64,000 nucleotides of DNA. Origin: Tachypleus tridentatus (taxonomy: Eukaryota; Arthropoda; Merostomata; Xiphosura; Limulidae). The notes below the pieces were generated by a model that searched no databases, was not told the DNA's origin, and worked only from the letters and a program-made list of their open reading frames with translations. Numbering within the stretch: position 1 is the stretch's first letter; each line of letters begins with the position of its first letter. Both the position numbers and the translations under genes were made by a program. The stretch is from positions 152,455,592 to 152,519,591 of the forward strand of contig NC_134832.1 of NCBI RefSeq assembly GCF_004210375.1, in the 5' to 3' direction. Positions 1-64,000 of the stretch are shown piece after piece.

Positions 1-201
1 AAACAGATGTTTCAATATAATCATATTAAGTTTAGTTCTCTTTACTGCAGGAAATATACTGACATTTTGAAACAGTTGTTAAAATATGTTAAAACAAACT
101 TTAAAAAGACTTCATTTTGCTTTCTCAAAACCATAAAAAGAAGACAAACATTAATAAAATTTAATTTTTAGTTGTTTGTAAACCTACAGAGGAAATGCCT
201 T

Positions 202-645
202 GTTGGAGATGTGGAAACATGTTGGCAATAGACTCTATTGTTATTGTTGGAGATGTGGAAACATGTTGGCAATAGACTATTGTTATTGTTGGAGATGTGG
301 AAACATGTTGGCAATAGACTATATTGTTATTGTTGGAGATGTGGAAACATGTTGGTAATAGACTCTATTGTTATTGTTGGAGATGTGGAAACATGTTGGC
401 AATAGGCTTTATTGTTATTGTTGGAGATGTGGAAACATGTTGGTAATAGACTCTATTGTTATTGTTGGAGATGTGGAAACATGTTGGTAATAGACTCTAT
501 TGTTATTGTTGGAGATGTGGAAACATGTTGACAATAGACTCTATTGTTTTGTTATTGTTGGAGATGTGGAAACATGTTGGCAATAGGCTTTATTGTTATT
601 GTTGGAGATGTGGAAACATGTTGAAAATAGACTCTATTGTTATTG
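202..645. repeat. 44-bp minisatellite, 10 copies
   Basis: Ten head-to-tail copies of a 44-bp unit beginning gttggagatgtggaaacatg. They start near 202, 246, 288, 332, 376, 420, 464, 508, 557 and 601. Spacing is 44 bp except one 42-bp and one 49-bp unit. Copies differ at a few positions (ttggcaatag versus ttggtaatag). The open frame running through it is a by-product of the repeat and not a gene. Confidence 0.95.
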
Positions 646-1119
646 CTAACGCTCCTGAAATTACAATATTCAAATATTTCCCAAGTGTTTTCAAGGAAAT
701 TAATAACTGGGTATACAAGTCACTTACTAATATTTTTGTAAGTTCTTGAACAGAAGGTTCTACGTTTGTTAAGATTATTCTTCTTTCCAAGTAATAATTA
801 TCCAAGTAATTACGGGCCTTGTAACTTTAGATCAGTGTTGGGGAAAAAAAATGATTTTGTAAAACTGATAAATTATATTCTTTCAAATCCAGTGAACAAA
901 GTACAAAATTTGGTGACTTTAGTGGGTAACAAAAGAAACTATTATAAATGTATGATGTTGTGACAATATTACATCCATATCAACTACAAGCAGTTTACAC
1001 AGACATGAATATATACACAGTATGGAACAGAAGTCACATGACCTGAGACCACTGTACAGTGTCTTGGGACCTCAGTGTGTTCGTTTAGAGTGGAGCCGTT
1101 TTGTTTCAAATCATATCTT
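646..1119. other. Unassigned AT-rich DNA
   Basis: AT-rich sequence between the first minisatellite and the Penelope-like remnant. I see no gene, RNA or recognisable repeat. It lies downstream of the ZIP13-like first exon on that gene's strand, so it is probably intronic. Confidence 0.4.
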
Positions 1120-2870
1120 TATGTCTTAATGACTTTGATTTTATGTCACTTTTCACTGAACTTCCAAAAAAGCTTGAAATAGTGCACTTAATCTCAACTG
1201 TATTGACCCCAGTCCATTAATTTATATCCAACTACACTTTATATTTCCCTTTTAGAATTCATGGTTAAGTATATTTTCACACAAGATGGTTAAATGATAA
1301 GCAACCCTATTCCACCTACTCTCCAACATATTCCTAACTCAGATTGAAACACACGTCATAAAATCAATGTTGTATTCTCCCCTATACTGTTACGCTTTTG
1401 CTGGTTTTACTTCTACTGAATACGTACATACTTGCTTTGAACATATACATTAACCACACCAAAGTTATCACTGAACACAAAAATAACTAAGGAGTCATCT
1501 TTTGTTAACCTTCACATTATAAGATCAAACACAAAATTCACCAAAACTCACTAATGCAGACCTTTACATCCTCTGGAATTTTACCCATGAATCCAAACAA
1601 AAGATCAATATATCCAAAAAATGTTTAAACACAGCTTCAAGATCTTGTTCAAGTGATCACAAAGATGAATCAAGATCTTGTTCAAGTGATTACACAGGTG
1701 AATCAAGATCTTGTTCAAGTGATCACACAGGTGAATCAAGATCTTGTTCAAGTGATCACACAGGTGAATCAAGATCTTGTTCAAGTGATCACACACCTGA
1801 ATCAAGATCTTGTTCAAGTGATCACACACCTGAATCAAGATCTTGTTCAAGTGATCACACACGTGAATCAAGATCTTGTTCAAGTGATCACACACGTGAA
1901 TCAAGATCTTGTTCGCGATCACACACGTGAATCAAGATCTTATTCGCGATCACACGCGTGAATCAAGATCTTGTTCGCGATCACACACGCGGAATCAAGA
2001 TCTTGTTCGCTGATCACAGGTGAATCAAGATCTTGTTCAAGTGATCACACAGGTGAATCAAGATCTTGTTCAAGCGATCACACACCTGAATCAAGATCAT
2101 GTTCGAAGATCACACACGCGGAATCAATATCTTGTTCAAGTGATCACACACGTGAATCAAGATCTTGTTCAAGTGATCACACACGCGTGAATCAAGATCT
2201 TGTTCAAGTGATCACACACGTGAATCAAGATCTTGTTCAAGATGATCACACACGGAATCAAGATCTTGTTCAAGTGATTACACAGATGAAGAAATCAACC
2301 TTATAAAACATTCCTTCATTCACACCAACAAATTTCCACAAAACCACCAGAACAAAAACCTCAAACAAAACTGACAATAATAAAAAACAACATAACATTA
2401 CAATTTACCATTTAACCTTGACATCAGCTCAAAAATAACCAACACTTGAGGAAAACTTGTCATTAAACATAAAATTCATGTTGATGTTAAATTCACTCCA
2501 GCCCTAAAATAGAATCACTGAATAAACGTTACGTAGAATCACACACAACGCCAATGTTACTAAAAAAAATGCAATTACTGTCCAGGATCTTATATTGAAG
2601 ATATATGTAGAAAATTAGAAACTAGAGTTACAAAACATAATAACAACCTTCCCACATTCACCACCATTGTAATTCATAAAAACCACAGTATGTCTACAAA
2701 GACTGTAATTTGAAGCAAGGAACCAAACACCACAAATGCAAAATAAAGGAAGTTAACTTCATTGAACAAAATAGCTTTAACTTAAACCAACATCCAGAAT
2801 ACCAAGAAACCTTTACTAAACTGTTAAGCAATACCCAGTTATGTAACCTCTGTAAATATATTCCTGATTC
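1120..2870 (+). mobile_element. Penelope-like element remnant (RT end plus GIY-YIG)
   Basis: Translated pieces on the plus strand resemble Penelope-like elements. Around 1130-1190 is an RT piece of the type FDFMSLFTELPKKLEIV. Around 1500-1640 is RT C-terminal sequence. Around 2290-2570 is a linker with pieces such as NKRYVES. Around 2580-2865 is a GIY-YIG-like end (SYIEDICRKLETRVTKHNNN, then KIKEVNFIEQNSFNLN). The order matches the family layout of RT followed by the GIY-YIG nuclease. The copy is old and clearly broken. A 33-bp minisatellite has expanded inside it. Family assignment is by eye from conserved residues. Confidence 0.6.
1637..2290. repeat. 33-bp minisatellite, about 20 copies, inside the Penelope-like remnant
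   Basis: About 20 copies of a 33-bp unit of the type gtgaatcaagatcttgttca plus agtgatcacacac. Each unit carries two short perfect palindromes, caagatcttg and gtgatcac. Variant units have cgcgatcac, acacctgaa or acgcgtgaa, so they form sub-families. Because 33 is a multiple of three, long open frames run on both strands (11-residue repeats). One frame, reading about SRSCSSDHTGE, is the frame of the surrounding Penelope-like sequence. Confidence 0.93.
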
Positions 2871-3034
2871 TATATAGAATAACTGCACCTGGTGACAACA
2901 ATCTTGTTAAAACACAGTACTTTTATAATAAAGTTTATTTCACAACCAATTTAAGTTCCTACCAAATTTTTAAAATTTTGTTGGATAGTCATTATAGTTT
3001 TACTTGGCAGAAATCTTGCCTTGCTAACATCTGA

Positions 3035-4700
3035 TATCCTCAGAAGTGGTTACTGTTCATGTAGATGAGGATATGGACTGGTACACCTTGATTTTCAGGA
3101 AGCACTTGACAAAGTAACACATTAAAGGCTTGTTACAATATTCATTCTATAGGTGTGGGGAATGATTTTATATAATGGACTGAAAAACATGGCTAAACAA
3201 AAGTAAACAGACTTGTTATAAATCCAGTTTAGTTAAATTGAGTTAATGTCACAAGTAAAGTACTTTAAGACTCATTATTAGAACTAGAGCTGGGTGATTA
3301 GTGGAATTTAATAGCTGATTAACTGTCAGATGCATTAACATTCAACTAATCACTTACTGTCATAAGAGATTTGGATAGTTGAAAAATTCAATAGTGGTAA
3401 TAACTGGAAACACCATTTATAATCAGATGATTAACTTGGTAACACTGTTCAACTACAGTTATCAACACACTGCTTAACTCTGCTGGTGATGTTAAGGTTT
3501 GATAACATTGTTCAACTACAGTTATCAACACACTGCTTAACTCTGCTGGTGATGGTAAGGTTTGGTAACATTGTTCAACTACAGTTATCAACACACTGCT
3601 TAACTCTGCTGGTGATGGTAAGGTTTGGTAACATTGTTCAACTACAGTTATCAACACACTGCTTAACTCTGCTGGTGATGTTAAGGTTTGGTAACATTGT
3701 TCAACTACAGTTATCAACACACTGCTTAACTCTGCTAGTGATGTTAAGGTTTGGTAACATTGTTCAACTACAGTTATCAACACACTGCTTAACTCTGCTA
3801 GTGATGTTAAGGTTTGGTAACATTGTTCAACTACAGTTATCAACACACTGCTTAACTCTGCTAGTGATGTTAAGGTGTTGCTGAGCAGAGTGCACTAATA
3901 CTTTACAAATGGATTTAGATTATTTAGAAAGTTTGAATGAATGGCACACGGCTTTATTTATAAGAAATGTAAGGCTATGCAGGTGGGTCATCATGATTTC
4001 AGTTATAAATATAACATTACAGGAATAACCTTAACAACATTATGAAACAAAAATAGTTTGTTTTTGTTGATCAGTCTCTATAAAGTCATCCACTGTTGTT
4101 AGTAGTAGTGCAAATAAGATTATAGGTTGTATCTACTAAAAAGTCTAAAGAGGTTATAATTTTATTGTATAAGTAACTGGTTAGGCCACATTTGGAATAC
4201 TGTGCTCAGTTCTTTACATTAAGAAAAACACTGAATTGTTGGCCAGAGTTCAAAGGAAAGCTACTAGGATGATACTTAGAACAGAAAGGCTATCATATAA
4301 AAACAAGTTAAGATACCTGAATGAGTTTTGTCTTGAAAAAAGCTGGAGAGCCATAGAAATCTGATTAAAGTGTTTAAGACTATTATGTTATTTCTTAGTG
4401 TTCATGTATCATCGTTTATCACATGTAATAGTAAGAATGATACGACTACAGAACATAACTATATATTCTAGCAGTTTAAGAGTCATTTTCAGTTAAGACA
4501 GTTTTACATTTTTAACAGGGATGTGTCCTTTGAAATGGGTTTGTTTCAGATACTGGATGCAGTAAATGTAAGAATGTTCAGGAGAAAGTTTGATGGATAT
4601 CATATAATGAGGGCTGATAAGTTTAGTGGATGGCACAGCCTTGATAGACATGCAGGCCCCTTGTTCTTAAATGCTATGTAACAAGGTTAGTTTTCTTTAT
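3035..4700 (+). mobile_element. Decayed CR1/L2-type LINE (RT domain remnant)
   Basis: The plus strand translates in pieces to a non-LTR RT. At 3070-3130 is DFQEALDKVTH, equivalent to the usual DFQKAFDKVPH of motif A. At 3230-3290 is a decayed version of the region that normally reads TSGVPQGSVLGP. At 3910-4020 is LQMDLDYLESLNEW followed by MQVGHHDFSYKY. At 4160-4200 is LVRPHLEYCAQF, the thumb-region signature. At 4550-4690 is the C-terminal tail. Stops and frame changes are frequent (for example tag or taa within the 4160 and 4320 segments), so it is an old dead copy. A 63-bp minisatellite (3438-3874) lies between the palm and the thumb. Confidence 0.65.
3438..3874. repeat. 63-bp minisatellite, 7 copies, inside the LINE remnant
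   Basis: Seven exact-period 63-bp units. The word gttcaactacag recurs at 3447, 3510, 3573, 3636, 3699, 3762 and 3825. Units are almost identical, with ctgctggtgatg in early units and ctgctagtgatg in late ones. The period is a multiple of three, so both strands show repeat-generated open frames of 130-150 codons that I do not count as genes. Confidence 0.95.
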
Positions 4701-5678
4701 AAAGAAGTATATGATATACAATGTCTCTTAAACATCTGGAGAATGGATAAACAGATTTGAAATATTACACTTAGCTTAAATTGATGGTGTTTAAGGATTA
4801 AAAAAATGGTAAGGGAACTTCAATGGGTTCAAACTGTTTTCTGTAACTATATATGAAACTTTATTCTCTCTACAGTTATAAACACTATGGTAAGTTAATT
4901 TTACAAGGTATAGTTACAAATTATTTACTGAAATTACTTTAGACTCATAATGTAGAGATAAATAAAAACAAGTAAAACTCCACCTTTATAGAACTAAAAG
5001 GAAATTGAAAATATATCTCCTTTTCTCTATTAATATGTGGTGATTTGTTATTTTAGGTGGTTAAAAGTTGAATTACTGACTAAATTATATATTGTATTTA
5101 AATACTGTTTGTTAATTATGATTTCATATCTGATTTTCTGATGCTCTATCCAAGAAACAACAGAAAGCTTATTAATATTACATACAAGTGAAAAATAACA
5201 AATACACAAGCTGAAACAGTGCATACAGACCAAATCTAGACAAACCAAGTGGTGTGTAAAATCCACATTCATTTTTCAAAAGTTCACGCTTGATGAACAG
5301 TATACACACCATCGTGCCCTAGAATTAACAGGTACATAAATCTCGAGAGCCAAAGCAATTATTTTAACTTGAATGATTATTTTATTCCCCCCCTTCTAGA
5401 TAACATAACTGCAAATTTTCCTCGTAGTATTCTTAAACTTTACATAAATAGTTTACTTATATGAACTTTAGCGAACTAAAGACAACTAAAGTTACTGTTG
5501 CTATGTTGTGAATTAACATAATTTCGTCTAAACTTTTTCACACACATTTAATACTACTACTAAGACAAGTTCAGACATATTAAATAGATTATGAATTCTT
5601 TCTTCAATTCATACGTTGTAAAACAAATAAAGCAAAATATTTATTATGTTTATAATGAATAGTATATTTTGACTCTAC
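4701..5678. other. Probable intron sequence, no gene seen
   Basis: AT-rich, non-repetitive DNA between the LINE remnant and the ZIP13-like exon. I searched the minus strand for a second ZIP exon (a TM2-like GLLGNVFLHLLPEA stretch) and did not see one. The next exon therefore probably lies beyond the left edge, making the first intron at least 5.6 kb. Confidence 0.45.
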
Positions 5679-6037
5679 CTTTCTTATTCAAGTTGGCTCC
5701 GGCTTCAACAGGAATTACTACCAAAGGTACAATCCCACTTAGTCCGACGATGCAGGTTGCTAAAATTGAAAGCACCCACTTTTGATAGCAGCCGAACATG
5801 TTTAATGGCTCAGTGTCCCAAATAAGATTTAAAAATAATTTACCCCTCTTCTAACGGTGTATGGCTGTCTCGTCTTTCCGGCTCGAAATTATTGCTATCT
5901 CCGGTCTCCCGACGATGCGAAAACTGAGACATTGTTCGATGTGGTCGAGCCCGGTGAATTTCAGCTAATGCTGCAGTATGCAGGACAAAGATAACAGCTA
6001 TCTTAAGAAACTGTTCGTTAAGCTTGAAACTCCACAT
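5679..6037 (-). CDS. SLC39A13: First coding exon of a ZIP13-like zinc transporter
   Basis: The minus-strand ATG at 6037 opens a protein with a signal-peptide-like start (MWSFKLNEQF, then the hydrophobic run LKIAVIFVLHTAALA). A polar linker of about 40 residues follows, then a membrane segment WVLSILATCIVGLSGIVPLV ending VIPVEAGANLNKK. This resembles TM1 of ZIP13 (WICSLLGSLMVGLSGVFPLL in human as I recall it). ZIP13 moves zinc out of the Golgi/ER or vesicles into the cytosol. The exon ends at 5679 in AAAG followed by the donor GTAGAG. The frame breaks once, at the run of four C on the plus strand (5843-5846). With three C the two halves are one open frame, so I suspect a homopolymer error. Later exons are off-window. 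Assignment to ZIP is fairly firm, to ZIP13 moderate. Confidence 0.6.
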
Positions 6038-6160
6038 TGTTTGCTTTTCTTATCTCTAACATCCAACAGTTCACATTAAACACTTCCACTCACGAGCTAG
6101 CGACCGCTGCTATTCAACACTGACGTATAAAACAAACATAAACATTTGTGGCGTCCTCTA
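6038..6160 (-). promoter_or_regulatory. Putative promoter and 5'UTR of the ZIP13-like gene
   Basis: The DNA directly upstream of the ATG is the least AT-rich stretch of the left flank. Read on the minus strand, a TATA-like TTTTATA directly followed by CGTCA (a CRE half-site) lies at 6121-6133, about 85-95 bp before the ATG. That spacing would fit a short 5'UTR. This is inference from sequence only. Confidence 0.3.
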
Positions 6161-6448
6161 GGAATAGTTTGCTTTAATAGGTGTATAGAACTTATAAATT
6201 AAAAGTTGACTTGTATTTGCATTAGAAACAGTACAAGCTAATGAAATATCATAAATGTTAATTAACAAGTCATATTATTTAAAAGCAAAATTTGAAGAAA
6301 CAATTGCTCATTTTTATAGATGAACTGAAAATTAAAAGAAAGGCAACTTTTTAAAATTTTATTTTAATTATTAACATTGTGATGTGTCATCTGGCTAAAA
6401 AAGTGTAAAAAAACGCGATTTTTATTTCTGTAACTCTTGGATTCAGTG

Positions 6449-6676
6449 CTAAGTAACATTGCAGAAATTACAAATCTTCTCTCGTCAGAACCTGAGTACA
6501 AAAACGTAATAAAATCCGATATTTACACGATTTATTTATTCTTGAATAAAAACAAGAAAATAGCTTTTCGAAAAAATAATGCAAACTTGTTAAGTTTGTC
6601 AGAATATTTGCGCGTCACAAGTTCGACTAACTTGCTCAATTTAACAATGAAGTGGTTTTTAAGACAACCAGCTATG
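6449..6676 (+). CDS. Candidate small exon or ORF, unrecognised
   Basis: An open stretch of about 75 codons lies upstream of, and divergent from, the ZIP13-like gene. It begins after an acceptor-like tctgtaactcttggattcag and ends where ctat is followed by gtaaat, a donor-like site, or at the TAA two bases later. The peptide (SNIAEITNLLSSEPEYKNVI onward, ending MKWFLRQPAM) looks protein-like, with mixed charge and leucine-rich segments. I do not recognise a family. It has no ATG at its start, so if real it is an internal or terminal exon. Chance is a fair alternative in AT-rich DNA. Confidence 0.2.
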
Positions 6677-6958
6677 TAAATCAACTAAGTTACAGCTAAT
6701 TTAGTGTTTTAAAATTCTTCGTGCTTAGGGTTGTTAATTTCAATAAGCCAGGTAATGTGATTTTCTTATTTCAAATATCGAGAGAAAATATAATTTTGGT
6801 AAATATCAAGAGTGCTTCAATGTCGTAACAAAAGGCATGAAAACATAACAAGTTTGTACACCAAAAATTTAGTTACCATACCTGTGTAAGAAATATGTTA
6901 ACAAATCAACAGTAAGAATACGAGGAAACTTTGTCTTATCAGATGCTGTACTTTTTTC
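6677..6958. other. No feature seen
   Basis: AT-rich single-copy DNA between the candidate small ORF and the SINE head. Nothing recognisable on either strand. Confidence 0.4.
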
Positions 6959-7008
6959 GGTCCCGGCATGGCCAGGTGGGTTAAGGCGTTCGACCTGTAA
7001 TCGTATCA
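6959..7008 (+). mobile_element. tRNA-derived SINE, head fragment only
   Basis: About 50 bp (cccggcatggccaggtgggt followed by taaggcgttcgacctgtaat) matching the head of the full copy at 7518. Box A (tggccaggtgg) is present, but the copy stops before box B. It is a truncated remnant in the plus orientation. Confidence 0.7.
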
Positions 7009-7439
7009 CCTAACCTACCAGTTGAATTTAGTTTAATTTAAATATATTTGATTATTTAATTTTAATTTTAATTCAATGAATAGTTTGTATAAGAGTATTT
7101 TAAAGAAAGTTTAGAACAAACATGGAAATCCAAAATGTACAATAGAAAAGGTAAAACTGTCAAATTAATCTTGTCCCAAAAGTAGTGGTATACTATCAAA
7201 AAAAATGTTTGGCTTTGTTTACAGCCCAGTTAAAAGAATAAGTGCTTAGCTGTTTAATAATATAGATGTTTTATATAAAAAGCAAGGTACTGATAAAATT
7301 CTAATGCAATAATTGTAAGGTTTATGTTGGATGAACAAAACGTTATTTGCCCTCAAGAGTTAAAGAACAGAACATACAACATTTTGTAAACAAAAGAAGA
7401 AAGAAAAGTAAGCGATCATTTTAATCATTCTACGTGCCT
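7009..7439. other. No feature seen
   Basis: AT-rich DNA between SINE fragments. I see no open frame of note and no repeat. Confidence 0.4.
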
Positions 7440-7517
7440 CCACTGGACAGCTATATCTCTGCGGACTTATATTGCTTGAAACCGGGTTTCATTACCCGTG
7501 GTGGGCAGAGCACAGAT
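7440..7517 (+). mobile_element. Fragment of a second tRNA-like SINE family
   Basis: The segment tctgcggacttatattgctt, then gaaaccgggtttcattaccc, then gtggtgggcagagcacagat has a box-B-like stem (gggtttcattaccc). It matches a repeat I recall as common in horseshoe crab introns. It runs directly into the next SINE at 7518 with no gap, so the pair looks like an insertion of one SINE into the tail of another, or a composite. Confidence 0.45.
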
Positions 7518-7779
7518 GGCCCGGCATGGCCAGGTGGTTAAGGCACTCAACACATAACCCGAAGGTCACGGATTTGAATCCTCGTCGTGCCAAACATGCT
7601 CGCCCTTCCGCCGTGTGGGCGTTATAATGTTCCAATCAATCCAACTATTCGTTGGTAAAAGAGTATCCCCAGAGTTGGCAGTGGATGGTGATGACTAGCT
7701 GCCTTCCCTCTAGTCTTATACTGCTAAATTAGGGATCACACAGAGTAGTGTAACTTTGCGCGAAATTAAAACAAAAAAG
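7518..7779 (+). mobile_element. tRNA-derived SINE, near full length
   Basis: About 260 bp. The head has Pol III box A (tggccaggtgg) and box B (ggatttgaatcc). The body is caaacatgctcgcccttccg, then attcgttggtaaaagagtat, then tgatgactagctgccttccc. The tail is ctttgcgcgaaattaaaac followed by an A-rich end. Minus-strand copies of the same family occur at 47299, 49272 and 59960, which fixes the consensus. This copy is moderately diverged from those. Confidence 0.85.
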
Positions 7780-7926
7780 TATTTAACATTATATATTAAG
7801 TTTTGTTGTCGTGCCACGGTCCAGAAAAGAGTAGAAAATTGATAGTAGAGCAGAGAGTTTGCGTAAAAGTTTTATGTCATGCTGGTTGGACTCACTGATT
7901 AACTGTCAAGTAAACCCTTGATCGAG

Positions 7927-8426
7927 NNNNNNNNNNNNNNNNNNNNNNNNNNNNNNNNNNNNNNNNNNNNNNNNNNNNNNNNNNNNNNNNNNNNNNNNNN
8001 NNNNNNNNNNNNNNNNNNNNNNNNNNNNNNNNNNNNNNNNNNNNNNNNNNNNNNNNNNNNNNNNNNNNNNNNNNNNNNNNNNNNNNNNNNNNNNNNNNNN
8101 NNNNNNNNNNNNNNNNNNNNNNNNNNNNNNNNNNNNNNNNNNNNNNNNNNNNNNNNNNNNNNNNNNNNNNNNNNNNNNNNNNNNNNNNNNNNNNNNNNNN
8201 NNNNNNNNNNNNNNNNNNNNNNNNNNNNNNNNNNNNNNNNNNNNNNNNNNNNNNNNNNNNNNNNNNNNNNNNNNNNNNNNNNNNNNNNNNNNNNNNNNNN
8301 NNNNNNNNNNNNNNNNNNNNNNNNNNNNNNNNNNNNNNNNNNNNNNNNNNNNNNNNNNNNNNNNNNNNNNNNNNNNNNNNNNNNNNNNNNNNNNNNNNNN
8401 NNNNNNNNNNNNNNNNNNNNNNNNNN
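7927..8426. other. Scaffold gap of exactly 500 N
   Basis: The run of N is exactly 500 long, so it is a placeholder and not a measured distance. It sits at the left edge of the 5S array. Sequence to its left (7800-7926) shows no clear 5S similarity, so the true join and the missing length are unknown. Confidence 0.98.
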
Positions 8427-8427
8427 A

Positions 8428-8924
8428 ACTGTTACGAATTAAAGCTCACTACAGCAGCCAGATTATTCTGTCGTGTTCAGCTCATTGGCACGTTTGCCTA
8501 AGAAAAGCAATTGTCGAGGATCTGTTCGCCGCCAGGGCGACGGGCTGAGTTGAACAAAACAATTGGTTACTTTGTTCAGAAATCAGCGTATAGTCGGAGA
8601 CGACGGCACACCTTATTTATAAACAGAACATCTGCCTTTTATATGTGAGCTGCAGTCTTTTGAAAACTGAACCTTCAATAATCCATCGAAGAAGTCTTGC
8701 CATTGAGTAAGGTAAAAGTGTATCAGGCCCAGTAAATAATTAAGAAAGTTACAAATTAAAATTGGAGGGATATAGTGAAAGCACAGGTAAACGTTCAGAG
8801 ATCTCTCACGAATCTATAGTTGAGGCATACAGGTATTATACCCGCCTTATTCTGTTTATAATGTCAGAGAGCCTTAGTTTTTAACGTAATTGATATTCAT
8901 AAATATATTTCTTGATTACCGCAT
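8428..8924 (-). repeat. Diverged 5S spacer copy in inverted orientation
   Basis: Read on the minus strand, this stretch aligns with the normal spacer read on the plus strand. Shared words include ctctgac.ttata.aaacagaat, caatggcaagacttcttcg (spacer: caatagcaaagactcttgtcg), tttataaataaggtgtgc and ctcgacaattgcttttctta. By eye the identity is roughly 65-75 percent, far below the near identity inside the array. The inverted copy ends where the canonical spacer begins at 8925, giving a head-to-head junction. The matching inverted 5S gene, if any, would fall in the gap. Confidence 0.75.
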
Positions 8925-9936
8925 CAGCCTCAGAAGTCGCTCTTTTGTCTCTCGCTAAAGAAGTGTATGGATATTAATGAAAGTACGTTGCAAAACTGGG
9001 AATAATTCTCTGACGTTATAGAAACAGAATGAATAAAGGAACAGCACCTGTCACACTCGGCTACTACCGTTCGCGAGTCGGAAGCGTGCCACGTACCGAG
9101 TTCCTACTTATCTGAAGACGTTTTCTTCGCGTTTTGCTTTCACTGCTATGTTTTCAATTTTGCTTTTACTGTTTTGTAACTTTTTTTTTCTTGTTGTTTC
9201 TACTCGCCTATTTTGTTTTATACTCCAATAGCAAAGACTCTTGTCGTTATTGGAAAGTTAATTTTCAAATGCACATACATATAAAATAGATATTTGATTT
9301 ATAAATAAGGTGTGCAATCGTCGGTGTCTCCGAGTGAAGGCTCTCTCTGCTGGGTTATATTTCTAGACAAAGTAATTTTACAAAACGTAGCGAACGAACG
9401 TTATGTAAGGAAACTCGAAATATTTGTCGCATCGCCTTTTCTGTGTAGCAGACAGATCCCTCGACAATTGCTTTTTCTTAGGCAAAACGTGCACGAGCGA
9501 GACAATTTTGTGAAATAGGGAAACGTTTTAAATTCCATCTGTATAAGACTGCCTTAGATTGATGTGGGCTGGATCTACTCATTAACGAAGTTTCTGTTTT
9601 GTAGATTTCGCACCCTTTGTGCATTCCGAAGATCGACCCGCGAAGATAGTTTATTTCTTTTCTCTCCAATATACGTCTGATTGGAGGGGTTTGGTTTAAA
9701 GTGAAATGGAACGCGGCTCACGCCACCTGCTTAGAGAGCTGCTACTTTTCTTGAACGATCGCATGAAACGAATGTTTGAACTTCGTTTTCGAAGCGTGTT
9801 TTATCAACTGACTTGTTGATGGGAAAAGTTGATTGGTTCCTATAACAAAAATGTTTTCCCAACAGTTTACCATTATAAACACCTAGTATTAAGGCACTTC
9901 AATTGAGCCAACCACTTTCTTTCTCTCCTTAAATCA
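8925..9936. repeat. Partial leftmost 5S spacer
   Basis: Starts mid-spacer at gcctcagaagtcgctctttt and runs to the 5S remnant. It carries private variants absent from interior units but shared with the rightmost spacer: aaatgcacatacat, cttaggcaaaacg, gcatgaaacgaatg and gatgggaaaagttgattggt. Two deletions near its right end remove ctttcgggaagg and most of the 5S 3' part. Confidence 0.9.
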
Positions 9937-10000
9937 GACGAGAACCGGCGCTTTCAACGTGGTATGAACGATGACAGTTTAACGTGGTATGAACGATGAC
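9937..10000 (-). pseudogene. Truncated 5S rRNA gene remnant (nt 1-39) with a partial duplication
   Basis: 9937-9975 equals nt 1-39 of the 5S gene. The remaining 79 nt, including the whole internal promoter, are missing. The left edge is exactly the first base of the 13-bp duplication made by the LINE in other genes, give or take one base of microhomology. The first 20 nt of the gene are repeated at 9981-10000, a 25-bp tandem duplication. It cannot yield 5S rRNA. Confidence 0.9.
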
Positions 10001-11711
10001 AGTTTTCTTATTTGGTGTGTTTTAAGTGTTACTCTAAAAGAAAATCGTTGTCGCAGCCCAAAATTTCCTAGTTGTGAAATATAAGAGATGCTTTAGGAAT
10101 TCACTTTTACTGGAGGACGCTGGAAAGTGGAGCCTGATAACTCTGGTTTGCGTTACACATCCCGGAACTACACGAGTGTCATTTCGGGGTATGGAAACTG
10201 TCGCTCACAGGCGTGTGTGTCATTCACATGGAACACTTAAATTGATCAATTTAGCCTCTGAGAACTTTTCTCAAACGTCTTTTAGTCACATGTTGGTGTT
10301 TATGTCTTCTTTATATTTCTTTCGGACCTACTTTCGCAAAATCTGGTATTTTACTCTCGTTACACAGGCCCACATCCCATCACTTACAGATGTGTGTGCA
10401 GAATTTAGATTTTAACACGAGCTTGCATCGGGATTAGAATTATTTAATATTCACCTTCTTTTATTCGTCATTTGGCTATACACATTAATTTACCTGTGTT
10501 TATTAACGTGTATTTTGGTTTCCATCGGGAGAAGTCGTGTGTACTCGCCTCCTTCTCCCCTACAACAAAATAGTATTAAACGCTGGTTACCGTCTAGTGG
10601 GAGTGCCTCAGAAGTCGCTCTTTTGTCTCTCGCTAAAGAAGTGTATGGATATTAATGAAAGTACGTTGCAAAACTGGGAATAATTCTCTGACGTTATAGA
10701 AACAGAATGAATAAAGGAACAGCACCTGTCACACTCGGCTACTACCGTTCGCGAGTCGGAAGCGTGCCACGTACCGAGTTCCTACTTATCTGAAGACGTT
10801 TCTTCGCGTTTTGCTTGCACTGCTATGTTTTCAATTTTGCTTTTACTGTTTTGTAACTTTTTTTTTCTTGTTGTTTCTACTCACCTATTTTGTTTTATAC
10901 TCCAATAGCAAAGACTCTTGTCGTTATTGGAAAGTTAATTTTCAAATGTACATACATATAAAATAGATATTTGATTTATAAATAAGGTGTGCAATCGTCG
11001 GTGTCTCCGAGTGAAGGCTCTCTCTGCTGGGTTATATTTCTAGACAAAGTAATTTTACAAAACGTAGCGAACGAACGTTATGTAAGGAAACTCGAAATAT
11101 TTGTCGCATCGCCTTTTCTGTGTAGCAGACAGATCCCTCGACAATTGCTTTTCTCAGGCAAAACGTGCACGAGCGAGACAATTTTGTGAAATAGGGAAAC
11201 GTTTTAAATTCCATCTGTATAAGACTGCCTTAGATTGATGTGGGCTGGATCTACTCATTAACGAAGTTTCTGTTTTGTAGACTTCGCACCCTTTGTGCAT
11301 TCCGAAGATCGACCCGCGAAGATAGTTTATTTCTTTTCTCTCAATATACGTCTGATTGGAGGAGTTTGGTTTAAAGTGAAATGGAACGCGGCTCACGCCA
11401 CCTGCTTAGAGAGCTGCTACTTTTCTTGAACGATCGCAGGAAATGAATGTTTGAACTTCGTTTTCGAAGCGTGTTTTATCAACTGACTTGTTGATGGAAA
11501 AGTTGATTAGTTCCTATAACAAAAATGTTTTCCCAACAGTTTACCATTATAAACACCTAGTATTAAGGCACTTCAATTGAGCCAACCACTTTCTTTCTCT
11601 CTTTCGGGAAGGATTTTTTATCTCTTAAATCAGAAATTGTGAAAAAAAGTGAGAGGTATCGATCAGCTCTTTGCGAGACCTACAAATTTCAACGTGAAAA
11701 AAAAAAAAAAA
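9976..11711. repeat. 5S spacer unit 2
   Basis: Full spacer between the remnant and the first intact gene, including the 25-bp duplication at its left end. Variants: ggtgtgcaatcg with gaaggctctc, interior-type aaatgtacatac and ctcaggcaaa, accactttc, and tactccaatagc. The A-run just before 11712 is the Pol III terminator of the following gene. Confidence 0.93.
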
Positions 11712-11829
11712 GTCATCATCACCCGGTATTCCCAGGTGGTCACCCTCCCAAGTACTAACCGGGCCCGCCGTTGCTTAGCTTCGGTGATCGGACGAGAACC
11801 GGCGCTTTCAACGTGGTATGAACGATGAC
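11712..11829 (-). rRNA. 5S ribosomal RNA, intact
   Basis: 118 nt from GTCATCGTTCATACCACG to GGGTGATGATGAC, plus one or two transcribed U. The ends pair (GTCATC with GATGAC), giving helix I. Internal promoter elements are in place: box A region AAGCTAAGCAACGGC (about nt 49-63), the intermediate element, and box C region GGGTGACCACCTGGGAATAC (about nt 79-98). A run of 14 T or more follows directly and ends Pol III transcription. Upstream at about -22 to -17 is an AT-rich AAATAA that may act as the TATA-like element. The product is the 5S RNA of the large ribosomal subunit. Confidence 0.97.
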
Positions 11830-13547
11830 AGTTTAATTTTCTTTCTTATTTGGTGTTTTAAGTGTTACTCTAAAGAAAATCGTTGTCGCAGCCCAAAATT
11901 TCCTAGTTGTGAAATATAAGAGATGCTTTAGGAATTCACTTTTACTGGAGGACGCTGGAAAGTGGAGCCTGATAACTCTGGTTTGCGTTACACATCCCGG
12001 AACTACACGAGTGTCATTTCGGGGGTATGGAAACTGTCGCTCACAGGCGTGTGTGTCATTCACATGGAACACTTAAATTGATCAATTTAGCCTCTGAGAA
12101 CTTTTCTCAAACGTCTTTTAGTCACATGTTGGTGTTTATGTCTTCTTTATATTTCTTTCGGACCTACTTTCGCAAAATCTGGTATTTTACTCTCGTTACA
12201 CAGGCCCACATCCCATCACTTACAGATGTGTGTGCAGAATTTAGATTTTTAACACGAGCTTGCATCGGGATTAGAATTATTTAATATTCACCTTCTTTTA
12301 TTCGTCATTTGGCTATACACATTAATTTACCTGTGTTTATTAACGTGTATTTTGGTTTCCATCGGGAGAAGTCGTGTGTACTCGCCTCCTTCTCCCCTAC
12401 AACAAAATAGTATTAAACGCTGGTTACCGTCTAGTGGGAGTGCCTCAGAAGTCGCTCTTTTGTCTCTCGCTAAAGAAGTGTATGGATATTAATGAAAGTA
12501 CGTTGCAAAACTGGGAATAATTCTCTGACGTTATAGAAACAGAATGAATAAAGGAACAGCACCTGTCACACTCGGCTACTACCGTTCGCGAGTCGGAAGC
12601 GTGCCACGTACCGAGTTCCTACTTATCTGAAGACGTTTCCTTCGCGTTTTGCTTGCACTGCTATGTTTTCAATTTTGCTTTTACTGTTTTGTAACTTTTT
12701 TTTTTTCTTGTTGTTTCTACTCACCTATTTTGTTTTATACTCCAATAGCAAAGACTCTTGTCGTTATTGGAAAGTTAATTTTCAAATGTACATACATATA
12801 AAATAGATATTTGATTTATAAATAAGGTGTTCAATCGTCGGTGTCTCCGAGTGAAGTCTCTCTCTGCTGGGTTATATTTCTAGACAAAGTAATTTTACAA
12901 AACGTAGCGAACGAACGTTATGTAAGGAAACTCGAAATATTTGTCGCATCGCCTTTTCTGTGTAGCAGACAGATCCCTCGACAATTGCTTTTTCTCAGGC
13001 AAAACGTGCACGAGCGAGACAATTTTGTGAAATAGGGAAACGTTTTAAATTCCATCTGTATAAGACTGCCTTAGATTGATGTGGGCTGGATCTACTCATT
13101 AACGAAGTTTCTGTTTTGTAGATTTCGCACCCTTTGTGCATTCCGAAGATCGACCCGCGAAGATAGTTTATTTCTTTTCTCTCAATATACGTCTGATTGG
13201 AGGGTTTGGTTTAAAGTGAAATGGAACGCGGCTCACGCCACCTGCTTAGAGAGCTGCTACTTTTCTTGAACGATCGCAGGAAATGAATGTTTGAACTTCG
13301 TTTTCGAAGCGTGTTTTATCAACTGACTTGTTGATGGAAAAGTTGATTAGTTCCTATAACAAAATGTTTTCCCAACAGTTTACCATTATAAACACTTAGT
13401 ATTAAGGCACTTCAATTGAGCCAACCACTTTCTTTCTCTCTTTCGGGAAGGATTTTTTATCTCTTAAATCAGAAATTGTGAAAAAGTGAGAGGTATCGAT
13501 CAGCTCTTTGCGAGACCTACAAATTTCAACGTGAAAAAAAAAAAAAA
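11830..13547. repeat. 5S spacer unit 3
   Basis: Full spacer. It carries the ggtgttcaatcg with gaagtctctc variants, accactttc and tactccaatagc. Its left end is the upstream region of the 5S gene at 11712. Its right end is the A-run terminator of the split gene at 13548. Confidence 0.93.
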
Positions 13548-13639
13548 GTCATCATCACCCGGTATTCCCAGGTGGTCACCCTCCCAAGTACTAACCGGGC
13601 CCGCCGTTGCTTAGCTTCGGTGATCGGACGAGAACCGGC
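13548..13639 (-). pseudogene. 5S rRNA gene split by LINE copy 1: 3' fragment (nt 27-118)
   Basis: 92 nt carrying all internal promoter elements (box A, intermediate element, box C) and the T-run terminator. The 5' fragment lies 5.5 kb away at 19150-19188. Nt 27-39 (gacgagaaccggc on the plus strand, 13627-13639) occur in both fragments. A Pol III complex could still assemble on this fragment, but initiation would fall near the LINE poly(A) tail. Confidence 0.95.
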
Positions 13640-13914
13640 TTTTTTTTTTTTTCTCTTTATTTATCCCACCTCAACGAGGGGGTATACACAGAAATACAAC
13701 AAATAAAACACAAGTTAATGAATTAGCATGTAACAATAACTCTATAGATTACCATGCTGAAAATTACCACAAAGTTAATAAAATTAAGGAAAAGAAATAA
13801 AAGAGGTAATTGGAACAGCAGGTAATCCAACAAACATTATAATGAACATTAACAAACAAGAAATCAATGGATCTTTCATTGGTAACAAAAATATAATGAA
13901 ATAACAACTTATCT

Positions 13915-16900
13915 TAACAACGTACACAAAGAAATAACCTTGGGCACCTTGGGTTACCAAGCTACCAACATAAGAATACACAGAATAAAAAACATTTAAT
14001 GAGTTATGTAACAAAGATCTATGATAATGAAGATATATATGTCTCCGTACACGCACTTTAAACATGGAAATTAAATGAATGACGCGATTTCGTGCCAAAG
14101 AAACTGAACGAGCAGAACATATAACCTGACGTGCCAAACTTGTAATTAAACGGAATATGTTCCAGCATCTCCTGGTAACGAAGGATGAGATCCCACTAAG
14201 AGGCATCTCCTCCATACCCAGTTTGATATGGGACATCCAAAATAAAATGCCAATAATTTATATACATATGACCACAAGGGCTGTACAAAAGGACATTGGA
14301 AAAACAGATGGTCTATGGTTTCTGGCGCCTGGGAACAGAAAGTGCACAACCCTGTGGGATGTCTGTCCATATGTATCAGCTTGACATTTGTGGTAATCGC
14401 CCGCAACCAGAGTAAATAATCCACATCACAAACAAAAAAACCAACAAAAGAAGAATAAGCGTTTTTTACGAATGCGTTTCCAGTCTCCAGGAGGAACAAT
14501 ATCCCCCCAGTAGAATGGAGCAGGGAAGTTATTAGCGAGTGAAAACTGTATATATCCCACCAGTTGCCGCAGAGATAAACCTTGAAAATGAACTCGATTA
14601 TCGGAGTGGTCCAGAAAATATAAATCCACAACACATGTGGACGACGGAAGAGGAGCCGGCTGGGTAGACAAAATCGGCAACCACTCCACAGGCAACGCCT
14701 CCTTGAGCATATGAAAATGTGAAAAATTGTGCGGGCATTGGCCAACGGGTCAGCGTCCGTACACATTTCAATCACTGCCCCACCGGAAGAAAAGCAGGGA
14801 GCACCTCGTACATTAAATGACGGACCTGAACCAAACCTGCGTTAATAAATTCAGGAAAATGAAATGTTCGGTGGCGAACATCAACAATAGCCGGATTGAA
14901 AACAAAGGTTCATCAAAATTTGGGGAAAGAGGAGCTGGGACAATCCCTTTATCCCCAAGAAGAACCTTCCAGGCATGAAACATTTCCTGAATATAGAAAG
15001 GTAACGATTTCACAAAACGTGGCAAAATACGGCATTGAAGAATCCGAAAGCTTAAAGAGAGATTACCATAACAAGAAAAAATCCAGAAAGAAGTTGTCGC
15101 AAGGTGGAAGGACAAGAAGCATCCAAACAACGCTGCAACAACTTCAAACGGAATGCGAGTTTACGAGTGTTAACATCAACCAAGTTGATACCTCCACAAT
15201 CATAACTCCGAATCAGAATACCGTATGCCACTTTATGTATACCTCCCCGCCAAATAAAATCCAGTATACATTTGCGAAATCTAGCCTCAAACTGTCTTGG
15301 CAACGGGAGTATATTCAACGGGTACCATAACACCGATGCCACCAAGGAGTTCACCACAAGAGATTTACCCTTTAGCGACAAAGAACGAAATCGCCACGAC
15401 ACCAAGACACGAGATACCCTGCGCAATACACCCTGCCACGTATCTTGCAGCATGACATCGAAATTAGAGTGGAAAACTATTCCCAAAATCCGAATAGGAT
15501 CCTGGGAAATTCTCAACTCACCAAGGACGAAGTCTGCAGAAGAGGCCAAACACCCAACCCACAAACCCTGACTCTTGGTCCAGTTGATCTTCCCACCAGT
15601 AGCTTTGCCAAAAGTTTGGCAGACATCCAACACATGCGGCAAAGATTCGGCGTCTCGTAAGGTTAAGGTGGTATCATCAGCATGCTGATAAGTAAGTGAA
15701 GGCGTGGTGAGTAGCACATCACCACCAATACCAGTAATATGTACATTATGGACTAACATATTTCGTAACGGTTCGACACTGAGAACGTAAAGTAGAGCAG
15801 ACATGGGGCATCCTTGACGAATACCCCGAGTAATAGCAAAATCATTAGTGAGAAATCCATTAAACTTTACACAACTAGAAATAGAAGTATAGCAAAGACG
15901 AACCCAATGAACAAAAGTAGAACCAAAACCCATACGCAGAAGAAGTTGAAATAGATAGTCATAGGCCACCCGATCAAAAGCTTGCATCTGATCGAGCTTC
16001 AAAAAGATTCCACCCTGGCCGGTACGTGCTAAAGATTGCAATAGCAAAACGAGTGTTAATGGAGTATCAGCAACGTCCCGTCCAGGTATACACCCGGATT
16101 GGTCATCTGAAACTAAACTGGAGATCACAGACGAAAGGCGACGAGCCAGCACTTTGGCCAAAAGCTTATAGTCAGTACAAAGCAATGTCAAAGGCCGGCT
16201 GTTAGCCGCCAACCGTCGATCCCCCCTTTCGGGATAGGAACAATTACCCCAGAACACATTGTACGGAGCAACTGTGGAGAGTGAAACAGTTGAGACAAGA
16301 CAGATAAAAAGTCGTCAACAAAAAAGAGGTAGAAAATATTTGAAAAATTCGGAGGTAAAACCATCCAAACCAGGAGATTTGCCCAGCGGTAAACTGTCTA
16401 AAGCAGCGATAACTTCCGGAACCGTGAATGGAGCATCACAAATATTAGCTTGTTCACTGGAAAGAGTTCGATCAACAAATGAGAGAACTAAATCTATGTC
16501 TGCCTGCAGAACGATATCCTTAGAGTACAGTGCGGAATAATACTGATGTAAAACAGCAGCGATATCTTCCACACCGGACACCTCCACACCCCTATCAGTG
16601 AGCATGGATCTAAACTCAATTCTGCTTTGACGGACCTTTTCCATACGAAGAAAGTAAGATGTAGATCTCTCACCCTCCTCAAACCAACGAATATGAGATC
16701 GAATCCTCGCCCCCTCTATGGTATCGTGATCCAAAGTCTCCAATGCATCTTCAAGTTCATACAATTTGACCTTAGATCTACCAGGGAAACGGGTCAGTTT
16801 TCGAAGCTCACGATTGATGGACGACTCAAGCTGACATTTGCGAGAACGGGATGCCCGCGCACGAAGAATCGAATAACGCTCGGTAAGTATACGGAACGCG

Positions 16901-17769
16901 CATTTCAATTGTTCATACCATTTAATTTTATCAGTCCCATAAACTGACCAACTACGACTTCTGGCGATCAACAGCTTAATGGCTTTCACATATTCGGCAT
17001 CCCTCAATAACTGGTTATTGAAGTGCCAGAAATTAGGACCTCTGACAATTGGTCGCAGAGTAAGGTCGAAGCCCAATAAAGCGTGATCTGTAGCAGGAAA
17101 CCACAACGTACGGAAACGTTGGACAGTCCCCTGCAAGGTAGAAGAAAGCAAAACCCTGTCAATACGTGACGACATCATCTCACCATTAACAAAACGCTTC
17201 CATGTGAAACCAGGTGTAGTCGGCGATATGAGTGAATGCGCATCAAGCAAATCAAACCTATTAAGAAACTGGACAAAAGCCGAACGGCTGGCGTCTCGGT
17301 AGAAACGGACCGGAAATCGATCGCGTGCCACATCCACCACACAATTAAAATCTCCCACAACAAGCAATCCTGTGCAACCATCCAAACAATACTCCAAGTT
17401 TTGGAAAAATTCCCGTCGCTCGGAGATATCGCGAGGAGCGTACACAGATGATAACAGATAAGACAAAGACTCGAAACTGAATTTGACTGTCAGAACCCTA
17501 CCCACCCCATCAGAAGAAACGAATGTAACATTATCACACAAAACTGCTGTACCAAGATGGCAACCCTTGTCGGCCAGAAGTAGAATTATTAAAAAAAGCT
17601 ACACCTGGCCAAAATTTCAGAACGACATCAGGAAAATCATCAGTAAAAACGTTTCCTGTAAACAAACAACATCAAAATTAGTAACAAAGTAATCCAGATA
17701 ATAAGACAGCTTACTAATATTACGCAACCCATTACAATTCAAAACTCCCACCCTTAGTAAATGTACCAT
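13915..17769 (-). CDS. LINE copy 1 ORF2: endonuclease plus reverse transcriptase
   Basis: Starts at ATG 17769 (MVHLLRVGVLNCNGLRN) and spans about 1285 codons. The AP endonuclease runs to about 17040: NCNG, CLQET, VVGDFN, SRIDRVLLS and TDHALLGF. The RT is at 16500-15100: FLKLDQMQAFDRV (motif A), GIRQGCPMSALLYVL (B), and QHADDTTLTL (C, with HADD in place of YADD). The C-terminal zinc finger is CTFC-x8-H-x4-C at about 14330-14280. As assembled the frame breaks about six times, including at the A-run near 16320 and the T-run in the endonuclease. The long open stretches (408 and 401 codons) lack internal stops. The protein nicks 5S DNA and primes reverse transcription there. Confidence 0.85.
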
Positions 17770-17932
17770 GCTAAAGAGAAAGTAAAGGTACAAGAATTGA
17801 AAGGAAACTGTCACAAACACAAAAATAACAAGAATAAATGTAAAGATCTAAGCAAATATGCACAAAGTTCAAATAACAATAAATGACAGTCTTACACGAA
17901 CTGAAACAAACAAACTGTCACAAAAAACACAT

Positions 17933-19026
17933 TTAAGGCTGCGACACCGCCTTCGCCTTCGCCCGAGATATCCGTAGTATTGGCACGTCCGACACCCGTT
18001 TTCGTCCACTGCCCTTCTTAGAAGTGTCACCAGGAGACATTGCCACCACACTAGCATACCTCCAACGACGAGGAAGAGGCACCTCCACATCGCCGGCGGT
18101 ACTCACACCACTAACCGGAAGTGGCGGGAAGTGACGATCAAAATTGCGACTTGCAGCAGGGGTGACTACTTGCCCGTTCCCTGGCCCCACCAGAAACCGT
18201 CGATCGTCGGGCAGAAACATCGTCCACCACCCGATGGGTAGCTGCAGCCTTCTTTGAAAGGGGAACCTCCGAATCAACGCGTGGACAAACAGAAATGGTG
18301 TCAACATCATGAGGCACTGCACGAGAGGGAGCAGCCGTGTCTACTTCAGCGGCGTCACGAGAAGTAGTAGGCGTGGCCACTTCAGCGTCGTCACTAGAGG
18401 AAGTTCGAGGAACAACAAGCTTGGGACAACGTTGACGGACGTGTCCCTGCATATGACAATGTCGGCATATAAATTGGGGCAATCGCGATATAGATGATCC
18501 GCCCCAAACATAAATTACATACTTTTGACTGGCGATCATGCTTCACTTTTACCAATACCGCCTTGCCCAAAGGATCAAAAAACTTTACTACGTACGGCAA
18601 AGAGATACACTTCTCACTAAAACACACACGAACATGGCGTATACCTAAGTATATGCCCTGGTCCCTCTTCCACACAATAGGGCTTTTCACCTCACAATCA
18701 TAATCTTTAAGTTTATTTAGAATAATATCATCGTCGATATATTCGGGTACGTCCATAAATGACACAGTAATAGTACGTTTAGTGACACCATTAGCCGAAC
18801 AGTGCACACCATTTACAGTTAGACCAGCATCTATAGCCAGGTCCACATCGTCGGGAAGAACAAAAGTTACCTCATATCCACCCGGGCGAGGAACTACGGC
18901 AGTGACCGAAGCAGCACCAAACGTAGAAATAACAGAATGGATAACGTCCCCATGGCTTGAAGTTGTCGTTTCCACAAAAACTGTACGACGCATAACTTCC
19001 ATGACCTTCTTGGTTGATGAAGACAT
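17933..19026 (-). CDS. LINE copy 1 ORF1: RNA-binding protein with two CCHC knuckles
   Basis: ATG at 19026 (MSSSTKKVMEVMRRTVF). The N-terminal half of about 150 residues is open and resembles an RNA-binding domain with beta-rich segments (ITVSFMDVPEYIDDD). Near 18500-18430 two CCHC zinc knuckles can be read: CNLC...H...C, then CRHCHMQGHVRQRC. They fall in different frames as assembled. The changes lie at a GGGG and a CCCC run and are shared by copies 1-3. A Ser/Thr/Ala-rich, then basic, C-terminus ends AKAKAVSQP at 17933. ORF1 proteins bind the element RNA to form the transposition particle. Confidence 0.75.
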
Positions 19027-19149
19027 CGTCAAACAACTTGGAAAAATAAAAATCTAGCAAAAAAAAAAAAGAACTACACGCTCACTAGGCTTAGCTGTTA
19101 AATTTACACTAAGGCAATGAGGAGCTCGAAAAACACGTCTGTACTCGTT

Positions 19150-19188
19150 GACGAGAACCGGCGCTTTCAACGTGGTATGAACGATGAC
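19150..19188 (-). pseudogene. 5S rRNA gene split by LINE copy 1: 5' fragment (nt 1-39)
   Basis: 39 nt, beginning with the duplicated nt 27-39 at its 3' end (19150-19162). It keeps the transcription start and upstream spacer but has no internal promoter. It is the partner of the fragment at 13548-13639. Confidence 0.95.
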
Positions 19189-20908
19189 AGTTTAATTTTC
19201 TTTCTTATTTGGTGTTTTAAGTGTTACTCTAAAAGAAAATCGTTGTCGCAGCCCAAAATTTCCTAGTTGTGAAATATAAGAGATGCTTTAGGAATTCACT
19301 TTTACTGGAGGACGCTGGAAAGTGGAGCCTGATAACTCTGGTTTGCGTTACACATCCCCGGAACTACACGAGTGTCATTTCGGGGGTATGGAAACTGTCG
19401 CTCACAGGCGTGTGTGTCATTCACATGGAACACTTAAATTGATCAATTTAGCCTCTGAGAACTTTTCTCAAACGTCTTTTAGTCACATGTTGGTGTTTAT
19501 GTCTTCTTTATATTTCTTTCGGACCTACTTTCGCAAAATCTGGTATTTTACTCTCGTTACACAGGCCCACATCCCATCACTTACAGATGTGTGTGCAGAA
19601 TTTAGATTTTAACACGAGCTTGCATCGGGATTAGAATTATTTAATATTCACCTTCTTTTATTCGTCATTTGGCTATACACATTAATTTACCTGTGTTTAT
19701 TAACGTGTATTTTGGTTTCCATCGGGAGAAGTCGTGTGTACTCGCCTCCTTCTCCCCTACAACAAAATAGTATTAAACGCTGGTTACCGTCTAGTGGGAG
19801 TGCCTCAGAAGTCGCTCTTTTGTCTCTCGCTAAAGAAGTGTATGGATATTAATGAAAGTACGTTGCAAAACTGGGAATAATTCTCTGACGTTATAGAAAC
19901 AGAATGAATAAAGGAACAGCACCTGTCACACTCGGCTACTACCGTTCGCGAGTCGGAAGCGTGCCACGTACCGAGTTCCTACTTATCTGAAGACGTTTCC
20001 TTCGCGTTTTGCTTTCACTGCTATGTTTTCAATTTTGCTTTTACTGTTTTGTAACTTTTTTTTTCTTGTTGTTTCTACTCACCTATTTTGTTTTATACCC
20101 AATAGCAAAGACTCTTGTCGTTATTGGAAAGTTAATTTTCAAATGTACATACATATAAAATAGATATTTGATTTATAAATAAGGTGTTCAATCGTCGGTG
20201 TCTCCGAGTGAAGTCTCTCTCTGCTGGGTTATATTTCTAGACAAAGTAATTTTACAAAACGTAGCGAACGAACGTTATGTAAGGAAACTCGAAATATTTG
20301 TCGCATCGCCTTTTCTGTGTAGCAGACAGATCCCTCGACAATTGCTTTTTCTCAGGCAAAACGTGCACGAGCGAGACAATTTTGTGAAATAGGGAAACGT
20401 TTTAAATTCCATCTGTATAAGACTGCCTTAGATTGATGTGGGCTGGATCTACTCGTTAACGAAGTTTCTGTTTTGTAGACTTCGCACCCTTTGTGCATTC
20501 CGAAGATCGACCCGCGAAGATAGTTTATTTCTTTTCTCTCCAATATACGTCTGATTGGAGGGGTTTGGTTTAAAGTGAAATGGAACGCGGCTCACGCCAC
20601 CTGCTTAGAGAGCTGCTACTTTTCTTGAACGATCGCAGGAAATGAATGTTTGAACTTCGTTTTCGAAGCGTGTTTTATCAACTGACTTGTTGATGGAAAA
20701 GTTGATTAGTTCCTATAACAAAAATGTTTTCCCAACAGTTTACCATTATAAACACTTAGTATTAAGGCACTTCAATTGAGCCAACCAATTTCTTTCTCTC
20801 TTTCGGGAAGGATTTTTATCTCTTAAATCAGAAATTGTGAAAAAAGTGAGAGGTATCGATCAGCTCTTTGCGAGACCTACAAATTTCAACGTGAAAAAAA
20901 AAAAAAAA
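19189..20908. repeat. 5S spacer unit 4
   Basis: Full spacer with ggtgttcaatcg and gaagtctctc, tacccaatagc, tactcgttaacg and accaatttc. The last two mark the central block of units (19-28 kb) as a sub-family distinct from the outer units. Confidence 0.93.
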
Positions 20909-21026
20909 GTCATCATCACCCGGTATTCCCAGGTGGTCACCCTCCCAAGTACTAACCGGGCCCGCCGTTGCTTAGCTTCGGTGATCGGACGAGAACCGGC
21001 GCTTTCAACGTGGTATGAACGATGAC
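20909..21026 (-). rRNA. 5S ribosomal RNA, intact
   Basis: 118 nt, identical by eye to the gene at 11712. It is followed on its own strand by 15 T (20894-20908) as terminator. It is the first of four intact genes in a row between LINE copies 1 and 2. Confidence 0.97.
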
Positions 21027-22749
21027 AGTTTAATTTTCTTTCTTATTTGGTGTTTTAAGTGTTACTCTAAAAGAAAATCGTTGTCGCAGCCCAAAATTTC
21101 CTAGTTGTGAAATATAAGAGATGCTTTAGGAATTCACTTTTACTGGAGGACGCTGGAAAGTGGAGCCTGATAACTCTGGTTTGCGTTACACATCCCCGGA
21201 ACTACACGAGTGTCATTTCGGGGGTATGGAAACTGTCGCTCACAGGCGTGTGTGTCATTCACATGGAACACTTAAATTGATCAATTTAGCCTCTGAGAAC
21301 TTTTCTCAAACGTCTTTTAGTCACATGTTGGTGTTTATGTCTTCTTTATATTTCTTTCGGACCTACTTTCGCAAAATCTGGTATTTTACTCTCGTTACAC
21401 AGGCCCACATCCCATCACTTACAGATGTGTGTGCAGAATTTAGATTTTAACACGAGCTTGCATCGGGATTAGAATTATTTAATATTCACCTTCTTTTATT
21501 CGTCATTTGGCTATACACATTAATTTACCTGTGTTTATTAACGTGTATTTTGGTTTCCATCGGGAGAAGTCGTGTGTACTCGCCTCCTTCTCCCCTACAA
21601 CAAAATAGTATTAAACGCTGGTTACCGTCTAGTGGGAGTGCCTCAGAAGTCGCTCTTTTGTCTCTCGCTAAAGAAGTGTATGGATATTAATGAAAGTACG
21701 TTGCAAAACTGGGAATAATTCTCTGACGTTATAGAAACAGAATGAATAAAGGAACAGCACCTGTCACACTCGGCTACTACCGTTCGCGAGTCGGAAGCGT
21801 GCCACGTACCGAGTTCCTACTTATCTGAAGACGTTTTCTTCGCGTTTTGCTTTCACTGCTATGTTTTCAATTTTGCTTTTACTGTTTTGTAACTTTTTTT
21901 TTTCTTGTTGTTTCTACTCACCTATTTTGTTTTATACCCAATAGCAAAGACTCTTGTCGTTATTGGAAAGTTAATTTTCAAATGTACATACATATAAAAT
22001 AGATATTTGATTTATAAATAAGGTGTTCAATCGTCGGTGTCTCCGAGTGAAGTCTCTCTCTGCTGGGTTATATTTCTAGACAAAGTAATTTTACAAAACG
22101 TAGCGAACGAACGTTATGTAAGGAAACTCGAAATATTTGTCGCATCGCCTTTTCTGTGTAGCAGACAGATCCCTCGACAATTGCTTTTCTCAGGCAAAAC
22201 GTGCACGAGCGAGACAATTTTGTGAAATAGGGAAACGTTTTAAATTCCATCTGTATAAGACTGCCTTAGATTGATGTGGGCTGGATCTACTCGTTAACGA
22301 AGTTTCTGTTTTGTAGATTTCGCACCCTTTGTGCATTCCGAAGATCGACCCGCGAAGATAGTTTATTTCTTTTCTCTCCAATATACGTCTGATTGGAGGG
22401 GTTTGGTTTAAAGTGAAATGGAACGCGGCTCACGCCACCTGCTTAGAGAGCTGCTACTTTTCTTGAACGATCGCAGGAAATGAATGTTTGAACTTCGTTT
22501 TCGAAGCGTGTTTTATCAACTGACTTGTTGATGGAAAAGTTGATTAGTTCCTATAACAAAAATGTTTTCCCAACAGTTTACCATTATAAACACCTAGTAT
22601 TAAGGCACTTCAATTGAGCCAACCAATTTCTTTCTCTCTTTCGGGAAGGATTTTTTATCTCTTAAATCAGAAATTGTGAAAAAAAGTGAGAGGTATCGAT
22701 CAGCTCTTTGCGAGACCTACAAATTTCAACGTGAAAAAAAAAAAAAAAA
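21027..22749. repeat. 5S spacer unit 5
   Basis: 1723-bp spacer of the central sub-family (accaatttc, tacccaatagc) with ggtgttcaatcg and gaagtctctc. It contains a perfect 16-bp palindrome TAAATTGATCAATTTA at 21273-21288, which recurs in every complete spacer. Short hairpins also recur (ctccaat...attggag and cttcgttttcgaag). Confidence 0.93.
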
Positions 22750-22867
22750 GTCATCATCACCCGGTATTCCCAGGTGGTCACCCTCCCAAGTACTAACCGG
22801 GCCCGCCGTTGCTTAGCTTCGGTGATCGGACGAGAACCGGCGCTTTCAACGTGGTATGAACGATGAC
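22750..22867 (-). rRNA. 5S ribosomal RNA, intact
   Basis: 118 nt, same sequence as the other intact copies. The T-run terminator on its strand is about 16 long. Spacing to the neighbouring intact genes is 1841 and 1842 bp. Confidence 0.97.
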
Positions 22868-24591
22868 AGTTTAATTTTCTTTCTTATTTGGTGTTTTAAG
22901 TGTTACTCTAAAAGAAAATCGTTGTCGCAGCCCAAAATTTCCTAGTTGTGAAATATAAGAGATGCTTTAGGAATTCACTTTTACTGGAGGACGCTGGAAA
23001 GTGGAGCCTGATAACTCTGGTTTGCGTTACACATCCCCGGAACTACACGAGTGTCATTTCGGGGGTATGGAAACTGTCGCTCACAGGCGTGTGTGTCATT
23101 CACATGGAACACTTAAATTGATCAATTTAGCCTCTGAGAACTTTTCTCAAACGTCTTTTAGTCACATGTTGGTGTTTATGTCTTCTTTATATTTCTTTCG
23201 GACCTACTTTCGCAAAATCTGGTATTTTACTCTCGTTACACAGGCCCACATCCCATCACTTACAGATGTGTGTGCAGAATTTAGATTTTAACACGAGCTT
23301 GCATCGGGATTAGAATTATTTAATATTCACCTTCTTTTATTCGTCATTTGGCTATACACATTAATTTACCTGTGTTTATTAACGTGTATTTTGGTTTCCA
23401 TCGGGAGAAGTCGTGTGTACTCGCCTCCTTCTCCCCTACAACAAAATAGTATTAAACGCTGGTTACCGTCTAGTGGGAGTGCCTCAGAAGTCGCTCTTTT
23501 GTCTCTCGCTAAAGAAGTGTATGGATATTAATGAAAGTACGTTGCAAAAACTGGGAATAATTCTCTGACGTTATAGAAACAGAATGAATAAAGGAACAGC
23601 ACCTGTCACACTCGGCTACTACCGTTCGCGAGTCGGAAGCGTGCCACGTACCGAGTTCCTACTTATCTGAAGACGTTTCCTTCGCGTTTTGCTTTCACTG
23701 CTATGTTTTCAATTTTGCTTTTACTGTTTTGTAACTTTTTTTTTCTTGTTGTTTCTACTCACCTATTTTGTTTTATACCCAATAGCAAAGACTCTTGTCG
23801 TTATTGGAAAGTTAATTTTCAAATGTACATACATATAAAATAGATATTTGATTTATAAATAAGGTGTGCAATCGTCGGTGTCTCCGAGTGAAGGCTCTCT
23901 CTGCTGGGTTATATTTCTAGACAAAGTAATTTTACAAAACGTAGCGAACGAACGTTATGTAAGGAAACTCGAAATATTTGTCGCATCGCCTTTTCTGTGT
24001 AGCAGACAGATCCCTCGACAATTGCTTTTTCCCAGGCAAAACGTGCACGAGCGAGACAATTTTGTGAAATAGGGAAACGTTTTAAATTCCATCTGTATAA
24101 GACTGCCTTAGATTGATGTGGGCTGGATCTACTCGTTAACGAAGTTTCTGTTTTGTAGATTTCGCACCCTTTGTGCATTCCGAAGATCGACCCGCGAAGA
24201 TAGTTTATTTCTTTTCTCTCCAATATACGTCTGATTGGAGGGGTTTGGTTTAAAGTGAAATGGAACGCGGCTCACGCCACCTGCTTAGAGAGCTGCTACT
24301 TTTCTTGAACGATCGCAGGAAATGAATGTTTGAACTTCGTTTTCGAAGCGTGTTTTATCAACTGACTTGTTGATGGAAAAGTTGATTAGTTCCTATAACA
24401 AAAATGTTTTCCCAACAGTTTACCATTATAAACACCTAGTATTAAGGCACTTCAATTGAGCCAACCAATTTCTTTCTCTCTTTCGGGAAGGATTTTTTAT
24501 CTCTTAAATCAGAAATTGTGAAAAAAGTGAGAGGTATCGATCAGCTCTTTGCGAGACCTACAAATTTCAACGTGAAAAAAAAAAAAAAAAA
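22868..24591. repeat. 5S spacer unit 6
   Basis: Central-type spacer (accaatttc) but with ggtgtgcaatcg and gaaggctctc, and cccaggcaaaacg in place of ctcaggcaaaacg. The run in gcaaaaactggg is one A longer than in units 4 and 5. Confidence 0.93.
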
Positions 24592-24709
24592 GTCATCATC
24601 ACCCGGTATTCCCAGGTGGTCACCCTCCCAAGTACTAACCGGGCCCGCCGTTGCTTAGCTTCGGTGATCGGACGAGAACCGGCGCTTTCAACGTGGTATG
24701 AACGATGAC
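24592..24709 (-). rRNA. 5S ribosomal RNA, intact
   Basis: 118 nt, complete internal promoter. It has the longest terminator T-run of the intact genes (about 18). Confidence 0.97.
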
Positions 24710-26433
24710 AGTTTAATTTTCTTTCTTATTTGGTGTTTTAAGTGTTACTCTAAAAGAAAATCGTTGTCGCAGCCCAAAATTTCCTAGTTGTGAAATATAA
24801 GAGATGCTTTAGGAATTCACTTTTACTGGAGGACGCTGGAAAGTGGAGCCTGATAACTCTGGTTTGCGTTACACATCCCCGGAACTACACGAGTGTCATT
24901 TCGGGGGTATGGAAACTGTCGCTCACAGGCGTGTGTGTCATTCACATGGAACACTTAAATTGATCAATTTAGCCTCTGAGAACTTTTCTCAAACGTCTTT
25001 TAGTCACATGTTGGTGTTTATGTCTTCTTTATATTTCTTTCGGACCTACTTTCGCAAAATCTGGTATTTTACTCTCGTTACACAGGCCCACATCCCATCA
25101 CTTACAGATGTGTGTGCAGAATTTAGATTTTAACACGAGCTTGCATCGGGATTAGAATTATTTAATATTCACCTTCTTTTATTCGTCATTTGGCTATACA
25201 CATTAATTTACCTGTGTTTATTAACGTGTATTTTGGTTTCCATCGGGAGAAGTCGTGTGTACTCGCCTCCTTCTCCCCTACAACAAAATAGTATTAAACG
25301 CTGGTTACCGTCTAGTGGGAGTGCCTCAGAAGTCGCTCTTTTGTCTCTCGCTAAAGAAGTGTATGGATATTAATGAAAGTACGTTGCAAAAACTGGGAAT
25401 AATTCTCTGACGTTATAGAAACAGAATGAATAAAGGAACAGCACCTGTCACACTCGGCTACTACCGTTCGCGAGTCGGAAGCGTGCCACGTACCGAGTTC
25501 CTACTTATCTGAAGACGTTTCCTTCGCGTTTTGCTTTCACTGCTATGTTTTCAATTTTGCTTTTACTGTTTTGTAACTCTTTTTTTTTCTTGTTGTTTCT
25601 ACTCACCTATTTTGTTTTATACCCAATAGCAAAGACTCTTGTCGTTATTGGAAAGTTAATTTTCAAATGTACATACATATAAAATAGATATTTGATTTAT
25701 AAATAAGGTGTGCAATCGTCGGTGTCTCCGAGTGAAGTCTCTCTCTGCTGGGTTATATTTCTAGACAAAGTAATTTTACAAAACGTAGCGAACGAACGTT
25801 ATGTAAGGAAACTCGAAATATTTGTCGCATCGCCTTTTCTGTGTAGCAGACAGATCCCTCGACAATTGCTTTTTCCCAGGCAAAACGTGCACGAGCGAGA
25901 CAATTTTGTGAAATAGGGAAACGTTTTAAATTCCATCTGTATAAGACTGCCTTAGATTGATGTGGGCTGGATCTACTCGTTAACGAAGTTTCTGTTTTGT
26001 AGACTTCGCACCCTTTGTGCATTCCGAAGATCGACCCGCGAAGATAGTTTATTTCTTTTCTCTCCAATATACGTCTGATTGGAGGAGTTTGGTTTAAAGT
26101 GAAATGGAACGCGGCTCACGCCACCTGCTTAGAGAGCTGCTACTTTTCTTGAACGATCGCAGGAAATGAATGTTTGAACTTCGTTTTCGAAGCGTGTTTT
26201 ATCAACTGACTTGTTGATGGAAAAGTTGATTAGTTCCTATAACAAAAATGTTTTCCCAACAGTTTACCATTATAAACACTTAGTATTAAGGCACTTCAAT
26301 TGAGCCAACCAATTTCTTTCTCTCTTTCGGGAAGGATTTTTTATCTCTTAAATCAGAAATTGTGAAAAAAGTGAGAGGTATCGATCAGCTCTTTGCGAGA
26401 CCTACAAATTTCAACGTGAAAAAAAAAAAAAAA
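24710..26433. repeat. 5S spacer unit 7, mosaic of two variants
   Basis: Shares cccaggcaaaacg and gcaaaaactggg with unit 6. At 25708-25740 it combines ggtgtgcaatcg (as unit 6) with gaagtctctc (as units 4, 5 and 8). Every other spacer has the two sites in matching states, so this unit looks like a conversion or crossover product. Confidence 0.93.
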
Positions 26434-26551
26434 GTCATCATCACCCGGTATTCCCAGGTGGTCACCCTCCCAAGTACTAACCGGGCCCGCCGTTGCTTAG
26501 CTTCGGTGATCGGACGAGAACCGGCGCTTTCAACGTGGTATGAACGATGAC
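26434..26551 (-). rRNA. 5S ribosomal RNA, intact
   Basis: 118 nt, the last intact gene before LINE copy 2. The distance to the next gene start is 1839 bp. Confidence 0.97.
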
Positions 26552-28272
26552 AGTTTAATTTTCTTTCTTATTTGGTGTTTTAAGTGTTACTCTAAAAGAA
26601 AATCGTTGTCGCAGCCCAAAATTTCCTAGTTGTGAAATATAAGAGATGCTTTAGGAATTCACTTTTACTGGAGGACGCTGGAAAGTGGAGCCTGATAACT
26701 CTGGTTTGCGTTACACATCCCCGGAACTACACGAGTGTCATTTCGGGGGTATGGAAACTGTCGCTCACAGGCGTGTGTGTCATTCACATGGAACACTTAA
26801 ATTGATCAATTTAGCCTCTGAGAACTTTTCTCAAACGTCTTTTAGTCACATGTTGGTGTTTATGTCTTCTTTATATTTCTTTCGGACCTACTTTCGCAAA
26901 ATCTGGTATTTTACTCTCGTTACACAGGCCCACATCCCATCACTTACAGATGTGTGTGCAGAATTTAGATTTTAACACGAGCTTGCATCGGGATTAGAAT
27001 TATTTAATATTCACCTTCTTTTATTCGTCATTTGGCTATACACATTAATTTACCTGTGTTTATTAACGTGTATTTTGGTTTCCATCGGGAGAAGTCGTGT
27101 GTACTCGCCTCCTTCTCCCCTACAACAAAATAGTATTAAACGCTGGTTACCGTCTAGTGGGAGTGCCTCAGAAGTCGCTCTTTTGTCTCTCGCTAAAGAA
27201 GTGTATGGATATTAATGAAAGTACGTTGCAAAACTGGGAATAATTCTCTGACGTTATAGAAACAGAATGAATAAAGGAACAGCACCTGTCACACTCGGCT
27301 ACTACCGTTCGCGAGTCGGAAGCGTGCCACGTACCGAGTTCCTACTTATCTGAAGACGTTTCCTTCGCGTTTTGCTTTCACTGCTATGTTTTCAATTTTG
27401 CTTTTACTGTTTTGTAACTTTTTTTTTCTTGTTGTTTCTACTCACCTATTTTGTTTTATACCCAATAGCAAAGACTCTTGTCGTTATTGGAAAGTTAATT
27501 TTCAAATGTACATACATATAAAATAGATATTTGATTTATAAATAAGGTGTTCAATCGTCGGTGTCTCCGAGTGAAGTCTCTCTCTGCTGGGTTATATTTC
27601 TAGACAAAGTAATTTTACAAAACGTAGCGAACGAACGTTATGTAAGGAAACTCGAAATATTTGTCGCATCGCCTTTTCTGTGTAGCAGACAGATCCCTCG
27701 ACAATTGCTTTTTCTCAGGCAAAACGTGCACGAGCGAGACAATTTTGTGAAATAGGGAAACGTTTTAAATTCCATCTGTATAAGACTGCCTTAGATTGAT
27801 GTGGGCTGGATCTACTCGTTAACGAAGTTTCTGTTTTGTAGATTTCGCACCCTTTGTGCATTCCGAAGATCGACCCGCGAAGATAGTTTATTTCTTTTCT
27901 CTCCAATATACGTCTGATTGGAGGGGTTTGGTTTAAAGTGAAATGGAACGCGGCTCACGCCACCTGCTTAGAGAGCTGCTACTTTTCTTGAACGATCGCA
28001 GGAAATGAATGTTTGAACTTCGTTTTCGAAGCGTGTTTTATCAACTGACTTGTTGATGGAAAAGTTGATTAGTTCCTATAACAAAAATGTTTTCCCAACA
28101 GTTTACCATTATAAACACTTAGTATTAAGGCACTTCAATTGAGCCAACCAATTTCTTTCTCTCTTTCGGGAAGGATTTTTTATCTCTTAAATCAGAAATT
28201 GTGAAAAAAGTGAGAGGTATCGATCAGCTCTTTGCGAGACCTACAAATTTCAACGTGAAAAAAAAAAAAAAA
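26552..28272. repeat. 5S spacer unit 8
   Basis: Central-type spacer with ggtgttcaatcg and gaagtctctc, ctcaggcaaaacg and gcaaaactggg. It is the last of the accaatttc sub-family; the next complete spacer to the right returns to accactttc. Confidence 0.93.
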
Positions 28273-28364
28273 GTCATCATCACCCGGTATTCCCAGGTGG
28301 TCACCCTCCCAAGTACTAACCGGGCCCGCCGTTGCTTAGCTTCGGTGATCGGACGAGAACCGGC
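28273..28364 (-). pseudogene. 5S rRNA gene split by LINE copy 2: 3' fragment (nt 27-118)
   Basis: Same 92-nt fragment and same break as at 13548, with target duplication at 28352-28364. Internal promoter and terminator are intact. The partner is at 33876-33914. Confidence 0.95.
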
Positions 28365-28635
28365 TTTTTTTTTTTTTTCTCTTTATTTATCCCACCTCAA
28401 CGAGGGGGTATACACAGAAATACAACAAATAAAACACAAGTTAATGAATTAGCATGTAACAATAACTCTATAGATTACCATGCTGAAAATTACCACAAAG
28501 TTAATAAAATTAAGGAAAAAGAAATAAAAGAGGTAATTGGAACAGCAGGTAATCCAACAAACATTATAATGAACATTAACAAACAAGAAATCAATGGATC
28601 TTTCATTGGTAACAAAAATATAATGAAATAACAAC

Positions 28636-31600
28636 TTATCTTAACAACGTACACAAGAAATAACCTTGGGCACCTTGGGTTACCAAGCTACCAACATAAG
28701 AATACACAGAATAAAAAACATTTAATGAGTTATGTAACAAAGATCTATGATAATGAAGATATATATGTCTCCGTACACGCACTTTAAACATGGAAATTAA
28801 ATGAATGACGCGATTTCGTGCCAAAGAAACTGAACGAGCAGAACATATAACCTGACGTGCCAAACTTGTAATTAAACGGAATATGTTCCAGCATCTCCTG
28901 GGTAACGAAGGATGAGATCCCACTAAGAGGCATCTCCTCCATACCCAGTTTGATATGGGACATCCAAAATAAAATGCCAATAATTTATATACATATGACC
29001 ACAAGGGCTGTACAAAAGGACATTGGAAAAACAGATGGTCTATGGTTTCTGGCGCCTGGGAACAGAAAGTGCACAACCCTGTGGGATGTCTGTCCATATG
29101 TATCAGCTTGACATTTGTGGTAATCGCCCGCAACCAGAGTAAATAATCCACATCACAAACAAAAAAACCCACAAAAGAAGAATAAGCGTTTTTACGAATG
29201 CGTTTCCAGTCTCCAGGAGGAACAATATCCCCAGTAGAATGGAGCAGGGAAGTTAGTAGCGAGTGAAAACTGTATATATCCCACCAGTTGCCGCAGAGAT
29301 AAACCTTGAAAATGAACTCGATTATCGGAGTGGTCCAGAAAATATAAATCCACAACACATGTGGACGACGGAAGAGGAGCCGGCTGGGTAGACAAAATCG
29401 GCAACCACTCCACAGGCAACGCCTCCTTGAGCATATGAAAATGTGAAAAAATTGTGCGGGCATTGGCCAACGGGTCAGCGTCCGTACACATTTCAATCAC
29501 TGCCCCACCGGAAGAAAAGCAGGGAGCACCTCGTACATTAAATGACGGACCTGAACCAAACCTGCGTTAATAAATTCAGGAAAATGAAATGTTCGGTGGC
29601 GAACATCAACAATAGCCGGATTGAAAAACAAAGGTTCATCAAAATTTGGGGAAAGAGGAGCTGGGACAATCCCTTTATCCCCAAGAAGAACCTTCCAGGC
29701 ATGAAACATTTCCTGAATATAGAAAGGTAACGATTTCACAAAACGTGGCAAAATACGGCATTGAAGAATCCGAAAGCTTAAAGAGAGATTACCATAACAA
29801 GAAAAAAATCCAGAAAGAAGTTGTCGCAAGGTGGAAGGACAAGAAGCATCCAAACAACGCTGCAACAACTTCAAACGGAATGCGAGTTTACGAGTGTTAA
29901 CATCAACCAAGTTGATACCTCCACAATCATAACTCCGAATCAGAATACCGTATGCCACTTTATGTATACCTCCCCGCCAAATAAAATCCAGTATACATTT
30001 GCGAAATCTAGCCTCAAACTGTCTTGGCAACGGGAGTATATTCAACGGGTACCATAACACCGATGCCACCAAGGAGTTCACCACAAGAGATTTACCCTTT
30101 AGCGACAAAGAACGAAATCGCCACGACACCAAGACACGAGATACCCTGCGCAATACACCCTGCCACGTATCTTGCAGCATGACATCGAAATTAGAGTGGA
30201 AAACTATTCCCAAAATCCGAATAGGATCCTGGGAAATTCTCAACTCACCAAGGACGAAGTCTGCAGAAGAGGCCAAACACCCAACCCACAAACCCTGACT
30301 CTTGGTCCAGTTGATCTTCCCACCAGTAGCTTTGCCAAAAGTTTGGCAGACATCCAACACATGCGGCAAAGATTCGGCGTCTCGTAAGGTTAAGGTGGTA
30401 TCATCAGCATGCTGATAAGTAAGTGAAGGCGTGGTGAGTAGCACATCACCACCAATACCAGTAATATGTACATTATGGACTAACATATTTCGTAACGGTT
30501 CGACACTGAGAACGTAAAGTAGAGCAGACATGGGGCATCCTTGACGAATACCCCGAGTAATAGCAAAATCATTAGTGAGAAATCCATTAAACTTTACACA
30601 ACTAGAAATAGAAGTATAGCAAAGACGAACCCAATGAACAAAAGTAGAACCAAAACCCATACGCAGAAGAAGTTGAAATAGATAGTCATAGGCCACCCGA
30701 TCAAAAGCTTGCATCTGATCGAGCTTCAAAAAGATTCCACCCTGGCCGGTACGTGCTAAAGATTGCAATAGCAAAACGAGTGTTAATGGAGTATCAGCAA
30801 CGTCCCGTCCAGGTATACACCCGGATTGGTCATCTGAAACTAAACTGGAGATCACAGACGAAAGGCGACGAGCCAGCACTTTGGCCAAAAGCTTATAGTC
30901 AGTACAAAGCAATGTCAAAGGCCGGCTGTTAGCCGCCAACCGTCGATCCCCCCTTTCGGGATAGGAACAATTACCCCAGAACACATTGTACGGAGCAACT
31001 GTGGAGAGTGAAACAGTTGAGACAAGACAGATAAAAAGTCGTCAACAAAAAGAGGTAGAAAATATTTGAAAAATTCGGAGGTAAAACCATCCAAACCAGG
31101 AGATTTGCCCAGCGGTAAACTGTCTAAAGCAGCGATAACTTCCGGAACCGTGAATGGAGCATCACAAATATTAGCTTGTTCACTGGAAAGAGTTCGATCA
31201 ACAAATGAGAGAACTAAATCTATGTCTGCCTGCAGAACGATATCCTTAGAGTACAGTGCGGAATAATACTGATGTAAAACAGCAGCGATATCTTCCACAC
31301 CGGACACCTCCACACCCCTATCAGTGAGCATGGATCTAAACTCAATTCTGCTTTGACGGACCTTTTCCATACGAAGAAAGTAAGATGTAGATCTCTCACC
31401 CTCCTCAAACCAACGAATATGAGATCGAATCCTCGCCCCCTCTATGGTATCGTGATCCAAAGTCTCCAATGCATCTTCAAGTTCATACAATTTGACCTTA
31501 GATCTACCAGGGAAACGGGTCAGTTTTCGAAGCTCACGATTGATGGACGACTCAAGCTGACATTTGCGAGAACGGGATGCCCGCGCACGAAGAATCGAAT

Positions 31601-32495
31601 AACGCTCGGTAAGTATACGGAACGCGCATTTCAATTGTTCATACCATTTAATTTTATCAGTCCCATAAACTGACCAACTACGACTTCTGGCGATCAACAG
31701 CTTAATGGCTTTCACATATTCGGCATCCCTCAATAACTGGTTATTGAAGTGCCAGAAATTAGGACCTCTGACAATTGGTCGCAGAGTAAGGTCGAAGCCC
31801 AATAAAGCGTGATCTGTAGCAGGAAACCACAACGTACGGAAACGTTGGACAGTCCCCTGCAAGGTAGAAGAAAGCAAAACCCTGTCAATACGTGACGACA
31901 TCATCTCACCATTAACAAAACGCTTCCATGTGAAACCAGGTGTAGTCGGCGATATGAGTGAATGCGCATCAAGCAAATCAAACCTATTAAGAAACTGGAC
32001 AAAAGCCGAACGGCTGGCGTCTCGGTAGAAACGGACCGGAAATCGATCGCGTGCCACATCCACCACACAATTAAAATCTCCCACAACAAGCAATCCTGTG
32101 CAACCATCCAAACAATACTCCAAGTTTTGGAAAAATTCCCGTCGCTCGGAGATATCGCGAGGAGCGTACACAGATGATAACAGATAAGACAAAGACTCGA
32201 AACTGAATTTGACTGTCAGAACCCTACCCACCCCATCAGAAGAAACGAATGTAACATTATCACACAAAACTGCTGTACCAAGATGGCAACCCTTGTCGGC
32301 CAGAAGTAGAATTATTAAAAAAAGCTACACCTGGCCAAAATTTCAGAACGACATCAGGAAAATCATCAGTAAAAACGTTTCCTGTAAACAAACAACATCA
32401 AAATTAGTAACAAAGTAATCCAGATAATAAGACAGCTTACTAATATTACGCAACCCATTACAATTCAAAACTCCCACCCTTAGTAAATGTACCAT
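28636..32495 (-). CDS. LINE copy 2 ORF2: endonuclease plus reverse transcriptase
   Basis: ATG at 32495. It is more open than copy 1: an endonuclease-to-RT segment of 450 codons (30915-32267), an RT-to-connector segment of 495 codons (29497-30984), and a C-terminal segment of 286 codons (28636-29496). The last ends in a stop after GYFLCTLLR and carries the C-terminal CCHC-type finger (CTFC...H....C). Endonuclease and RT motifs are as in copy 1, including HADD in motif C. At least three frame changes remain as assembled. Confidence 0.87.
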
Positions 32496-32658
32496 GCTAA
32501 AGAGAAAGTAAAGGTACAAGAATTGAAAGGAAACTGTCACAAACACAAAAATAACAAGAATAAATGTAAAGATCTAAGCAAATATGCACAAAGTTCAAAT
32601 AACAATAAATGACAGTCTTACACGAACTGAAACAAACAAACTGTCACAAAAAACACAT

Positions 32659-33751
32659 TTAAGGCTGCGACACCGCCTTCGCCTTCGCCCGAGATATCCG
32701 TAGTATTGGCACGTCCGACACCCGTTTTCGTCCACTGCCCTTCTTAGAAGTGTCACCAGGAGACATTGCCACCACACTAGCATACCTCCAACGACGAGGA
32801 AGAGGCACCTCCACATCGCCGGCGGTACTCACACCACTAACCGGAAGTGGCGGGAAGTGACGATCAAAATTGCGACTTGCAGCAGGGGTGACTACTTGCC
32901 CGTTCCCTGGCCCCACCAGAAACCGTCGATCGTCGGGCAGAAACATCGTCCACCACCCGATGGGTAGCTGCAGCCTTCTTTGAAAGGGGAACCTCCGAAT
33001 CAACGCGTGGACAAACAGAAATGGTGTCAACATCATGAGGCACTGCACGAGAGGGAGCAGCCGTGTCTACTTCAGCGGCGTCACGAGAAGTAGTAGGCGT
33101 GGCCACTTCAGCGTCGTCACTAGAGGAAGTTCGAGGAACAACAAGCTTGGGACAACGTTGACGGACGTGTCCCTGCATATGACAATGTCGGCATATAAAT
33201 TGGGGCAATCGCGATATAGATGATCCGCCCCAAACATAAATTACATACTTTTGACTGGCGATCATGCTTCACTTTTACCAATACCGCCTTGCCCAAAGGA
33301 TCAAAACTTTTACTACGTACGGCAAAGAGATACACTTCTCACTAAAACACACACGAACATGGCGTATACCTAAGTATATGCCCTGGTCCCTCTTCCACAC
33401 AATAGGGCTTTTCACCTCACAATCATAATCTTTAAGTTTATTTAGAATAATATCATCGTCGATATATTCGGGTACGTCCATAAATGACACAGTAATAGTA
33501 CGTTTAGTGACACCATTAGCCGAACAGTGCACACCATTTACAGTTAGACCAGCATCTATAGCCAGGTCCACATCGTCGGGAAGAACAAAAGTTACCTCAT
33601 ATCCACCCGGGCGAGGAACTACAGCAGTGACCGAAGCAGCACCAAACGTAGAAATAACAGAATGGATAACGTCCCCATGGCTTGAAGTTGTCGTTTCCAC
33701 AAAAACTGTACGACGCATAACTTCCATGACCTTCTTGGTTGATGAAGACAT
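32659..33751 (-). CDS. LINE copy 2 ORF1 with two CCHC knuckles
   Basis: ATG at 33751. Same domain order as copy 1. The frame changes at the two knuckles are the same as in copy 1. One further difference is ggatcaaaacttttacta here against ggatcaaaaaactttacta in copy 1, a run-length change that moves the frame earlier (near 33305). Confidence 0.73.
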
Positions 33752-33875
33752 CGTCAAACAACTTGGAAAAATAAAAATCTAGCAAAAAAAAAAAAAGAAC
33801 TACACGCTCACTAGGCTTAGCTGTTAAATTTACACTAAGGCAATGAGGAGCTCGAAAAACACGTCTGTACTCGTT

Positions 33876-33914
33876 GACGAGAACCGGCGCTTTCAACGTG
33901 GTATGAACGATGAC
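33876..33914 (-). pseudogene. 5S rRNA gene split by LINE copy 2: 5' fragment (nt 1-39)
   Basis: 39 nt ending in the target duplication (33876-33888). Upstream spacer and start site are normal. Confidence 0.95.
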
Positions 33915-35630
33915 AGTTTAATTTTCTTTCTTATTTGGTGTTTTAAGTGTTACTCTAAAGAAAATCGTTGTCGCAGCCCAAAATTTCCTAGTTGTGAAAT
34001 ATAAGAGATGCTTTAGGAATTCACTTTTACTGGAGGACGCTGGAAAGTGGAGCCTGATAACTCTGGTTTGCGTTACACATCCCCGGAACTACACGAGTGT
34101 CATTTCGGGGGTATGGAAACTGTCGCTCACAGGCGTGTGTGTCATTGACATGGAACACTTAAATTGATCAATTTAGCCTCTGAGAACTTTTCTCAAACGT
34201 CTTTTAGTCACATGTTGGTGTTTATGTCTTCTTTATATTTCTTTCGGACCTACTTTCGCAAAATCTGGTATTTTACTCTCGTTACACAGGCCCACATCCC
34301 ATCACTTACAGATGTGTGTGCAGAATTTAGATTTTTAACACGAGCTTGCATCGGGATTAGAATTATTTAATATTCACCTTCTTTTATTCGTCATTTGGCT
34401 ATACACATTAATTTACCTGTGTTTATTAACGTGTATTTTGGTTTCCATCGGGAGAAGTCGTGTGTACTCGCCTCCTTCTCCCCTACAACAAAATAGTATT
34501 AAACGCTGGTTACCGTCTAGTGGGAGTGCCTCAGAAGTCGCTCTTTTGTCTCTCGCTAAAGAAGTGTATGGATATTAATGAAAGTACGTTGCAAAACTGG
34601 GAATAATTCTCTGACGTTATAGAAACAGAATGAATAAAGGAACAGCACCTGTCACACTCGGCTACTACCGTTCGCGAGTCGGAAGCGTGCCACGTACCGA
34701 GTTCCTACTTATCTGAAGACGTTTTCTTCGCGTTTTGCTTTCACTGCTATGTTTTCAATTTTGCTTTTACTGTTTTGTAACTTTTTTTTTTCTTGTTGTT
34801 TCTACTCGCCTATTTTGTTTTATACCCAATAGCAAAGACTCTTGTCGTTATTGGAAAGTTAATTTTCAAATGTACATACATATAAAATAGATATTTGATT
34901 TATAAATAAGGTGTGCAATCGTCGGTGTCTCCGAGTGAAGGCTCTCTCTGCTGGGTTATATTTCTAGACAAAGTAATTTTACAAAACGTAGCGAACGAAC
35001 GTTATGTAAGGAAACTCGAAATATTTGTCGCATCGCCTTTTCTGTGTAGCAGACAGATCCCTCGACAATTGCTTTTCTCAGGCAAAACGTGCACGAGCGA
35101 GACAATTTTGTGAAATAGGGAAACGTTTTAAATTCCATCTGTATAAGACTGCCTTAGATTGATGTGGGCTGGATCTACTCATTAACGAAGTTTCTGTTTT
35201 GTAGATTTCGCACCCTTTGTGCATTCCGAAGATCGACCCGCGAAGATAGTTTATTTCTTTTCTCTCCAATATACGTCTGATTGGAGGGGTTTGGTTTAAA
35301 GTGAAATGGAACGCGGCTCACGCCACCTGCTTAGAGAGCTGCTACTTTTCTTGAACGATCGCAGGAAATGAATGTTTGAACTTCGTTTTCGAAGCGTGTT
35401 TTATCAACTGACTTGTTGATGGAAAAGTTGATTAGTTCCTATAACAAAAATGTTTTCCCAACAGTTTACCATTATAAACACCTAGTATTAAGGCACTTCA
35501 ATTGAGCCAACCACTTTCTTTCTCTCTTTCGGGAAGGATTTTTTATCTCTTAAATCAGAAATTGTGAAAAAATTTGAGAGGTATCGATCAGCTCTTTGCG
35601 AGACCTACAAATTTCAAAAAAAAAAAAAAA
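33915..35630. repeat. 5S spacer unit 9
   Basis: Full spacer lying between two LINE-split genes. It has accactttc, ggtgtgcaatcg with gaaggctctc, tacccaatagc, and the rare tctactcgcc shared with the leftmost partial spacer. Private changes are gtcattgacatgg (shared with unit 10 only) and a shortened atttcaaaaaaa next to the gene. Confidence 0.93.
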
Positions 35631-35722
35631 GTCATCATCACCCGGTATTCCCAGGTGGTCACCCTCCCAAGTACTAACCGGGCCCGCCGTTGCTTAGCTT
35701 CGGTGATCGGACGAGAACCGGC
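35631..35722 (-). pseudogene. 5S rRNA gene split by LINE copy 3: 3' fragment (nt 27-118)
   Basis: 92 nt with target duplication at 35710-35722. It follows directly on a LINE-split gene: copies 2 and 3 occupy two adjacent repeat units. The partner is at 41236-41274. Confidence 0.95.
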
Positions 35723-36003
35723 TTTTTTTTTTTTTTTTTCTCTTTATTTATCCCACCTCAACGAGGGGGTATACACAGAAATACAACAAATAAAACACAA
35801 GTTAATGAATTAGCATGTAACAATAACTCTATAGATTACCATGCTGAAAATTACCACAAAGTTAATAAAATTAAGGAAAAAGAAATAAAAGAGGTAATTG
35901 GAACAGCAGGTAATCCAACAAACATTATAATGAACATTAACAAACAAGAAATCAATGGATCTTTCATTGGTAACAAAAATATAATGAAATAACAACTTAT
36001 CTT

Positions 36004-39000
36004 AACAACGTACACAAGAATAACCTTGGGCACCTTGGGTTACCAAGCTACCAACATAAGAATACACAGAATAAAAAACATTTAATGAGTTATGTAACAA
36101 AGATCTATGATAATGAAGATATATATGTCTCCGTACACGCACTTTAAACATGGAAATTAAATGAATGACGCGATTTCGTGCCAAAGAAACTGAACGAGCA
36201 GAACATATAACCTGACGTGCCAAACTTGTAATTAAACGGAATATGTTCCAGCATCTCCTGGTAACGAAGGATGAGATCCCACTAAGAGGCATCTCCTCCA
36301 TACCCAGTTTGATATGGGACATCCAAAATAAAATGCCAATAATTTATATACATATGACCACAAGGGCTGTACAAAAGGACATTGGAAAAACAGATGGTCT
36401 ATGGTTTCTGGCGCCTGGGAACAGAAAGTGCACAACCCTGTGGGATGTCTGTCCATATGTATCAGCTTGACATTTGTGGTAATCGCCCGCAACCAGAGTA
36501 AATAATCCACATCACAAACAAAAAAACCCACAAAAGAAGAATAAGCGTTTTTTTACGAATGCGTTTCCAGTCTCCAGGAGGAACAATATCCCCAGTAGAA
36601 TGGAGCAGGGAAGTTAGTAGCGAGTGAAAACTGTAAATATCCCACCAGTTGCCGCAGAGATAAACCTTGAAAATGAACTCGATTATCGGAGTGGTCCAGA
36701 AAATATAAATCCACAACACATGTGGACGACGGAAGAGGAGCCGGCTGGGTAGACAAAATCGGCAACCACTCCACAGGCAACGCCTCCTTGAGCATATGAA
36801 AATGTGAAAAAATTGTGCGGGCATTGGCCAACGGGTCAGCGTCCGTACACATTTCAATCACTGCCCCCACCGGAAGAAAAGCAGGGAGCACCTCGTACAT
36901 TAAATGACGGACCTGAACCAAACCTGCGTTAATAAATTCAGGAAAATGAAATGTTCGGTGGCGAACATCAACAATAGCCGGATTGAAAAACAAAGGTTCA
37001 TCAAAAATTTGGGGGGAAAGAGGAGCTGGGACAATCCCTTTATCCCCAAGAAGAACCTTCCAGGCATGAAACATTTCCTGAATATAGAAAGGTAACGATT
37101 TCACAAAACGTGGCAAAATACGGCATTGAAGAATCCGAAAGCTTAAAGAGAGATTACCATAACAAGAAAAAATCCAGAAAGAAGTTGTCGCAAGGTGGAA
37201 GGACAAGAAGCATCCAAACAACGCTGCAACAACTTCAAACGGAATGCGAGTTTACGAGTGTTAACATCAACCAAGTTGATACCTCCACAATCATAACTCC
37301 GAATCAGAATACCGTATGCCACTTTATGTATACCTCCCCGCCAAATAAAATCCAGTATACATTTGCGAAATCTAGCCTCAAACTGTCTTGGCAACGGGAG
37401 TATATTCAACGGGTACCATAACACCGATGCCACCAAGGAGTTCACCACAAGAGATTTACCCTTTAGCGACAAAGAACGAAATCGCCACGACACCAAGACA
37501 CGAGATACCCTGCGCAATACACCCTGCCACGTATCTTGCAGCATGACATCGAAATTAGAGTGGAAAACTATTCCCAAAATCCGAATAGGATCCTGGGAAA
37601 TTCTCAACTCACCAAGGACGAAGTCTGCAGAAGAGGCCAAACACCCAACCCACAAACCCTGACTCTTGGTCCAGTTGATCTTCCCACCAGTAGCTTTGCC
37701 AAAAGTTTGGCAGACATCCAACACATGCGGCAAAGATTCGGCGTCTCGTAAGGTTAAGGTGGTATCATCAGCATGCTGATAAGTAAGTGAAGGCGTGGTG
37801 AGTAGCACATCACCACCAATACCAGTAATATGTACATTATGGACTAACATATTTCGTAACGGTTCGACACTGAGAACGTAAAGTAGAGCAGACATGGGGC
37901 ATCCTTGACGAATACCCCGAGTAATAGCAAAATCATTAGTGAGAAATCCATTAAACTTTACACAACTAGAAATAGAAGTATAGCAAAGACGAACCCAATG
38001 AACAAAAGTAGAACCAAAACCCATACGCAGAAGAAGTTGAAATAGATAGTCATAGGCCACCCGATCAAAAGCTTGCATCTGATCGAGCTTCAAAAAGATT
38101 CCACCCTGGCCGGTACGTGCTAAAGATTGCAATAGCAAAACGAGTGTTAATGGAGTATCAGCAACGTCCCGTCCAGGTATACACCCGGATTGGTCATCTG
38201 AAACTAAACTGGAGATCACAGACGAAAGGCGACGAGCCAGCACTTTGGCCAAAAGCTTATAGTCAGTACAAAGCAATGTCAAAGGCCGGCTGTTAGCCGC
38301 CAACCGTCGATCCCCCCTTTCGGGATAGGAACAATTACCCCAGAACACATTGTACGGAGCAACTGTGGAGAGTGAAACAGTTGAGACAAGACAGATAAAA
38401 GTCGTCAACAAAAGAGGTAGAAAATATTTGAAAAATTCGGAGGTAAAACCATCCAAACCAGGAGATTTGCCCAGCGGTAAACTGTCTAAAGCAGCGATAA
38501 CTTCCGGAACCGTGAATGGAGCATCACAAATATTAGCTTGTTCACTGGAAAGAGTTCGATCAACAAATGAGAGAACTAAATCTATGTCTGCCTGCAGAAC
38601 GATATCCTTAGAGTACAGTGCGGAATAATACTGATGTAAAACAGCAGCGATATCTTCCACACCGGACACCTCCACACCCCTATCAGTGAGCATGGATCTA
38701 AACTCAATTCTGCTTTGACGGACCTTTTCCATACGAAGAAAGTAAGACGTAGATCTCTCACCCTCCTCAAACCAACGAATATGAGATCGAATCCTCGCCC
38801 CCTCTATGGTATCGTGATCCAAAGTCTCCAATGCATCTTCAAGTTCATACAATTTGACCTTAGATCTACCAGGGAAACGGGTCAGTTTTCGAAGCTCACG
38901 ATTGATGGACGACTCAAGCTGACATTTGCGAGAACGGGATGCCCGCGCACGAAGAATCGAATAACGCTCGGTAAGTAAACGGAACGCGCATTTCAATTGT

Positions 39001-39857
39001 TCATACCATTTAATTTTATCAGTCCCATAAACTGACCAACTACGACTTCTGGCGATCAACAGCTTAATGGCTTTCACATATTCGGCATCCCTCAATAACT
39101 GGTTATTGAAGTGCCAGAAATTAGGACCTCTGACAATTGGTCGCAGAGTAAGGTCGAAGCCCAATAAAGCGTGATCTGTAGCAGGAAACCACAACGTACG
39201 GAAACGTTGGACAGTCCCCTGCAAGGTAGAAGAAAGCAAAACCCTGTCAATACGTGACGACATCATCTCACCATTAACAAAACGCTTCCATGTGAAACCA
39301 GGTGTAGTCGGCGATATGAGTGAATGCGCATCAAGCAAATCAAACCTATTAAGAAACTGGACAAAAGCCGAACGGCTGGCGTCTCGGTAGAAACGGACCG
39401 GAAATCGATCGCGTGCCACATCCACCACACAATTAAAATCTCCCACAACAAGCAATCCTGTGCAACCATCCAAACAATACTCCAAGTTTTGGAAAATTCC
39501 CGTCGCTCGGAGATATCGCGAGGAGCGTACACAGATGATAACAGATAAGACAAAGACTCGAAACTGAATTTGACTGTCAGAACCCTACCCACCCCATCAG
39601 AAGAAACGAATGTAACATTATCACACAAAAACTGCTGTACCAAGATGGCAACCCTTGTCGGCCAGAAGTAGAATTATTAAAAAAAGCTACACCTGGCCAA
39701 AATTTCAGAACGACATCAGGAAAATCATCAGTAAAAACGTTTCCTGTAAACAAACAACATCAAAATTAGTAACAAAGTAATCCAGATAATAAGCCAGCTT
39801 ACTAATATTACGCAACCCATTACAATTCAAAACTCCCACCCTTAGTAAATGTACCAT
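36004..39857 (-). CDS. LINE copy 3 ORF2: longest uninterrupted endonuclease-RT frame
   Basis: ATG at 39857. One segment of 780 codons (37143-39485) runs without a break from inside the endonuclease (VVGDFNCVVD) through RT motifs A, B and C and the thumb. This shows the natural fusion of the domains that copies 1 and 2 split at an A-run. The remaining breaks lie before 39485 and after 37143, in the connector and finger region. Confidence 0.87.
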
Positions 39858-40020
39858 GCTAAAGAGAAAGTAAAGGTACAAGAATTGAAAGGAAACTGTC
39901 ACAAACACAAAAATAACAAGAATAAATGTAAAGATCTAAGCAAATATGCACAAAGTTCAAATAACAATAAATGACAGTCTTACACGAACTGAAACAAACA
40001 AACTGTCACAAAAAACACAT

Positions 40021-41111
40021 TTAAGGCTGCGACACCGCCTTCGCCTTCGCCCGAGATATCCGTAGTATTGGCACGTCCGACACCCGTTTTCGTCCACTGC
40101 CCTTCTTAGAAGTGTCACCAGGAGACATTGCCACCACACTAGCATACCTCCAACGACGAGGAAGAGGCACCTCCACATCGCCGGCGGTACTCACACCACT
40201 AACCGGAAGTGGCGGGAAGTGACGATCAAAATTGCGACTTGCAGGGGGGTGACTACTTGCCCGTTCCTGGCCCCACCAGAAACCGTCGATCGTCGGGCAG
40301 AAACATCGTCCACCACCCGATGGGTAGCTGCAGCCTTCTTTGAAAGGGGAACCTCCGAATCAACGCGTGGACAAACAGAAATGGTGTCAACATCATGAGG
40401 CACTGCACGAGAGGGAGCAGCCGTGTCTACTTCAGCGGCGTCACGAGAAGTAGTAGGCGTGGCCACTTCAGCGTCGTCACTAGAGGAAGTTCGAGGAACA
40501 ACAAGCTTGGGACAACGTTGACGGACGTGTCCCTGCATATGACAATGTCGGCATATAAATTGGGGCAATCGCGATATAGATGATCCGCCCCAAACATAAA
40601 TTACATACTTTTGACTGGCGATCATGCTTCACTTTTACCAATACCGCCTTGCCCAAAGGATCAAAACTTTACTACGTACGGCAAAGAGATACACTTCTCA
40701 CTAAAACACACACGAACATGGCGTATACCTAAGTATATGCCCTGGTCCCTCTTCCACACAATAGGGCTTTTCACCTCACAATCATAATCTTTAAGTTTAT
40801 TTAGAATAATATCATCGTCGATATATTCGGGTACGTCCATAAATGACACAGTAATAGTACGTTTAGTGACACCATTAGCCGAACAGTGCACACCATTTAC
40901 AGTTAGACCAGCATCTATAGCCAGGTCCACATCGTCGGGAAGAACAAAAGTTACCTCATATCCACCCGGGCGAGGAACTACAGCAGTGACCGAAGCAGCA
41001 CCAAACGTAGAAATAACAGAATGGATAACGTCCCCATGGCTTGAAGTTGTCGTTTCCACAAAAAACTGTACGACGCATAACTTCCATGACCTTCTTAGTT
41101 GATGAAGACAT
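40021..41111 (-). CDS. LINE copy 3 ORF1 with two CCHC knuckles
   Basis: ATG at 41111. The N-terminal part is frame-shifted soon after the start by an extra A (cacaaaaaactg against cacaaaaactg in copies 1 and 2, near 41060). The core then runs open for 132 codons. The serine-rich linker has another change near 40245 (gcaggggggtg against gcagcaggggtg). Knuckles are as in the other copies. Confidence 0.72.
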
Positions 41112-41235
41112 CGTCAAACAACTTGAAAAATACAAAATCTAGCAAAAAAAAAAAAAAAACTACACACTCACTAGGCTTAGCTGTTAAATTTACACTAAGG
41201 CAATGAGGAGCTCGAAAAACACGTCTGTACTCGTT

Positions 41236-41274
41236 GACGAGAACCGGCGCTTTCAACGTGGTATGAACGATGAC
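41236..41274 (-). pseudogene. 5S rRNA gene split by LINE copy 3: 5' fragment (nt 1-39)
   Basis: 39 nt ending in the duplicated 13 bp (41236-41248). It is the rightmost 5S start in the array. Confidence 0.95.
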
Positions 41275-42997
41275 AGTTTAATTCTCTTTCTTATTTGGTG
41301 TTTTAAGTGTTACTCTAAAGAAAATCGTTGTCGCAGCCCAAAATTTCCTAGTTGTGAAATATAAGAGATGCTTTAGGAATTCACTTTTACTGGAGGACGC
41401 TGGAAAGTGGAGCCTGATAACTCTGGTTTGCGTTACACATCCCCGGAACTACACGAGTGTCATTTCGGGGGTATGGAAACTGTCGCTCACAGGCGTGTGT
41501 GTCATTGACATGGAACACTTAAATTGATCAATTTAGCCTCTGAGAACTTTTCTCAAACGTCTTTTAGTCACATGTTGGTGTTTATGTCTTCTTTATATTT
41601 CTTTCGGACCTACTTTCGCAAAATCTGGTATTTTACTCTCGTTACACAGGCCCACATCCCATCACTTACAGATGTGTGTGCAGAATTTAGATTTTAACAC
41701 GAGCTTGCATCGGGATTAGAATTATTTAATATTCACCTTCTTTTATTCGTCATTTGGCTATACACATTAATTTACCTGTGTTTATTAACGTGTATTTTGG
41801 TTTCCATCGGGAGAAGTCGTGTGTACTCGCCTCCTTCTCCCCCTACAACAAAATAGTATTAAACGCTGGTTACCGTCTAGTGGGAGTGCCTCAGAAGTCG
41901 CTCTTTTGTCTCTCGCTAAAGAAGTGTATGGATATTAATGAAAGTACGTTGCAAAAACTGGGAATAATTCTCTGACGTTATAGAAACAGAATGAATAAAG
42001 GAACAGCACCTGTCACACTCGGCTACTACCGTTCGCGAGTCGGAAGCGTGCCACGTACCGAGTTCCTACTTATCTGAAGACGTTTTCTTCGCGTTTTGCT
42101 TTCACTGCTATGTTTTCAATTTTGCTTTTACTGTTTTGTAACTTTTTTTTCTTGTTGTTTCTACTCACCTATTTTGTTTTATACCCAATAGCAAAGACTC
42201 TTGTCGTTATTGGAAAGTTAATTTTCAAATGCACATACATATAAAATAGATATTTGATTTATAAATAAGGTGTGCAATCGTCGGTGTCTCCGAGTGAAGG
42301 CTCTCTCTGCTGGGTTATATTTCTAGACAAAGTAATTTTACAAAACGTAGCGAACGAACGTTATGTAAGGAAACTCGAAATATTTGTCGCATCGCCTTTT
42401 CTGTGTAGCAGACAGATCCCTCGACAATTGCTTTTTCTTAGGCAAAACGTGCACGAGCGAGACAATTTTGTGAAATAGGGAAACGTTTTAAATTCCATCT
42501 GTATAAGACTGCCTTAGATTGATGTGGGCTGGATCTACTCATTAACGAAGTTTCTGTTTTGTAGATTTCGCACCCTTTGTGCATTCCGAAGATCGACCCG
42601 CGAAGATAGTTTATTTCTTTTCTCTCCAATATACGTCTGATTGGAGGGGTTTGGTTTAAAGTGAAATGGAACGCGGCTCACGCCACCTGCTTAGAGAGCT
42701 GCTACTTTTCTTGAACGATCGCATGAAACGAATGTTTGAACTTCGTTTTCGAAGCGTGTTTTATCAACTGACTTGTTGATGGGAAAAGTTGATTGGTTCC
42801 TATAACAAAAATGTTTTCCCAACAGTTTACCATTATAAACACCTAGTATTAAGGCACTTCAATTGAGCCAACCACTTTCTTTCTCTCTTTCGGGAAGGAT
42901 TTTTATCTCTTAAATCAGAAATTGTGAAAAAAGTAAGAGGTATCGATCAGCTCTTTGCGAGACCTACAAATTTCAACGAGAAAAAAAAAAAAAAAAA
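41275..42997. repeat. 5S spacer unit 10 (rightmost)
   Basis: Full spacer. Its right half carries the four variants otherwise found only in the leftmost spacer: aaatgcacatacat, cttaggcaaaacg, gcatgaaacgaatg and gatgggaaaagttgattggt. Its left half looks like unit 9 (gtcattgacatgg). A switch between two histories inside this spacer is likely. Confidence 0.93.
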
Positions 42998-43089
42998 GTC
43001 ATCATCACCCGGTATTCCCAGGTGGTCACCCTCCCAAGTACTAACCGGGCCCGCCGTTGCTTAGCTTCGGTGATCGGACGAGAACCGGC
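42998..43089 (-). pseudogene. 5S rRNA gene split by LINE copy 4: 3' fragment only
   Basis: 92 nt broken at the same base as the other split genes. No 5' fragment exists: the DNA beyond LINE copy 4 is not 5S. This is the last 5S sequence on the right side of the array. Confidence 0.95.
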
Positions 43090-46000
43090 TTTATTTATCC
43101 CACCTCAACGAGGGGTATGCACAGAAATACAACAAATAAAACACAAGTAATGAATTAGCAAGTAACAACAACGCAACAGATTACCATGCTGAACAGCACC
43201 ACAAAGTTAATAAAATTAAGTAAAAAATAAATAAAAGTGGTATATGAAACAGCAGGTAATCCACCAAACATTACAGTGAACATTAAGAAAACAAGAAACC
43301 AATGTATCTTTCATTGCTAACAAAAATAGTATGAAATAACAATTTATCTTAACACAGTACATAAGATATAACCTTGGGCACCTTGGGTTACCAAGCTACC
43401 AACATAAGAATACACAGAATAAAATACATTTAATGAGTTATGTAACAAAGATCGCTGATGATGGAGATGAATATGTCTACGTACACGCACTTTAAACATT
43501 GAAATTAAATGAATGACGCGATTTCGTGCCAAAGAAACTGAACGTGCAGAACATATAACTTGACGTGCCAAACTAGTAATCAAAAGGAATATGTTCCAGC
43601 ATCTCCTAGGTAACGAAGGATGAGATCCCACTAAGAGGCATCTCCTCCATACCCAGTTAGATATGGGACATCCAAAATAAAACTCCAATAATTTATATAC
43701 ATATGACCACAAGGGCTGTACAAAAGGACATTGGAAAAACAGATGGTCTATGGTTTCCCGCGCCCGTGAACAGAAAGTGCACAACCCTGTGGGATGTCTG
43801 TCCATATGTATCAGCTTGACATTAGTGGTTATCGCCCGCAACCACAGTAAATAATCCACATCACAAACATAAAAACCCACAAAAGAAGAATAAGCTTTTT
43901 TTCGAATGCGTTTCCAGTCTCCAGGAGGAACAATATCCCCCCAGTAGAATGGAGCAGGGAAATTAGTAGCGAGTGAAAACTGTAAATGTCCCACCAGTTG
44001 CCTCACAGATAAACCTTGAAAATGAACTCGATTATCGGAGTGGTCCAGAAAATATAAATCTACAACACATGTGGACGACGGAAGAGGAGCCGGCTGGGTG
44101 GACAAAACCGGCAACCAGTCCACAGGCAACGCCTCCTTGAGCATATGAAAATGTGAAAAACTTGTGCGGGCATTGGCCAACGGGTCAGCGTCCGTACACA
44201 TTTCAATCACTGCCCCCACCGGAAGAAAAGCAGGGAGCACCTCGTACAATAAATGGCGGACCTGAACCAAACCTGCGTTAATAAATTCAGGAAAATGAAA
44301 TGGTCGGTGCCGAACATCAACAATAGCCGGATTGAAAAACAAAGGTTCATCAAAATCTGTGGGGAAAGAGGAGCTGGGACAACCCCTTTATCCCCAAGAA
44401 GAACCTTCCAGGCATGAAACATTTCCTGAATATAGAAAGGTAACGATTTCACAAAACGTGGCAAAATACGGCATTGAAGAATCCGAAAGCCCAAAGAGAG
44501 ATTACCATAACAAGAAAAAATCCAGAAAGAAGTTGTCGCAAGGTGGTAGGACAAGAAGCATCCAAACAACGCTGCAACAACTTCAAACGGAATGCGAGTT
44601 TACGAGTATTAACATCAACCAAGTTGATACCTCCACAATCATAACTCCGGATCAGAATACCGTATGCCACTTTATGTATACCTCCCCGCCAAATAAAATC
44701 CAGTATACATTTGCGAAATCGAGCCTCAAACTGTCTTGGCAACGGGAGTATATTCAACGGGTACCATAACACCGATGCCACCAAGGAGTTCACCACAAGA
44801 GATTTACCCTTTAGCGACAAAGAACGAAATCGCCACGACACCAAGACACGAGATAACCTGCGCAAAACACCCTGCCACGTTTCTTGCAGCATGACATCGA
44901 AATGAGGTGGAAAACTATTCCCAAAATCCGAATAGGATCCTGGGAAATTCTCAACTCACCAAGGACGAAGTCTGCAGAAGAGGCCAAACACCCAACCCAC
45001 AAACCCTGACTCTTGGTCCAGTTGATCTTCCCACCAGTAGCTTTGCCAAACGATTGACAGACATCCAACACATGCGGCAAAGATTTGGCGTCTCGTAAGG
45101 TTAAGGTGGTATCATCAGCATGCTGATAAGTAAGTGAAGGCGTGGTGAGTAGCACATCACCATCAATACCAGTAATATGTACATTATGAACTAACATATT
45201 TCGTAACGGTTCGACACTGAGAACGTAAAGTAGAGCAGACATTGGGCATCCTTGACGAATACCCCGAGTTACAGCAAAATCATTAGTGAGAAATCCATTA
45301 AACTTAACACAACTAGAAATTGAAGTATAGCAAAGACGAACCCAATGAACAAAAGTAGAACCAAAACCCATACGCACAAGAAGTTGAAATAGATAGTCAT
45401 ATGCCACCCGATCAAAGGCTTGCATCTGATCGAGCTTCAAAAAGATTCCACCCTGTCCGGTACGTGCTAAAGATTGCAATAGCAAAACGAGTGTTAACGA
45501 AGTATCAGCAACGTCCCGACCAGGTATACACCGGATTGGTCATCTGAAACTAAACTGGAGATCACAGACGAAGGCGACGAGCCAGCACTTTGGCCAAAAG
45601 CTTATAGTCAGAACAAAGTAATGTCAAAGGCCGGCTGTTAGCCGCCAACCGTCGATCCCCACCTTTCGGTATAGGAACAATTACCCCAGAACACATTGTA
45701 CGGAGCAACTGTGGAGAGTGGAACAGTTCAGACAACACAGATAAAAAGTCGTTAACAAAAAGAGGGAGAAAATATTTGAAAATTCGGACGTAAAACCATC
45801 CAAACCAGGAGATTTGCCAATCGGTAAACTGTCTAGAGCAGCGAGAATTTCCGAAATCGTGAATGGAGCATCACAAATATCAGCTTGTTCATGGGTGAGA
45901 GTTTTATCAACAAAGGTGAAAACGAAATCGATGTCGTCCTGCAGAACAATATCTTTATTATATAGTGCTGAATAATATTGATGCAGAACAGCAGCGACAT

Positions 46001-46474
46001 CATCCGCATCGGACACTTCTTCACCCCCATCAGTGAGCATGGATCGAAACTCAATTCTGCTCTGTCGGACTCTTTCCATACGAAGAAAGTAAGAGGTAGA
46101 CTTCTCACCCTCCTCAAACCAACGAATATGAAAACGAATCCTCGCCCCCTCTATCGTATGGTGATCCAAATTCTCCAATTCATCTTCGAGTTCATATAAT
46201 TTTACCTTAGACCTACCAGGGTAACGGGACAGCTTTCGAAGCTCACGTGTAATGGACGACTCAAGCTGACATTTGCGAGAATGGGATGCCCGCGCTCGAT
46301 GAAGCGAATATCGCTGGGTAAGTGAACGGAACGCGGATTTCAGTGTTTCATACCACGAAATTTTATTAGTCCCATATACTGTCCAACTTCGACTTCTGGC
46401 GATTAACAGCTTAATGGCTTTCACATATTCGGCATCCCTCAACAACTGGTTATTGAAGTGCCAGAAATTAGGAC
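43090..46474 (-). mobile_element. LINE copy 4, diverged and 5'-truncated, at the array edge
   Basis: Same family and same 3' junction as copies 1-3, but the tail is only tttatttatccc with no poly(A) run. Similarity to the other copies stops at 46474, inside the endonuclease-to-RT linker. ORF1 and most of the endonuclease are absent. By eye it differs from copies 1-3 at several percent of sites, mostly substitutions, so it is an older copy. It does not end in 5S sequence. Confidence 0.9.
43344..46474 (-). pseudogene. LINE copy 4 ORF2 remnant: RT and C-terminal finger
   Basis: Keeps motif A (LDQMQAFDRV), motif B (GIRQGCPMSALLYV), motif C (QHADDTTLTL) and the finger CTFCSRARETIDHLFFQC. The pieces are 45681-46474 (linker), 44811-45485 (RT palm), 44449-44892 (thumb) and 43344-44342 (332-codon C-terminal part, the most complete of any copy). 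The catalytic DD is kept, but the copy cannot act without its endonuclease. Confidence 0.85.
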
Positions 46475-47298
46475 ATACCAACCATACCAGATAGACTACA
46501 ACATGGTACAATAATGTACTTTAATAAGAATTGGATGAAAAACGAATTACTATGCGAACTAGACAGGTACCTCATACGTGATGAAGCTAGTCCTAAATAT
46601 CTCTCCTCAGTTAATTTATATTTTAAACATAAAAATAAATAAATACATAAAAAAAAAAAATATTAAATAATAATAATAATGTGCCATCAGCAAACTTGAC
46701 ATTCTGCTGATAGAGTAAAATAATAACTATATATGTTCCACAATACATGGACATTGCCCTGAAAAGGATCAAAATAATATTCAGTTCTTCAATTACAAAT
46801 ACCAATCCGTCAAGACCATAAGTACGGGGAGGAGGAAGAGGTCACAGAGAATCTGACCCTCCAGGGTATGAACTTTTCTTACCCAAACACCGACAGAGAA
46901 TGTTGTCTTTGAAATTTGTAGTTAGTGATAATAATTTGATTCTTGTTAATTAATTTTTTGTTATGTATCACCACAATAATATATTATTAATCTGCGATAA
47001 CTAGAATATCTTAATTATGCGGACATATTTGATACTTAAACTTTGAAGAAAAAATAGATTATGACTCAGAATCCGATTCAAACTGAATGAAATTGGATGT
47101 CTTATTCGATTTCGAGCCAAATATAGCTATCTGGAAACTGAAGTGACACACCAACTTGTTATGTATATGTACGCCTCTTGTTTCCAGGCTTAGATTTAAT
47201 TATAATTTCAAGTTGTAAATGTACATATTGTAAGTTATTAATAATAAAGCGCGAAGGAAGTTGTAACAATGTGATAAAAATGTAGTAATAATTAAAAG
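46475..47298. other. Right flank of the array, unassigned
   Basis: Sequence changes abruptly at 46475. A short open plus-strand stretch at about 46521-46640 (FNKNWMKNELLCELDRYLIR and on) looks coding but I do not recognise it. 47157-47276 begins tgttatgtatatg and ends gttgtaaca with an aataaa, a weak solo-LTR look that I could not support. The rest shows nothing. Confidence 0.35.
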
Positions 47299-47567
47299 TT
47301 TGTTTGTTTTGAATTTCGCGCTAAGCTACTCGAGGGTTATGCGCTCGTCGCCCCAACTTTAGCAGTGTAAGATTAGAGGGAAGGCAACTAGTGATCACTA
47401 CCGCCCGCCAACTTTTGGGCTTATCTTTACCAACAAAAGTGAGATAGACTGAACCTTATAACGCCCCCACGGCTGAAAAGGCAAGCATGTTTGGTGCGAC
47501 GGGGTTTCGAACCCGCGACCTTGAGATTACGAATCGTACGCCTTAACCCACCTGGCCATGCGAGGCC
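47299..47567 (-). mobile_element. tRNA-derived SINE, full length, minus strand
   Basis: Same family as 7518. The head is at 47567-47500 with box A (ccaggtgggt) and box B (gggttcgaaaccc). The tail (gaatttcgcgctaagctact) is followed by a tttgtttgtttt run, the reverse of the usual caaacaaac end. Confidence 0.85.
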
Positions 47568-47673
47568 ACTAAGTAAGAATAAGACGTAAGATAATTTGAA
47601 TTAGGTTGGTTAAGAATCCCAGTGGGAGTGACACTATATTAACAATAATCTGAGTAAATGAATAACATATATT

Positions 47674-47681
47674 GTCTATAG
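47674..47681 (+). repeat. 8-bp target-site duplication of the hAT element (left)
   Basis: gtctatag, repeated exactly at 48927-48934. An 8-bp duplication is diagnostic of hAT insertion. Confidence 0.9.
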
Positions 47682-48157
47682 CAGGGGTGTGCAACAGGCG
47701 GCCCGCGGGCCACAACCCGGCCCGCCAAGCCATTTAGTGTGGCCCTAGTTGTTGTAATCTAACCATGTGGCCTGATCTGTAATCCAACGCAAATGGAATA
47801 TTTTTAAAGCATCGATCCCACGGGATTCCCAGGCTTCGACTCGACAAACTTCTAAAATTATCTTTGCTAGAGAGGAGCAGGCCGAATTCGATTGGTCGGC
47901 CTCCTTAGGGCATGAATAGGTGACGTGCACTAGCACTATTGTCTACGACTCAACGTCATGTCCTGAACCTCGCCTTCGCCCGCTGGCGACAATTTTCCCT
48001 AACCTCTGCTGTCCGTCATTCATTATTGGTGAAAATTTTATTACCTTTTACAGTTACTACAAGAGATTGAAGGTAAATTGATTATTATTTAGCATATTGT
48101 TGTGACTTTACTGAATTTATTAAAATTTTTGCTTTCAGATGCATCTGATTCTATGTA

Positions 48158-48228
48158 CAGTGTGACCTCGTTATTCGCGGGGGTTACGTTCTTTACCCTC
48201 CCGCGAATAGCGAAAAACCGCGAATATC
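48158..48228 (+). mobile_element. Pogo/Tigger-like terminal fragment nested in the hAT
   Basis: cagtgtgacctcgttattcg begins directly after a TA (48156-48157) and contains a perfect 9-bp inverted repeat (attcgcggg...cccgcgaat). That resembles the ends of pogo/Tigger elements. No second end is visible, so only about 70 bp survives. Confidence 0.5.
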
Positions 48229-48237
48229 CAGGTTCAG

Positions 48238-48764
48238 TTGAGAAGAGCCATATTGACCCATTTTACATGTCTTGCAACCAGGAAACTGGAATTTCCTAAT
48301 CTGGATTGCACCAAATATGGAACCAGTGTACAAAAGCTGCGTGATGAGTTTGCAAACAGATTTCCAGATTTCAGACAAACTGAAATTAGATTGAAATTGT
48401 TCGCTCAACCTTTTGATTTGGCAGTGGAAGACAGTCCTGATGATTGCCAAATGGAACTCATTGAACTGCAGGCTGACATGGACACTAAAAGGAAATTCTC
48501 TGAAAACAGTTTGCTAGACTTTTACAAACTCTGTGTACGTGAAAAGTTTCCCAATTTGTCTCGTCATGCACAAAGAATTGCCTCCCTTTTGGTAGCACCT
48601 ACTGCTGTGAGCAATTTTTCTCCAAAATGAAGCTCATCAAAACCAAATGTAGAAGTCAGCTGACTGATGAACATTTGACCAGTCAGTTAAGAGTGGCAAC
48701 CACTTCTGTCAAAGCTGATATTGACAAGCTCTGCAAGGACTCTAAATTTCAAGTGTCGCACTAA
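48238..48764 (+). pseudogene. hAT transposase, C-terminal fragment
   Basis: About 175 codons. It starts with a CTKYGTSVQKLRDEFANRFP segment, followed by SLLDFYKLCVREKFPNLSRH. The hAT dimerisation motif (STYCCEQFFSKMK, then KCRSQLTDEHL) ends it, with stop TAA at 48762-48764. A one-base loss in a T run near 48594 shifts the frame just before that motif. The N-terminal zinc finger and the catalytic D/D region are missing, so the protein is dead. It resembles transposases related to ZBED and GTF2IRD2-type genes. Confidence 0.8.
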
Positions 48765-48926
48765 AATGATCACTCATGCAAAAAATATAAAATATTATTG
48801 CTTGCATTTTGAGAATTTTTTTTAATTTATTGTGCATGTACACGAATAAGCTTGTTTTTTAAGTGGCCCCGCTTGATTGATGAAGTTGGTTATATGGCCC
48901 ACCGACGAAAAATGTTGCACACCCTG

Positions 48927-48934
48927 GTCTATAG
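48927..48934 (+). repeat. 8-bp target-site duplication of the hAT element (right)
   Basis: gtctatag, identical to 47674-47681. Confidence 0.9.
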
Positions 48935-49271
48935 TATACAGGACCATTTTATATAGTTTTATGATTTGAATTTTGTTAGTTCAGTACTTGTAATTAAACC
49001 ATGAATTATGATGTTCTTGCTTCATGCTTGAGGTCTAACATATAGCTTAACATTTAGTATTAAATATTTGTACTGACAGTACAAAACGTTTGATACTTAG
49101 AAGTTTGTACAATGTTAATAAAGTGTTTATTTTCTTACTAACTTATAATAATGTTTGTGAGGTTTATACAATTTATAAACGCATTCTCTGTTGATGTTAA
49201 TCATTTTAATATTTTTATATCATTTTGCGTGAAACTTAATTATTGTATTAGTTTTTGTAATATTAGTTGGA
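48935..49271. other. No feature seen
   Basis: AT-rich single-copy DNA between the hAT element and the next SINE. Confidence 0.4.
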
Positions 49272-49549
49272 TTTTTTTTTTTTTTTTGGAATTTCGCACA
49301 AAGCTACTCGAGGGCTATCTGTGCTATCCGTCCCTAATTTAGCAGTGTAAGACTAGAGGGAAGGCAGCTAGTCATCACCACCCACTGCCAACTCTTGGGC
49401 TACTCTTTTACCAACGAATAGTGGGATTGACCGTCACATTATAACGCCCCACGGCTGGGAGGGCGAGCATGTTTGGCGCGACGCGGGCGCGAACCCGCGA
49501 CCCTCGGATTACGAGTCGCACGCCTTACGCGCTTGGCCATGCCAGGCCC
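49272..49549 (-). mobile_element. tRNA-derived SINE, full length, minus strand
   Basis: Full copy ending (plus axis) in ggccatgccaggccc, with a T run of about 17 as the reverse of its A-tail. Box B reads gggttcgcgcccg on the minus strand, mutated by CG changes. It is the cleanest body of the family in this window. Confidence 0.88.
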
Positions 49550-50729
49550 ATCAGTTGGAAGAGTTTCAGAAGTGAATAAAAATTTAATTAAGTAACAAGA
49601 AGAGTTTGGTATAAAGTATACATCATTTGATTAGAATAACCATTATAATTTAAGTTTATCAGTGTCTTATTTTGGGGCCTTTGATATTTATATGTATCAA
49701 AAGCTTGTTTATATAATTCCAGGGGAACTGTATGGATTTAAATGGGGAAACTTAGACACTTGCAAGTTATACCTTTTTCTTTCATTAATGATGCATTAGT
49801 AAAGGTAGAAATGGAATATCAGTAATCAAAGAAATGATGCGTGTGTTAGTTTGTTATAACTCAAAAACAAATTAAATAAAAAAATGCTGCATTGACTGAA
49901 AATATCCCAGGGTACAAGCTACAGTGTGGGATCATAACATGTACCATAGGGTTTGGAGGTGACTGAAGAAATAGGACCCACATTGCAGTGGGGATACACC
50001 ATCTATCAGTCTTAATCTCCATTTGCCAGTCTCACAAAAGAAATAAATAGTAGAAATAGATATAGAATTAGATATTAGGAGAGAGAGGTGTGGGTGCTCA
50101 AGTCCACAAATTCTTACATGTTTTTGAGTTATAACAAACTAGTATTATTAGTTAAAGGTTTAGGTTTGCTGTTTTCAATGCAGTCCTTCCTTCTGATTTT
50201 ACATATTTCACTATTTACCTTCATTAAAATGTATTTAGTTTCACTAATACACATTAATGATTGTGATAAAGATACTGACAGAAACATGTTGTACATTCAT
50301 GTTGCATAACTAAAGTTGTTAGTGTAAAATTTTATAAAATCCAAAAACATGAAAATCAAACAAATTCAAATGTTTGGAAAGACTTGAGACCTACTAGAGT
50401 GATTACTGTGATGACAAGATGATGGTTTTGAAAAAGTCTTTAATTTAAAAGGTTTAATGAATGAACATGAATTTGGAAAATATTTTTCACTGATAAGATC
50501 AACAGTAGAGTTGTTTTATGGAGGATAAGACACTTGTTCTGCAAATATTAAGGCTAATTTGTGACACCTTTGATATTTTTCTTATAAGAGTAAAGAAAAT
50601 AAATTAGCTTATTAAAATACACTCTATGATTTTAAAAATTTAAGAATGGGTTTCTCATGGTGAAACATACTATCTCAGGACATCCATCATAAATATGGTC
50701 TTTTACTGTCTTTTCATCATTACTTTCAG
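49550..50729. other. No feature seen
   Basis: AT-rich single-copy DNA. A few open frames of 60-75 codons have AT-driven composition (F, I, L, N, Y) and no recognisable domain. Confidence 0.4.
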
Positions 50730-50810
50730 ACATGGGATGACAGCAGAATTTTGGGAACAAGTCAACTTGTCAATTAAAATTAATCAGAATTGGTCTCTGT
50801 TGGTACAAAG
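50730..50810 (+). CDS. Candidate internal exon, unrecognised gene
   Basis: 81 bp between a good acceptor (ttttcatcattactttcag) and a donor (AAAG followed by gtttgt). Only one frame is open, reading HGMTAEFWEQVNLSIKINQN then WSLLVQ. The composition is unlike the surrounding AT-driven frames. No neighbouring exon with a matching phase was found: a possible acceptor at 52338 opens a phase-0 frame, while this exon ends in phase 2. I do not recognise the protein. Confidence 0.22.
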
Positions 50811-52804
50811 GTTTGTGGTCAGTGAACAAATTTTCAATATCTTGTGCAAATGTGAACAACAATTTCTGTCCTGATCATGAAGCTAGAAACAATTAAGGAA
50901 TGTTATGGAGAAAGAACTATTTAAATGTGATTGTTTGGAAAGTTTTAAAACATTCTGTTGTGTATTTGATTCAGGGGGAAGGAAGTGAGTTTCTTCTAGA
51001 AGTTGAATTTTATGTTTAAGAATTAAGTGGATTTCTTAAACTTTCAGTAGGTATGGAAAAACCTACGTTACATCATATGTATAAAAAAAAATTGCGTTAT
51101 TAAGGTATTTGTCTCAGTTTATGATGACAGTATTGTTTGTTTATTAAATATAGCCTTCCAGTGTCTACAAATAATTTGTGATCTACGTGGAAATGACTTC
51201 AAGCTTCCCTCTTTACGTTATTGTAGCATGTATTTTAGTGCCACTTGCATGCTAAACAACTGAGAGAACTGTTTAGAACTGCAAAATGTAATTGGTTACC
51301 TTCAGGCAGTTTTTACATTGATTAGGTTTATGCAGTCTAATCAAAACTATGACTAAATCAATTGTCACTATAATAATAAACTAACTGCCAATAGAGATAA
51401 CAACTTTCTCTATTTTTGGTAATTATATTTATCCAAGTAATAAAAATGTTACTTTGTTTGCTGCTGAGCACAAAGCTACATACCTGACAAATTAAATCAT
51501 GACCATCAGATAATATAAAACTTTTAATTATAAATATGGTTTAATGTCTAGTTTATTAACATGCACGGATAATAAAGTTCTGTTCAATTTTGAATATAAC
51601 TTATAAGGTGCACTTCAACTGAACTTAGACTGTATGATTAACCCATCCCCATGATTCAATCCTTCCATTCATGAAGTAATCCTAGTAGTTGTTTGAATAC
51701 ATTTGAATAAATACTATCCTTTCTTACACAATAAGAACAGGATTGTAACAGAAAATGAAGTGACCTTAACTAGTGTACAGATTGTTTGCAAGTCCATTAA
51801 TAACAATAATTTGCTTTCTCTCATCCAACCTTTCTATACTCTAGCAAATGGGATTTTTTAAAACTCTTTGGATGCTATCATTGGATATATCTGACTTGAC
51901 ATTTAAAGCTATCTGGTGCGACAAGTGGATTTACCCAACGGTGTTGCAAAAACATTTCCTTATGGTGCAACAGTTGGGACCCCCACATGTCCTTGTAATT
52001 TCCACATTGGTACTGGGTGTGCATACATCATTAGAAAAAATGTAATGCTGTATAACACACATCTTATTGTTTCCCAGTATCATTGAAATAACAAAAACAT
52101 TATTTCGCTGTTTGTAAAATTTAAACTGTAGATCTATTCCTGTAATTCAAAACTTTAAGTTATGGTTCTTGTTTCTGTTGAGAATCAAAGGAGTTACATC
52201 GTATTAATTTACAAGTTTACTGATCTGAGGAACTTTATTGGCATGCTAATAGTATTTTATTTATAAAACAGATTGAGCTTGTAATATGTTTAGACTACAT
52301 TTCTGATTTAATATAAATGTGCTCTTTTGTTTCCACAGTTTCTAAATGAAGATCAAATGAATTGTGACTTTGAAAAGTTTTTGTGTATTCCAAGTGTTAT
52401 AATATATTATGTTAAATTATTGTCATATTTTAAAATTATTTCACATACAATGAGATTGTCATTTGCCTTTTTCTTTAACCATTAAAAATGTTTAATGTGA
52501 TTGTTTCACTGTTGCTCAAGAAAAGTCGAAGCAAACCTTAGAATAAACTTTAGTATGAAAGTGGTTTTAATTACATTAAGAAGACTTTTTCATTTTTTAA
52601 GAAACAAATATGCCATCTAAGTCCAGCTGTTATGCAGTTCCTGAATAGCAGTACACACTCCATGAAACCATTGGAAGAACATGTATGTTTTGGAAATTAA
52701 GTTTTGCAACTGTTTAAAAGGCTATTTGTTCTTCAATAGAAACATAACATCTGTTAACTCATATTCATGTGTACTGACATGAGGTCATAACTATTTATTT
52801 AGTC
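50811..52804. other. No firm feature; weak exon-like stretch
   Basis: Non-repetitive AT-rich DNA. The open stretch at 51848-52045 (65 codons) follows an acceptor-like ctatactctag but resembles no family I know. Another possible exon start is after ttttgtttccacag at 52338 (FLNEDQMNCDFEK). Neither can be called a gene. Confidence 0.3.
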
Positions 52805-54815
52805 ATGAGTGCAGGAGGGGTAGCGCTGTTGGTTGATCAGCACGTGCTCACCCTGTCTTTTCCACTCGACACACCCTTGGTGGCTGTAGCGATCCATGTT
52901 TTCTTGGGTCGTGCCATCACTATTTGTTCTCTCTACCTGTTGTCTGGAGAAACCTGTGATCAATTAGACCTTGATGCTCTCATTCAACAGGTGCAGTCTC
53001 ACAACCTTTCTCTTTTCAATACTGGTTCATCTACTTATTTCCACACACCTAGTCAGTCCTTTACTTCTATTGGTCTCTCAATTTGTTCCCCTTCATTATC
53101 CTCCCATTTTTAATGGAGGGTTGACAATAATCCACCAGGCAGTGATCATTTTTCTATAATCTTGAGAGAGACTGGCCATGGTCAATGCCACATAACCAGT
53201 ATTTTCGTCTGTAAGCCATCAATAGATGACTGCGGCAGTAGCAACTGACTGTATTATATAGGCAGCTGATCAATGTATTCCTGAAACCTCAACACGTTTT
53301 CCACTATATCCTCGTCCGTGGTGGACTCCTGCTTGCCACATGGCACAGAAGGCTCAAACATGGTCCTGGGATACTTTCGAAGTTATCCCACACTCTCAAA
53401 CTGCTTTGCTTTTCAGCAGGCCCATGCACATGCTCAGTGGGTAAGACGTCAAAGCCAGAAGGATTCTTGCATTAAGTTCAGAACCGGCATATCTTCTACC
53501 ACCTGTTCCAAAGTCATGTGGGACAAGATTCAACAGGTTAGAGGGCAATATAATTCTGTTCCCCTCTCGATCTTGCTCTCTGATGTCCAAGAAGTAGCTG
53601 ATACCCAGAGCATTGCCGATACTCCAAATAAAAGCTTTAGCCGTGTATCTAGCACTTCTGCTTCTTCCACCTTCTTTGTCATCAAGACTCAGACAGTGCT
53701 ATCACCTCTTTCCTTTGGAGCTGATTGTCTCTATGACTATACATGAGTGAGCAACACTAAAAAAAAAGCTTTTCCAAATAAAACCCTATATTGGACTTTG
53801 GCCGTCTTGCTTCCATAAGTCTTGGAAAGAGGAATTATTCCAACTAGACTACACATTGGTCACAGTTTTTTAACTCATTGTTTTCTTTTATCTGGAACTG
53901 ATGCACCAATGCTTCCCATCACTATTCTCCTACTTTTCATGCAGGGTTGACAATAATCCATGAGGCAGTGATCATTTTCCTATAATTTTGAGAGAGACTG
54001 ACTGTGGTCGATGTCACCCATCCCACATGCCCCAGTGGAAGCTGGATCAAGCAAACTGGCCCTCTTTCATTGCTCTCGGAGAAGTTGATCCTGCTATTAT
54101 CTGTATATCATCAATAGATTCTCAAAGACAACACCATTTTAAACATGTTTTGTCCTAAGGTTTGTCCATAACGTAAGATAGTGTTAATGGTGATGGTGAC
54201 AGTGTCCACCTTGGTAATGTTTTTAGTTTTTTTAAAGGCCATTATCTTTTTAATACCATTTAAGTTTTTTTAATTTATACATTCCCCCATTTTTGTGGCT
54301 CCATTTTAAAAATCACAGTTCATCTAATTTGATTTGAAATTAGAAACTGGTTGTAACATCAAATAACTGCAAACGCTGCTGTTTGAACTTTATGTTAGTC
54401 ATCCTGACGGGTTATTATTATAATTTTGCTCCACGTCTTTTAAAATCTTTTTATTACTTTCCTTTTTGAAAATGGCCATAATGTTAAATAATTTGGAACC
54501 AGGTCTGGAAAGGCCAACTTCAGGTGATGACAGTGGTTTTTGTACTTATCTGTTGGTCTTCCTGGCGAGTTATGATAATTATAGTTACGCTACAGAAAGA
54601 CCTTTACAACTTGTATTATTGTAGTTTTTCTCTTAATGTTGTAGACTAGATGTAAACATTGGTTTTATGCTATTTATGTATTTTTAAACTTTGTTTTGTT
54701 TTACCTTAATTTCCTATTATGAATTTTACTAAATTTACTTTTAACTTTTTACTGGATGTTTGGCACAGATAGCCTAGCTGCTTTTAGCTATAAAACACTA
54801 AACCAACCAACCAAT
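52805..54815 (+). mobile_element. Rearranged Jockey/I-type LINE remnant
   Basis: 52805-53113 is part of an AP-endonuclease domain (GGVALLVDQHVLTLSFPLDT to TGSSTYFHTPSQSFTSIGLS). The central segment that would hold the GDFN motif is deleted. 53300-53750 is the linker before RT (WDKIQQVRGQYNS, SILLSDVQEVADT). The RT itself is missing. 53790-53910 is the region near RNase H and the C-terminus (RLHIGHSFLTHCFLLSG). 53940-54100 repeats the end of the endonuclease region, so pieces are duplicated and out of order. 54150-54815 is 3'UTR-like and ends in aaaacactaaaccaaccaac. Several stops and frame changes show it is dead. Confidence 0.7.
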
Positions 54816-56627
54816 CTCTCACAAATACTGACAAAACTCCCTTGCTACTTTTAATAGATTGTCTGTATCAACAAACATGTTACCACTGTGGATATTTTCT
54901 TATGTAATATTTCTTTTCTTTGGTACAGTACCTTCAAAAGTATACAAATGTCCAGATTTTCTCTTAGAAGCACCTTGCATCATGGAATCATGCTTAGATG
55001 TTAGTCTCAAAACTGGTACTTACACTATGAGTATCATCAGCCTGTGACTACAAGTGATTCCCTTGTACTGTCACTAAGCTTACTAGTCTTGTCTTCACTC
55101 AACTGCTTGTTTCATGTGAATCTGTTGCCATGAAAGTTCCTGTTCTCTGATTAGTGAGGACCATGCTTTATGTCCATCTTAAAATATTCAGGAATTACAG
55201 TGGTAATAAACATTTGTGTTAGACTACATGAATTAGTAAAAGTACTTTCTTTGTTTAACACATAGAGTTTAACACTCATGATTGACTCATCAATAAAAGG
55301 TTATTGGTACAGTCCATTCAAAGGAAGTAGCAATAAGAAAATCTGTATTTTGATAATGAGGAGAAATTACAGACAAACTGGGTAAAAGTATCACCAGAAA
55401 AGGATAAAACAATTGTGGATCACACTTCCATGAAAGTGAAATGTAAATAGTGCATTTAAAGAGAACATCTTTTAGTTTTCATACTTTTTTAAGGGTTAAC
55501 AGTGTTTCTGAGACTTTTTGATCAGACATTGAATATATAGGGATAAGGATTAAAAATATGTAAAACATTAATTGTGATATTTTTTGATATTTTAAGGGAA
55601 CATACTACTGTAAAATTAAGAGCAGGGAATCCTAGGTGTGATTGATCTGTTCATTTACTGATTCAGCCCCTCAGGTGCCTTTCAAGATGAAAATTTTAGT
55701 TATTCTGGTAGGAATTATTTGTGCTTTATTTACTCTTTCCTAACTGCAGTTGACAAGTAGAAAGTACCAAAATATTTAGAGTTGTAATACTTACATTTCT
55801 TATCTCACCACAAAATGTAGATACTTTTTCTAAAACTCTTTAAAAGCTTCAAAACCTTTTATGACAGTAGTTTCATTTTAACTTTATTCATTTATTATAA
55901 GTACATAAATAATCTGTCAGTTTGTTTCTGTTGATATGCATGTGTAAGTAATCACTCAATTATAAAATTTAAACACATCTTAAGGGTGTTGAATGTTTAT
56001 AATTACTGGAACCTTCTTTATCGTTAAAACTTTTGTTCTTGAGAATGATTGCATGAGTGATAGAAACATTGTACTTGTTTTTAAAATATTCCTTCTTACT
56101 GTAAAAGGTGTAACTTGTAATAATACACTTACAGTAGTGTTGGTATTATGAGTATTTATCACATTTTCAAACAATTTTCCCTTTTTATGTAATTGTTAAG
56201 AGTAGAATAACTTTATAACACCCCTATGTCAAAAGTTTGAATGAGTTATTCATGTTTTTGCACTTGTTAACAGAGTTCTTAGAATTCTTGCACCATTACC
56301 AGCAGCACAGTCTGTGGACTTTTAATGTTAGAAAATTGGTTCTGTGTTCTGATACACATGGTGGGTAAACAAAGATATCCTATTGTGTATATCTGTGCTT
56401 AATTACAAACACATAAATACTTAGAACTCAACAAAACATTTAGTTTCTGAACAAAATTTTAAAAATTATACAACAAACATAACTGAAACTCAAATATAAA
56501 CAACAAATGTTGAGGTGCAGTTAATTCACATGTATTGTTTTTTAAAATAAAAATATGTCTTAAGCATAAAATAACACATATAATATTATTAAACTTGGCT
56601 TTTCAAAAATTATTTTGATGCTACAAA
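54816..56627. other. No firm feature; weak exon-like stretch
   Basis: AT-rich single-copy DNA. At about 54940-55047 an open stretch follows ttcttttctttggtacag (VPSKVYKCPDFLLEAPCIME, ending before TGA). It has several cysteines and could be a terminal exon, but there is no family match and no partner exon. Nothing else is supported. Confidence 0.25.
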
Positions 56628-56741
56628 TTTAGATGAAAATTGAATTTTAAAAGCGTTTGTCCTAAAAAAAGATTTTTGATTATAAACATTCATAGGATTT
56701 AATATGCATCCAGTAAATTCACTCTTTAAAAACCTTGCACC

Positions 56742-56774
<33 letters not shown>

Positions 56775-56949
56775 TGTATTATAATAATAATATGTAATTG
56801 TTTTGTGCCTGTTTCTTTTTATTTTCTTATTTGTATTTAGATGAAAATTGAATTTTAAAAGCGTTTGTCCTAAAAAAAGATTTTTGATTATAAACATTCA
56901 TAGGATTTAATATGCATCCAGTAAATTCACTCTTTAAAAACCTTGCACC

Positions 56950-56982
<33 letters not shown>

Positions 56983-57045
56983 TGTATTATAATAATAATA
57001 TGTAATTGTTTTGTGCCTGTTTCTTTTTATTTTCTTATTTGTATG
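56628..57045. repeat. Perfect 208-bp tandem duplication with an AT microsatellite
   Basis: Two adjacent copies of 208 bp, starting at about 56628 and 56836, look identical, including the (AT)n stretch (56742-56774 and 56950-56982) and a run of ataataata. Identity across an unstable AT tract means the duplication is very recent or an assembly artefact. Confidence 0.85.
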
Positions 57046-59959
57046 CAGTAGACAGACATCCGAATTCACAAATAATGTTATCCTACTAGTAAAGTGTGTG
57101 AAAATTTGATGAAATATATAGAGTTGACATTTCAAGTTGCAGTCTTAAACTTATAACATTTGAATTCATGTTTGGAAACTTGTTTACCAAACTTCCTTGT
57201 CAACAAAATTTTGAACATTTGTGTACAGTAACATAGATATGATATTAGTTTGGTGATTAAGTATGACTTGTATAGAGCTTTCTGAAGCTCACTGTGATAG
57301 AAAATTGGCTCAGCTAAGTGCAAACCCAACTGACAGCTGTCTGTTTTTTTTTTCAAATTATGTCATTGTGAGGTTTATAGTGCTGTTATATTTAATAAAC
57401 AACAACAAAATAAAAACCAAACATCTTCAAAGTGTATGTTTGTATGTAATTATTATTAAAGTATTGTATAAGAAAGATTTAACATCAAATTATATGTTGT
57501 GTCTTTTTGTGTAAGTATTAAAATTCATGAGTGGATTAAAGGTAAAAAAAAGTAGTTATATTTTTGTGTCTTTATTTTTTCTTTCAGGTAAATAAAAGTA
57601 TTTTTTCACACAATGAGGTAGAAAAATAACACCTTCTATTTAATATATATTATTTAGAGCATAACCTACTATTTTATAACTTTGATCTTCATCTACATAT
57701 TCAGACTAAATCAATGGATCATTGTGATATAATTTTTGAGCAACAAAATCTTTCAAAATGCAGAATAAGTTTTTTATAAACAGTTACTTGTGTTGAGCTG
57801 TACCTCATGTTTAAATGTTCTAATGCTGTGTTTTTATCACCCAGATAAATCGTGATTCTAGCCTATCTAAAAGTTTACATTGAATAATACACTCCTTTCT
57901 TACATGTGGTAAAGCAGAATTTTGTATTATATCAGTGGTGTTGTCCCATGACACAAACAGAAACAAGCTTCAACAAGCTGGGCATTGTCTCTGTGAATTG
58001 AACCATCTGCCAAGATTCTGTGATTTTGAATGTGTGAGGACACTCTTGTAAGTGGAAAGTAAGTTAATTTCTATAGTATTTAGTATCTGCTTAGTTTCAT
58101 GTAACTTTAAAAAAAACTTGTCATTCAGTTTGTTGAAAAATTTTGGTACCATTCAGCAGTTTAATTTAACCAGCATTTATTTATTAACATAGTAAGGTAA
58201 TTAAAAACCAACACTAGTCAAAATAAATAGATATTTATACATATTTAAATAGACCAAAATGTCCATGTTAGTCACAGGCAACACACAGAGTTATTGAGTC
58301 TTGGAAGTTTAAGTTGTCTTTATTAATAATTAGGTAAAGCAGGTGAAAGTAATTTGCTTCAGTTTAAATTATCCAAGTTTCGAATGAGGCTTAATAGGAA
58401 CTGAGATTGTCTTTCAATATGTATATTTTAATTTATAATACATTTTCTGTCTTTTAGTAATAAGTGAATGCTGTTTTTGACTGTGTGATGTAGATGGTAA
58501 TGTATAATTTAAAGAAACAAATGGATATAAACATTGTTTAATGATATTTAGTCAACTTATTCTATCGTTGGTAGTGAGGAAAGCTGTAGAATACTAGTAA
58601 ATAAAAGGCTGTTACTGATGGAATTTTGACAAGCCATAGTTTAAGCTTAGTTTGTTGTATACATAAATCAAACTGAAAGAAACTTAAAATTTAGAATGAA
58701 TAAACTTAAGTTAAATGTTGGGTAAAAAAAAAGATAATTCCTACATTATGTGAACATCCATATTATATAAGTTTTATCATTCATTGGAAAAGAACTGTTA
58801 TTTTTGATCAACTGAATGAAATAACAGCTGGAAATATCAGGTAATGTACAAAAGAAATGAAAGTGAAAGTAATTATAAATAAAGATAAAGGTTTGGCAAG
58901 TCAACCGGTATGTGAATGACATGTTTTTCTGAAAGTTCAGTGTATTAACTAAGTTTTTACATGATCAGTGGCTTTTTACATATTTATGGTTTACAGTAGA
59001 GTACATGGTTTGAGAGTATATAAACTTTCAGAGAAACATCAATCACTTGAGTGCCTTAATTAAACTGTTACAGGTATGATCTGTGACAATTATAAGCAAA
59101 AACAGTTTTACTATTCTTGTTAACTTCCAATTATACTTCAGGAAATATATTAAGGAACAAAATTCTTTAACTGATAGTGAAAAGTTTGCCCAATATGGTC
59201 TATAAAGACATGATGCTACAAATTGGGCTACAAACCTTATTATAAAGTGTAGCATAATTCTTACATTTAAACAAGTTGTTCAACATGGAATTTCACAAAC
59301 AAAAATGCTTTTAATACAACTACAAGAAAGTTACAAATCCATGTAAAATAAAATACATATTTTGAAATCAAGACAGTTATCTTCACAATAAGGTTTACTA
59401 ATTCCATGGAATATAATACATTTCAATTTTAATTTCTTCAAAATAGATGACATTACAAACTAAGTTCCTATACACTGTAACTTAAAACTTATAATGAATA
59501 AAACTTGCTTTATTAACAAGTTATTACAGAAATATTTATATTTTTGTTTATATGTATAATAACAAAAGAGATATAAGTTAGAATAAGGATTCAGTAGTTG
59601 AATATTTAAATCTGTTTGAAATAAATGCCAAATAATACCAGGGAGTTAAGATCTTAACATTAGACTTGATATACACGTAAAGTTAGTATGTTAGCCTTGT
59701 TGAAATAAATATAATTTAATGGTGTTGAAAACAAGACTCAATAATATTATTAATACAGTATTTAAATATCATTGTGAATGGTATGCATAGAGCAGTTATT
59801 TAGATTCCAAATAATTGAAAGAAAAATAAATTGTTTTGTTTTATTTATATTATATAGAAAACTATTTGTGAATTCGGAAATGCATTACCTTCATCTATCG
59901 CCTGAGAAAGAAAGCAAACTATTTTGTGTTTCAGGGAGTTTCGATACTTTTAAAATTTA
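57046..59959. other. No feature seen
   Basis: About 2.9 kb of AT-rich single-copy DNA. Open frames are short with AT-driven composition on both strands. No splice-flanked protein-like stretch stood out. Confidence 0.4.
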
Positions 59960-60230
59960 TGTTTTGTTTTTTGAATTTTGTGCAAAACTACTCGAGGGCT
60001 ATCTGCACTAGCCGTCCCTAAGTTAGCGGTGTAAGACCAGAGGGAAGATAAATTGTCATAACTACCTACTGCTAACTCTTGGACTACTCTTTTACCATCA
60101 GATAGTAGGATTGACTGGCACAGTATAACGCCTCCACGGTTGAAAGGGTGATGATGTTTGGTGCAATGGTGATTAGAACCCGCGACTTCAGGATGAAGAA
60201 TCGAGTACCTTAACCGAGTGGCCATGAGTG
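59960..60230 (-). mobile_element. tRNA-derived SINE, full length, old copy, minus strand
   Basis: Same body as the other copies (ctactcgagggctatctgca, then gtgtaagaccagagggaaga, then ttggactactcttttaccat) but with many substitutions, including in box B (gattagaacccg). It is the most diverged complete copy in the window. Confidence 0.8.
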
Positions 60231-60744
60231 ACTGGCTATATGAATCTATAAAACTACGGGAAAATATAAAAATATTTGCATATTTAGAGAAATATTTGCT
60301 TTTTTTACTTTATAAGCAATTATATTTTTTAATAGAAGTAACATAGAAATTCACAAAATGTTCTGGTGTTATGAATTATTTATAATTATATTCATTACTT
60401 CAATAACCACACCTCAACGTTTTACACCTGAACATTAATAATAATCATTCAGTCCTTCGAATCACCAGAAATAAAACGACAATCCACGAAACATATTAGG
60501 GATTTTATTCAAATGAAATATAAACAGTTTTCCAAAGGAAAATAAATATCAGAATAGAATAAATAACTGTTTTTATAGGAAAGTCATCAAAGTTACTGCA
60601 CTTCTTTTCCCTCTGCTAGGAATCACTTTTATCTTCTGTATCAATCCTCGTCAGTCACGAGATGTAACCTGGTGCTTTAACCAATGAATAAAAACTTTGT
60701 CTTCAGTTCCAACTAATTAGTAACATACATATATTTAAAACAAA
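60231..60744. other. No feature seen
   Basis: AT-rich DNA between the SINE and the large minisatellite. Nothing recognisable. Confidence 0.4.
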
Positions 60745-62295
60745 TTGTTACGTGATATTGTTATTGATATTGAAGAGGTATAATGTCAGGATATTGTTAT
60801 TGATGTTGAAGTGGTATAATGTCAGGATATTGTTGTTGAAGTGGTATAATATCAGGATACTGATTTTGAAGTGGTATAATGTCAGGATATTGTTATTGAT
60901 ATTGAAGTGGTATAATATAAGCATATATTGTTATTGAAGTGGTATAATGTCAGGATACTGTTATTGATATTAAAGTGGTATAATGTCAGGAAACTGTTAT
61001 TGATATTGAAGTGGTATAATGTCAGGATATTGTTTATTAATATTGAAGTGAAATAATGTCAGGATATTGTTATTGACCTTGAAGTGGTATAATGTCAGGA
61101 TATTGTTATTGAAGTGGTATAATGTCAGGATATTGTTATTGACCTTGAAGTGGTATAATGTCAGAATATTGTTATTGAAGTGGTATAATGTCAGGATATT
61201 GTTATTGACATTGAAGTGGTATAATGTCAGGATATTGTTTATTGAAGTGAAATAATGTCAGGATATTGTTATTGAAGTGAAGTGGTATAATGTCAGGATA
61301 TTGTTATTGAAGTGGTATAATGTCAGGATATTGTTATTGATGTTGAAGTGGTATAATGTCAGGATATTGTTATTCACCTTGAAGTGGTATAATGTCAGGA
61401 TATTGTTATTGAAGTGGTATAATGTCAGGATATTGTTATTCACCTTGAAGTGGTATAATGTCAGGATATTGTTTATTGAAGTGAAATAATGTCAGGATAT
61501 TGTTATTAAAGTGGTATAATGTCAGGATATTGTTTATTAATATTGAAGTGAAATAATGTCAGGATATTGTTTATTAATATTGAAGTGAAATAATGTCAGG
61601 ATATTGTTTATTAATATTGAAGTGAAATAATGTCAGGATATTGTTTATTAATATTGAAGTGAAATAATGTCAGGATATTGTTTATTAATATTGAAGTGAA
61701 ATAATGTCAGGATATTGTTATTGACCTTCAAGTGGTATAATGTCAGGATATTGTTTATTAATATTGAAGTGAAATAATGTCAGGATATTGTTATTGACCT
61801 TGAAGTGGTATAATGTCAGGATATTGTTTATTGAAGTGAAATAATGTCAGGATATTGTTATTGACCTTGAAGTGGTATAATGTCAGGATATTGTTATTGA
61901 AGTGGTATAATGTCAGGATATTGTTATTGACCTGGTGAATGTCAGGTATAATGTATAAGGATGAATTAATGTCAGGATATTGTTATTGAAGTGGTATAAT
62001 GTCAGGATATTGTTTATTAATATTGCAGTGAAATAATGTCAGGATATTGTTTATTAATATTGCAGTGAAATAATGTCAGGATATTGTTATTGACCTTGAA
62101 GTGGTATGTCAGGATATTGTTATTGAAGTGGTATAATGTCAGGATATTGTTTATTAATATTGAAGTGAAATAATGTCAGGATATTGTTATTCACCTTGAA
62201 GTGGTATAATGTCAGGATATTGTTATTGAAGTGGTATAATGTCAGGATATTGTTATTGATATTGAAGTGGTATAATGTCAGGATATTGTTTTATC
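60745..62295. repeat. Complex minisatellite, about 1.55 kb
   Basis: Built on gaagtggtataatgtcagga followed by tattgttatt, with optional inserts (gatatt, gacctt, tattaatatt). Units alternate between about 28 and 42 bp, producing a higher-order pattern. A gaagtgaaataatgtcagg sub-family dominates 61240-62170. There are over 40 copies. It carries AT-rich hairpin potential and no gene. Confidence 0.93.
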
Positions 62296-62639
62296 GAAAT
62301 TAGTGTTTCTTCTTTACACTAATTCCTTTCTTTATTAAAACTAATAACATTCATATTTTTTCTGCATTGTTTAGTAACGTTTATATCAAGTCCTGGCTAG
62401 GCATTGATTTAATAACATTTTTATTGTAACTGGTGAACTTTATATTATAATGGTTTGAAAGTTTTAATTTAGATTTCTGTGGTCATTAAAGTTTTATCAT
62501 TTTTTCTTTGTTCAACTCTGATTAAAGCAATGTTTTGTTTTAGTCCTTACAAGGTCTCTTGAATTATCTGATCATCAGTAATACAAAGGTCAGGCCAAAA
62601 TTTATAAACAAACTTTAAAACTACCGCAAGTGGAGCTAA
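62296..62639. other. No feature seen
   Basis: AT-rich single-copy spacer between two minisatellites. Confidence 0.4.
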
Positions 62640-63365
62640 TACAGTAATATCGTGTAACCTAACATTTGATAACACAGTCATAACGTGTATCCTAACATTT
62701 AATAATAAAGTAATAACGTGTATCCTAACATTTAATAACACAGTAATAACGTGTAACCTAACATTTGATAACATAGTAATAACGTGTATCCTAACATTTA
62801 ATAACACAGTAATAACGTGTAACCTAACATTTGATAACATAGTAATAACGTGTATCCTAACATTTAATAAAACAGTAATAACGTGTAACCTAAAATTTAA
62901 TAACACAGTAATAACGTGTAACCTGACATTTAATAATATAGTAATAACGTGTAACCTAACATTTAATAACACAGTAATAACGTGTAACCTAACATTTAAT
63001 AACACAGAAATAACGTGTAACCTAACATTTAATAACACAGTAATAACGTGTAACCTAAAATTTAATAACACAGTAATAACGTGTAACCTGACATTTAATA
63101 ATATAGTAATAACGTGTAACCTAACATTTAATAACACAGTAATAACGTGTAACCTAACATTTAATAACACAGAAATAACGTGTAACCTAACATTTAATAA
63201 TACAGTAATAACGTGTATCCTAACATTTAATAATATAGTAATAACGTGTAACCTAACATTTAATAATACAGTAATAACGTGTAACCTAACATTTAATAAT
63301 ACAGTAATAACGTGTAACCTAACATTTAATAATACAGTAATAACGTGTATCCTAACATTTAATCG
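62640..63365. repeat. 33-bp minisatellite, about 22 copies
   Basis: Unit of the type agtaataacgtgtaacctaa followed by catttaataacac, 33 bp. Neighbouring groups of units repeat as blocks: the order of cctaaaattt and cctgacattt variants at 62890-63000 recurs at 63050-63160. That shows multi-unit duplication. A 207-codon minus-strand frame through it (11-residue repeats, VLLNVRLHVIT) is repeat-driven and I do not call it a gene. Confidence 0.93.
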
Positions 63366-64000
63366 ATTGATAACAAACTTGACTTTTCTAGGTCAACAAC
63401 TACTTGATATTTCATACACTGAATACATCGCTGAATTCTAATCACTGCTCTATAAATACTTTACTGAAATCTAGATCACCGAACTAACTCATACCTACCA
63501 CTAAAGTTTCCATGTCCAGTTTTCAGTGAAAATTTCTTAAGCTCAACATCGTGAACTCATTTGCTATCGTATATGTTAAAACACTGAAAGTGAAGCGTAA
63601 AATAATAATTTTGGTTTCTTATTCACTGAAACTGTTGTTGTGCTTTTAATTCCAAAACCACGAAGAACTGACGTCAGAAACGAATGCTAATTAAAAATAG
63701 AGAAGTTTTGTAATTCTAAACAAGCACAGTCTTTAGTGTTAGTTCTTCTGATTTTGTGTCGATATTTAGTCTAATCTGTTGTAAACTGAAAAAAGTCTCC
63801 CTATTAATAATGCTTCTTCCCTCGAGTGTTTAAAATCCTAACATTGACTAGTACTACTGAGATAAATCCTGAAAATACGGTTATTTAAAAAATATATAAA
63901 GTTTGAGCATTTTTTTCTGTTTTTCTAATAGTGAAATGAATTCGGTTAATATTGTAATGAAATACGAAGAAGGCAAAGTAACAAATACAAGACCCTTAGT
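63366..64000. other. No feature seen
   Basis: Window end: AT-rich single-copy DNA with no recognisable gene or repeat on either strand. Confidence 0.4.

Follow-up and report, generated by a model that had tools for sequence, protein, structure and literature searches.

The window, by which we mean the whole 64-kb stretch of DNA that was analysed, holds a LINE that has inserted repeatedly at one exact position within 5S rRNA genes. Its specificity for this 5S site is supported by the insertion junctions, the poly(A) ends, the encoded protein domains and the fact that no fewer than two diverged lineages occupy this base. We propose, with high though not complete confidence, that the element belongs to the non-LTR retrotransposons of L1/Tx1 type and encodes in ORF2 an endonuclease with a single cutting site in the 5S rRNA gene.

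Results

Three full-length copies (c1, c2 and c3) lie inside 5S genes on the minus strand, in the orientation of the genes themselves, and each is about 5.5 kb long with a poly(A) end. Copy c1 occupies 13640..19149 (5510 nt, 13-A tail), c2 28365..33875 (5511 nt, 14-A tail) and c3 35723..41235 (5513 nt, 17-A tail). All three are flanked by the same 13-bp target site duplicate, GACGAGAACCGGC, which is 5S nt 27-39 read on the opposite strand. Its positions on the minus strand are 13627..13639 (3' end) and 19150..19162 (5' end) for c1, 28352-28364 and 33876-33888 for c2, and 35710-35722 and 41236-41248 for c3. The sequence-only reading had reported an identical duplicate around each full copy, which we confirm for three of three, with an intact 119-nt 5S gene regained exactly whenever the flanks are joined. 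Searching the 64-kb window by blastn with c1 as query (E up to 1e-5) recovered four copies, all adjoining 5S sequence and all with their 3' junction at 5S nt 26/27, and no copy outside 5S in the window.

The surrounding array contains nine 5S matches according to Rfam, and blastn distinguishes five intact genes from four that retain nt 27-119; the earlier count of four LINE-hit genes among the nine having a 3' end is thus correct. The five intact genes are identical (20908..21026, minus strand; 11711-11829, 22749-22867, 24591-24709 and 26433-26551). No tRNA genes were called in the window.

The fourth copy, c4 (43090..46474, minus strand), is 5'-truncated, about 94% identical and ends in only 3 A. 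It had been placed between 5S nt 39 and nt 27, and of this placement the 3' junction at nt 27 (43077-43089) stands, but the other side does not: the 5' end of c4 adjoins non-5S DNA, a second target duplicate is absent, and 5S nt 1-26 has no exact match beyond 41249-41274. Comparison of c4 with c2 gave 194 differences in 3377 aligned bases and a dN/dS of 0.34 over 667 codons, taken from six codon blocks that exclude the C-terminal part and of which the second holds only 13 aligned codons. Both lineages therefore derive from elements under coding selection. The first codon block of this comparison is far more diverged than the others.

The frames are broken in every copy, and regions corresponding to a separate ORF1 and an ORF2 are present. 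ORF1 starts at ATG 19026 in c1 and carries a CX2CX4HX4C zinc knuckle (18426..18467, minus strand) that is preceded by an apparent frame change; the knuckle recurs at element nt 683 in all three full copies. The ORF1 pieces matched no Pfam family above its cut-off, and a structure prediction for ORF1 was discarded for its mean pLDDT of 34. The AP-type endonuclease of ORF2 lies N-terminal to the reverse transcriptase (RT), and in c1 its region (17083..17769, minus strand) extends from VHLLRVGVLNCNG via QET and GDFN to TDH, with an apparent frame change after QET. The corresponding Pfam match, PF03372 (Exo_endo_phos), is weak and below its cut-off (E 2.2e-4 in the c2 piece, 0.31 in an N-terminal piece). 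Above their cut-offs are the RT domain PF00078 (RVT_1; c2, 30202..30933, minus strand, E 1.7e-29), with motifs AFD, QGCP and HADD, and the C-terminal zf-RVT PF13966 (c2, 28999..29169, minus strand, E 1.6e-9). The six pieces searched, which do not span every base, gave no RNase H hit at an E threshold of 0.1.

Fifteen of the 20 indel events among c1-c3 fall in single-base runs (three or more of one base), and the frame breaks are therefore likely to be consensus errors. At aligned position 4073, c1 and c3 agree in length with the diverged c4, and only c2 reads on. Given these two patterns, we did not accept that broken frames make these dead elements. Some copies may be truly inactivated: c1-c3 all carry a frame change in a G run around element nt 2930 that is absent from c4, as a shared inactivation would be.

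Among solved structures, the best match was L1 ORF2p, with endonuclease and RT both aligned (E 3.7e-60, c3 frame); an alignment running from L1 endonuclease to RT had E 3.2e-25, and the best R2 match covered the RT only (1.5e-9). L1 and R2 were the only LINE types matched, and the predicted ORF2 is L1-like rather than R2-like. The R2 arrangement, a restriction-like endonuclease C-terminal to the RT and no AP-type endonuclease, is not seen here. No relatives were found in viral contigs (P0001, P0006; also by junction pattern), GTDB genomes (P0003) or plasmids and phages (tblastn, P0001). The single-protein scans detect close relatives only, and collections of viral, prokaryotic, plasmid and phage sequences are uninformative on rarity among animals.

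Discussion

Finding the identical duplicate three times does not by itself establish three independent insertions: an occupied unit could have been copied by unequal crossing-over, and gene conversion within the array could mimic recent spread. An element without strict 5S specificity might thus have entered 5S once or twice by chance and been multiplied by these two processes. Several features accord with such a history: c1-c3 are 99.7-99.9% identical (gaps excluded), c2 and c3 sit in adjacent units, the spacers of the array are homogenised among themselves, and the frame change near nt 2930 is shared by the three copies. The flanks speak on both sides. A comparison of flank with element divergence was initially strong; in one spacer (S8) six differences lay in the last ~70 aligned columns beside A runs, and this ill-aligned end was removed. 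After its removal, the 5' flank of c1 shows 0.55% divergence from that of c2 and 0.85% from that of c3, compared with 0.11% and 0.33% for the elements themselves (p 0.002 and 0.01), whereas the 3' flanks are no more divergent than the elements (p 0.44 and 0.63), all p values being uncorrected for several tests. For c2 against c3, neither flank differs significantly from the element and the test does not clearly separate the two copies (p 0.19, or 0.04 when bases beside gaps are also masked; likewise uncorrected). Against chance entry stands c4, which is ~6% diverged and has a different tail, yet shares the same 3' junction base, so that there were at least two events at nt 26/27; the absence of any copy outside 5S in the window points the same way. 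At least two separate insertions are thus needed and three are probable, and we consider chance entry followed by multiplication improbable. Still more improbable, to a degree that makes it hardly credible, is an assembly artefact in which copies were collapsed or chained within the repeat array. The prevalence of indels in homopolymers, a pattern known from long-read consensus sequences, and a 500-N gap at 7927-8426 would suit an artefact, but pairwise alignments of c1-c3 show 6, 15 and 18 base differences, their spacers differ and their junctions are exact.

The clade of the element is a separate matter, and a position near Tx1 is plausible. A CCHC knuckle in ORF1 is a feature of the Tx1 clade, and it accompanies here an AP-type endonuclease and RT with no RNase H match. 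The four of four copies at 5S nt 26/27, counted in the 64-kb window, may reflect the target-specific insertion that marks one branch of Tx1. The element might instead be an ordinary LINE of the L1 clade, or of another clade with an AP-type endonuclease, that acquired its 5S preference secondarily. We regard this as rather unlikely while giving it real weight: L1 ORF2p is the best structural match, yet the knuckle and the site-specific habit fit Tx1, and the L1 clade cuts at a loose TTTT/A, whereas the cut inferred here is ACCGGC/GC, at one base in all four copies. That LINEs of other clades can associate with 5S is indicated by the Jockey-like LINEs reported from 5S arrays of Tribolium freemani (PMC11202950).

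By analogy, the preferred candidate, a Tx1-like and site-specific LINE, appears to work like Mutsu and looks like a further member of an already known 5S-specific LINE habit. Mutsu, a zebrafish LINE specific to the 5S rRNA gene, was reportedly described by Kojima and Fujiwara in 2004; it belongs to the Tx1 clade, and zebrafish has several Mutsu subfamilies. Descriptions of Mutsu give an element inserted in 5S genes, about 5500 bp long and with two ORFs (PMC11202950, PMC3706591), to be compared with 5510-5513 nt and broken frames here, in a different genome from that of the zebrafish. Maternal and somatic 5S types are also reported to differ in retrotransposon target sites (PMC5513064). Keno and other target-specific LINEs of the Tx1 clade share the AP-type endonuclease and the choice of a multicopy RNA gene, although Keno targets U2 snRNA genes (PMC4640811). 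Dada-5S DNA transposons of fish likewise target 5S genes, but at ATTCCCAGGCGGTC, another part of the gene (PMC8869645), and Dada elements use a DDE transposase and leave 6-7 bp duplicates (PMC3706591), unlike the RT, poly(A) and 13-bp duplicate found here.

Among the literature matches listed, none describes a 5S-inserted LINE in a chelicerate. An arthropod case is that of T. freemani, where LINEs of ~5 kb interrupt the 5S arrays at regular intervals, and 32 of 113 5S copies lack 30 bp at their start, such copies occurring only in LINE-bearing arrays (PMC11202950). These shortened copies may represent genes with an interruption at around nt 30, not far from nt 26/27, the site used in our window; the authors assign the LINEs to Jockey and describe them as satellite-associated, and the Results section of that paper gives no exact 5S junction or duplicate (PMC11202950). 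We tentatively suggest, as a possibility that we would not favour over its converse, that the LINE lineage of this host gained 5S specificity independently of Mutsu, at a base of its own, and kept it until subfamilies ~6% apart came to share the site; together with Tribolium, the 5S start would then be a possible convergence site of unrelated arthropod LINEs. From a 5S-specific element in another lineage of animals one would learn whether 5S targeting has had more than one origin, and by which surfaces the endonuclease recognises its 5S site.

In the mechanism that we propose, the endonuclease would nick the antisense strand at the boundary of 5S nt 26 and 27 (5'-ACCGGC^GCTTTC-3'), and the 3' end thus freed would act as primer for target-primed reverse transcription of the element RNA, starting at its poly(A) tail. 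The sense strand would presumably be cut later, past nt 39 and thus 13 nt beyond the nick, and repair would leave the element in the 5S direction with nt 27-39 duplicated. Such an element would be expected to be rare elsewhere in the genome, and the 5S array may serve it as a renewable safe harbour, in which occupied units would be lost as RNA genes and their neighbours would stay intact. Site-specific LINEs also attract attention as a means of placing DNA at safe sites that occur in many copies. With insertions in four of the nine genes that have a 3' end, a high load, and with identical intact genes next to them, the array offers a good case of how insertions in 5S arrays are purged or tolerated.

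A LINE at one site in 5S genes

The 5S array has a unit of ~1.84 kb with genes on the minus strand, and it includes five intact genes, identical across all 119 nt, and another four which retain only nt 27-119 and run on into a LINE. At three of these four interrupted genes the LINE is full-length (c1, 13640-19149; c2, 28365-33875; c3, 35723-41235; 5510, 5511 and 5513 nt, all minus strand), with 5S nt 1-39 on the far side of each. Since nt 1-39 and nt 27-119 thus flank every full-length element, nt 27-39 (GCCGGTTCTCGTC, gene sense) is present twice, and joining the flanks minus one duplicate restores an intact 5S gene in all three cases. These elements share the 5' starting bases AACGAGTACAG and carry tails of 13, 14 and 17 A adjoining nt 27. 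The sequence-only reading had also placed the 5'-truncated copy c4 (43090-46474, minus strand) between nt 39 and nt 27; this is borne out at its 3' junction, which is as in c1-c3, but not on the 5' side, where its end at 46474 adjoins non-5S DNA.

The direction of the element, its tail and the target-site duplicate are consistent with target-primed reverse transcription. From this anatomy and established LINE biology we infer that the LINE would enter the 5S gene by this route: the first nick would fall in the antisense strand, between 5S nt 26 and 27, with the second cut following after nt 39. 5S genes have their internal promoter at about nt 50-97. In an occupied unit this promoter is left uninterrupted on the downstream side of the insert, separated from the upstream 39 nt; such a unit could hardly yield intact 5S RNA.

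A 500-N assembly gap (7927-8426) lies directly ahead of the array. The stretch 9933-10005 holds a remnant of 5S, nt 1-39, fused straight to the downstream spacer. Allowing for 2 bp of microhomology, the break coincides with the LINE's cut site at nt 39/40; the remnant may record a failed insertion mended as a deletion. Within this stretch, a 25-bp unit is repeated exactly twice (9956-10005).

Coding content and broken frames

ORF1 starts at 19026 in c1, and a CX2CX4HX4C knuckle lies downstream of the ORF1 start in all three full copies, in a different frame from that start in c1; no Pfam family reached its cut-off with the ORF1 pieces. ORF2 has an endonuclease region with the motifs QET, GDFN and TDH, a reverse transcriptase (RT; PF00078, E 1.7e-29) and a zf-RVT domain (PF13966, E 1.6e-9). 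The Pfam endonuclease match is weak (E 2.2e-4; 0.31 with the N-terminal piece), but one alignment with L1 ORF2p begins in the endonuclease and reaches the RT start (E 3.2e-25), and another spans the RT (E 1.3e-32). The ORF2 query P0001, translated in the c3 frame with a short stretch off-frame, matched L1 at E 3.7e-60 and R2 at best at E 1.5e-9.

An open ORF2 was found in no copy in the window, every one having frame shifts. Among c1-c3, 15 of 20 indel events fall inside runs of at least three identical bases, and at aligned position 4073 c2 alone reads on, c1, c3 and c4 being of equal length, with c4 agreeing with c1 and c3 despite 6% divergence. Both patterns point to long-read consensus errors. 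Against this, one frame change, located in a run of G close to element nt 2930, is common to c1-c3 and absent in c4, a pattern which real shared loss would also give. Consensus errors are nevertheless the likelier source of the frame breaks.

Number of insertion events

In addition to 13 to 27 gap columns, the three pairings among c1-c3 show 6, 15 and 18 mismatches over ~5500 aligned bases; between c4 and these copies there are 194-195 in ~3376. The identity of c4 to c2 is uneven: 97% across the initial 87 bases of c4, then 85-89% (aligned 2201-2800), 93-99% (2801-5200) and about 90% (5201-5500), which suggests a mosaic formed by recombination between element lineages. Given this divergence and a c2-c4 dN/dS of 0.34 (six blocks), at least two lineages, each formerly functional, have struck one identical base.

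Spacer differences were compared with element differences after removal of an ill-aligned end, with p values uncorrected for multiple testing. The 5' spacers of c1 diverge more than the elements do, both against c2 (9/1648 versus 6/5504; p 0.002) and against c3 (14/1648 versus 18/5498; p 0.01). The 3' flanks of c1 show no excess over the elements against c2 or c3 (p 0.44, 0.63), and the c2 and c3 flanks do not separate clearly from their elements (p 0.21, 0.32). On this evidence two insertion events are established, a third is probable and a fourth possible.

Comparison with known 5S-associated elements

A LINE targeting 5S genes is already known in Mutsu of zebrafish, which PMC11202950 and PMC3706591 describe as about 5.5 kb with two ORFs; our element works in a similar way, and what it would add is a further such LINE in another host. 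Dada-5S, described in PMC3706591 and PMC8869645, differs in both mechanism and site. In Tribolium freemani, according to PMC11202950, Jockey-like LINEs of about 5 kb break up 5S arrays, and 32 of 113 5S copies, confined to LINE-bearing arrays, lack 30 bp at the start; the shortened copies may reflect LINE insertion at around nt 30, not far from the nt 26/27 site of our element.

Other repeats

Possible tRNA-derived SINEs, carrying cccggcatggccaggtgg or a complement-like version of it, lie at about 7519-7780 and 47300-47570; ARAGORN called no tRNA gene. At about 47682-48930, inverted similar ends (caggggtgtgcaac ... ttgcacaccctg) enclose a 139-aa frame, a possible hAT-like transposon. A 208-bp unit forms an exact tandem duplicate at 56627-57044. 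Minisatellite arrays lie at 200-645 (44-bp unit), 1637-2290 (33 bp), 3436-3876 (63 bp), 60754-62290 (36 bp) and 62637-63363 (33 bp), some with open frames on both strands.
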